Below are positions 1-30,274 of a stretch of 30,274 bases of DNA, piece by piece. The position numbers and the translations under genes were made by a program. Below the pieces are notes generated by a model. It saw only the letters and a list, made by a program, of their open reading frames with translations. It ran no database searches and was not told the origin of the DNA. The DNA lies in the IMG/VR virus record IMGVR_UViG_3300024518_002971, positions 1-30,274 of that record, one strand, 5' to 3'. The stretch comes from a virus. Positions within the stretch are counted from its first letter, which is position 1. Each line of letters starts with the position of its first letter.

Positions 1-393
1 ACCGGGGATGACACAGACAATATCTTCGAGGCGGTAGTTCCTACCGTTGATATAGATGATCAGATAGTCAAACCACTGCCAGATATCGAAACAGCTCAGA
101 GGATTATCACTACTGCCAGTCCTACCGCTATTCTAAAAACAGATGGTGTGATGCTTTTTGATAGTACTTCAGTGACTATCAGTATAACATTGCCCGCTGC
201 TAGTTTAGGAAAACTCAAAATACCTTTCAAAGATATCGGCGGGAATTCCAGTGTTAGAAACATCACCATCAATCGGGCAGGGTCTGACACTATTGTAGAT
301 TCAGCAACAGGTCAAACATCAACAATAATTTCAAGTAATGGCTTCTCTGGGTATTTTTTATCCAATGGTGTTGATACTTGGTACTTATTCTAA
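1..393 (+). CDS. Virion appendage protein, C-terminal part (5' end outside window)
   Basis: The frame is open from the first base to a TAA at 391-393, so this is the last 130 residues of a longer protein. The visible part is rich in Thr, Ser, Ile and Gly, with alternating hydrophobic residues (for example TVTISITLPAAS-like strands, then KDIGGN and NITINRAGSDTI) and ends in GVDTWYLF. This style is typical of C-terminal beta-structured domains of phage fibre or head-decoration proteins. The next gene follows 12 bases later in the same direction. The exact role cannot be fixed without the N-terminus; a virion surface protein is likely. Confidence 0.6.
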   Translation, partial: TGDDTDNIFEAVVPTVDIDDQIVKPLPDIETAQRIITTASPTAILKTDGVMLFDSTSVTISITLPAASLGKLKIPFKDIGGNSSVRNITINRAGSDTIVDSATGQTSTIISSNGFSGYFLSNGVDTWYLF

Positions 394-405
394 GGGAACA
401 TTAAA

Positions 406-2034
406 ATGTCTAAAATTACTTCAGGATTAACAACTCACCAGATAAGCGCAGACGAGACCGGCAATAGTACAAAGGTATTGTTAACATCATCAGCAACTTT
501 TACCGGTGCTTGGGAAGATGTCACTGCTTTTGCTACCGTAGCGGTGGCTATTAAAGGCGATAATTCAACAGACGGGACTCTTTACATTGAATCCTCACAA
601 GATGGCGGAATAACTGTCAACTCTGTTCCTTTCGTGGTGGCAGATGCTAGTTTTGATTTACCTCATTTATGGAATGTCGTTGAAACTCACATTAGAGTAA
701 AGTATACAAATGGCACTACCGCACAAACTGGACATTTCCAACTTCAAACTAAGTATTCAAATGCTCAACAGTTGGGATTACTTCAACAAGCTAATGACAC
801 TATTAATGGTGAAACTGATGTTCAGATTGTCAAGTCGGTAGGAACTGGAGCAAACGCAGATGGTGCTTATGTAAATCTACCTGCTAATGGTATTGACAGT
901 AATAATACCCTTTCAGTAAATCTGGGCATATCTGGAGTTTTTACAGGTACGTGGACAGATGTAAGAAATTACTCAGAAATTAGAGTTTCCTATGATGCCG
1001 ATAAGCAGGGAGCTTCATGCTTTCTACAATTTAGTCCAGATGCTTCAACGGTTGAAAGAAGCATTTCCGTACCTCCTCAGGCGAATACCCTGCAAACTAA
1101 CTTTGGAGCGGTGCATACATTAAATCCTATCCTTACTTACTTCAGAGTAGTATACACGAATGGGACAACAGCCACAACGTCCTTTAACTTCACTACTTTA
1201 TTATCGGTTACTACTGGCGGAGGTTTAATTTCAAGATCAACACAGATACTGAATAAATATAACGATGTTGGTCTTCAGCGAGTAATCAACTCCGCCGATA
1301 GTGATAGAAACTTTGGTCTCTTGAATTATCAAACAGCAGGTAGAAAGTTTGGGCACAATAACACTGTCGGCACCGGAGCTTTTGAAACTCTTTGGACTTA
1401 TACTGCGGATTGGATACCAGCACAGTCAGCAGAGACTATACGTATTAAAGCTGGCGGTAATGCTGCGGATGATACGGCTGGCGCAGGTGCCCAAACAGTG
1501 GAGGTTACTTTCTTAGATGGTAACTGGGATGAGGTTACAGAGACTATTGTAACGGCTGGAGCCTCAGCAAGTTTAGCAACCACAGCGACTTGTATTAGAT
1601 TACTAAGAGCCAGAATTGTTAATATAGGAACATATCACGGCCACAATACTGGGGCAATTACTTTTGAGCAGACGACCAGTGCTGCTATTATGGGCTATAT
1701 TGATGCTGATGCTGGCACGACCGAACAGGCTATTATGTCAGTTCCACAAGGCAAAACCTTATATATCACTAACATTCTTGTATCTGTCGGTCAGGCAGAT
1801 AGCGCAGATGTAAGAATCAAGCACGTTGCTGCGGCCAATGACGTTACAACACCGTTCAGAGCAGGTTATGTTGAGTGGGAGATTGAAGACTTTAGCGGTG
1901 CTCAGACGTTTCAGCCTAGAACTTATTTAAAGTTTGAAGAGTACGCTGATATCTACTGTGAGGCTCAAAGAATAACCGGTTCAGGAAGTGCCCGTGTTTC
2001 AATTGATTTTGATTATATCTTAATCGATAATTAA
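406..2034 (+). CDS. Beta-rich virion structural protein with two tandem repeat domains
   Basis: 542 aa, preceded by an AAGGGA Shine-Dalgarno about 9 bases before the ATG. Residues of roughly 25-130 and 170-275 are two copies of one domain: each has an F/GxW-x-DV segment, a central D...G...S-x-D strand region and a (F)RVxYTNGTTAxT ending. The C-terminal half contains AGGNAADDTAGAGAQTVEV-like and PQGKTLYITNI-like segments, known in style from marine phage structural proteins. It lies upstream of the head-tail connector gene and ends at a strong terminator. I infer a capsid-decorating or appendage protein; a receptor-binding role is possible. No enzyme motif is visible. Confidence 0.6.
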   Translation: MSKITSGLTTHQISADETGNSTKVLLTSSATFTGAWEDVTAFATVAVAIKGDNSTDGTLYIESSQDGGITVNSVPFVVADASFDLPHLWNVVETHIRVKYTNGTTAQTGHFQLQTKYSNAQQLGLLQQANDTINGETDVQIVKSVGTGANADGAYVNLPANGIDSNNTLSVNLGISGVFTGTWTDVRNYSEIRVSYDADKQGASCFLQFSPDASTVERSISVPPQANTLQTNFGAVHTLNPILTYFRVVYTNGTTATTSFNFTTLLSVTTGGGLISRSTQILNKYNDVGLQRVINSADSDRNFGLLNYQTAGRKFGHNNTVGTGAFETLWTYTADWIPAQSAETIRIKAGGNAADDTAGAGAQTVEVTFLDGNWDEVTETIVTAGASASLATTATCIRLLRARIVNIGTYHGHNTGAITFEQTTSAAIMGYIDADAGTTEQAIMSVPQGKTLYITNILVSVGQADSADVRIKHVAAANDVTTPFRAGYVEWEIEDFSGAQTFQPRTYLKFEEYADIYCEAQRITGSGSARVSIDFDYILIDN

Positions 2035-2047
2035 TAATTAAACATCC

Positions 2048-2081
2048 AAGGCCATCATCTTTCGAGGTGGTGGCCTTTTTT
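2048..2081 (+). terminator. Intrinsic terminator
   Basis: A 13-bp stem (2048-2060 with 2065-2077, including two G-T pairs) closes on a TTCG loop at 2061-2064 and is followed by a T run to 2081. It ends the transcription unit of the two upstream structural genes, 14 bases after the stop codon. Confidence 0.92.
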
Positions 2082-2098
2082 ATGCTTAGGTTTGTGTA

Positions 2099-2127
2099 TT
2101 GAAAAAAATGATATAAGAGGGTATAAT
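2099..2127 (+). promoter_or_regulatory. Sigma70-type promoter for the connector/tail operon
   Basis: TTGAAA at 2099-2104 and TATAAT at 2122-2127 are separated by exactly 17 bases, directly after the terminator and 27 bases before the next start codon. The leader AATAGGC at 2141-2147 supplies the ribosome binding site and recurs after the fibre promoter at 10347. Confidence 0.8.
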
Positions 2128-2154
2128 AATTAAAAATATTAATAGGCGTTGATA

Positions 2155-2769
2155 ATGAGAATCGAGTTAAAAACTGGCCCAATTGTAAATCCTGCCGTAA
2201 CTTTGGCCGATGTAAAGACTTACGCCTTCAAAAATACTTCTAGTTATGATGGTAAAATTACCTCTTTATTGATTCCTGAACAACAGTATTTAGAGGAATA
2301 TATAGGCCGTAAATTGATAGATCAGTCTTGGTACATTTACCTCGATGCTCTTGAATATTCCGACCGTCTACAGGCTTATAATAAGTCAATCACGCTTTCT
2401 ACATTCAATGTTTCTTCCATCGTTGAAGTAACGAAATACGACCAGTTTAATACTGCCACTGTTGAAACTGCATCCAATTACAGACTATCCGGCAATCAAT
2501 TGTCAGATGTAAGCATGTTAGTTTATAATGATACTTATTCGCCGACCATGAACAACCTTAGAACTGTTGACGCTGTAAGAATCGAAGTCATCGCCGGTTA
2601 TGGTTTACTTGCTGCCGATGTTCCTGGAACTATTATCCAGGCTTTATCAGTTCAGATTGATCAAAAGGTTAGATTTGGCAATAAGATCACCGAAAGTTCG
2701 ACCGAATCATTCAACGAAAACTATCAAAATTTATTAATGCCTTATAGGTCTGTGGAGAATTGGTACTAA
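2155..2769 (+). CDS. Head-tail connector protein (HK97 gp6 / phiE125 gp8-like)
   Basis: 204 aa. The protein starts with the pattern of the gp6/phiE125 gp8-like family: an N-terminal VTLADVKTYA segment, a helix with LLIPEQQYLEEYIGRKLI, then DQSWYIYLD, with a late helix of TIIQALSVQIDQKVRF type. Members of this family form a ring under the portal and connect head to tail. A TTG at 2149 is also in frame, but the AGG at 2144-2146 sits 8 bases before ATG 2155 and only 2 before the TTG, so I chose 2155. It is the first gene of the tail operon and overlaps the next gene as TAATG. The family call rests on pattern and position. Confidence 0.75.
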   Translation: MRIELKTGPIVNPAVTLADVKTYAFKNTSSYDGKITSLLIPEQQYLEEYIGRKLIDQSWYIYLDALEYSDRLQAYNKSITLSTFNVSSIVEVTKYDQFNTATVETASNYRLSGNQLSDVSMLVYNDTYSPTMNNLRTVDAVRIEVIAGYGLLAADVPGTIIQALSVQIDQKVRFGNKITESSTESFNENYQNLLMPYRSVENWY

Positions 2770-3041
2770 TGGCGATGTATAGCGCGGAATTTATTAAAGA
2801 TCACACCTTTTTGCTCAATGGTAAAAGATATTCTGTCTCTGTAAAGCAACAAAGGCGCTTGGCAACTCTTAAGATGGCTAAAGATTTAAAGCTTTCTTTG
2901 GAAAACCTAGACCGCGAATTTAGTGCTGGCCGTAAAAAAGAACCGGCTCCGCTCAAGTTTGAAATACCTGCATCCTGGAAAGCTTCTTGGATGGACAACG
3001 GGATTATTAAAGATACTCGCAAGAAAAAGAAAGATGCCTAA
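2769..3041 (+). CDS. Small protein of the head-tail joining region, unknown function
   Basis: 90 aa, starting in a TAATG overlap with the connector gene; GGAG at 2754-2757 is its likely ribosome binding site. It is Lys/Arg-rich, with a basic KKKKDA end and a helix around residues 25-45. No family is recognised. Its place between the connector and the neck protein suggests a role in head completion, but this is inferred from position only. Confidence 0.6.
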   Translation: MAMYSAEFIKDHTFLLNGKRYSVSVKQQRRLATLKMAKDLKLSLENLDREFSAGRKKEPAPLKFEIPASWKASWMDNGIIKDTRKKKKDA

Positions 3042-3480
3042 CCCATTCGATAAAGCAAATAAACTTATAGCAGATACTCTTGAGGCTAATTCAGTAGCTT
3101 ACAAGGGTGAATTTGCCGTTAGTATGTTGCAGGAATTTGCTCGGGATACTCCAATTGATACCGGCAGAGCTACGGGCAATTGGATCTTAAGAGGCGGTAG
3201 CCCTAATCTTAGACCAGTTAAATTTTTGGACAGAACAAGCACCGCTTCACCGACTGTGAATAGAGCCCGAAAAGATGTTAAAGGCATAAAGCTAAAAGAA
3301 ATGATTTATGTTTCTAATGCTGTTCAGGGCGAAGACGAACGGGGCAATTTTACCGGCGAAGGTTATATAATCGGATTAGAGAATGGCAAGTCAAAGCAAG
3401 CCCCTTTAGGTATGTTCATGATAAATGTTGTAAAGGCAAAAGAGATATCAAGACGAGCTGTCAAGAAGGCTATTAAATGA
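3034..3480 (+). CDS. HK97 gp10-like neck / tail completion protein
   Basis: 148 aa. It has an N-terminal helix, then the TPIDTGRATGNW segment (residues about 38-49), which is the hallmark of gp10-like and minor tail proteins (V/IDTGRxxxxW). A basic C-terminal helix (KAKEISRRAVKKAIK) follows. Proteins of this family sit between connector and tail terminator and complete the neck. The ATG at 3034 overlaps the upstream gene by 8 bases. The reading frame opens further upstream (2923), but that start would lie deep inside the previous gene and lacks a ribosome binding site. Confidence 0.7.
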   Translation: MPNPFDKANKLIADTLEANSVAYKGEFAVSMLQEFARDTPIDTGRATGNWILRGGSPNLRPVKFLDRTSTASPTVNRARKDVKGIKLKEMIYVSNAVQGEDERGNFTGEGYIIGLENGKSKQAPLGMFMINVVKAKEISRRAVKKAIK

Positions 3481-3962
3481 GTTTAGACACAGTCACTAGA
3501 ATTGTTGATTTCTTTGAGGCTAACGGATTTGTTAGCGAGCCAACCGGCGCTGAGATTTACACTATTTTCAGAGATAAGAATTATGACTTAGGGAATGATA
3601 GCGGCGGTGGGCCATTTTGTGAGGTCTTTATTGAGGCTTCAGGAGATAGTTTTGTTGGTTATGGGACAGCAATAGGTCCAGATTACACAGAGACTGGTAT
3701 TGTCGTTGTTCGTATATTCGCTGATGCTGGCTTAGGTGATTTAGATTTATACTCTCTTTCAAGAGTATCAGACATTATCAGGGACACTTTTAGAGATCAA
3801 ACAACAGGTAAACAATTGAAGCTTTGGCCGACTGGTGGTCAACAAGGGATGATATTATTCGAGGATATGAGCTCAAGGCAGACTATCGAAGACGATACGA
3901 CCTATGATACTGTTTACAGAAGAAAAGATATTTTTATCAATTATCAGAAAGTATATAACTAA
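3477..3962 (+). CDS. Tail terminator-like protein
   Basis: 161 aa, joined to the previous gene by an ATGA overlap. The fold pattern is an N-terminal helix (VTRIVDFFEANGF), a central beta region including GIVVVRIFADAG, a helix (LYSLSRVSDIIRDTF) and a C-terminal beta strand ending in DIFINYQKVYN. This matches the size, order and secondary-structure pattern of small tail terminator proteins that cap the tail tube. The position between neck protein and tail tube gene supports it. There is no single diagnostic motif, so the call is from context plus fold pattern. Confidence 0.6.
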   Translation: MSLDTVTRIVDFFEANGFVSEPTGAEIYTIFRDKNYDLGNDSGGGPFCEVFIEASGDSFVGYGTAIGPDYTETGIVVVRIFADAGLGDLDLYSLSRVSDIIRDTFRDQTTGKQLKLWPTGGQQGMILFEDMSSRQTIEDDTTYDTVYRRKDIFINYQKVYN

Positions 3963-3990
3963 TCTTAAATAAAAAAAATGGAGACATATT

Positions 3991-4395
3991 ATGTCGTTAG
4001 GAGTAGGCGCAGTTGATGTAACATTCGTTGGCTTGGCTGGTTCATATTTAGCAGAGCCAGGAACAACAGATGGTGCAACCGTAGCAAAAGTAAACGTAAC
4101 ACCTGCTGGCGTTACAGACGCAGAGTATTGTGCTGGTGATGTAAAAGAACAAACAGACCCAACAGCAACGCTATTAGCCGATTTTACAGTCGATGTTAAT
4201 GGTCTTGTTGGAACTTCTGGCTTGCTTACTTTTGCTTATCCTATTAGCAATACAGGCAATGCCACTAAAGCAACATTGAGCGGCACAGCTTTCTTGCAAT
4301 CTGCATCCGAAAAAAGTGGTCAGAATGTACGCAATGTATATGACCTTGTTTGGGTATGGGAAGGCGCTCCAACATTTAGCCCAGAAGCAGTATAA
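3991..4395 (+). CDS. Major tail (tube) protein
   Basis: 134 aa with a good ribosome binding site (GGAG at 3979-3982, 8 bases before the ATG). The protein is rich in Ala, Thr, Val and Gly, has almost no basic residues in its first half, and alternates strand-forming segments, as expected of a tail tube subunit. It is placed directly before the frameshifted chaperone gene, the normal site of the major tail protein in siphoviruses. It overlaps the chaperone gene as TAATG. It is short for the family, so a small decoration-free tube is likely. Confidence 0.72.
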   Translation: MSLGVGAVDVTFVGLAGSYLAEPGTTDGATVAKVNVTPAGVTDAEYCAGDVKEQTDPTATLLADFTVDVNGLVGTSGLLTFAYPISNTGNATKATLSGTAFLQSASEKSGQNVRNVYDLVWVWEGAPTFSPEAV

Positions 4396-4805
4396 TGGAC
4401 TTAAGCCCCAAAGATTTTACACAGGCTTTTCTTGATACTGAAGTTAGGAAATTAACTTTGAAGAGTATGAAAGGGAAAATTGTGTATCTTCGGGCGCTAA
4501 GCCATGCTGATACGGCAAGATTTAGAAGCATAGTCGATACAATGGAAAAGAAGACTGCTATTGCGGTATTTTCTGGCCCTGAAGTCGCTAAGATAGTCAC
4601 GCAAGAGTGCTATAATGATGCACATGATTATCTTATATTTAAGCTTCTTTGTAATAAAGATGGTAAGCGGTTCTTTACTGACCTCGATCAATTCAATGAA
4701 TGGTGTGAGGATATTAGTCAAAACCCTATCCAAGAGATATTAGAAGACATTAACAAGAATATTACTCTCTATCAAGACACTGGAGAAGAACACGAAAAAA
4801 AGTAG
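4395..4805 (+). CDS. Tail assembly chaperone, short form (G-like)
   Basis: 136 aa; the unshifted product ends at TAG 4803-4805. It has an N-terminal beta segment (VRKLTLKSMKGKIVYLRALS) followed by helices, and lies between the tail tube and tape measure genes, where the lambda G-like chaperone is encoded. Such proteins coat the tape measure during tail assembly and are absent from the virion. Its last codons, GAA AAA AAG, form an A-AAA-AAG slippery site that feeds the longer GT-like form. Confidence 0.85.
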   Translation: MDLSPKDFTQAFLDTEVRKLTLKSMKGKIVYLRALSHADTARFRSIVDTMEKKTAIAVFSGPEVAKIVTQECYNDAHDYLIFKLLCNKDGKRFFTDLDQFNEWCEDISQNPIQEILEDINKNITLYQDTGEEHEKK

Positions 4806-5179
4806 CGTTCCTCCGCGAAAATGTGGAGGCTCAATTCTTTTTTGACATGGCAGAAATGAGACAGTGCAATATTACTGATTTACTTGGTATAGAAAGGCAT
4901 CCTGAATATATAAGCCATAATGAAGTATTGTGGTGGATGGCAAGAAGCTGCCTAAAGCCTATGCCTTCCGTAAGAGATACGATATTTAATAATAACTTGA
5001 TGAATATTGGCTCAGTAAATCAATTTAACGGTCAGCGTATGTTTAAAGATACTGACATTAAATGGTATGAGTTGAGCAAAGAAGACCAATTGATGAGCCT
5101 TAAAGACCATGTGCATAAAAACCAGATGGCTCTAAACGAGAAGAGAAAGCGAGAAGCTGAAAATGTCGAAAGTAGTTGA
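4395..5179 (+). CDS. Tail assembly chaperone, long form (GT-like) by -1 frameshift
   Basis: When ribosomes slip back one base at 4796-4802, reading continues from GTA 4802-4804 without a stop to TGA 5177-5179. The fusion is about 261 aa: the 136 residues of the short form plus 125 new residues beginning VAFLRENVEAQ. The extension includes an acidic/aromatic segment (FFFDMAEMRQCNITDLLG) and a predicted helical end. In siphoviruses the GT form links the tape measure to the tail tube protein. A GTG at 4823 could start the second half alone, but the complete frameshift signal argues against this. It overlaps the tape measure gene by 17 bases. Confidence 0.85.
4782..4829 (+). promoter_or_regulatory. 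Programmed -1 frameshift signal (dnaX-like)
   Basis: Three elements lie in order. A Shine-Dalgarno-like GGAG is at 4782-4785, 10 bases upstream. The slippery heptamer A-AAA-AAG is at 4796-4802 in the correct phase. A hairpin pairs CCTCC 4810-4814 with GGAGG 4825-4829 and starts 7 bases downstream. The same architecture drives frameshifting in E. coli dnaX. Confidence 0.85.
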
Positions 5180-6713
5180 AGAGATAGTCTTAAAAGTCAG
5201 GGTTGATAATAAGCAATCTAAAAAAGCACTTAAAGGCTTGGGTGAACAGACTAAGACCACTACTAAAAATGTCGTCAATCTTGGGAATGCTTTTAAATTA
5301 GTTGCTGGATTAGCTATTGCTAATAAACTCAAGAATGTTGCCGTTAGTGCCATTGATGTATCAGACGCTTTTACACGTGTTGAAAATGCATTGCAGACAG
5401 TATTTGGAAGTCTTGGAGCAGCAAATCAGCAAATGGAATTCCTTGACGAGACTGCGAATCGACTTGGCACTGACCTTCTTGCGACCAGTAAAGGCTTTTC
5501 AATGATTGCAGCATCAGGCAAAAAAGCCGGATTATCTACCAAGCAAGTCCAAGAAATATTTACTGGTGCCTCTGAAGCTTCTGCGGCTCTTTCTTTATCG
5601 GCAGAAAATACTAATGGTGTTTTACTTGCATTCTCACAGATTTTATCAAAAGGAAAAGTACAGGCGGAAGAATTACGCGGACAGATTGGCGAAAGATTAC
5701 CTGGTGCTTTTAGTATTGCGGCTGATGCAATGGGTCTTAGTACCACAGAACTTGACAAGTTAATGCAGTCAGGCGAATTAGCTGCAAATGAATTCTTGCC
5801 AGCTTTTTCAAAGGCATTACAAGAGACTTTCCATGAGGGCGCAATGAAGAACGCCACTAAGTCTATTGCGAATGCTACAAGACAGCAGAATGAATATAAT
5901 AAATCACTTAAGGAAGTCGGCGGCCCGTTAAAAGATGTCGGCATTGAGTTGTCAACTATCCGAAATGAATTTCTTATCTTTGCTTCTGATGCTGCATTTA
6001 GTGTAACCGCAGCATTTGTAGATCTTATTGGGTATGGAGAGGAATTTAGAAAAAACCTAGACGCAGATGCAACTGAGATGTCGAATCTTTCTGATAAGAC
6101 TACTAAGGCCGCCACTAAAGTTGAAAAGTTCTCTAAGTCGATTGAAGCGCTCAATGGAATTTCCCTAAAACTAGAAGGTGCGCAGAAATTAGACGAGTTG
6201 AGAGATAAGCTTGGCCTCACAGAAAAAGGTTTTGAGATTTTAAAGAAAGGATTTGGCGGCGGAAAGTCACTCTTAAAGTTATTCGATGATAAAGATGAGA
6301 AGACGCAAGAGTTGTTTTTTGATAATGTAAATAAAATCCTCGCTGCTCAAAAAGGCGGGAGTAGCCAATTCTTTAAGATCAATCAGAAAGATATAGAATT
6401 TATAAAGACTCTTGATAAATGGATGGGTACAGAGTTTGATCCATTCGGCGGTTTAGATCCTGCTTTCGCTCAAACACTCGGTAAGGTTGGTGACTTCGCA
6501 AAGGCTGACAAAGATAAAATTCAGCCTGTCAACCTCGGCCCAACAGAAGCCCTTGAAGCTGGCTCAGCTGATGCTTTACGATTTGCATCTAGACCGATTG
6601 AAAAGAACATGGAAAAGATTGCCCAAGATCAACTTACAGTTCAGGGGCAGATCAAAGACGGTATTGATAAGATTGGAACGAATCAAAATCCAGTAAACAC
6701 GGCGGACATATAG
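5163..6713 (+). CDS. Tail tape measure protein
   Basis: 516 aa. Residues of about 65-220 match the phage tape measure N-terminal domain: the string AFSQILSKGKVQAEELRGQI and the following GERLPGAFSIAADAMG are diagnostic (around 156-191). An N-terminal helical, Lys-rich segment and a hydrophobic stretch (FKLVAGLAIANKL, 44-56) precede it. The rest is mostly helical. The protein sets tail length and is ejected with the DNA. At about 0.15 nm per residue it predicts a tail near 75-80 nm, which is short. It follows the frameshifted chaperone, as in lambda-like tails. Confidence 0.92.
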   Translation: MSKVVEEIVLKVRVDNKQSKKALKGLGEQTKTTTKNVVNLGNAFKLVAGLAIANKLKNVAVSAIDVSDAFTRVENALQTVFGSLGAANQQMEFLDETANRLGTDLLATSKGFSMIAASGKKAGLSTKQVQEIFTGASEASAALSLSAENTNGVLLAFSQILSKGKVQAEELRGQIGERLPGAFSIAADAMGLSTTELDKLMQSGELAANEFLPAFSKALQETFHEGAMKNATKSIANATRQQNEYNKSLKEVGGPLKDVGIELSTIRNEFLIFASDAAFSVTAAFVDLIGYGEEFRKNLDADATEMSNLSDKTTKAATKVEKFSKSIEALNGISLKLEGAQKLDELRDKLGLTEKGFEILKKGFGGGKSLLKLFDDKDEKTQELFFDNVNKILAAQKGGSSQFFKINQKDIEFIKTLDKWMGTEFDPFGGLDPAFAQTLGKVGDFAKADKDKIQPVNLGPTEALEAGSADALRFASRPIEKNMEKIAQDQLTVQGQIKDGIDKIGTNQNPVNTADI

Positions 6714-6714
6714 A

Positions 6715-7653
6715 ATGGCAATTACAAAATTATGTATTTACGGCCCACAGCCAGCGGCAACAACAACCGGAAGAACTACCAGTATTGGTGAAGATTGGAT
6801 TTGTATATTAGATGGTCAAGCAACGCCATCAACAGTCTTGGCACTATTGAGAGATGGTGTAGAAGCTTATGACTTCCCAAGTATCACGGAAGGCACTCAA
6901 AATGCTGGAGATCCAACGGTCAAGGCTGTTAATTTATCGGTCAAGCGTTTAGAAAATACCTCAGATCAGTCTAAATTCTTAGCCTCTGTCACTTACACTA
7001 ATAACACCACCACTTTAAGCAATTCTAATGATCCCCTTGAGGCACAGCCACAGATTACCGCTGATTTTGTTGATAGACTTGTAGTTGTTGAAAGAGAAAC
7101 GGTTCAAGTCAATGGCGTAAATCGGCAAATAACCAACTCAGCCGGCACTCAGATCATTGTTGAAGAGAATGACCCAATTCAGAAAGTCACAATAGTTAGG
7201 AATGAATCAGATTTTAGATTAAGCGATTCTAAAGCTCATGCCGGTAAGTTAAATCAGAACGCTGTTGTAATATTAGGGGAAAGTTTCCCCGCCTATAATT
7301 GTTTATTGCAGCGATGGAGCGGCACAAACCAATATGATGCTGATGGTAATCTTTACTGGCAAGTAACTTATGAGATATTAATTAACGATGGACCATTGAC
7401 CAAATCATTTGTACAAAAAGGCCGTGTCGATACAAACGGTATTGCCCCTTCTTTTGCTGGAGGAACAATCTCAAGTGAAGAATATAAGCTTGATGCAAAT
7501 GGAATTTTCCTCGATAAAGACGACCAAGTGAATCCAGGAATATTTAATGAAACGGATGATTTTGTTACCATTAAAGTTTCTAACTGGGGCCCGGCTGTAA
7601 GGCTTCAAGATTCGCCAGCTCTATCAATCAATGAGTTATCTGGGGGTTCCTAA
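6715..7653 (+). CDS. Tail tip / distal tail protein, family not recognised
   Basis: 312 aa, starting one base after the tape measure stop. It is beta-rich, with GEDWICILDGQATPSTVLALL near the N-terminus and a mid-protein segment AYNCLLQRWSGTNQYDADGNLYWQVTYEI that resembles oligomerising beta domains of tail tip proteins. There is no signal peptide or enzyme motif. Position directly after the tape measure suggests distal tail or hub function. The next gene overlaps as TAATG. Confidence 0.55.
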   Translation: MAITKLCIYGPQPAATTTGRTTSIGEDWICILDGQATPSTVLALLRDGVEAYDFPSITEGTQNAGDPTVKAVNLSVKRLENTSDQSKFLASVTYTNNTTTLSNSNDPLEAQPQITADFVDRLVVVERETVQVNGVNRQITNSAGTQIIVEENDPIQKVTIVRNESDFRLSDSKAHAGKLNQNAVVILGESFPAYNCLLQRWSGTNQYDADGNLYWQVTYEILINDGPLTKSFVQKGRVDTNGIAPSFAGGTISSEEYKLDANGIFLDKDDQVNPGIFNETDDFVTIKVSNWGPAVRLQDSPALSINELSGGS

Positions 7654-8348
7654 TGGGTGGCGCATGGGCATTCTCGAATCGTAATGATTTAGACAGAACT
7701 GGCAAGTCAGTAAAAGTTACTGAGGCATTAACATCCACTTTCGGAAGTGATGTCATTGCTGGTGTCGGTGCTCGTTATGCAAAGATAACAGAACTAATCG
7801 AAGGTGAGACCAAGATTGCTAAAGGCATGGCGGTTAAGTGGGATGCCGAAACTAGCGACTGGGTTGATAATGAAGATGGTGCTGTCTATGATTATGATAC
7901 ACTTACCGGAGCTGGCGACTCAGAGACAACAGTCACAATCCAATACACAAATAATATTACTTCACCTTCAGATTTAAATATTGATCAAATCGTTCGGCTT
8001 CAGTATTACCCGGGACTTTCGGACACTTCGCAATGGCTTGTTCTTGAAACTGGTGCTGGTTCTTCGACTACTTTACTTGATATCCAATCTGTTGATTCAG
8101 AAACCGGCATTTATACAGGTGCTATTTTAGATAATCCCACTGACCAGAATGAGATTGCCACAGATGTTTTAATTAAGACGCTTGAGGGAACCTCTAACAC
8201 CGATGCACTCTTGGGAATCCAAACTTTTTCATCTAAATCATATACAGAAGATATTCCAGAGGATGAGCTTGAAGAGCCCACAGAAGAAGAGCCTAACCCA
8301 CCGACAACAAGGCTTATTTATTATATCGAACCGCCGATAATTTACTGA
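7653..8348 (+). CDS. Tail protein with acidic PE-rich C-terminal linker
   Basis: 231 aa. The N-terminal 180 residues are beta-rich and unassigned. Residues of about 198-221 form an acidic proline-rich stretch (DIPEDELEEPTEEEPNPPTT) that recurs in the next protein. The final residues are aromatic (YYIEPPIIY). It overlaps both neighbours by one base (TAATG and TGATG), so the three genes are translationally coupled. It is probably a small tail tip component; the function is unknown. Confidence 0.5.
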   Translation: MGGAWAFSNRNDLDRTGKSVKVTEALTSTFGSDVIAGVGARYAKITELIEGETKIAKGMAVKWDAETSDWVDNEDGAVYDYDTLTGAGDSETTVTIQYTNNITSPSDLNIDQIVRLQYYPGLSDTSQWLVLETGAGSSTTLLDIQSVDSETGIYTGAILDNPTDQNEIATDVLIKTLEGTSNTDALLGIQTFSSKSYTEDIPEDELEEPTEEEPNPPTTRLIYYIEPPIIY

Positions 8349-9682
8349 TGGCTGGCTGGGATGATATAGAAGTTGACGGTCAATCACTTGGCGAGCTCGA
8401 ACCTGGATACATAATTGATATTAAATTAATCAATACCTATATAAAAGCCTATAATGAAAAGGCCAATATAGTAGAAGTGCCTCGTATTGATCCAATTGTA
8501 ACAGAGATCGATATTCCAGAAGAAGATCAGGAAGAGCCAACGCCAGAGAATCCAAATCCCCCCACGACAATGGATGCAGGCCCATATATATGGAATTATT
8601 CAAAGCTTACTGAGTTAGTTCAAGGCTATGGCCGACTAATGAATAACATCACATGGGTAAAAGAATCTGTTTTCCTTGATCCTCTCTCTGTTGATTCTGT
8701 TTATATCACTCAAACAGGCCAATTTGTCGAAGCTGATTTTATTCTATTGATTGGTCAGCTTAATTATGATATACTTTCTGACCCTTTTGATGATTGGCGT
8801 TTAAAGGACATTCAAAGCGCTAGTATGCTCAATGCAATGTATAAGCTTTATTCAGAGGTCTTTATTTATGTTGAGCGTGATTCTATACCTAATTCTCGAT
8901 GGAGCCTAAAGAGACATTCAATCAAGGATGGTCTTTCAGCTACTCCGCATAAGAGTGATTTCATTCCTAGAACTGGACAAAATGAGTTCTTTAAGGTTGA
9001 AGACTTCTTAAATGTCTCATTCAAAAATACTTATGAAAATCTAGAGTTTGCAGAAGAAGTTGATAATAGGCGGCAGGTTAATTTTAGTATTAATGATTCT
9101 CAGACCGCTCGTATTAATACTGGCGATGCGAACGACCCTGGTGGCACTGATATGTCATACAGCGCACAAGCGAGCATTAATCAAAGAATATTTAATACAG
9201 TGCTTCATACGTTTGTAAATGATGAAGGTGATTTTGTAGAGCTTGAATTTTCATGTGCTGGATATGTCACTAATAATCATATTGAGGATTCAACAACACC
9301 GGTTGAGACCGAGCAGATCACTATCAGTTCATTTGATAATGGGTATCCTCAAGTAGTTGGAGTGCAGCAAAATTACGTCAGAATTAAATGGCCTGATTTG
9401 GTTAATTCTGAGATTACTGACGATGGTTGGCTTTTCCACACTATATTAGAGAATCATCATGAATACGGAATAGAGACTGGTGAGTTTATTTATGATTTTG
9501 CAGATATACCGCCAAGGCCAAGCAACCCAAATGATACAAGAAAGGCCATACTTAAGAAGCTTTTATTATCATTAAAGACGGGAGATTCCCCGATAGACGG
9601 CAAGCGTCAAGACTATTATTATAATACGAATGTCGAAGCGATGATTTATAATACCTTGCCTGATGAAGAGGAAGAGCCTTAA
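8348..9682 (+). CDS. Tail tip protein, unknown family, shares linker motif with its neighbour
   Basis: 444 aa. Near residue 57 it carries DIPEEDQEEPTPENPNPPTT, almost the same linker as in the preceding protein, and it ends in an acidic LPDEEEEP tail. The body mixes helices (SMLNAMYKLYSEVFIYV) and beta segments. Its place after the tape measure and before the fibres would fit a hub or receptor-binding adaptor. The TAA at 9680-9682 overlaps the stop codon of the pseudopilin gene on the other strand, with no terminator between them. Confidence 0.5.
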   Translation: MAGWDDIEVDGQSLGELEPGYIIDIKLINTYIKAYNEKANIVEVPRIDPIVTEIDIPEEDQEEPTPENPNPPTTMDAGPYIWNYSKLTELVQGYGRLMNNITWVKESVFLDPLSVDSVYITQTGQFVEADFILLIGQLNYDILSDPFDDWRLKDIQSASMLNAMYKLYSEVFIYVERDSIPNSRWSLKRHSIKDGLSATPHKSDFIPRTGQNEFFKVEDFLNVSFKNTYENLEFAEEVDNRRQVNFSINDSQTARINTGDANDPGGTDMSYSAQASINQRIFNTVLHTFVNDEGDFVELEFSCAGYVTNNHIEDSTTPVETEQITISSFDNGYPQVVGVQQNYVRIKWPDLVNSEITDDGWLFHTILENHHEYGIETGEFIYDFADIPPRPSNPNDTRKAILKKLLLSLKTGDSPIDGKRQDYYYNTNVEAMIYNTLPDEEEEP

Positions 9683-10140
9683 AACATATCGGAAGTTGAA
9701 ACGACTGTAAATTTTATTATATTCCCGCTATCATCCAAGACTACTAAAACTTGATATGGAATTTCGTATGGGTCTAATAAGATTGTCCCTGTCGCAGCAC
9801 TTGCATCATTTGAATCGTAATTATTATTACTTGTATACATGTTATTCGATCGGTAGTCAATGAACATAGGCCTGACAGTGCCTTCCCACCCGGCATTCAA
9901 AGGGACATCGCTTAATTTTTCGGCAAAGTTTACGAGCTGAGTATCACTAAAAGGATAAGTATTATATCTTTCTTTGTACTGCCTGATAGCGGATTCAATT
10001 ATAGCTACTTCGGCTTTCATTTTAGTCTTATTTTGAGACCGAATAACTTTAGCACCTGCTACCCAAGATATTCCGATTAGGGTTATCAAGATTAGAATAA
10101 CAAATAATACTTCTATTAAAGTGAAGTTCTTTTTCTTCAT
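9679..10140 (-). CDS. Type II/IV pseudopilin (GspG-like), phage-encoded
   Basis: 153 aa from ATG 10140. It has the prepilin signature: a short basic leader MKKKN, then FTLIEVLFVILILITLIGIS with Glu at +5 of the mature protein, followed by the long amphipathic helix (KAEVAIIESAIRQYKERYNTYP) typical of GspG-like major pseudopilins. Leader cleavage would require the host prepilin peptidase; the residue before Phe is Asn rather than the usual Gly. Mature pilins assemble in the inner membrane into short fibres. An ATG at 10152 is also in frame, but ATG 10140 overlaps the upstream peptide gene as ATGA and gives a normal short leader. It is on the opposite strand to all neighbouring structural genes, like a moron. 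Confidence 0.85.
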   Translation of the reverse strand: MKKKNFTLIEVLFVILILITLIGISWVAGAKVIRSQNKTKMKAEVAIIESAIRQYKERYNTYPFSDTQLVNFAEKLSDVPLNAGWEGTVRPMFIDYRSNNMYTSNNNYDSNDASAATGTILLDPYEIPYQVLVVLDDSGNIIKFTVVSTSDMF

Positions 10141-10229
10141 GACATCACCCATATGTAAGTTAATCTTGTGACAGATATCATTAGCAATAATGTTAATGGA
10201 ATCAATAATTCATTCAGTATCTTTTTCAT
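10137..10229 (-). CDS. 30-aa putative membrane peptide upstream of the pseudopilin
   Basis: This short frame runs from ATG 10229 to TGA 10139-10137, overlapping the pilin start as ATGA. The peptide begins MKKILNELLIPLTLLLMISV and ends with RLTYIWVMS, so it is one basic end plus one hydrophobic helix. An AGGG about 10 bases upstream could serve as ribosome binding site. Translational coupling of this kind is the rule in this genome, which supports it. It could instead be chance reading through a leader. Confidence 0.4.
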   Translation of the reverse strand: MKKILNELLIPLTLLLMISVTRLTYIWVMS

Positions 10230-10260
10230 AAAAAAAGTGCCCTTATTTTGCCCTTGATAA

Positions 10261-10290
10261 TAATATAACCTAAAAAAAGATATGATGTAA
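10261..10290 (-). promoter_or_regulatory. Possible promoter for the pseudopilin module
   Basis: On the minus strand TTTACA (10290-10285) and TATATT (10266-10261) are 18 bases apart, about 32 bases before the small peptide start. The match is moderate and the region is AT-rich, so it is tentative. Confidence 0.4.
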
Positions 10291-10346
10291 ATTACAAATC
10301 ACTGGTTTTTATGTAATAGCATGATCGATAGAAGGTTGGCAATTCA

Positions 10347-10375
10347 TTGAAAATATCAATAAACACTCCTATACT
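10347..10375 (+). promoter_or_regulatory. Sigma70-type promoter for the fibre genes
   Basis: TTGAAA at 10347-10352 and TATACT at 10370-10375 are 17 bases apart, 27 bases before the fibre start. An AATAGGC leader at 10390-10396 supplies the ribosome binding site, as after the promoter at 2099. The two look like copies of one late-type promoter/leader unit. Confidence 0.75.
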
Positions 10376-10402
10376 ATATAAAAACAATCAATAGGCTGAT
10401 AC

Positions 10403-12808
10403 ATGATCACTGCACAGTACAAAGCCCCTGTTATAGTCGGTGGCACTTCACAAACTAAAACTTTCAAGGCACTTCCTGGCCAATTAATCAACAGACAATC
10501 CGGCGACTTAACTTTAATATACGAAGATACTACCGGTCAGCCTTTTGACGTGTCATCACTTACAGGCTCTGATTTTAAATGTGTTCCTTATGGTTCTGGT
10601 GAGACTCCAGTAACTTTAGCGGCTGGAGTAACTTCTTACACTGGTGAAATTTCCGTAATAACTGCGGCAACTGTTCCTGCAACTGGTGGTACTTTTACAA
10701 TCACTGTCGCGGAAGAGACTACCGGTGTAATCGCTTATAATGCTACTGCTGCAACTATCCAGACCGCTTTAGAGGCGCTTGCTTCACGAACAGGCGGTGA
10801 TTTTATAGTCACTGCTCTTGGTGCTCCTAATCTTGGTGATGTTGGCGCGAGCGTTGAGATTGAAACTTCAGGCGGCTTTGCCATAAACTTCAACTCAACT
10901 ATTGACACAGCTTCACTTACCGGCAATCCTCACACAATCTCGATCACTCAAGACGGCTCAAACATTCAGAATAATTATAATGTTGCTTGGCCTAAGGATA
11001 CTATCCCGGCTGAATATGCCGAATTTCCTGTTGATAGAGATGGCGCAATTTCCTTTTTTGTTGCTCTTGAAGATGCCGACGATTTCTTTCAGGCTTACCA
11101 AAGAGTAGCCATTGTTGATGATGTCTTCACAGTTACTGGCGGTGCAATTTCGAGTTCAGCAACTTATGTTTATAACCCTACCGATAATAATAACTGGCTG
11201 CGCTATGCAACATCAGCACCGGTTACACTTAACGATGGCTTAGATAAAGTAGTTGATAGAAACTTTAGAGACTTTGGCGCAGTATTAGACTTGCTTGCTA
11301 CTCCTCCTGGTTCACCTGCTGACGGCGATGCTTATTTAGTTATAGCAACTGCCACCGGTCTATGGCTCAGTAAAGAAGGCAAGATTGCAAAATATTCGTC
11401 AACTACTACTAACTGGACTTTCTCGAATGTTCATAAGAACGGCGATGAGATACTTGATTTAGATTCTGGCGATGGATACAGATATGATGGAGCGGCTTGG
11501 GTTGTTACTTCCCCGGCGATTGGTGCTAACACTATTGCAAACAGCCAACTTGCTCAAATCAATCAAAACATAATTAAAGGCCGTGTCTCTACTGGTCTTG
11601 GCGATGTCGAAGATTTAACTGAGGTACAAGCTAAGACTGTTTTAAGTCTTGATCAGGTAGATAACACACCCGACTCAACTAAACCAGTTTCAACGGCTCA
11701 AGCTGCGGCAGATAATTTAAGAGTACTAGAAAGCACAGTTTCAGTTGCTAAGTTTAACGCAAGTGCTTTACAAGGTACTGATATTTCTACTGGAACGCCT
11801 TCTAATGGTGATGTCTTAGCTTATAATTCAGGAAATGACGAGTATGAGCCTGTTGCGGCTGGCGGTGGTGGTGGTGTAAATGGCGGCATATCTTTCCAGA
11901 CTAACTTTGAAGTTGATGTTACAAGCTCAGAACCTGCAACCGGTGGCATTAAGTTTAACTCAGCTACAATTGCAAGTGTCACAATCATAAGAGTTTCGGC
12001 AACTGATGCAAATGGCGTTGATATTAATGACCGCCTTTCGACTATTGGCAATGGCGACTCTTTTTATTGTCGAGTTCTTAACGGAACTACAAAATGGCTT
12101 AAAGTTTCTGTCACAAGCTCAACTTTAGTAACGACTTCATATGATATTGTTTGTGCTGTCGTTGGCGGAACTGGCGTTCTTCCTGCCGCAGCTGACATAC
12201 TTGGCATTGATCCAGAAATTATTACAACTGGCGGCACCGGTAATGTTGCAACATTTAACGGAAGAGCTGGTGCTGTTGTCTCGGCTAATACAGATTATCC
12301 AAGTTCAATTATTCCTGATTCATCTTCACTTGGTGGCCCTTTTGTTTTTGACTCTCTTGACACTTTAAATACTTCTAAAGTCGCAACAACAAGAAATGTA
12401 AACACCGGTTCAACTTTGACTGGTGGCGGTGACTTAAGCGCTGACAGAACTTTAGATATTGATTTAACTAATTCAAATACCTACACGGCTCAGCAAGTAT
12501 TTAGCAATGGCAATTTAACTGATGCACCAAGTATTGTTTGGGATGTAGAAGATAAGCAGTCAACAGCGGTGACACTTACAGCAAATAGAGCCTTAGCAAA
12601 TCCCACAAACCAGATAGACAAAGGCACTTATGTTTTGCGTGTAGTCCAAGATGGCACCGGTTCGAGGACTTTAACTTTCGGGGCCAATTACAAATGGCCA
12701 GGAGGCACCGCACCGACTTTAACGACTACAGCGGGTGCCGTGGATATAATCAGTTTCGTTTCAGATGGAACTAACATGTATGGAGTCTTCCAAGGAGACT
12801 TTAGCTAA
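10403..12808 (+). CDS. Large tail fibre protein with DUF2793-like segment
   Basis: 801 aa. The N-terminal part is beta-rich and includes an ATAATIQTALEAL helix-strand segment. At about residues 285-375 there is a DUF2793-like region (ATPPGSPADGDAYLV, KIAKYSSTTTNWTF, GDGYRYDGAAWV). A linker with Ala-rich helix (AQAAADNLRVLEST) and a poly-Gly stretch near 485 follows. The C-terminus (TAVTLTANRALANP ... GTYVLRVVQDGTGSRTLTFG) is a fibre-end domain common in marine phages. It is the first gene behind its own promoter and overlaps the next gene as TAATG. It likely contacts the host surface or its polysaccharide; no hydrolase motif is visible. Confidence 0.75.
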   Translation: MITAQYKAPVIVGGTSQTKTFKALPGQLINRQSGDLTLIYEDTTGQPFDVSSLTGSDFKCVPYGSGETPVTLAAGVTSYTGEISVITAATVPATGGTFTITVAEETTGVIAYNATAATIQTALEALASRTGGDFIVTALGAPNLGDVGASVEIETSGGFAINFNSTIDTASLTGNPHTISITQDGSNIQNNYNVAWPKDTIPAEYAEFPVDRDGAISFFVALEDADDFFQAYQRVAIVDDVFTVTGGAISSSATYVYNPTDNNNWLRYATSAPVTLNDGLDKVVDRNFRDFGAVLDLLATPPGSPADGDAYLVIATATGLWLSKEGKIAKYSSTTTNWTFSNVHKNGDEILDLDSGDGYRYDGAAWVVTSPAIGANTIANSQLAQINQNIIKGRVSTGLGDVEDLTEVQAKTVLSLDQVDNTPDSTKPVSTAQAAADNLRVLESTVSVAKFNASALQGTDISTGTPSNGDVLAYNSGNDEYEPVAAGGGGGVNGGISFQTNFEVDVTSSEPATGGIKFNSATIASVTIIRVSATDANGVDINDRLSTIGNGDSFYCRVLNGTTKWLKVSVTSSTLVTTSYDIVCAVVGGTGVLPAAADILGIDPEIITTGGTGNVATFNGRAGAVVSANTDYPSSIIPDSSSLGGPFVFDSLDTLNTSKVATTRNVNTGSTLTGGGDLSADRTLDIDLTNSNTYTAQQVFSNGNLTDAPSIVWDVEDKQSTAVTLTANRALANPTNQIDKGTYVLRVVQDGTGSRTLTFGANYKWPGGTAPTLTTTAGAVDIISFVSDGTNMYGVFQGDFS

Positions 12809-14382
12809 TGTTTACGCATCCTGTTTGCTTTCTAGGGGCTGCGGGTACATCTACCCCAACTCTTTATAATACTTTAGGTTTAGACATTGCCGAGTCTCAA
12901 TATCTAAGCTTAACAGATTCCACAGATTTTAATTTTGGAACAGCATATACATTTTGTTGCTGGGTTTATCCTACTGATTTATCCGTTGAGAATGGAATTT
13001 ACAATCAGCCTGGCAGCTCTTTAAACTTTGCTCAAATGTCAATACTTCCAACTGGTAAGATGAGTTTTAAGGCAACTTATGGCGGCACAATTTCAATTGA
13101 TATTGAATCAGATGTAACCCTTCTTGAAAATAATCTTTATATGATCGGCTTTCAGGTAATTGGAAGTACACTTTCTTTTATTATTAATGGCGTTCACGAT
13201 ACTAATTCAGGCTCTTTTGCTGTCGCTCCGAATGATTTGGCAACTAACCTTCAGTTGGCCCGGGTTCATGAGGGGGTAAACTTCTTTTACTTTTCCGGTG
13301 CCTTTTCTTTACCGATGGCCTTTCAAGCAGCTTTAGGTCCACAGGCTTTATTAGATATCTATAATGGCGGCACAGCTAAACAACCTGAATGCTACGATGC
13401 AACGACAATCACAGATAATTACGCTTTTGCTATTCCCTTAAATGATGGCGTTGATTCTGGGCAAGAGCTTGTTGACGTTTCAGGAAATGGAAATAATGCT
13501 TTTTTATTCGGATCACCTACACCGGTTTATGATGGAGAGCAGCAAGGGATTCTTACTTGCCCAGGTGGTGGCGATCCTACTATATTCGCAGTCAATAGTG
13601 CTTCTTATAATGGTGTTTCTAATTATTTCAATGGCGGCGATATACTCGATGTTGGCACAGGCGATGCTTCTGTCTCTTTTTGGTTTAAGACAACCAATGG
13701 CGGCACCACTGCAAGAGCCTTAGTGACTAAACAAAATGGAGCTTTCCCACAGTGGGGTATTCGTACAAACTCTAGTGGTACTATAAATGCAGCGGTAGAG
13801 GTTAGTGGCGGCCATTCATATTATTATGACACCACTAGCACAGTAAATGATGGCATGTATCACCATGTTGTGTGGATCTTCAACCGAGCAAGTAATATTC
13901 CTATTGTATATATTGATGGATCTTTAGAAGCTATGGTTGATGCTGGATCTGTTGGCGATGTCTCAACAGGTAGCTTATCGAATTCAGCTAATTTATTTAT
14001 TGGCGCAAGAGACCTAGTAAGTAAGTTACTTATGATTGGATCAATGGCGTTTATTAGGATGGCGGCTGAAGATTTAGACTCAACTGATGTGGCAAATTTG
14101 TATAACTCTGGGAACCCCCGCTGTTTCGATGGTATAGCCGCAACAACAAAAGCAAAATTAACAGCTGCCTGGGAGCTTGGAAACTGGACAGATTCAACCG
14201 GCACAGAGATTGAGGACAGGGTTGGAGCTAACGACCTAACCAATGTTGGTTCGACGCCGTTCACTGAATCAGGCTTAGATGTTTCATGTGGCGGCACACC
14301 ACCAGCCGAAACTTTCAATATCCTTACCGAATCAGGCGACTCTTTAACAACCGAATCAAGCGATAATTTAATACTGGAGTAA
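12808..14382 (+). CDS. Virion protein with two LamG/concanavalin A-like domains
   Basis: 524 aa. Two jelly-roll lectin-like domains are recognisable: one at about 25-200 (FNFGTAYTFCCWVYPTD, then FKATYGGTISI, FIINGVHDTN) and one at about 265-450 (YFNGGDILDVGTGDASVSFWF, then YHHVVWIFNRASNIPIVYID). Both have the strand pattern of LamG-type domains, which bind glycans. The C-terminus is Thr/Ser/Glu-rich (FNILTESGDSLTTESSDNLI). It sits between the big fibre and the spike, so it probably forms part of the adsorption apparatus. Confidence 0.72.
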   Translation: MFTHPVCFLGAAGTSTPTLYNTLGLDIAESQYLSLTDSTDFNFGTAYTFCCWVYPTDLSVENGIYNQPGSSLNFAQMSILPTGKMSFKATYGGTISIDIESDVTLLENNLYMIGFQVIGSTLSFIINGVHDTNSGSFAVAPNDLATNLQLARVHEGVNFFYFSGAFSLPMAFQAALGPQALLDIYNGGTAKQPECYDATTITDNYAFAIPLNDGVDSGQELVDVSGNGNNAFLFGSPTPVYDGEQQGILTCPGGGDPTIFAVNSASYNGVSNYFNGGDILDVGTGDASVSFWFKTTNGGTTARALVTKQNGAFPQWGIRTNSSGTINAAVEVSGGHSYYYDTTSTVNDGMYHHVVWIFNRASNIPIVYIDGSLEAMVDAGSVGDVSTGSLSNSANLFIGARDLVSKLLMIGSMAFIRMAAEDLDSTDVANLYNSGNPRCFDGIAATTKAKLTAAWELGNWTDSTGTEIEDRVGANDLTNVGSTPFTESGLDVSCGGTPPAETFNILTESGDSLTTESSDNLILE

Positions 14383-14385
14383 AAA

Positions 14386-15390
14386 ATGGCAGATACAAAA
14401 TTTAGTGAATTACCCGTAAAAAGCACAGCTGTTGATTTAATAGCGGATATTTTCGCGGTTGTCTCGGGTGGAGTAACAGAGCAGGTTCCAGCGAATCTTA
14501 TACCTTTTACAAAGATATTGACCGCTTCGACAAGCGTTTATATTGCGACTACCGGCAATGATACTACAGGAGATGGTTCTGTTGGCCTTCCATACTTAAC
14601 GCCACATAAGGCTTATGAGCATTTACAAGACTATTTTCTAGGTGCTGGAGTTATTGCAACTATCCAGTGTGCTGCCGGTACTTATACGCATGCTTCGACT
14701 CTTATTCCTTATCACCCTCAAGGCTCACAAATAATCTTAAGTGGTGCGACTATGTTGGGTACTGTCGTTGATGGGGATTTTGTTGCAAGTGCAGCCACGA
14801 CCACGACTAATCTTGAGACTAGATATGCGACAATTTTTAGAGGCAACTTTGCTGGTGCAATGATATCCTCTGGAGATTTTGGCACTGAGTTATTATTTAG
14901 ATGTGAAGATATCTTATTTGATGGCAATGCGGTGTCAACTTATGGCCTATTGATGACGAATGGCTCAAACTTCAGATGTGTCGGGATAAGCTGCATAAGT
15001 ATGGTTGTTCGGGGCGTGCATATTGAAGGCGGTGGTTTAGGCGATATTAATGGTGATTCTAGTCTTAGTCATGGTGCCATTGGTTTATGGTCAGACACTA
15101 ATTCAACTATTTTAATGATTGATTGTTTTACTCCTTATAATACTGACACCGGCATTTTCTGCACTGGAGGGTCTCAATTGACTGTTTTTAATACTGTCTC
15201 AAGAGCAAATACAAATGATGATTATGTTTCGTCTGATGTATCTTATATGCGCATAGCAAGCGGATTGGCTACAGGCCAGTTTGTCAGATGCTCAAATCGA
15301 TCCTCAATAAATGCTGCCAGTGTTGGGGGTGTTACTTATTCACCTGCTCACGCTGTGAACGGTAATAATGATTCAATAATCTACGCTTAA
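14386..15390 (+). CDS. Tail spike with right-handed beta-helix
   Basis: 334 aa. The N-terminal 45 residues (TKFSELPVKSTAVDLIADIFAV) resemble virion-attachment segments seen on many fibres. From about residue 50 (STSVYIATTGNDTTGDGS) onward the sequence follows the pattern of a parallel beta-helix of pectate lyase type, with repeated turns such as ATIQCAAGTYTHASTLIPYH and GLLMTNGSNFRCVGISCISM. Such spikes often bind or cut capsule or exopolysaccharide. I see no certain catalytic residues. GGAG within the last codons of the previous gene serves as ribosome binding site. Confidence 0.72.
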   Translation: MADTKFSELPVKSTAVDLIADIFAVVSGGVTEQVPANLIPFTKILTASTSVYIATTGNDTTGDGSVGLPYLTPHKAYEHLQDYFLGAGVIATIQCAAGTYTHASTLIPYHPQGSQIILSGATMLGTVVDGDFVASAATTTTNLETRYATIFRGNFAGAMISSGDFGTELLFRCEDILFDGNAVSTYGLLMTNGSNFRCVGISCISMVVRGVHIEGGGLGDINGDSSLSHGAIGLWSDTNSTILMIDCFTPYNTDTGIFCTGGSQLTVFNTVSRANTNDDYVSSDVSYMRIASGLATGQFVRCSNRSSINAASVGGVTYSPAHAVNGNNDSIIYA

Positions 15391-15400
15391 GAGGTTTATC

Positions 15401-15655
15401 ATGCAAATAGTTATTAAAGAAGATAAAGTATTCGCTATCCACACTAATGACCAGGATTTAGATGGTCACTATGATGGCCTAGAAGTCTTGGAAATTGATG
15501 GCGTTAAGCCGCATAAAGAAGATGGAACGCCAAAGACTAAGACTGAATTAGTCTCCGAGTCTGACGGTATGTCAAAGAAGGCTACTAAGCTTCAGAAATT
15601 AGCCAAGATGGTAATTAATTTAAAAGCCAGAGTTGATGCATTAGAAGGCAACTAA
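15401..15655 (+). CDS. Small protein after the spike, unknown function
   Basis: 84 aa, with AGAGG about 8 bases before the ATG. The N-terminal half is a beta-type segment (QIVIKEDKVFAIHTNDQD) and the last 30 residues (KKATKLQKLAKMVINLKARVDALEGN) form a probable coiled coil. It overlaps the next gene as TAATG. Placement suggests a fibre chaperone or a small tip protein, which is inference from position only. Confidence 0.55.
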   Translation: MQIVIKEDKVFAIHTNDQDLDGHYDGLEVLEIDGVKPHKEDGTPKTKTELVSESDGMSKKATKLQKLAKMVINLKARVDALEGN

Positions 15656-16056
15656 TGACAGATAAGCAAATAGAAAAGTGGTTTGTAGAGCTTCCAGAGT
15701 ATGAATCTTATGTAATGGCTATTGGTCATTATAATAAAGATCTTGGATATGCCGGGCCGAATAACAGTAAGGTTTTAGAGTATATAATTCCGGAAACTTT
15801 ATATGGTATTAATCTAAATCCGGCTTTTTATCAACACGATGCGAATTATTCAATAGGTGGAAACAATAAAGACCGCTGGAAATCTGATGTCACCATGGTA
15901 GCAACTGGTTTATTCATTATAGAAAACACTCCAGATAGATGGTATTTGTGGGGAGTTAATACAGCCAGGCGTCACATGGCACGAAATAGATTAGTAAAAT
16001 ACTTTGAGGCTGTAAGGTCACAAGGCCATAAGAGCTTTAACTTTAGTGGTAATTGA
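15655..16056 (+). CDS. HDxxY-motif protein, phospholipase A2-like
   Basis: 133 aa. The centre reads YQHDANYSIGGNNKDRWKSD (residues 59-78), giving H61-D62-x-x-Y65 with G68, G69, D73, R74 and D78. This HDxxY arrangement followed by a glycine turn, an Arg and an Asp resembles the catalytic helix of secreted and prokaryotic phospholipase A2-like proteins, and also small phage proteins of DUF1353 type. There is no signal peptide. If enzymatic, it could hydrolyse membrane lipids at entry or lysis. It is the last gene of the fibre unit. Confidence 0.5.
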   Translation: MTDKQIEKWFVELPEYESYVMAIGHYNKDLGYAGPNNSKVLEYIIPETLYGINLNPAFYQHDANYSIGGNNKDRWKSDVTMVATGLFIIENTPDRWYLWGVNTARRHMARNRLVKYFEAVRSQGHKSFNFSGN

Positions 16057-16076
16057 ATTACAAAATTAAGATATTA

Positions 16077-16112
16077 TTGTAAAACACCAGACTTTAAGAA
16101 CTATATTATAAT
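16077..16112 (+). promoter_or_regulatory. Weak candidate promoter for the lysis cassette
   Basis: The 71-base gap before the next gene contains TTGTAA at 16077-16082 and TATATT at 16102-16107 (19 bases apart), with TATAAT overlapping at 16107-16112. The -10 is good but the spacing or the -35 is poor in each combination. An AAGG (16113-16116) and AAGAAG ribosome site follow. Confidence 0.35.
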
Positions 16113-16127
16113 AAGGCAAGAAGAAAA

Positions 16128-16466
16128 ATGAGTATAACAAATGAAGACATTAGCTTTTGGGGAAGCGCTTTGGTTATTATGGGTGTGGTGTTTTCAATTA
16201 TTAAGGGCATTGTAGTCATGAAAGAAAAAATAAGGGTTCTGGATGGGAAAATTGACTCTCACAAAGACGACACTCATAAAAAATTTGATGATATTGAGAG
16301 CGCATTTAATGAATATAAGACCGAAATTAAAGAGGTCATAGGCGAGCTTAAGAAAGAAGTAGATAAATTAAGGGACTCAAACCAACAAGCACAGAAAGAG
16401 CTCATAAAGATCATCAATAAAAATCATATTTCTTTGCTTGAGAAAATAAGCGAGGCCAAGAAATGA
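16128..16466 (+). CDS. Membrane-anchored coiled-coil protein of the lysis region (holin/XhlA- or i-spanin-like)
   Basis: 112 aa. One hydrophobic helix (about 11-31, WGSALVIMGVVFSIIKGIVVM) is followed by a long charged coiled coil (35-112, with repeated DDIESAFNEYKTEIKEVIGEL-type heptads). This is the topology of XhlA-type membrane accessory proteins and of inner-membrane spanins. It starts the short cassette before the terminator, where lysis genes are expected. No endolysin is visible next to it. It overlaps the receiver gene as ATGA. Confidence 0.55.
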   Translation: MSITNEDISFWGSALVIMGVVFSIIKGIVVMKEKIRVLDGKIDSHKDDTHKKFDDIESAFNEYKTEIKEVIGELKKEVDKLRDSNQQAQKELIKIINKNHISLLEKISEAKK

Positions 16467-16846
16467 TAGCTGACAAAACCTTAAATGTACTGCACTTCGA
16501 AGATGAGAAAACAAACCAGATGATCGTTAGGCATAAGCTAAAGAATAAATTTGGTGCCACAACTCAAACAGAATCTACTTTACAAAATCTCGACATCTAC
16601 TTTAAGACTCATTACATCGATCAATTTGACCTTGTTATCTGTGATTGGAATTTCCCTATTTTTAATATAGAACTTAAGCTCCCTACGCTTGCAAAGTCTG
16701 GCAAACCTATTTTATTCTATAGTTGTATTGATGAATGCGAATGGCTAGAAAGAGTTAAAAAGGTTTTGGGAAAGATTCCCGATAACTTCACATTTAATCG
16801 AAAGGCTTGTGATGACATTATATCGACTATTAGAAATATCTTATAA
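16463..16846 (+). CDS. CheY-like receiver domain protein, phage-encoded
   Basis: 127 aa, the size of one receiver domain with nothing attached. The signature residues are present in order: acidic pair E13-D14 after strand 1 (LNVLHFEDE), phosphoacceptor D61 at the end of strand 3 (FDLVICDWNFP), the Ser/Thr position as S87 (PILFYSC) and the conserved Lys as K114 (FTFNRKA). Receivers take phosphate on the Asp from a histidine kinase; no kinase or output domain is encoded here, so the partner would be the host or a neighbouring phage protein. The gene is coupled by ATGA to the upstream membrane protein and overlaps the downstream lipoprotein gene. Confidence 0.78.
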   Translation: MIADKTLNVLHFEDEKTNQMIVRHKLKNKFGATTQTESTLQNLDIYFKTHYIDQFDLVICDWNFPIFNIELKLPTLAKSGKPILFYSCIDECEWLERVKKVLGKIPDNFTFNRKACDDIISTIRNIL

Positions 16847-17027
16847 ACTTTTGTTTATATCTTTTACACTTTTGTTTATATCTTGCTCTTCAGTATTTAT
16901 TTATGCGCCTAAAAATATTTGTGTGCATGGCGATGCTAAAGAAATAAAAGTTACCGGTTCGGATTTAGACGGTAACAAGCTCGATCAAAAGAGCGATGGT
17001 AATTTAAAGATCCCACTTTCACCCTAG
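16812..17027 (+). CDS. Small lipoprotein (possible outer-membrane spanin)
   Basis: 71 aa from ATG 16812, with AAAGG at 16801-16805 six bases upstream. A GTG at 16809 is in frame but too close to that site. The N-terminus is a basic start and a hydrophobic core (KLLFISFTLLFIS) ending in a lipobox-like LFIS-C with the Cys around residue 24. The mature part is short and polar (KEIKVTGSDLDGNKLDQ). Size, lipobox and position are those of o-spanins, with the upstream coiled-coil protein as a possible partner. The signal peptide contains a DNA duplication. Confidence 0.6.
   Translation: MTLYRLLEISYKLLFISFTLLFISCSSVFIYAPKNICVHGDAKEIKVTGSDLDGNKLDQKSDGNLKIPLSP
16847..16884 (+). repeat. 17-bp direct repeat inside the lipoprotein signal sequence
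   Basis: ACTTTTGTTTATATCTT occurs at 16847-16863 and again at 16868-16884, a 21-base period. It keeps the frame (7 codons) and encodes LLFIS twice, so it looks like an in-frame lengthening of the signal peptide core. Confidence 0.85.
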
Positions 17028-17055
17028 GCAAGCTCATTCCTTGTCTTTTCCTTGG

Positions 17056-17090
17056 CCCCCGCAGTTCTCGTCCTTCTGCGGGGGTTTTTT
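17056..17090 (+). terminator. Intrinsic terminator of the lysis cassette
   Basis: CCCCCGCAG (17056-17064) pairs with CTGCGGGGG (17076-17084) around an 11-base loop, followed by six T (17085-17090). On the minus strand the same hairpin lacks a U tract, so it should stop rightward transcripts only. It sits between two convergent units. Confidence 0.92.
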
Positions 17091-17092
17091 AT

Positions 17093-17437
17093 TTAGATGA
17101 AGTTTTCAGGTGGTGCCAGAAATACCGGTGCTTGTTGTTGTTGTTGCTGCGGTGCCTGTTGATACACGGGAATATTCGGCATCTCAACTGGTCGGGTTGA
17201 TTGTTGCATCGGTTGACCTTGCGGCTGCTCCTCGAAGATACTTAGCCAAACTGAGTCTTTACCTTCATGAAGTGCCTTTTGTCCCATTGCGGCTAAACTG
17301 GCACACAAAGCGGCATCCAGGATAATTGATTCACCACCTTCCGGGTATTGGTGCACCTTGCCAACCTGAACACGTGCCTTTTTAGTTTCGCCTTGCTTGT
17401 TCTGGTATTCTCTGAGTGTTAGTAAAATCTTTTTCAT
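17093..17437 (-). CDS. Q/P-rich-tailed small protein at the end of the recombination operon
   Basis: 114 aa. Residues 1-70 form a compact beta-type domain (LLTLREYQNKQGETKKARVQV, then SIILDAALCASLAAMG and SVWLSIFEE). Residues 71-114 are Gln/Pro-rich, include a run of Q encoded by CAA repeats, and end in PPENFI. An ordered core plus a disordered Q-rich tail with a short hydrophobic tip recalls single-strand DNA-binding proteins, which often accompany RecT and exonuclease genes. This is a hypothesis: no SSB motif is certain. It overlaps the exonuclease gene by ATGA. Confidence 0.65.
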   Translation of the reverse strand: MKKILLTLREYQNKQGETKKARVQVGKVHQYPEGGESIILDAALCASLAAMGQKALHEGKDSVWLSIFEEQPQGQPMQQSTRPVEMPNIPVYQQAPQQQQQQAPVFLAPPENFI

Positions 17438-18099
17438 GCTATTCCTTCCATTAGTTCATTTACGTATTTCTGACAAAGTTCAACTCTGTCTTTTATTTGT
17501 TGGATCTTCTTATCATCTCGCTTAACCTCAAAGCGCTTATATCTTAATTTTGTCGGCACATCGTCATAAGTATGGTATGCCTTGACTTCTTCATAAACTT
17601 CATCGATATCACAGTTTTTTTGATACGCTAATGACTTGGCTTCTCTCTCAATTAAGAAATCAGGCAAATCCATTAAAGTATAAATAACCTCTGCATTATC
17701 TTTTCCCCAAAGATTCATATAGCCTTGTAACTGCCATTCATAATCTTTATTCTTTAATTCAGTATCAAATAACGGGAATGTCGAAAACTCGAAGCTATTC
17801 TTAATATCAATAATTTTATTAGCATCATTAATGTCACAAGTTCCTTGCATCCAGTCGTCTTGTTTAAACTCCTCATTCTTTTTATAATTGGTTAATAATT
17901 TGGCATTTAAAAACTTAATGCTCCAGTCTTCACAGATATTTCCCTTATCCATGTATTTAGTATTTATTTCCTTGCGTCTATTGTAGAGCTGTTCAGCAAG
18001 CCATTTCTTGCAGTAAGTTTCAGCACCTTTTGATAGCTTAGGTTTATCTGCATAGGCCATAATCGAACCTATTGCAGAGCAGCGAATTTTGAATTTCAT
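17434..18099 (-). CDS. Recombination exonuclease of the PD-(D/E)XK family (lambda exo/YqaJ-like)
   Basis: 221 aa. The motifs lie in family order: G53 and E57 in DKGNICED, D89 in GTCDI, D98-x-K100 in IIDIKNS, and Y120 with Q123 in YEWQLQGYM. These are the metal-binding and catalytic residues of the lambda exonuclease/YqaJ/RecE-type nucleases that resect DNA 5' to 3' to give the single strands used by RecT. It lies one 60-aa gene downstream of recT in the same operon, the normal partnership. Both ends overlap neighbours by ATGA. The exact subfamily cannot be set by eye. Confidence 0.85.
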   Translation of the reverse strand: MKFKIRCSAIGSIMAYADKPKLSKGAETYCKKWLAEQLYNRRKEINTKYMDKGNICEDWSIKFLNAKLLTNYKKNEEFKQDDWMQGTCDINDANKIIDIKNSFEFSTFPLFDTELKNKDYEWQLQGYMNLWGKDNAEVIYTLMDLPDFLIEREAKSLAYQKNCDIDEVYEEVKAYHTYDDVPTKLRYKRFEVKRDDKKIQQIKDRVELCQKYVNELMEGIA

Positions 18100-18278
18100 T
18101 TTACCCCCAATGATTTTTTGATTGCATTGTCTACAATCATATTGGCGGTTCCAATTGCTTCATCTTCGATGGTTCCATATGGGTGTTCAGGGATTATACA
18201 CTTGCTCATATATGCGGTATTCAGGATGCCACTCGCAATCGAAGCCCTCAATTTTATTTCATCAGATACGCTTATCAT
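18096..18278 (-). CDS. 60-aa protein between RecT and exonuclease, unknown function
   Basis: 60 aa, overlapping recT and the exonuclease gene by ATGA at both ends. It is probably helical (DEIKLRASIASGILNTAYM, then GTANMIVDNAIKKSL). No family is recognised. Tight coupling suggests it is made with the recombination proteins. Confidence 0.65.
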   Translation of the reverse strand: MISVSDEIKLRASIASGILNTAYMSKCIIPEHPYGTIEDEAIGTANMIVDNAIKKSLGVK

Positions 18279-19141
18279 TTTAACTTCCCCATTTTATCAA
18301 GGTAAGCCTCTCTTACATCCTGGTGGTCTGAGAAGCCGCTTTCCTTTACAATCTCCCATTTACTTTCCAAGTCTGCTTTATCTGCTGCGGTGGCAAAGGC
18401 TGCAATGACATCCTCTTTAGTTGTTTTGACTTCTGGGGCTTCTTGCTCCGGCATATCGAAGCTAGAAAATTCCTTCTCATCAACTTTTTGTATTACCTGG
18501 ACATCTTCAGGCGATAAAGGAAGCCACTTAGATAGACGCTTGAATACCGTTTTTTTTGCCATCTCGTCAAAGTCAGTTTTCCAAGGGCCGAAATTTCCCG
18601 CTTTGGATCTGGCTTTAATTTTATTCACTTCGTCAAGAGTCATTACTTCAGCTTTTCTGCTGCCGTCTTTAAACTCAACTTGAGCATAATAGGCATAAGC
18701 AACACCGCGATCTTCTTTAAAGTTTGGCCGGTGAGCTTCAACTTTTCCGGCATTGTAGACAAACTCATCATTATCACAAATTTTATCACTGTGAATATTC
18801 GCGATTTTTCCAGAACGCATTGCTAATTCAATCAAGCCTTTATAGTCAATAATCAACTGGCAATCAACTCTGTTCTCTTTCCGGTTATTAAATGGCAAAA
18901 GGTGAGCCCGGCGGCCATCTGGTTCAATGCCAAGCTGTGCACAATCCAAAAGACAGGCAATAAAACTATCTCTATCACACTCTAAAAGCTTAGGTGTCTT
19001 GGTCATCGCAGTCATTGATATTCTCAAGAATCTATCAGGCGTGCAGATTGACGGCAAGGCTTTTGCTATCTGCTCTTTTACGGCATCACCAGAGATAAAA
19101 GTTCTTAGGTCGGTGCTATTCTTTTTAATTTCAGTGCTCAT
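18275..19141 (-). CDS. recT: RecT-family single-strand annealing protein
   Basis: 288 aa. Diagnostic RecT segments are present: DRFLRISMTAMTKTPKLLEC near residue 37, ACLLDCAQLGIEPDGRRAHL near 65-84, CQLIIDYKGLIELAMRSGKI near 98-117, and FGPWKTDFDEMAKKTVFKRL near 188-207. The protein coats single-stranded DNA and anneals complementary strands in phage recombination. The C-terminal 60 residues are charged and less conserved (PEQEAPEVKTTKED). Its ATG overlaps the stop of the upstream TM peptide gene. This is the most secure call of the minus-strand operon. Confidence 0.95.
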   Translation of the reverse strand: MSTEIKKNSTDLRTFISGDAVKEQIAKALPSICTPDRFLRISMTAMTKTPKLLECDRDSFIACLLDCAQLGIEPDGRRAHLLPFNNRKENRVDCQLIIDYKGLIELAMRSGKIANIHSDKICDNDEFVYNAGKVEAHRPNFKEDRGVAYAYYAQVEFKDGSRKAEVMTLDEVNKIKARSKAGNFGPWKTDFDEMAKKTVFKRLSKWLPLSPEDVQVIQKVDEKEFSSFDMPEQEAPEVKTTKEDVIAAFATAADKADLESKWEIVKESGFSDHQDVREAYLDKMGKLK

Positions 19142-19305
19142 TTTTCTTCCTTTTTGGTAATTTTATTATTGGTGAAACTAAATAACCTTACGTTCATTAT
19201 TGCTGCAACTGCAGTTGCCATACATCCAAATACTATACCAGAAAGCATTAAAACTCCGATCCACTGCCAAAAGCCGAGCTTCAGTAAAAATTCAAATAGT
19301 GTCAT
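19138..19305 (-). CDS. 55-aa membrane peptide
   Basis: The frame runs from ATG 19305 to TGA 19138, overlapping the GIY-YIG gene upstream and recT downstream, each by ATGA. The peptide has one strong hydrophobic segment (WQWIGVLMLSGIVFGCMATA, near 13-32) and a Lys/Asn-rich C-terminus (NNKITKKEEK). It is a single-pass membrane protein of unknown role; an exclusion function is possible but unproved. Confidence 0.7.
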   Translation of the reverse strand: MTLFEFLLKLGFWQWIGVLMLSGIVFGCMATAVAAIMNVRLFSFTNNKITKKEEK

Positions 19306-19769
19306 TTTTTCTCATCCTTATACATGTTTGGGTATTCTTTCTTATTTAAGTTCTTTATTAACTTCTTCATAAATATATCGTTACTTAGTCCTAATTTTGT
19401 ACATAATTCATTAAATTCTAAATATGCCCCTTTTGAAATATTACAGATTGGCTCAGGATTATAAGAATCATACCAGCTGCTATAAGATGGTTTACTTTTT
19501 CTTACTCGTTTATTTAATAATAGCTCGTTTTTTCTATGTCTATAAATAACAGAAATTTCATAAAATTCTGAATCCCAACAATCATGTAAAATGGTTACAT
19601 AGTCCATAATATTATCTCTTGTAAGATTAAATTCCTTGACAAAAATACCATACCTATATGATGAATTTTCTTTACGTAGATGTTGGAAGATCCTCAACTC
19701 TAATTCAACTCTTGTATGACCGATATAAAACCGACCATCAGGAAGAGTTATTTTATAGACAAGTCCCAT
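19302..19769 (-). CDS. GIY-YIG endonuclease
   Basis: 155 aa. The N-terminus VYKITLPDGRFYIGHT (4-19) is the GIY-YIG core (VYK ... YIG), followed by a helix with R26 and H30 (LRIFQHLRK) and the catalytic Glu region SEFYEISVIYRHR (E68 or E71). The family cuts DNA with a single active site; free-standing phage members are usually homing or interference nucleases. The C-terminal 70 residues may carry the DNA-binding part. It is the second gene of the leftward operon, starting inside the stop of the RHH gene (TAATG). Confidence 0.85.
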   Translation of the reverse strand: MGLVYKITLPDGRFYIGHTRVELELRIFQHLRKENSSYRYGIFVKEFNLTRDNIMDYVTILHDCWDSEFYEISVIYRHRKNELLLNKRVRKSKPSYSSWYDSYNPEPICNISKGAYLEFNELCTKLGLSNDIFMKKLIKNLNKKEYPNMYKDEKK

Positions 19770-19900
19770 TATTTTCCCTCTGTTAGTAGGTCAATTAATT
19801 TACTAAGTGACTTGCACTTATATTTCTTTTTAAGGTACTGAAGTTTTGCATAAACCTCATCCTCAAGCTTCACTGATTTATAATCTATATTCTTACTCAA
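19769..19900 (-). CDS. 43-aa ribbon-helix-helix repressor candidate (TTG start)
   Basis: The frame starts at TTG 19900 with a strong AAAGGAG site 7 bases upstream and ends in a TAATG overlap with the GIY-YIG gene. The protein shows the ribbon-helix-helix pattern: strand YKSVKLED (7-14), helix EVYAKLQYLKKKY (15-27), turn KCKS, helix LSKLIDLLTE (32-41). Such dimers bind short repeated DNA boxes through the strand. It is the first gene behind the leftward promoter, facing a region full of AGTAGAA boxes, which suggests self-regulation and control of the divergent early promoter. Confidence 0.75.
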   Translation of the reverse strand: MSKNIDYKSVKLEDEVYAKLQYLKKKYKCKSLSKLIDLLTEGK

Positions 19901-19922
19901 TGTATTCTCCTTTGTTATTGTT

Positions 19923-20037
19923 GATAGTTCTACTCTACTAAGGATTCTACTTTATTGCAAGCACTCTATTGATCTTTTTTGTAGAATTACACTTTTCTTC
20001 CAAAAAGGTGTTGCAATCATTAAAAAGTAGAACTATC
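19923..20037. promoter_or_regulatory. Divergent control region with repeated operator boxes
   Basis: The 12-mer GATAGTTCTACT (19923-19934) has its exact reverse complement at 20026-20037. Further related boxes are TTCTACT at 19945-19951 and GTAGAAT at 19981-19987. Both divergent promoters begin with TTGCAA and carry an AAAGTAGAA string in the spacer. Repeated short boxes are what an RHH protein such as the adjacent 43-aa one would bind. Confidence 0.65.
19932..19960 (-). promoter_or_regulatory. Leftward promoter of the recombination operon
   Basis: On the minus strand TTGCAA (19960-19955) and TAGAGT (19937-19932) are 17 bases apart, about 30 bases before the TTG start. An AGTAGAA box lies in the spacer and another overlaps the downstream edge. 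Confidence 0.6.
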
Positions 20038-20039
20038 AT
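20011..20039 (+). promoter_or_regulatory. Rightward early promoter
   Basis: TTGCAA (20011-20016) and TATCAT (20034-20039) are 17 bases apart, 32 bases before the first rightward gene. The inverted-repeat copy 20026-20037 overlaps the -10, so a bound repressor would block it. Confidence 0.7.
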
Positions 20040-20071
20040 AACTACATAAACAACGCGAAAGGAAGGAAAAA

Positions 20072-20449
20072 ATGAAGATAGATAGATTCTTAAAAGAGAT
20101 TAACGGCAACATCAAAGATTTAGATGATGACCTAAAAGCTGAGTTTGCTTTAATTAAAGACACTAAAGATTTAAGGAAGTCCGATCTGGATATGAAAAAG
20201 GTTTTATGTAAGTCTTTTAGAGTTGGGCAGCAAAATGGATACAAGCATGTTATCCGTGAATATGAAGAGAATAATTGTCTGATAGAGCTTAAAGAGTCGT
20301 TAGAATTATCTGTAAAAAACAAGGAGTTTATCCTAAGCGCTGCTTTTAGATTAGACAATGAAGATTCGCAATTTATCAAGATGCAAGAGCAGGGTATGAA
20401 ATCGAGTTATGAATTTGTAATATATATGTTAGGGAATATCGAACAATGA
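20072..20449 (+). CDS. First early rightward gene, unknown function
   Basis: 125 aa with an excellent AAGGAAGGA ribosome site. It is highly charged and probably all-helical (KEINGNIKDLDDDLKAEFAL, then SLELSVKNKEFILSAAFRL). No DNA-binding or enzyme motif is seen. As first gene behind the regulated early promoter it may take over host functions or act as a regulator, but that is position-based guesswork. It ends in an ATGA overlap. Confidence 0.65.
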   Translation: MKIDRFLKEINGNIKDLDDDLKAEFALIKDTKDLRKSDLDMKKVLCKSFRVGQQNGYKHVIREYEENNCLIELKESLELSVKNKEFILSAAFRLDNEDSQFIKMQEQGMKSSYEFVIYMLGNIEQ

Positions 20450-20568
20450 AACAAGGCGAAAAAAGATCAGTAGCATGGGCCGAGTCATTCGCAATCGGCT
20501 TATTATTAGGAATCACATTATTATTCACAATGGGTACAATCAGCGCAATCATAGGATTTTTCAAATGA
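20446..20568 (+). CDS. 40-aa single-pass membrane peptide
   Basis: The frame begins in an ATGA overlap and ends in another. After a polar start (MKQGEKRSVAWAES) comes one hydrophobic helix (FAIGLLLGITLLFTMGTISA) and a short FFK end. It is translationally coupled to both neighbours, which supports it being real. Confidence 0.65.
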   Translation: MKQGEKRSVAWAESFAIGLLLGITLLFTMGTISAIIGFFK

Positions 20569-20828
20569 CCTACCGCGAAACAATCACCTTTAGTGAAGAC
20601 AATGACACTTGCATTGAGATTGACGTTGAAATGGCCGTCAACACCTTTCAGGATCACAACGGCAACCAATGCGTTGAGCTTGGCGAGTGTGTCGAAGTTC
20701 ATGAAATTATGGTTAATGGCGAAAAATTAAATTGGAGTACTCCAGAGTCACGCAAGAAATCAATTAAATTCGCCAACGAATACAATTTTGACTACGAAAA
20801 AGTTTACAAGCAACTAAAGGAAGCATGA
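20565..20828 (+). CDS. 87-aa protein, unknown function
   Basis: The ATG at 20565 overlaps the previous stop as ATGA; an in-frame start at 20475 would lie within the preceding gene and is not needed. The protein is acidic with beta segments (TIEI-like CIEIDVEMAVNTF, ECVEVHEIMVNGEKL) and a helical C-terminus (FDYEKVYKQLKEA). No family is recognised. Confidence 0.65.
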   Translation: MTYRETITFSEDNDTCIEIDVEMAVNTFQDHNGNQCVELGECVEVHEIMVNGEKLNWSTPESRKKSIKFANEYNFDYEKVYKQLKEA

Positions 20829-21016
20829 TGAGCAAAGTACTAATAACCTGCAAAAGAATACTGGAAATTGAGCCTATGTGTTATGGTGACTGCATAAGCC
20901 TTGAGCTGGAAGACATCCTAATCCCTCATGAGAGCCTTGACGCTCTTGCAAACCTAATCGCCGACATTGATATCGATGCGCTAAAAGAAGTCATCAAGGA
21001 GCGTGAGAATGGATAA
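20825..21016 (+). CDS. 63-aa acidic protein, unknown function
   Basis: It starts at ATG 20825 in an ATGA overlap or three bases later at the adjacent ATG 20828, behind AAAGG. It is acidic with leucine- and isoleucine-rich helices (ISLELEDILIPHESLDALAN, ALKEVIKERENG). No family is recognised. Confidence 0.6.
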   Translation: MMSKVLITCKRILEIEPMCYGDCISLELEDILIPHESLDALANLIADIDIDALKEVIKERENG

Positions 21017-21458
21017 TATAAAATTTAGAGCAAGAGCAAAGACTATATTTAATTGTGGTGGCTATAATAAACGGTCGGGAGTAGAGGAGGGCCAATGGGT
21101 TTATGGGCATTACTTTGAAGAGCCGCAAGATGGTGATCGTTTATCCTTTGACTTTGTGCCGCACATAAGAATGCCGTATGGCGACAATTCAGCGGATATA
21201 GAAGTTGACCCCCAAACACTCGGCCAGTTCACCGGCCTCAAGGATAAGAACGGCATTAAGATACATAAGGGAGATATAGTCAAAGACAAAAACGGCGTAA
21301 TTTACGAATTAATATGGTCTTATTACTCTTGGATGTTGAATAATGGAGATGTTGCGGGGTATTTGCATAATCGAGAGTCGGTGGTACCTAGATGCTCAGC
21401 TGTACTTGAAATAATCGGTAATATCTATGAGGATTTTCATTTGATTTCCAATGACTGA
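21009..21458 (+). CDS. YopX family protein
   Basis: 149 aa from ATG 21009; GGAG at 20998-21001 is 7 bases upstream and the gene overlaps the previous one by 8 bases. The YopX pattern is clear: KFRARA near the start, GQWVYGHYFE near 28-37, DPQTLGQFTGLKDKNGIKIH near 67-86 with KGDIV after it, and a C-terminal EIIGNIYED. YopX-like proteins are common in phage early regions and have no firmly known role. Confidence 0.85.
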   Translation: MDNIKFRARAKTIFNCGGYNKRSGVEEGQWVYGHYFEEPQDGDRLSFDFVPHIRMPYGDNSADIEVDPQTLGQFTGLKDKNGIKIHKGDIVKDKNGVIYELIWSYYSWMLNNGDVAGYLHNRESVVPRCSAVLEIIGNIYEDFHLISND

Positions 21459-21500
21459 TGCATTATCGTGTATAAAACAAGGACAATAAAAGGATATTCT

Positions 21501-22037
21501 ATGGAACCGAAGAATCAAGAAAAATTAATATTCAACAATACTTGTGGGTGCTTATTTGAAGCAGCCGTTTTGGAGAGAGCCATGTTATGGTGGTCTAGTG
21601 GGCGTGTTCTTATGAAAAATAGGAAAATATACATGCATGGAAACTATCCAGCTGTAAGTATTTTCGATGAAAAGCTCCATATACATAGGTTGATATATTG
21701 CTATAAAAACAGAAAGAAATTATTAAGATCAATTCATGTCCATCATAAAGATGATAATAAACTAAATACCTTAACTGATAATCTTGAGGAGATTAAAGAT
21801 TCTATTCATATGTCACATCATAACAAAGGAAAGGTTTTATCTAAAGATCATAAGGATAAAATAAGTCTGGCGAATAGAAGAAGAAAAGGCATTAAAATGA
21901 AGAGTAAATACCCGATGCCAGATCTTGCTGATTATGTAAATCAAGGTTTATCAATTAGTGCAATTTCTAAAATATATGGGTGTAGTTGGGACACTGTTAA
22001 AAATAGGATCCACGAAACTCCGGAGCTATTAAAATGA
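21501..22037 (+). CDS. HNH homing endonuclease-like protein
   Basis: 178 aa from ATG 21501, which has AAAGGA 7 bases upstream; the GTG at 21468 is in frame but lacks a site. The HNH motif is H62-R near the first strand, then VHHKDDNKLNTLTDNLEEIK (80-99) with H81, H82, N86 and N94. The C-terminal part (ISAISKIYGCSWDTVKNRI) looks like a helix-turn-helix that would read the target. It is free-standing between YopX and a membrane protein gene, the typical setting of a selfish phage nuclease. Confidence 0.85.
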   Translation: MEPKNQEKLIFNNTCGCLFEAAVLERAMLWWSSGRVLMKNRKIYMHGNYPAVSIFDEKLHIHRLIYCYKNRKKLLRSIHVHHKDDNKLNTLTDNLEEIKDSIHMSHHNKGKVLSKDHKDKISLANRRRKGIKMKSKYPMPDLADYVNQGLSISAISKIYGCSWDTVKNRIHETPELLK

Positions 22038-22288
22038 GCGATAAACTAAGACGTTCGGAACTTAAAGAAGGCATGCAAAGAGAGTTGCTAAACCTTAATA
22101 CTAAACTGCTTAAATCAGAAAGTAGCAACAAAGATAAGGACTCAGAGATAGAAAGGCTTAGATGCAATCTATGGGAAGTTGAAGCAGCACTAGACTTAAA
22201 GAATAGAACTGGCTTCATGGATGTATTTCTACCGGTAACAGTAGCCGCACTATTCTTCTTTGTTGGAATGCATTATGGCTCTATATAG
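22034..22288 (+). CDS. Coiled-coil protein with C-terminal membrane helix
   Basis: 84 aa with ATGA overlap. Residues 5-58 form a charged coiled coil (LRRSELKEGMQRELLNLNTK, EIERLRCNLWEVEAALDL). Residues of about 61-81 (FMDVFLPVTVAALFFFVGMHY) are a membrane helix, so it is probably tail-anchored with the coil in the cytoplasm. No family is recognised. Confidence 0.65.
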   Translation: MSDKLRRSELKEGMQRELLNLNTKLLKSESSNKDKDSEIERLRCNLWEVEAALDLKNRTGFMDVFLPVTVAALFFFVGMHYGSI

Positions 22289-22472
22289 TAAGAGAATGGA
22301 GCTTATTTTTATAATGCCAGAAGACTGTTTATACTCTTTCAACTTTGGTTTAATAAACTTTGAGCCTATCGAAAATATAGACACTTCTGAATGGTCGAGC
22401 TTAGACAAGAAATTAATGTACAGAGCCTTTAAACGGCACAATGAGATACATAGAAAGAGGATGGAAAAATGA
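22275..22472 (+). CDS. 65-aa protein, unknown function
   Basis: The frame can start at ATG 22275 (weak GGA upstream) or ATG 22296; I chose the first. It has a hydrophobic/aromatic middle (ELIFIMPEDCLYSFNFGLIN) and a basic helical end (YRAFKRHNEIHRKRMEK). Its last codons supply the GGATGG ribosome site of the next gene. Confidence 0.5.
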   Translation: MALYSKRMELIFIMPEDCLYSFNFGLINFEPIENIDTSEWSSLDKKLMYRAFKRHNEIHRKRMEK

Positions 22473-22726
22473 GTAACCCAAAAATAGCGCAGTGCTGTAT
22501 ATGTGGGCATTCGTGGGAACGCGAAATGAATGGATTTCACAGCTGTTCAAAAATACTTCAACAGAAAGTCGAGCGTCTCGAAAAGGCTTTGTGGGATGAA
22601 AGATATGGATGGTCTATGTGTACGCCTAAAGAGATGGAAAAATATTTGAACGATCTTTACGCCGGAAAGTATGACGAATACTTAGACAAGGAACTCGCAG
22701 AATGTAAAAGGCAATGGGAAGGATGA
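22469..22726 (+). CDS. Small Cys-rich protein, paralogue of 23403-23672
   Basis: 85 aa, ATGA overlap, preceded by AGAGGATGGAAAAATGAGT. The N-terminus has C9, C10, C12, H14, H24 and C26, a possible zinc site. From residue about 30 on it aligns with the protein at 23403: KVERLEKALW, then a P-x-x-x-x-x-YLNDLYAGKYDEYLDK part and ECKRQWEG. A 26-base block is identical in the two genes. Confidence 0.65.
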   Translation: MSNPKIAQCCICGHSWEREMNGFHSCSKILQQKVERLEKALWDERYGWSMCTPKEMEKYLNDLYAGKYDEYLDKELAECKRQWEG

Positions 22727-22926
22727 AAATTGAAGAAGTAAATATCAAATTGTCTCTTACTCCAAGAGAGGTTTATTTAATATCTTATTGCATAGATGAG
22801 CTACTAAATATCACTGATGAGTTAGATCTTAAAAGAGGCTTTGATGATGGCAAGCAAAAAGATTGTGAGAGACTTAGTCTGGAGATGGTAAAATTATTGA
22901 CGACAATAAAAGGGGAAGAATCATGA
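22723..22926 (+). CDS. 67-aa helical protein, unknown function
   Basis: ATG 22723 overlaps the upstream stop as ATGA; ATG 22714 is also possible. It is acidic and helical (TPREVYLISYCIDELLNITD, CERLSLEMVKLLTTIK). The segment LTPREVYLI resembles starts of small phage proteins but no family is certain. It ends in an ATGA overlap. Confidence 0.6.
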   Translation: MKIEEVNIKLSLTPREVYLISYCIDELLNITDELDLKRGFDDGKQKDCERLSLEMVKLLTTIKGEES

Positions 22927-23174
22927 GTGAAGAAATTAAGAAATGCGAATGTGGGTACTTCCATATTTACAAAAAATCTTGGGTTCCTTTTGCTAATCCA
23001 AAGCCTCTACAATATTTATATAGAGATATATTTTGTGAGGCTTGGGTAAATAGATCTTTTTTAGATGAAAGACATGCAAGATTATTTTCAACCAAGACAG
23101 TCGCAACAGGAAAGTTCTTTTGGGCAGGCGAATACTGCGATAAGATTGAGAACATATGCCAACTAAAGGATTAA
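22923..23174 (+). CDS. 83-aa Cys- and aromatic-rich protein, unknown function
   Basis: It has AAGGGGAAGAATC before the ATG. Cys at 8 and 10 and two further Cys late in the protein might bind metal. The start MSEEIKK and its leader are nearly the same as those of the gene at 23189 (MSKEIKN), while the rest differs. No family is recognised. Confidence 0.6.
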   Translation: MSEEIKKCECGYFHIYKKSWVPFANPKPLQYLYRDIFCEAWVNRSFLDERHARLFSTKTVATGKFFWAGEYCDKIENICQLKD

Positions 23175-23188
23175 AAAAAGGAAGAGTC

Positions 23189-23374
23189 ATGAGCAAAGAA
23201 ATTAAGAATATGGAAGACTACGAGTTTTTAGATATGGTCAAAGAGGAGATTGAGAGAAGAATTCTAGAGCATGACACTTTCTGTATATCTAGTGATGATT
23301 TAGCGTGTCAAGACTATGAAACACGAGCGATAATAAACATTATATCTATACATAAAATATTACTTGAAAACTAG
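23189..23374 (+). CDS. 61-aa acidic protein, unknown function
   Basis: The ATG at 23189 follows AAAGGAAGAGTC. It is helical and acidic (YEFLDMVKEEIERRILEHDT, IINIISIHKILLEN). Its leader and first seven codons match those of 22923, suggesting a duplicated start region. The frame extends upstream to 23156, but without a ribosome site. Confidence 0.6.
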   Translation: MSKEIKNMEDYEFLDMVKEEIERRILEHDTFCISSDDLACQDYETRAIINIISIHKILLEN

Positions 23375-23402
23375 CGATTAAAAATTAAAAGAGGATGGAA
23401 AA

Positions 23403-23672
23403 ATGAGTGACTATAGTAAATCACATGATTGGAGACTTTTGTGCGAGGAAACTTTTGCCGGCTTAAATGATTGTCAGCATGAAGCGACAGAGATAATAAA
23501 TTTCCTAGATAAGAAAGTCGAGCGTCTCGAAAAGGCTATTTGGGAATATGAGCACGAAGAGCACAGCAACTCTCCTAAAGCTATTCAGGAATATCTAGAA
23601 TCTATCTACACTGGCGAGCATGACGAACGCTTTGACAAGATTATTGAGCAATGTAAAAAGGACTGGGAATAG
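23403..23672 (+). CDS. Paralogue of the protein at 22469
   Basis: 89 aa. The leader AGAGGATGGAAAAATGAGT is the same as that of the 22469 gene, and residues of about 36-89 align with it (KVERLEKAIW, SPKAIQEYLESIYTGEHDER, QCKKDWE). The N-terminal part differs and lacks the clustered Cys. It is the last gene of this early unit, before the promoter and hairpin at 23673-23812. Confidence 0.65.
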   Translation: MSDYSKSHDWRLLCEETFAGLNDCQHEATEIINFLDKKVERLEKAIWEYEHEEHSNSPKAIQEYLESIYTGEHDERFDKIIEQCKKDWE

Positions 23673-23700
23673 TTGAAACCCGCCTGAATTAGGTTATATT
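23673..23700 (+). promoter_or_regulatory. Candidate promoter of the replication unit
   Basis: TTGAAA (23673-23678) and TATATT (23695-23700) are 16 bases apart, directly after the upstream stop codon. The -35 is the same hexamer as at 2099 and 10347. Transcripts would start near 23707 and run into the hairpin at 23749. Confidence 0.5.
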
Positions 23701-23748
23701 TATATATGGCGCTTTGAACCGTCATTAAAACAAAGTATTAAAAATTTT

Positions 23749-23812
23749 ACCCGCCTCTTCAGGGAGCCTTCTAATAGGGCTTGTTCAAAACTGAAGCAGA
23801 GCGGGTTTTTTT
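23749..23812 (+). terminator. Terminator or attenuator in the replication unit leader
   Basis: ACCCGC (23749-23754) pairs with GCGGGT (23801-23806), continued inward by TCT/AGA and TCAG/CTGA with small bulges, and an inner AGCC/GGCT hairpin. Seven T follow (23806-23812). It lies between the promoter and the first gene, so it would attenuate that gene or end a short RNA of about 105 bases. The 150 bases 23673-23825 contain no gene. Confidence 0.65.
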
Positions 23813-23825
23813 ATGGAGAAATTAC

Positions 23826-24038
23826 ATGTCTAATGCGACAAGAAAACTTATGGCGCAAAGTAAGACTATTGGAAGAATCCAAGCAGCCATATGCATCAAA
23901 AACAACCTAATGGAAATATTAAACGAATCACCTGATATTGATAAGCCAGGTTTAGCCAGATCAGTAGCCTTTATACAAGAGCTTTTAGAGAATTGCTCAT
24001 TCTGGCAAATGATAGAAGATGAGGAGCTTCCTAAATGA
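23826..24038 (+). CDS. 70-aa helical protein upstream of the replication initiator
   Basis: ATG 23826 has GGAG 7 bases upstream, right after the T run of the hairpin. The frame extends upstream to 23781 through the hairpin, which is unlikely to be translated. The protein is helical (IGRIQAAICIKNNLMEILNE, ARSVAFIQELLENC). It overlaps the initiator gene by ATGA, suggesting a replication accessory role by position only. Confidence 0.6.
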   Translation: MSNATRKLMAQSKTIGRIQAAICIKNNLMEILNESPDIDKPGLARSVAFIQELLENCSFWQMIEDEELPK

Positions 24039-24739
24039 ATGACGGATGGATAAAGCTTCACCGGTCTTTTTTAGATTGGGAGTGGTATGAGTGCCCAAAT
24101 ACAGCAAGGCTATTTATTCATTGCTTATTAAAAGCCAACCACAAAGAAGGTAGACACAAAGGCGAATTAGTACCAAGAGGAACCTTTTTAACATCATTAG
24201 AATTACTATCACAACAGACCAAATTAAGTATTAAGTCTGTGAGGACAGCTTTAAAACATTTAGAAGAAACTGGCGAGATAGGCACGGAAAGGGCACGGAA
24301 GGGGACAAAGATAACTATCTGCAAATACAGCACTTACCAAAGTTCAGCAACGGCAGGTGGCACGGAAGAGGGCACGGAAGGGGCAGACGAGGGGCAAGAA
24401 GAGGGCACGGAAGGGGCAACTAACAAGAATGAAAAGAAAGAAAAGAAGGAGAGAGATTTAGAGTTGTTTGAAAAAGCTTGGAAAGAATTTGGCAGATATG
24501 GAACAAAAAACAAAGCAAAAGTTTATTGGTTGAAACTTACAGATAATCAAAGAATTGAAATTGAGGAAGTTATACCAAACTATCTGGATCATATAAAAAG
24601 AACTAACTACAATAAGAAGTTTTTCGAAGGATGGATAAATCCAAAAAATAAACTTTGGGAAAATACAGCATATAAAAATACAACAGATGGATTAGATAAA
24701 AAACCAATGACCGAATTAACTCTTAAGGACATAATGTAA
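24035..24739 (+). CDS. Replication initiation protein (O-like, winged helix)
   Basis: 234 aa. The N-terminal 100 residues have the winged-helix pattern of phage replication initiators: WIKLHRSFLDWEWY, ARLFIHCLLKANHKEG, GELVPRGTFLTSLELLSQQT, KLSIKSVRTALKHLEETGEI and TKITICKYSTYQ. Residues 108-130 are a Gly-Thr-Glu repeat linker, followed by a Lys/Glu stretch (NEKKEKKERD), then a C-terminal helical domain that would contact the helicase or its loader. The linker is encoded by GGCACGGAA iterons, so gene and origin coincide as in lambda O. The DnaB-like helicase gene follows as TAATG. Confidence 0.82.
   Translation: MNDGWIKLHRSFLDWEWYECPNTARLFIHCLLKANHKEGRHKGELVPRGTFLTSLELLSQQTKLSIKSVRTALKHLEETGEIGTERARKGTKITICKYSTYQSSATAGGTEEGTEGADEGQEEGTEGATNKNEKKEKKERDLELFEKAWKEFGRYGTKNKAKVYWLKLTDNQRIEIEEVIPNYLDHIKRTNYNKKFFEGWINPKNKLWENTAYKNTTDGLDKKPMTELTLKDIM
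24281..24412 (+). repeat. Iterons, candidate replication origin inside the initiator gene
   Basis: GGCACGGAA occurs five times without change, at 24281, 24292, 24359, 24371 and 24404, and a degenerate copy lies at 24393. Copies are spaced 11-12 bases apart within each pair. A purine-rich, A-rich tract follows (about 24421-24480), which could be the unwinding element. The arrangement parallels lambda ori within gene O. Confidence 0.72.
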
Positions 24740-26025
24740 TGGAACTTACAGAAAATACAGATTTTTCCCTAATTGGCCTTTTGATTAAAAAGCCTGAAAT
24801 GCTCGACCATTGCGAACTTATCAGTAATTTTGAAAATCCTTTCAGCGATCATAGGCTCAATGCAATCTTCAAAGACATTAAAAAACTTTACACGATGACT
24901 GGGGCTTGTGACAGAAGAGAATTAATGAAAATGGGAATTGATAGCCAGATAAACCAAGAGTTCTATTTAACTCTTATTAGCTCTTCTGGCTTTGATGTCA
25001 ATATACAGGGATACATTTCAAACGTCTATAACTCGCATATAAAGCAAAAGCTCGAAGTTTTGGGACAAGAGCTCATAAATTGCTCTAAAGACGATTTAAA
25101 CAGCGCTACAGAGTTTTTAACAAGATCCAGAAATATATTGGATGACTTAGAGAAAAGAAGCGCAGTAACATCAGGGGTAACTTTGCCTGAAGCTTGTAAG
25201 CAAGTATTAAACAAAGCCGTTAAAATGGCCGAGGGAGATAATAACGAATACATGGCAACGGGAATATTAGCCATTGATAGAATTATTCACGGCTTAACAA
25301 CTAAGACGATGTCAGTTATTGGAGCAAGACCAAGTGTCGGCAAATCGGCTTTAGGTCTTTCGATGATGTCTAACATGTCATCAATGGGAATTGGCTGCGG
25401 CTTTATATCGGTTGAAATGTCAGAAGTCGAATGCGTCGAAAGAATTACTCAGGTTAGAAGCGGTGTTTCAATTTATGAATTTGGCGATGAAAGGCAAGCA
25501 AGAAGAATACTTCCAAAATTTACGACTGCTTTGGACGGCATTAAACATTCGACGAATATGCAGATTGTCAGAACCACCAACAGAAGAATTGGAAATATCA
25601 GAAGTATTGCCCGGAAGATGAAAAATCAAGATCCTAATTTAAAAATGATCTTTGTCGATTATCTCCAGAAAATAAAAGGCGATGACGGAACCGTAAGCAT
25701 TCGTGAACAGATAATCGACGTATCGGCAACCTTAACAGATATGGCCACAGATATGGATGTGCATATTTGCTGTATGGCTCAATTAAACCGAGAAGGTGAC
25801 GAGCTGCCAAAGATGAAGCATTTGAAAGAATCAGGCTCTATCGAGCAAGATGCCCACTATGTGTTTTTACTTCACAGAGAGCTAACAAATGATGAGCCGA
25901 TTAGTGACGCGATGGTATTTATCGCCAAGAATCGAGGCGGCCAAACAGGAACAGCGCCGGTTGCTTTCAATAAGAAAACCACTCGTTTCTTCGATAGTTC
26001 ACACGATTACGCAGAGGAGAGATAA
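24739..26025 (+). CDS. dnaB: Replicative DNA helicase, DnaB-like
   Basis: 428 aa. An N-terminal domain of about 110 residues resembles the DnaB N-terminal domain (AIFKDIKKLY, linker helix near 125-140). The RecA-like ATPase domain follows: Walker A GARPSVGKS (195-203), the GFISVEMSEVE segment, an Arg/Asp-rich region, and Walker B MIFVDYLQKIKG with D307. Late motifs include MAQLNREGDELPKMKHLKES and FIAKNRGGQTGTAPVAFN. The enzyme unwinds DNA at the phage fork and is coupled to the initiator gene by TAATG. Confidence 0.95.
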   Translation: MELTENTDFSLIGLLIKKPEMLDHCELISNFENPFSDHRLNAIFKDIKKLYTMTGACDRRELMKMGIDSQINQEFYLTLISSSGFDVNIQGYISNVYNSHIKQKLEVLGQELINCSKDDLNSATEFLTRSRNILDDLEKRSAVTSGVTLPEACKQVLNKAVKMAEGDNNEYMATGILAIDRIIHGLTTKTMSVIGARPSVGKSALGLSMMSNMSSMGIGCGFISVEMSEVECVERITQVRSGVSIYEFGDERQARRILPKFTTALDGIKHSTNMQIVRTTNRRIGNIRSIARKMKNQDPNLKMIFVDYLQKIKGDDGTVSIREQIIDVSATLTDMATDMDVHICCMAQLNREGDELPKMKHLKESGSIEQDAHYVFLLHRELTNDEPISDAMVFIAKNRGGQTGTAPVAFNKKTTRFFDSSHDYAEER

Positions 26026-26310
26026 ATGAGCGATGAGGAAATAGACTTGCAATTAAAAATTCTTGAGATTGAAGAGAGTACTCAAGAATCACTTAATAGT
26101 ATTGATTATGATATGCGCCGAAAGCCGGAATGGTGGCAAATGGCCACAGGTTTCAAAGATGCCAGTGATAGGGAATACCAAGAAGCTCGAAAGATATTTA
26201 AAGAGTTCCTGGCATTCTCAGCGCCAAAAGACGGGAAGCATTATTCGGGGCATGACTTCGACAGCCTTGTCAAAAAGTTCACGATGGCGAAAATTCAGAA
26301 TAAAATATAA
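26026..26310 (+). CDS. 94-aa protein after the helicase, unknown function
   Basis: It starts immediately after the helicase TAA, with GGAGAGATAA as ribosome site. It is acidic and helical at the N-terminus (EEIDLQLKILEIEESTQESL) and basic near the C-terminus. No family is recognised. It is the end of the replication unit; no terminator is obvious after it. Confidence 0.65.
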   Translation: MSDEEIDLQLKILEIEESTQESLNSIDYDMRRKPEWWQMATGFKDASDREYQEARKIFKEFLAFSAPKDGKHYSGHDFDSLVKKFTMAKIQNKI

Positions 26311-26329
26311 AAACTTTCTATGTTTGGGG

Positions 26330-26358
26330 TTGACGGTACGTCAATGGCGTAGTATTAT
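26330..26358 (+). promoter_or_regulatory. Promoter with palindromic operator
   Basis: TTGACG (26330-26335) and TATTAT (26353-26358) are 17 bases apart. The -35 is half of a perfect inverted repeat, TTGACG-GTA-CGTCAA (26330-26344), so a bound dimer would cover it. It drives the unit of tiny genes from 26393. Confidence 0.75.
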
Positions 26359-26392
26359 TGAGTATTGAAACAAACAACTAACAAGGAAGACC

Positions 26393-26539
26393 ATGACACT
26401 AACTGACCTAAAACTAAAATCAGCTTTCGAAGTACTCGCCAAGAAATTCAACACAACTGAGTTTGAAGTCGCAATGGCTTACGCAACTAAAAACGACAAC
26501 GTTGTTTCAATGGTCAATGAAATGACTGGCCTTAAATGA
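26393..26539 (+). CDS. 48-aa protein, first gene of its unit
   Basis: ATG 26393 follows AAGGAAGACC. The peptide is helical (LTDLKLKSAFEVLAKKFNTT, FEVAMAYATKNDNVVSMVNE). It could be a small helix-turn-helix protein but no pattern is convincing. It ends in an ATGA overlap. Confidence 0.6.
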   Translation: MTLTDLKLKSAFEVLAKKFNTTEFEVAMAYATKNDNVVSMVNEMTGLK

Positions 26540-26691
26540 CCGAGGGAGCGCGAAAACGCCTCATTACTTGGGGCGTTGATGGTTATGGGGTTAAGTGGTA
26601 TTTGTGCCGCCAGTGCCTAAAAGAGTTCGGCAGCAGCAATAAAATAGATTACTACGATATAGATCACAAATGTAAAAAGGATGGAGAATAA
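26536..26691 (+). CDS. 51-aa zinc-finger-like protein
   Basis: It starts in an ATGA overlap. C24-x-x-C27 and H44-x-C46 could bind zinc, with basic and aromatic residues around them (VKWYLCRQCLKEF). Its end (CKKDGE) is encoded by the AAAAGGATGGAGAATAA that also serves the next gene as ribosome site. Confidence 0.6.
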   Translation: MTEGARKRLITWGVDGYGVKWYLCRQCLKEFGSSNKIDYYDIDHKCKKDGE

Positions 26692-26696
26692 AAACA

Positions 26697-26861
26697 TTGA
26701 AAACAATCCAACAAACCCGCAAGCAAATGAAACTCAAGACCGCCGAATTTGGCAAGCTAATAGGCGTTAGCGGTCGCACTGTTGAAAATTGGGAACAGGG
26801 AAGACGTAAGCCGAGTAAGAGCGCTTTGATGTTGATTAAGCAAATTCAGAATAAAATGTAA
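26697..26861 (+). CDS. 54-aa XRE-type (Cro-like) HTH regulator, TTG start
   Basis: The frame starts at TTG 26697 with GGAG about 10 bases upstream; starting at the internal ATG 26727 would remove helix 1. Helix 1 is TIQQTRKQMKL, the HTH is KTAEFGKLIGVSGRTVENWE (about 14-33), and QGRRKPSKSALMLIKQIQ is the usual Cro-like continuation. It is a small Cro/CI-type DNA-binding protein and may bind the palindrome at 26330-26344. Confidence 0.8.
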   Translation: MKTIQQTRKQMKLKTAEFGKLIGVSGRTVENWEQGRRKPSKSALMLIKQIQNKM

Positions 26862-26871
26862 GGAAGGAAGG

Positions 26872-27024
26872 ATGAGCTATTACGACAAAACCGTAACACC
26901 TCACGTATTTGTAACGAAATGTAAAAATTGTAACAAAGATGTAAGGCTTGTAAAAGATAGCTTAGAGAAGATGAAAGCTTATTGTTTTGATTATTCTCAC
27001 TTAGCGTTGAAGGCGTTGAAATGA
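26872..27024 (+). CDS. 50-aa Cys-rich protein
   Basis: ATG 26872 follows an AAGGAAGGAAGG run. C17-x-x-C20 with C38 and H43 gives a possible zinc site. The rest is basic. It ends in an ATGA overlap. No family is recognised. Confidence 0.6.
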   Translation: MSYYDKTVTPHVFVTKCKNCNKDVRLVKDSLEKMKAYCFDYSHLALKALK

Positions 27025-27176
27025 AAGGCCAAACACACGGAGGGAAAGGAAGCTCACAAAGAGCCAGAGATGAAAAGTCTTGGCAAAATAGCAAGCTATG
27101 GGCTTCAATTGACAAGAAAAAGCTAAAGAAATCTACGCAGAAAATAATAGAAGTAAAACAAAAGGATGAGAGATGA
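27021..27176 (+). CDS. 51-aa GGKGS-motif small phage protein
   Basis: The N-terminus THGGKGSSQRARDEKSWQNS matches the GGKGSxxR start of a small-protein type found in many phages, of unknown function. The rest is Lys-rich (KKKLKKSTQKIIEVKQKDER). Both ends overlap neighbours by ATGA. Confidence 0.62.
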   Translation: MKGQTHGGKGSSQRARDEKSWQNSKLWASIDKKKLKKSTQKIIEVKQKDER

Positions 27177-27367
27177 GTAGGCAATTAAGCGCAATAAGTA
27201 TTATAAACGAGAACGGTGAAATAAAATTTGCTGTGGATGGCGTTATTACAGACATCAAAAATATAAATAATTTCTCACTAGTCGTGTGGGGAAGATACGA
27301 ACCAGCTTTTGATATATGGCAGCAACTTTCTCCAAGTGAATATCATGACCTAAAGGATAAATCATGA
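27173..27367 (+). CDS. 64-aa protein, unknown function
   Basis: It has ATGA overlaps at both ends and an AAAGGATGAGAG site. It is beta-rich (LSAISIINENGEIKFAVDGV) with a Trp-containing C-terminus (VVWGRYEPAFDIWQQLS). No family is recognised. Confidence 0.6.
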   Translation: MSRQLSAISIINENGEIKFAVDGVITDIKNINNFSLVVWGRYEPAFDIWQQLSPSEYHDLKDKS

Positions 27368-27633
27368 TTTATAGCATAGTAAAATTCGACGATGGCAAGT
27401 ACGGTGCCAGAAATAATGAGACTGGTGAGTTCTTAGATCTTAATATTGTTTCTTCAAAAAGTATAAAGTCTGGGCTTACTTATGACTGGCCTATAGAAGA
27501 GTATTCTCTAGGGAATATCAAATCAAGATTCCTGTGGCTGGTGAGGTGGAGAATAAGGGTCGCGATAAAAAGGAATCTTAAACAACACAGAAATCACATT
27601 ATTACTTACACTGTAATCGAGGATGAGAAATGA
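27364..27633 (+). CDS. 89-aa basic protein, unknown function
   Basis: ATGA overlaps at both ends. A beta start (IYSIVKFDDGKYGARNNET) leads into a basic helix (FLWLVRWRIRVAIKRNLKQH). It may bind nucleic acid or membrane; nothing is diagnostic. Confidence 0.6.
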   Translation: MIYSIVKFDDGKYGARNNETGEFLDLNIVSSKSIKSGLTYDWPIEEYSLGNIKSRFLWLVRWRIRVAIKRNLKQHRNHIITYTVIEDEK

Positions 27634-27749
27634 AACAAGTATGCAACCGGTGCCAAGGCGGTAATTTTATCAGAACGGATTGGGCTACAATTCTTAAATG
27701 CGCGAACTGCCAAAATATGCAGAAGAAGAAAGCGCCAGGTGAAGAATGA
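27630..27749 (+). CDS. 39-aa zinc ribbon peptide
   Basis: It contains two complete knuckles, C5-x-x-C8 and C24-x-x-C27, with little else besides a basic tail (QKKKAPGEE). This is a minimal zinc ribbon. It overlaps both neighbours by ATGA; the GGATGAG upstream is the ribosome site. Confidence 0.68.
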   Translation: MKQVCNRCQGGNFIRTDWATILKCANCQNMQKKKAPGEE

Positions 27750-27913
27750 AAGTTTATGAGTTCAAGGATTTTAAGGATTTAATTGATGTGGATGATCTAA
27801 AGGCTGACTGTTTAATTAAAACGCTTGTGGTGCTGGTTTCAGTTCACGGCGTTGATAAAGTAAGCGACATCTTTGATAAAATGCAGGAGCGGATGAATGC
27901 AACGAGCTGCTAG
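27746..27913 (+). CDS. 55-aa acidic protein, unknown function
   Basis: It overlaps the zinc ribbon gene by ATGA and the nuclease gene by 17 bases. The peptide is acidic and helical (FKDLIDVDDLKADCLIKTLV, VSDIFDKMQERM). No family is recognised. Confidence 0.58.
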   Translation: MKVYEFKDFKDLIDVDDLKADCLIKTLVVLVSVHGVDKVSDIFDKMQERMNATSC

Positions 27914-28184
27914 AAAAGACTCAAACCATAGAGAGATTGTCGAATATTGCAGAGGTAAAGGTTTTGCAGTACTGGACATTGCGCAACTAAAAAATGCTTG
28001 CGACATATTTATCTCTAAAGACGGCTTCACTGTCGCTTGTGAAATTAAAGATGGTGATAAGCCACCAAGTGCAAGAAAGCTGACAGAGGGTGAAGAGAAG
28101 TTTAGAGCAGGATGGAAAGGTGCTTACAGGCTTATAACTTGCACGGCAGATATTGACAATTTAATGTTAAGTATGGGAAAATAA
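27897..28184 (+). CDS. Small PD-(D/E)XK nuclease (VRR-NUC-like)
   Basis: 95 aa. E13 in HREIVEYC, D36 in ACDIFIS and E49-I-K51 in VACEIKDG follow the E...D...ExK order of small restriction-like nucleases such as VRR-NUC and resolvase-type proteins. The following PPSARKLTEGEEKFRAGW and the last strand (YRLITCTADIDNL) also fit. It could resolve branched DNA or repair phage forks. It ends the unit before the terminator at 28197. Confidence 0.75.
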   Translation: MQRAARKDSNHREIVEYCRGKGFAVLDIAQLKNACDIFISKDGFTVACEIKDGDKPPSARKLTEGEEKFRAGWKGAYRLITCTADIDNLMLSMGK

Positions 28185-28196
28185 CCCAACAATGAG

Positions 28197-28221
28197 CCAC
28201 TTAGTAAAATAAGTGGTTTTT
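28197..28221 (+). terminator. Intrinsic terminator
   Basis: CCACTTA (28197-28203) pairs with TAAGTGG (28210-28216) around a 6-base loop, with TTTTT after it. It closes the unit ending in the small nuclease. Confidence 0.88.
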
Positions 28222-28225
28222 CTTC

Positions 28226-28263
28226 TTGATTCTCTTAATAAATTCTGCTATAGTAATTATTAA
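28226..28263 (+). promoter_or_regulatory. Extended -10 promoter with flanking inverted repeat
   Basis: TTGATT (28226-28231) and TATAGT (28249-28254) are 17 bases apart and TG sits one base before the -10. TTAATAAATT (28235-28244) and AATTATTAA (28255-28263) form an inverted repeat around the -10, a possible operator for the RHH protein encoded next. Confidence 0.7.
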
Positions 28264-28281
28264 CCTAACAAAAGGAACAGC

Positions 28282-28434
28282 ATGAAAAGTAAACGCAGAC
28301 CAATATCATTTAGCCTTAATCAAGAGGAAGTTGATTATATCGATAAGAGAGCCAGAAAAGAAGGAATGATCAGAAGTGAATATATGAGGTATGAGTTAAT
28401 ACTTAAGCATAAGATCTTAAAAGGAGAAAAATAA
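28282..28434 (+). CDS. 50-aa ribbon-helix-helix (CopG/Arc-like) protein
   Basis: ATG 28282 follows AAAAGGAACAGC. The pattern is strand RRPISFSLNQ (5-14), helix EEVDYIDKRARKEG (15-28), turn, helix RSEYMRYELILKHK (31-44), the classic RHH order. It is the first gene behind a promoter with an inverted repeat over the -10, which suggests autorepression. Confidence 0.8.
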   Translation: MKSKRRPISFSLNQEEVDYIDKRARKEGMIRSEYMRYELILKHKILKGEK

Positions 28435-28436
28435 GG

Positions 28437-28595
28437 ATGACCAGGGAAACGATAAAAAATAACCAGCTCGCAATTGAGATGCAAGTAAAACGAGGCTTCG
28501 AGGCTAGAAGAGATTCACGCAGAAACGCAGAAGGTAGACACAAGACCGGCGGCGAATCAGGGTATAAATTCACACAGAAAAAGGACGAGAAATGA
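28437..28595 (+). CDS. 52-aa basic protein, paralogue of the next gene
   Basis: It starts 2 bases after the RHH stop, using AAGGAG in the end of that gene. Its first 30 residues (MTRETIKNNQLAIEMQVKRG, then FEARRDSRR) align with those of the next protein. The C-terminal part has GGESGYKF and a Lys-rich end. No family is recognised. Confidence 0.62.
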   Translation: MTRETIKNNQLAIEMQVKRGFEARRDSRRNAEGRHKTGGESGYKFTQKKDEK

Positions 28596-28753
28596 CACCA
28601 GACGCAATAAGAACAGCACAGATTAAGATGGAGCAGGATATTAAAAACTCTTTCGTGCAGACTACCGATTCTAAACGGGCAATGAGAGGCAAGACGATAA
28701 CACATGCAGCGAAAGGCTTTAAACGTGCAGGAAAGTCGGGAAAGAAGCTATGA
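28592..28753 (+). CDS. 53-aa basic protein, tandem paralogue
   Basis: Its N-terminus (MTPDAIRTAQIKMEQDIKNS, then FVQTTDSKR) matches the previous protein in length and pattern (MT-x2-xI-x2-xQ, E, K-x-x-F, DS-K/R-R). The C-terminus is Lys/Gly-rich (AAKGFKRAGKSGKKL). It overlaps its neighbours by ATGA. It probably arose by tandem duplication. Confidence 0.62.
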   Translation: MTPDAIRTAQIKMEQDIKNSFVQTTDSKRAMRGKTITHAAKGFKRAGKSGKKL

Positions 28754-28905
28754 CACGCGAAAATATTCTGAAAAGGCTTAACGATCTAAAGTCACTGGAT
28801 GACAAAGGCATCGCAAGATCTGAGGCCGATTTTATGATCAGTCAGTTATTGACCCGGCTTGGATGTGGTGAAATTGCAAAGGCATATGGAGAGGTGAAGG
28901 GATGA
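28750..28905 (+). CDS. 51-aa helical protein, unknown function
   Basis: ATGA overlaps at both ends. It is helical (ENILKRLNDLKSLDDKGIA, FMISQLLTRLGCGEIAKAYG). No family is recognised. Confidence 0.6.
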   Translation: MTRENILKRLNDLKSLDDKGIARSEADFMISQLLTRLGCGEIAKAYGEVKG

Positions 28906-29279
28906 GTGATTCAATAGGTGGAGTAGTTGAAGGTAAAAGCATAGAGTTTACAGGATTTGAAGCAATAGAGAGCTTAGATTTAAGTGAAAGTCACATTGCA
29001 GAAGAATTAACTTTTGAAGCTTCTTTTGACGCATTACCGCCGGAACCAGGATTCTTTAAGTTCCCAACCAGTGACTTATTTACAATATCGCTTCCAAGGT
29101 CAGTAAGAATACATAAGAAGCTTAAGAACTCAAGGTCAAACAAGACTAAGCCAAGCAAGCGCAAAAGAAAGCAGATGCACAAAAGAAGGACTATGCAATT
29201 TCAGGGAAGGATAAAGAGCCTTGAAGATGGTGCCGAGATCGAGCTTATGAGCGAAATTAAAAAAGGTGTAGAGGAATGA
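28902..29279 (+). CDS. 125-aa protein with basic C-terminal half, unknown function
   Basis: The first 60 residues are acidic (IESLDLSESHIAEELTFEAS). Residues of about 70-105 are strongly basic (RIHKKLKNSRSNKTKPSKRK, RKQMHKRRTMQFQGR) and could bind nucleic acid. ATGA overlaps at both ends. No family is recognised. Confidence 0.62.
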   Translation: MSDSIGGVVEGKSIEFTGFEAIESLDLSESHIAEELTFEASFDALPPEPGFFKFPTSDLFTISLPRSVRIHKKLKNSRSNKTKPSKRKRKQMHKRRTMQFQGRIKSLEDGAEIELMSEIKKGVEE

Positions 29280-29644
29280 TTAAACCAGGAACTTACAAAG
29301 GGGTTATGACGACTCATGACCCTTCTCAAGCTGCTAAAATGGTCAGTAAAATATACGATGGAAATATATTGACAGCTTATAGAGCCACAAATCAATATAC
29401 CGAGGGCGATCACATTTACTGGAAGATTGAGCTAGAATTACGATCTCCTGACGATCCAAAAGACCTTAAGAAATATAAACAAGGCGATATAAAACAGCTT
29501 AAAGATATACTCAAATTTACCTCTGAAGTTAATGATGATCATGAGGTTAGAATAGGCGAGGAAGGTTATTTAGAGAAAGGGGATATTTTAGACTTGTTAA
29601 ATTATATACCTTCAATATGGAGAGTAAGGAAACATGCTAACTAA
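29276..29644 (+). CDS. 122-aa protein, unknown function
   Basis: It is of mixed alpha/beta type (YKGVMTTHDPSQAAKMVSKI, YWKIELELRSPDDPKDLKKY). GAGG five bases before the ATG is the ribosome site. It ends 11 bases into the next gene. No family is recognised. Confidence 0.62.
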   Translation: MIKPGTYKGVMTTHDPSQAAKMVSKIYDGNILTAYRATNQYTEGDHIYWKIELELRSPDDPKDLKKYKQGDIKQLKDILKFTSEVNDDHEVRIGEEGYLEKGDILDLLNYIPSIWRVRKHAN

Positions 29645-29786
29645 ACAAGAGTACATATGCTTCATGATGAAGAAAGAAAAAAGAAATATGCGCATGAAGC
29701 TTATGAAAGAGACACACGAAAAGCAGGAAGCACAGTTGAAAGAGATGGACAAGAGAGTTGATGAACTGGTACGGAGGGAGTTATGA
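29634..29786 (+). CDS. 50-aa Met/Lys-rich coiled-coil protein
   Basis: The peptide is very rich in Met, Lys and Glu (MMKKEKRNMRMKLMKETHEK) and ends in MDKRVDELVRREL. That end, with its ACGGAGGGAGTTATGAG junction to the next gene, is repeated at the end of the following gene. It is probably a short coiled coil. Confidence 0.6.
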   Translation: MLTKQEYICFMMKKEKRNMRMKLMKETHEKQEAQLKEMDKRVDELVRREL

Positions 29787-29968
29787 GCGAAATTAAAAAC
29801 TATCAAGGGACATGGGAAAGTATTTATAATAGTGGAATTCCTAAGAAACTTAAAGATTTGGACTCTGTGGAATTGGATATGATAAATGAGCTATATCGCG
29901 ATGATCTATATGATATTATTGAGAAGTTAGATAAGAGAGTTGATGCGTTAGGACGGAGGGAGTTATGA
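29783..29968 (+). CDS. 61-aa acidic protein sharing its C-terminus with the upstream gene
   Basis: It ends in LDKRVDALGRREL, matching DKRVDELVRREL of the previous gene at protein and DNA level, including the GGAGGGAGTTATGAG ribosome site and start of the next gene. The N-terminal 45 residues are acidic and unrelated. ATGA overlaps at both ends. Confidence 0.62.
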   Translation: MSEIKNYQGTWESIYNSGIPKKLKDLDSVELDMINELYRDDLYDIIEKLDKRVDALGRREL

Positions 29969-30174
29969 GTATAGAATGGGAAGAGATAGGCGGCTCACTT
30001 GTAGGTAAATCTGGGAATGATGAGTACGCTATTTTAAATACCGGTGGACTTTGGAAGTTAAAAACATACGGTGGGGTTAAAACAGAGGCTTATTTTTTTA
30101 GAATTGAAGATGCCAAGAAAAGAGCCGATGAAATGGCCGACTGGCAGGGTAACTTGACAGAAAACGATAAATAG
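29965..30174 (+). CDS. 69-aa protein, unknown function
   Basis: It is beta-rich with Gly and Trp (SLVGKSGNDEYAILNTGGLW, KLKTYGGVKTEAYFF), then a helix (IEDAKKRADEMADW). It is the last gene of this early unit before the terminase region. No family is recognised. Confidence 0.62.
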   Translation: MSIEWEEIGGSLVGKSGNDEYAILNTGGLWKLKTYGGVKTEAYFFRIEDAKKRADEMADWQGNLTENDK

Positions 30175-30182
30175 AATAAATT
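30154..30182 (+). promoter_or_regulatory. Possible promoter before the terminase gene
   Basis: A perfect TTGACA (30154-30159) and a weak TAAATT (30177-30182) are 17 bases apart, 27 bases before the next start. The -10 matches 4 of 6, so it is tentative. Confidence 0.4.
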
Positions 30183-30209
30183 ACAGTATTATAAATGAAG
30201 GAAAACATT

Positions 30210-30274
30210 ATGAGTCAAGGCGAAGGCGGAGGCAGGCCATCAGAGTTAGAAAACATTGACTTTGAACAGGTTGC
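30210..30274 (+). CDS. Probable terminase small subunit, N-terminus only
   Basis: ATG 30210 has AAGGA 7 bases upstream. Only about 21 residues are in the window: MSQGEGGGRPSELENIDFEQ and onward. GRPSxxxxIDFEQV is a common start of phage small terminase subunits, which recognise packaging sites through an HTH just after this point. The position before the absent terL, portal and capsid genes fits. The call rests on a short stretch. Confidence 0.5.
   Translation, partial: MSQGEGGGRPSELENIDFEQV

Follow-up and report, generated by a model that had tools for sequence, protein, structure and literature searches.

A probable lambda-type −1 ribosomal frameshift site with a dnaX-like heptamer, an upstream GGAG and a downstream hairpin at the end of a viral tail assembly chaperone gene

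The window, that is, the whole stretch of DNA analysed here, is a 30,274-base virus record with a G+C content of 38.8%, the first part of which is a tail module. The genes and features of this module that concern the present analysis are as follows:

2923-3480, neck protein (phrog_169)
3477..3962, + strand, tail terminator (phrog_179, E 8.4e-8)
3991..4395, + strand, major tail protein predicted by position, 134 aa (gene order only)
4395..4805, + strand, G, tail assembly chaperone ORF, 136 aa (phrog_344, E 8.9e-8, residues 16-136)
4782..4785, + strand, Shine-Dalgarno-like (SD-like) GGAG, with 10 nt between it and the heptamer, read from the sequence
4796..4802, + strand, slippery heptamer A AAA AAG, in phase with G (codons AAA AAG TAG)
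4802..5179, + strand, T, −1 frame extension, 125 aa (open frame, resemblance to the T domains of relatives)
4810..4829, + strand, hairpin stem CCUCCGC/GUGGAGG, after a 7 nt spacer (4803-4809) that follows the heptamer
5163..6713, + strand, tape measure protein, 516 aa (PHROG tape-measure families, best E 1.3e-47; Pfam TMP_3, 2.3e-33)

The tape measure gene, identified by its PHROG and Pfam matches, lies directly downstream of the G/T region. The 134-aa ORF at 3991..4395 had no PHROG or Pfam family match and no match in phage records, so that it is labelled a major tail protein by position only. Elsewhere in the window, the minus strand at 17434-19141 encodes an exonuclease and a RecT-like annealing protein, in the orientation opposite to that of the tail genes, and the plus strand at 24035-26025 encodes a DnaD-like loader and a DnaB-like helicase; no tRNA genes were found in the window.

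An earlier, sequence-only reading of this DNA had described a cassette of three elements at the end of the chaperone gene, and the GGAG, the in-phase A AAA AAG and the downstream hairpin are all present where it had placed them. The position it gave for the hairpin, 7 nt downstream of the heptamer, also holds, although it had named five of the seven stem pairs: positions 4810-4816 pair with 4823-4829 to form 7 bp, including one G-U, around the loop GAAAAU. The stop codon TAG of G (4803-4805) is immediately 3' of the heptamer, and no stop interrupts the −1 frame from 4754 to 5176 (its own is at 5177-5179), confirming the claim that this frame stays open to the end of the next one and would give a 261-aa form, the predicted G-T fusion (136 + 125 aa). 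The heptamer AAAAAAG as such is not enriched (18 matches on both strands against 18.09 expected); this copy matters because it is in phase, sits right at the end of G and has an open frame beyond it.

Viral-contig scans with G, T and the tape measure protein returned a single near relative, IMGVR_UViG_3300024520_000903. Its G shows no differences from that of the window, and the four differences in its T are all third-position changes that are synonymous in the −1 frame. The sequence-only reading had named a lack of heptamer conservation among close relatives as a point that would count against the site; in this sole comparable contig the heptamer is identical. Neither G nor T had a match in 50,697 phage records (tblastn; for G even at E up to 10), and the exact cassette is therefore comparable with one near-identical contig only. 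Identity to this contig is close to 100% as far as about position 5250, beyond which it drops steeply within the tape measure gene (about 5250-6184), with 45, 35, 77 and 76 differences in successive bins, which is a sign of recombination or fast change. This contig matched phrog_344, whereas four tape-measure relatives (JBD25, S-ESS1, KPN U2874 and 9NA) had no phrog_344 match at E 0.001 and for this reason were not used as G homologs. A scan of genome contigs returned only an Oleispira gene, which we take to be an arginine decarboxylase and which was rejected as a chance match to one peptide.

In a profile comparison with the T domains of 17 relatives, the T of the window scored 23.7 (E 0.0013, 59 columns, hhalign probability 18%), against scores of 7.8-13.7 (E 0.11-0.78) for five other window proteins compared with the same domains as a control. 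Given that the hhalign probability is only 18% and that T had no PHROG or Pfam match, the link to these T domains is suggestive rather than strong. G profiles compared with T profiles showed no likeness (E 0.18).

The phrog_344 family search covered two overlapping draws of genomes, with matches in 4 of 369 and in 16 of 398, and gave 21 loci in total; five of these relatives were compared with the G of the window and are only 17-20% identical to it. An in-phase A AAA AAN occurs in 18 of the 21 loci, including two near-identical loci of one genome (L012 and L015) that are cut by contig ends, and in 16 of the 21 the −1 frame runs on from the site for 100 codons or more without a stop. The three loci lacking A AAA AAN comprise L027, which has C CCA AAA with 102 codons open, and L014 and L031, whose sole heptamer is T TTT TTC, with 56 and 65 codons open. 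A predicted −1 site at the end of G is thus a habit of the sampled phrog_344 family. The SD-position counts used 16 of these loci (without L012, L015, L014, L031 and L027), L027 being restored to make the 17 of the wider set described below, and the percentile comparison used 19 of the 21 together with the window (without L014 and L031).

A wider sample was drawn from three T-alignment scans, of which the best 80 of 145, the best 80 of at least 479 and the best 80 of 304 viral loci were taken. Among these 240 loci, the best 80 per scan, a canonical site was present in 210 and absent from 26, and four loci were incomplete. Clustering of the 210 sites at 85% gave 94 clusters (the A9 scan contributing 10, the A7 scan 27 and the A8 scan 57), which, as viral clusters from the best 80 loci per scan, were combined with the 17 genome loci into a set of 111 sites. 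These comprise 81 A AAA AAC, 11 A AAA AAG and 19 others, counts that lean towards AAAAAA heptamers because these were preferred when a locus had several candidates; the AAATTTN and GGGTTTN sites, few in number, may have been miscalled. The stop codon follows the heptamer immediately in 24 of the 111 sites, an upstream GGAG, GAGG or AGGA is found in 73, a hairpin exceeding synonymous expectation (p ≤ 0.05) in 31, and both stimulators in 19. The window resembles these sampled prophage and viral chaperone-T sites (L011-L271) in its in-phase heptamer and −1 T frame, and differs from them in its heptamer and its stimulators, since 81 of the 111 have A AAA AAC and the two stimulators do not occur together in any of the 11 A AAA AAG relatives.

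The same sample bears on whether the fusion could be made by transcriptional slippage on the seven-A run at 4795-4801 rather than by slippage of the ribosome. Seven consecutive A are present at the site, and among 94 A AAA AAN sites of relatives such a run occurs in 44, a run of eight in one and a run of nine in two. Long A runs are known slippage sites, given as An with n above 7 (PMC3711429); seven A falls just under this limit, and at 91 of the 94 sites the run is six or seven A long. In addition, the fixed codon phase of the A run and the hairpins beyond synonymous expectation in 31 of the 111 sites fit tandem tRNA slippage, and an origin of the fusion in transcription is accordingly judged improbable.

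The hairpin was assessed in several ways, and they differ in what they indicate. The stem alone has an energy of −11.6 kcal/mol (centroid). Dinucleotide shuffles folded as well as the native sequence in 15 of 200 cases for a 48-nt stretch (z −1.43), in 13 of 200 for a 45-nt stretch (z −1.76) and in 35 of 200 for the whole 81-nt cassette (z −0.87); by shuffling alone, the hairpin is unremarkable to moderate and the whole cassette unremarkable. Among sampled same-strand positions, its percentile is 0.022 or 0.016 in two samplings. When the T protein is held fixed, random synonymous versions match the stability of the hairpin in only 3 of 3000 cases, and the same synonymous test at other coding positions of the window gave 3 of 471 as extreme. 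The hairpin thus exceeds what codon choice gives.

Other pairings and roles of this region were also noted. The slippery A run (4796-4802) can pair with a U run at 4837-4843 just past the hairpin in the isolated 81-nt fold, a pairing not above that of shuffles (35 of 200, 81-nt fold). The arms of the stem consist of the anti-SD core CCUCC (4810-4814) and the SD core GGAGG (4825-4829), and the 5' arm could also pair, more weakly, with the upstream GGAG (−6.8 against −12.4 kcal/mol as duplexes). As a terminator the hairpin was rejected, since the only plus-strand match in a scan of 4300-5300 lies at 4554-4567, away from it; the same scan gave one minus-strand match at 4817-4791.

The presence of an SD core in the 3' arm raises a further alternative, in which there is no programmed shift and T is made separately from GTG 4823 or ATG 4847, aided by the GGAGG at 4825-4829. 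Both codons are in frame in T. However, GTG 4823, the first possible start of T, lies inside the hairpin and overlaps the start of the GGAGG, while ATG 4847 sits 17 nt past it, a distance generally too great for initiation. The recurrence of an in-phase heptamer and an open −1 frame in most sampled relatives also speaks against separate synthesis, which we regard as very improbable, even more so than slippage in transcription.

The evidence on the upstream GGAG is of another kind. The anti-SD duplex of this region has an energy of −6.4 kcal/mol, which ranks at percentile 0.028 when same-strand positions are sampled from 1-16000. Anti-SD binding this good occurs at none of 95 same-phase positions in G, although five of them have GGAG, GAGG or AGGA. 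However, 2736 of 5000 synonymous recodings of the same residues (about 55%) bind the anti-SD at least as well, so that the GGAG is explained by the encoded residues and gives no evidence of selection by itself: it is present 10 nt upstream, yet is no more than codon choice predicts.

In the wider sample, the same SD 4-mers occur at 14% of same-phase positions within G (1261 of 8843, viral clusters), which serves as a background. Clusters with A AAA AAC carry an SD 4-mer in 51 of 69 cases, against a synonymous expectation of 35.6 (sd 3.0), whereas the viral clusters with A AAA AAG do so in one of nine (0.7 expected) and those with G GGA AAC in five of nine (4.5 expected). Because it exceeds synonymous expectation in the A AAA AAC relatives, the SD stimulator is a recurring device of these genes, and the figures suggest that such stimulators have been selected at their A AAA AAC sites and not at their A AAA AAG sites. 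A variant of the frameshift reading, and one compatible with it, is that the shift is real, the GGAG incidental, and only the heptamer and the hairpin matter. The synonymous recodings and the near-expected count at the A AAA AAG viral clusters favour this variant; the excess among A AAA AAC relatives opposes it, as does the spacing of 10 nt, which equals the SD-to-heptamer spacing of 10 nt in dnaX. On balance, an incidental GGAG is quite plausible, though we lean slightly towards a role for it.

The sequence elements, the membership of G in its family, the weak resemblance of T to the T domains of relatives, and the in-phase heptamer that most sampled relatives share at this place are direct observations. 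A tail-chaperone fusion made by frameshifting is well supported by the gene order, by the family to which G belongs and by where the site lies in relatives, and the site is very probably a lambda-type G/GT programmed −1 ribosomal frameshift. As in lambda G/GT, a chaperone gene is followed by the tape measure gene, and a −1 shift near the 3' end of G would lead to fusion with a putative T domain. The lambda heptamer is G GGA AAG; the window differs from lambda in having A AAA AAG, a G stop codon directly after the heptamer, and both an upstream GGAG and a downstream hairpin. The −1 frameshift of lambda-type G/GT tail assembly chaperones was reportedly described by Levin in 1993 and Xu in 2004.

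From these features we infer slippage itself, its level, the role of each stimulator and the function in assembly. Most ribosomes would terminate G at the TAG at 4803-4805, while those slipping back one base would continue through T to yield the 261-aa G-T fusion. G would then coat the tape measure protein, and the T domain of the fusion would recruit tail-tube subunits. This follows the lambda model as outlined in PMC5009743, in which G attaches to the tape measure, tail-tube subunits arrive with the less abundant G-T fusion, and the molar ratio in lambda is 30:1. Two phage tail-chaperone genes for which measurements are given in PMC3711429 shift at 6% and 7%. Since measured tail chaperones shift at such low levels (6% and 7%, and 30:1 in lambda), efficient shifting, which the sequence-only reading had predicted, is not a safe prediction for the window, and the codon-neutral GGAG calls for the same caution.

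In the design of the site the window resembles Escherichia coli dnaX, for which the literature describes A AAA AAG, an upstream SD-like sequence and a downstream hairpin (PMC3711429, PMC7282821), the 5' SD and the 3' stem-loop acting as stimulators (PMC5009743, PMC7282821, PMC3711429). The dnaX shift occurs at about 50% and shortens the product (PMC5009743, PMC3711429), whereas the shift in the window would extend it by 125 aa, and the dnaX stem has 10 bp (PMC7282821) against 7 bp in the window. The −1 frameshift of insertion sequence (IS) transposases, common in the IS3 family, is also similar in that it gives rise to a fusion, although the genes and their function differ; a 5' SD stimulator is present in an estimated 56% of IS elements (PMC5009743).

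Sites of this kind are already well known in tailed phages, and the window represents a new, well-equipped example. It provides a clear case of a recoding site in a phage whose G and T are unmatched among the phage records searched, and its consequence for annotation is that 4395-4802 should be joined with 4802-5179.

The view that all three elements together are unusual has to be divided. It does not stand for the wider group, in which 19 of the 111 sites of relatives have both stimulators and the three-part cassette is not rare. For the dnaX heptamer it does hold within this sample: of the 11 A AAA AAG sites, one has an SD 4-mer, one has a hairpin and none has the two together, and the three-part cassette with this heptamer occurs only in the window and its close relative. 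An SD 4-mer is found at 60 of 81 A AAA AAC sites against 1 of 11 A AAA AAG sites, and a hairpin at 25 of 81 against 1 of 11. Ten of the 11 A AAA AAG sites come from a single T lineage, which comprises the A9 sequences and relatives of these, and the contrast between heptamers may therefore be one of ancestry.

The frequency of stimulators at A AAA AAC and their near-absence at A AAA AAG could possibly reflect a trade-off, confounded by lineage, between the strength of the heptamer and the stimulators. A more specific proposal, which we consider rather unlikely, is that weak A AAA AAC sites carry selected SD and hairpin helpers and strong A AAA AAG sites none, the window being an exception whose host reads AAG with a less slippery lysine tRNA and so needs help. 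If the trade-off were true, the stimulator load would report the tRNA-Lys set of the host, and the contrast in SD selection would link the design of the cassette to codon reading in the host. No statement of the heptamer-stimulator contrast in tail chaperones was found in the literature searched, which included PMC5009743, PMC10885494, PMC7282821 and PMC3711429 and covered few subscription papers, and no claim is made that it is unpublished.

A different sequence recurs at the end of G in the viral loci without a canonical heptamer. Of these 26 (within L202-L271), among the best 80 loci per scan, 18 have GCA AAG TAA at this position, which suggests that in such genes a single tRNA may slip on A AAG.

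Follow-up and report, generated by a model that had tools for sequence, protein, structure and literature searches.

Tailed and filamentous phages are known to shut off the type IV pili of their hosts. The smallest Pf4 protein, PfsE, binds to PilC and prevents superinfection (PMC8764522), and Gp05/Tip of D3112 and Aqs1 of DMS3 act on PilB (PMC11436027). In the literature covered, the published pilus-disabling phage proteins are small, unrelated proteins that bind PilB or PilC. As for the fibre subunits of the cell itself, calcium is critical to the folding and assembly of PulG, a GspG-type pilin (PMC6692295). In the open-access papers searched, we found no report of a phage-encoded pseudopilin.

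The stretch of DNA analysed here ("the window") is an entire IMG/VR record of 30,274 bases. It is derived from a tailed phage, with genes for a tail terminator, a tape measure protein, a DUF2793 fibre, RecT, a RecE-like exonuclease, a DnaD-like loader and a DnaB-like helicase. Two genes that run antisense to the neighbouring tail genes are located between a gene of the tail/baseplate region, for which no family match was found, and the tail fibre gene (Table 1). One encodes a GspG-like pseudopilin and the other a very short membrane peptide. The stop codon of the pseudopilin gene overlaps that of the convergent tail gene by four bases (9679-9682).

Table 1. Features of the cassette and of the genes around it (window positions).
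Feature	Position	Strand	Remark
Tape measure protein (TMP_3)	5163..6713	+	Synteny anchor to L074
Tail/baseplate-region gene	8348..9682	+	Converges on the pseudopilin gene, 4-bp stop overlap
GspG-like pseudopilin, 153 aa	9679..10140	-	157 aa if the start is at 10152
Prepilin peptidase motif N-FTLIE, residues 5-10	10111..10128	-	Also in the host and L074 relatives
Membrane peptide, 30 aa, MKKILNELLIPLTLLLMISVTRLTYIWVMS	10137..10229	-	Stop overlaps the pseudopilin start (ATGA)
Promoter-like site TTTACA-18-TATATT, 10/12	10262..10291	-	Upstream of the cassette
Promoter-like site TTGAAA-17-TATACT	10347..10375	+	Ahead of the fibre gene
Tail fibre gene (DUF2793 domain)	10403..12808	+	Far side of the cassette; homologue in L074, E 2e-8

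The original prediction, which described a prepilin signature (KKKN-FTLIEV) on the strand opposite to the structural genes, was borne out. The complete open reading frame extends from 9679 to 10152 on the minus strand and is intact; the start at 10140 is an ATG with a Shine-Dalgarno sequence ahead of it (GGGTGATGTC-ATG), and the N-terminus of the protein reads MKKKNFTLIEVLFVILILITLIGISWVAG. It displays the signature of the prepilin superfamily (MKKKN-FTLIEVLFVILILITLIGISWVAG), namely a basic leader, the processing site, a Phe, a Glu at position +5 and a hydrophobic helix, and it aligns to cellular prepilins. Cleavage is expected between N5 and F6.

Assignment to a family by profile is less clear-cut. 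The top profile was that of GspG (TIGR01710, E 1.6e-7), with a score of 31.4 bits that does not reach the curated cut-off of 88.85, and both N_methyl (PF07963, 17.4 vs 21.2 bits) and T2SSG (PF08334, 17.2 vs 21 bits) were below threshold. The kinship with prepilins is nevertheless secure, because it follows not from these scores but from the relatives that the protein matches: a chromosomal gene of the Lentisphaerota genome G292 (55% over 127 aa, E 2e-35) and a gene of a second viral contig, L074 (41% over 132 aa, E 2e-33 in a pairwise comparison). The fold typical of the superfamily is a lollipop, with a long helix at the N-terminus and an antiparallel sheet at the C-terminus. Two AlphaFold models of low confidence (mean pLDDT 54 and 49) have a helix at residues 8-59 with strands after it, and a fold search with these models returned no significant PDB match, only noise.

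The original prediction had also singled out the Asn that precedes the cleavage site as a peculiarity that might affect processing. Among 19 prepilins drawn from G236 and G292, residue -1 is mostly Gly or Ser, but it is Asn in two, both from one genome, and the nearest relatives of the pseudopilin have Tyr or Arg there. As Asn at -1 occurs in host prepilins, it was ruled out as a special feature.

The cellular relatives of the pseudopilin are confined to a narrow group. A scan of genome contigs returned only three loci, all of them in Lentisphaerota, and in 289 genomes of this phylum most matches were restricted to the shared N-terminus, the few stronger ones falling in a single family of six genomes. 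Besides the G292 gene, there are relatives in G236 (53% over 87 aa; the gene lies at the edge of its contig) and in G198, G212 and G293 (35-38%). In the tree, the window protein groups with the G292 and G236 genes (98/95), adjoining those of G198, G212 and G293, a placement that makes capture by a phage after that split likelier than the reverse. Hence, as far as the sequences can tell, the pseudopilin is best read as captured from the G236/G292 lineage of Lentisphaerota. A captured host gene was among the origins initially proposed, and both the tree and the specific motifs common to one Lentisphaerota family favour it.

In the chromosomes of G292, G293 and G212, the pseudopilin gene is followed in the same order by a PD-(D/E)XK-like gene and mqnE; the PD-(D/E)XK-like gene also adjoins it in G198, and the G236 contig ends before reaching this side of the locus. 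The six genomes of the family each encode 18-123 N_methyl prepilin genes, an A24 prepilin peptidase and several T2SSF/PilC (GspF) domains, and pilT adjoins pilC wherever the start of the gene is readable. In G292, G236, G293, G212 and G198 the prepilin-motif genes number 78-123 per genome, far above the need of one pilus system. A host paralogue of the C-terminal domain of the pseudopilin (NFAEQLSKV ... FVDY ... DPWG) was also observed in G292 (L057 5844-6371), with a relative in G236 (L050). It has a membrane helix, is devoid of the prepilin motif in the G292 copy, and adjoins mutY and ftsK.

The assignment of a host is based on the pseudopilin and on the GC content, which is 38-41% in the phages and host loci alike. 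From these we infer that the phages infect the G236/G292 family or its near relatives. When compared with 388 Lentisphaerota genomes, the phage tape measure protein gave one match, outside this family, and the phage RecT had matches in five genomes, none of them among the six of the family; neither search corroborated this family as the host.

Such genes are rare in tailed phages, as was originally surmised. The 50,697 isolate phage records searched contained no relative, and neither did the plasmids. A query of IMG/VR with the pseudopilin alone returned nothing, and alignments of phage and host proteins retrieved L074, the sole other viral contig with a relative. L074 carries phage capsid and tail tube genes. 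Its pseudopilin gene occupies the equivalent junction, is likewise reversed, and has the identical four-base convergent stop overlap; the position between tail and fibre genes is therefore conserved in a second phage. The two phages are related through the tape measure protein (41% over 162 aa, E 1e-31), the fibre and one more tail gene (E 4e-7), whereas BLASTP gave no alignment for the tail terminator, for the gene that follows the tape measure, or for the tail gene beside the pseudopilin. The absence of the gene from related phages had been named as a finding that would speak against the prediction. The opposite was found in L074, and the close siblings of the window, G001 and G002, are silent on the matter because they span only window positions 1-6184 and 11509-30274 and miss the locus.

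The 30-residue membrane peptide, coupled to the pseudopilin by an ATGA overlap, is as originally described. By itself, an open reading frame of at least 28 codons ending near the pseudopilin start has a chance of about 4% in shuffled sequences. The peptide is credible because L074 has a counterpart at the equivalent place, a hydrophobic peptide of 31 residues (MKKTLTDVVAILILALVFSLGRLLCVSLGLL) that lies behind an AAGGAG and also overlaps the pseudopilin start. It is the top match to the window peptide among the 577 small open reading frames of the phage contigs examined, although the similarity is modest (10/30; P ~0.01 given the fixed MKK). A comparable membrane peptide is absent from the four host loci whose upstream DNA is readable.

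Taken together, the peptide and the pseudopilin look like a conserved two-gene phage cassette and not like debris. Since position, orientation, overlap and peptide agree in the two phages (n=2), we favour a single, old phage cassette. With the L074 protein in the tree, the grouping of the phage, G292 and G236 proteins has support of 81/72. On whether the phage copies form one clade the tree is neutral (AU p 0.29), which leaves the choice between one and two captures undecided.

The cassette resembles a moron in that it is located between conserved phage genes and in reversed orientation. A promoter upstream of it, as predicted, does exist as a site, but such sites occur at chance level in the window (7 observed vs 5.4 expected from shuffles), and terminator sites are likewise not above chance. 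Among the open reading frames scanned in the window and the sibling extensions, a set that leaves out some small frames, neither an integrase nor a repressor was recognised. The lysogen in which the original prediction proposed to measure expression is accordingly without support, and a prophage phase or a lysogenic role is unsupported.

Several other parts of the window deserve mention. Positions 19343-20034, with a GIY-YIG gene at 19302-19769, are replaced by about 250 bp in sibling G002, which is 99-100% identical elsewhere, and the gene is probably a mobile homing endonuclease. Along the tape measure gene (5163-6713, compared with L006 3-1016), similarity to sibling G001 is lost part-way, although the two are 96% identical over the rest of their shared 6.2 kb, which suggests recombination of the tail module. 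The protein encoded at 16463-16846 looks like a receiver domain (HFEDE ... DLVICDWNFP) and has no PHROG or Pfam match; it is possibly a response-regulator-like protein of the phage. A phospholipase A2-like stretch (HDANYSIGGNNKDRW) is encoded at 15655-16056, in a gene with no family match that adjoins a weakly spanin-like gene (16128-16466) and perhaps specifies a lysis enzyme.

What might a phage gain from a pseudopilin? We recognised no phage gene for secretion or pilus assembly machinery. Because the pseudopilin stands alone, its product would need the peptidase and the assembly platform of the host, both of which are present in the presumed host lineage. On our analysis, it is quite possible, though we hold this tentatively, that the pseudopilin enters the pilus or pseudopilus machinery of the host and, partnered by the peptide, obstructs or modifies the fibre. 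The host prepilin peptidase would cleave the phage pseudopilin, and the processed protein would join the platform on which the host assembles its type IV pilus or its type II secretion system, where it could block or alter the fibre as a competing subunit. The peptide would act at the same inner-membrane platform. A blocked or altered fibre is our best guess because phages are known to shut off type IV pili. The most likely benefit, itself a guess, would be superinfection exclusion, in which fibre-dependent phages are kept from further adsorption during the infection; a change in secretion or in DNA uptake is a possible alternative. Protection against other phages and assistance with virion exit, both raised in the original prediction, would be conjectural roles. 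A role of the pseudopilin in the virion is unlikely, since the gene runs opposite to the tail genes.

The same machinery would be used if the pseudopilin were a working replacement or an extra subunit that improves or redirects the host fibre, for instance towards faster secretion or an altered surface. Both phage copies have kept the prepilin motif and the helix, and the C-terminus of the L074 copy retains the calcium-loop pattern (SIGLDSVDDGDDI), aligning to the loop of PulG, and passes PF08334 at 22.4 bits. The window copy, however, ends in IIKFTVVSTSDMF, and the chain stops just ahead of where the GspG calcium loop (S-x-G-x-D ... D-D-I) would be. When the region downstream of IIK was inspected by eye in the two remaining frames for a frameshifted loop, no loop pattern emerged. 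Since calcium is critical for PulG and the window copy is devoid of the loop, the window protein is probably unable to serve as a one-to-one substitute for a calcium-dependent GspG. Its loss of the loop is more readily reconciled with a poisoning subunit than with a functional replacement, and no further secretion gene was recognised that would accompany such a subunit. We therefore consider a working subunit unlikely.

It is less likely still that the gene is neutral or recently captured host cargo without a function for the phage. A supply of up to 123 prepilin genes in the host family and the solitary state of the gene, outside any secretion operon, would be in keeping with such an origin. 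Nonetheless, it has remained intact in two phages whose neighbouring tail genes align barely or not at all, and both share its place, orientation and companion peptide. About equally improbable is an action on natural transformation, in which the cassette would disturb a competence pseudopilus and prevent DNA uptake by the infected cell. It is suggested by dprA, which is divergently adjacent to the relative in G236 and about 3 kb away in G293, but this linkage is found in two genomes only and the hosts give no sign of natural competence. Finally, although pseudopilins are cellular genes and this is the single host-type gene at the locus, it is very improbable that it represents a mis-assembled or misbinned host stretch within a viral contig, as it is flanked by phage genes to either side (its stop overlaps that of the tail gene, and about 170 bp separate the fibre gene from the peptide), no host-type neighbour gene lies beside it, and the matching arrangement occurs in L074, an independent contig from a different IMG dataset.

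Interference with the host fibre, if true, would mean that a phage employs a copy of a pilus subunit, kept with a companion micropeptide at one locus, to mimic a subunit of a host nanomachine. Somewhat more doubtful, but quite conceivable, is the wider proposition that tailed phages of Lentisphaerota possess a conserved, undescribed counter-fibre system, in which a captured pseudopilin and a dedicated micropeptide poison the fibre of the type IV pilus or of type II secretion from within by subunit mimicry. The cassette would also tie uncultured phages to hosts in a phylum that has received little study, and give a testable way into the role of the dozens to more than 100 prepilin genes per Lentisphaerota genome.

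Of the described systems, GspG of type II secretion (TIGR01710/PF08334) resembles the window protein in the FTLIE motif, the hydrophobic N-terminal helix and a DPYExPY segment past the variable region; it is the top profile match, and the L074 copy and the host relatives score over the PF08334 cut-off. In contrast, the phage-encoded window copy scores below both cut-offs, lacks the C-terminal calcium loop, and is found amid phage tail and fibre genes instead of in a gspC-M operon. The chromosomal pseudopilins of the G236/G292 family of Lentisphaerota, its neighbours in the tree, share with it GISWVAGxKVxRSQxKxK, NF.E.LS.V, RPMFIDY and DPYE, but have a longer C-terminus, a cellular setting and no upstream peptide where the DNA is readable. 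Tip/Gp05 and Aqs1 bind the PilB ATPase, and a likeness to pilins is not described for them (PMC11436027), but they too are accessory proteins of tailed phages that disable the host pilus. PfsE belongs to a filamentous phage, has no pilin partner, and contains a conserved YAWGW cluster that is absent from the window and L074 peptides; yet, as a very small phage protein of the inner membrane, it sets the precedent for a peptide that acts on the PilC platform of the type IV pilus (PMC8764522).
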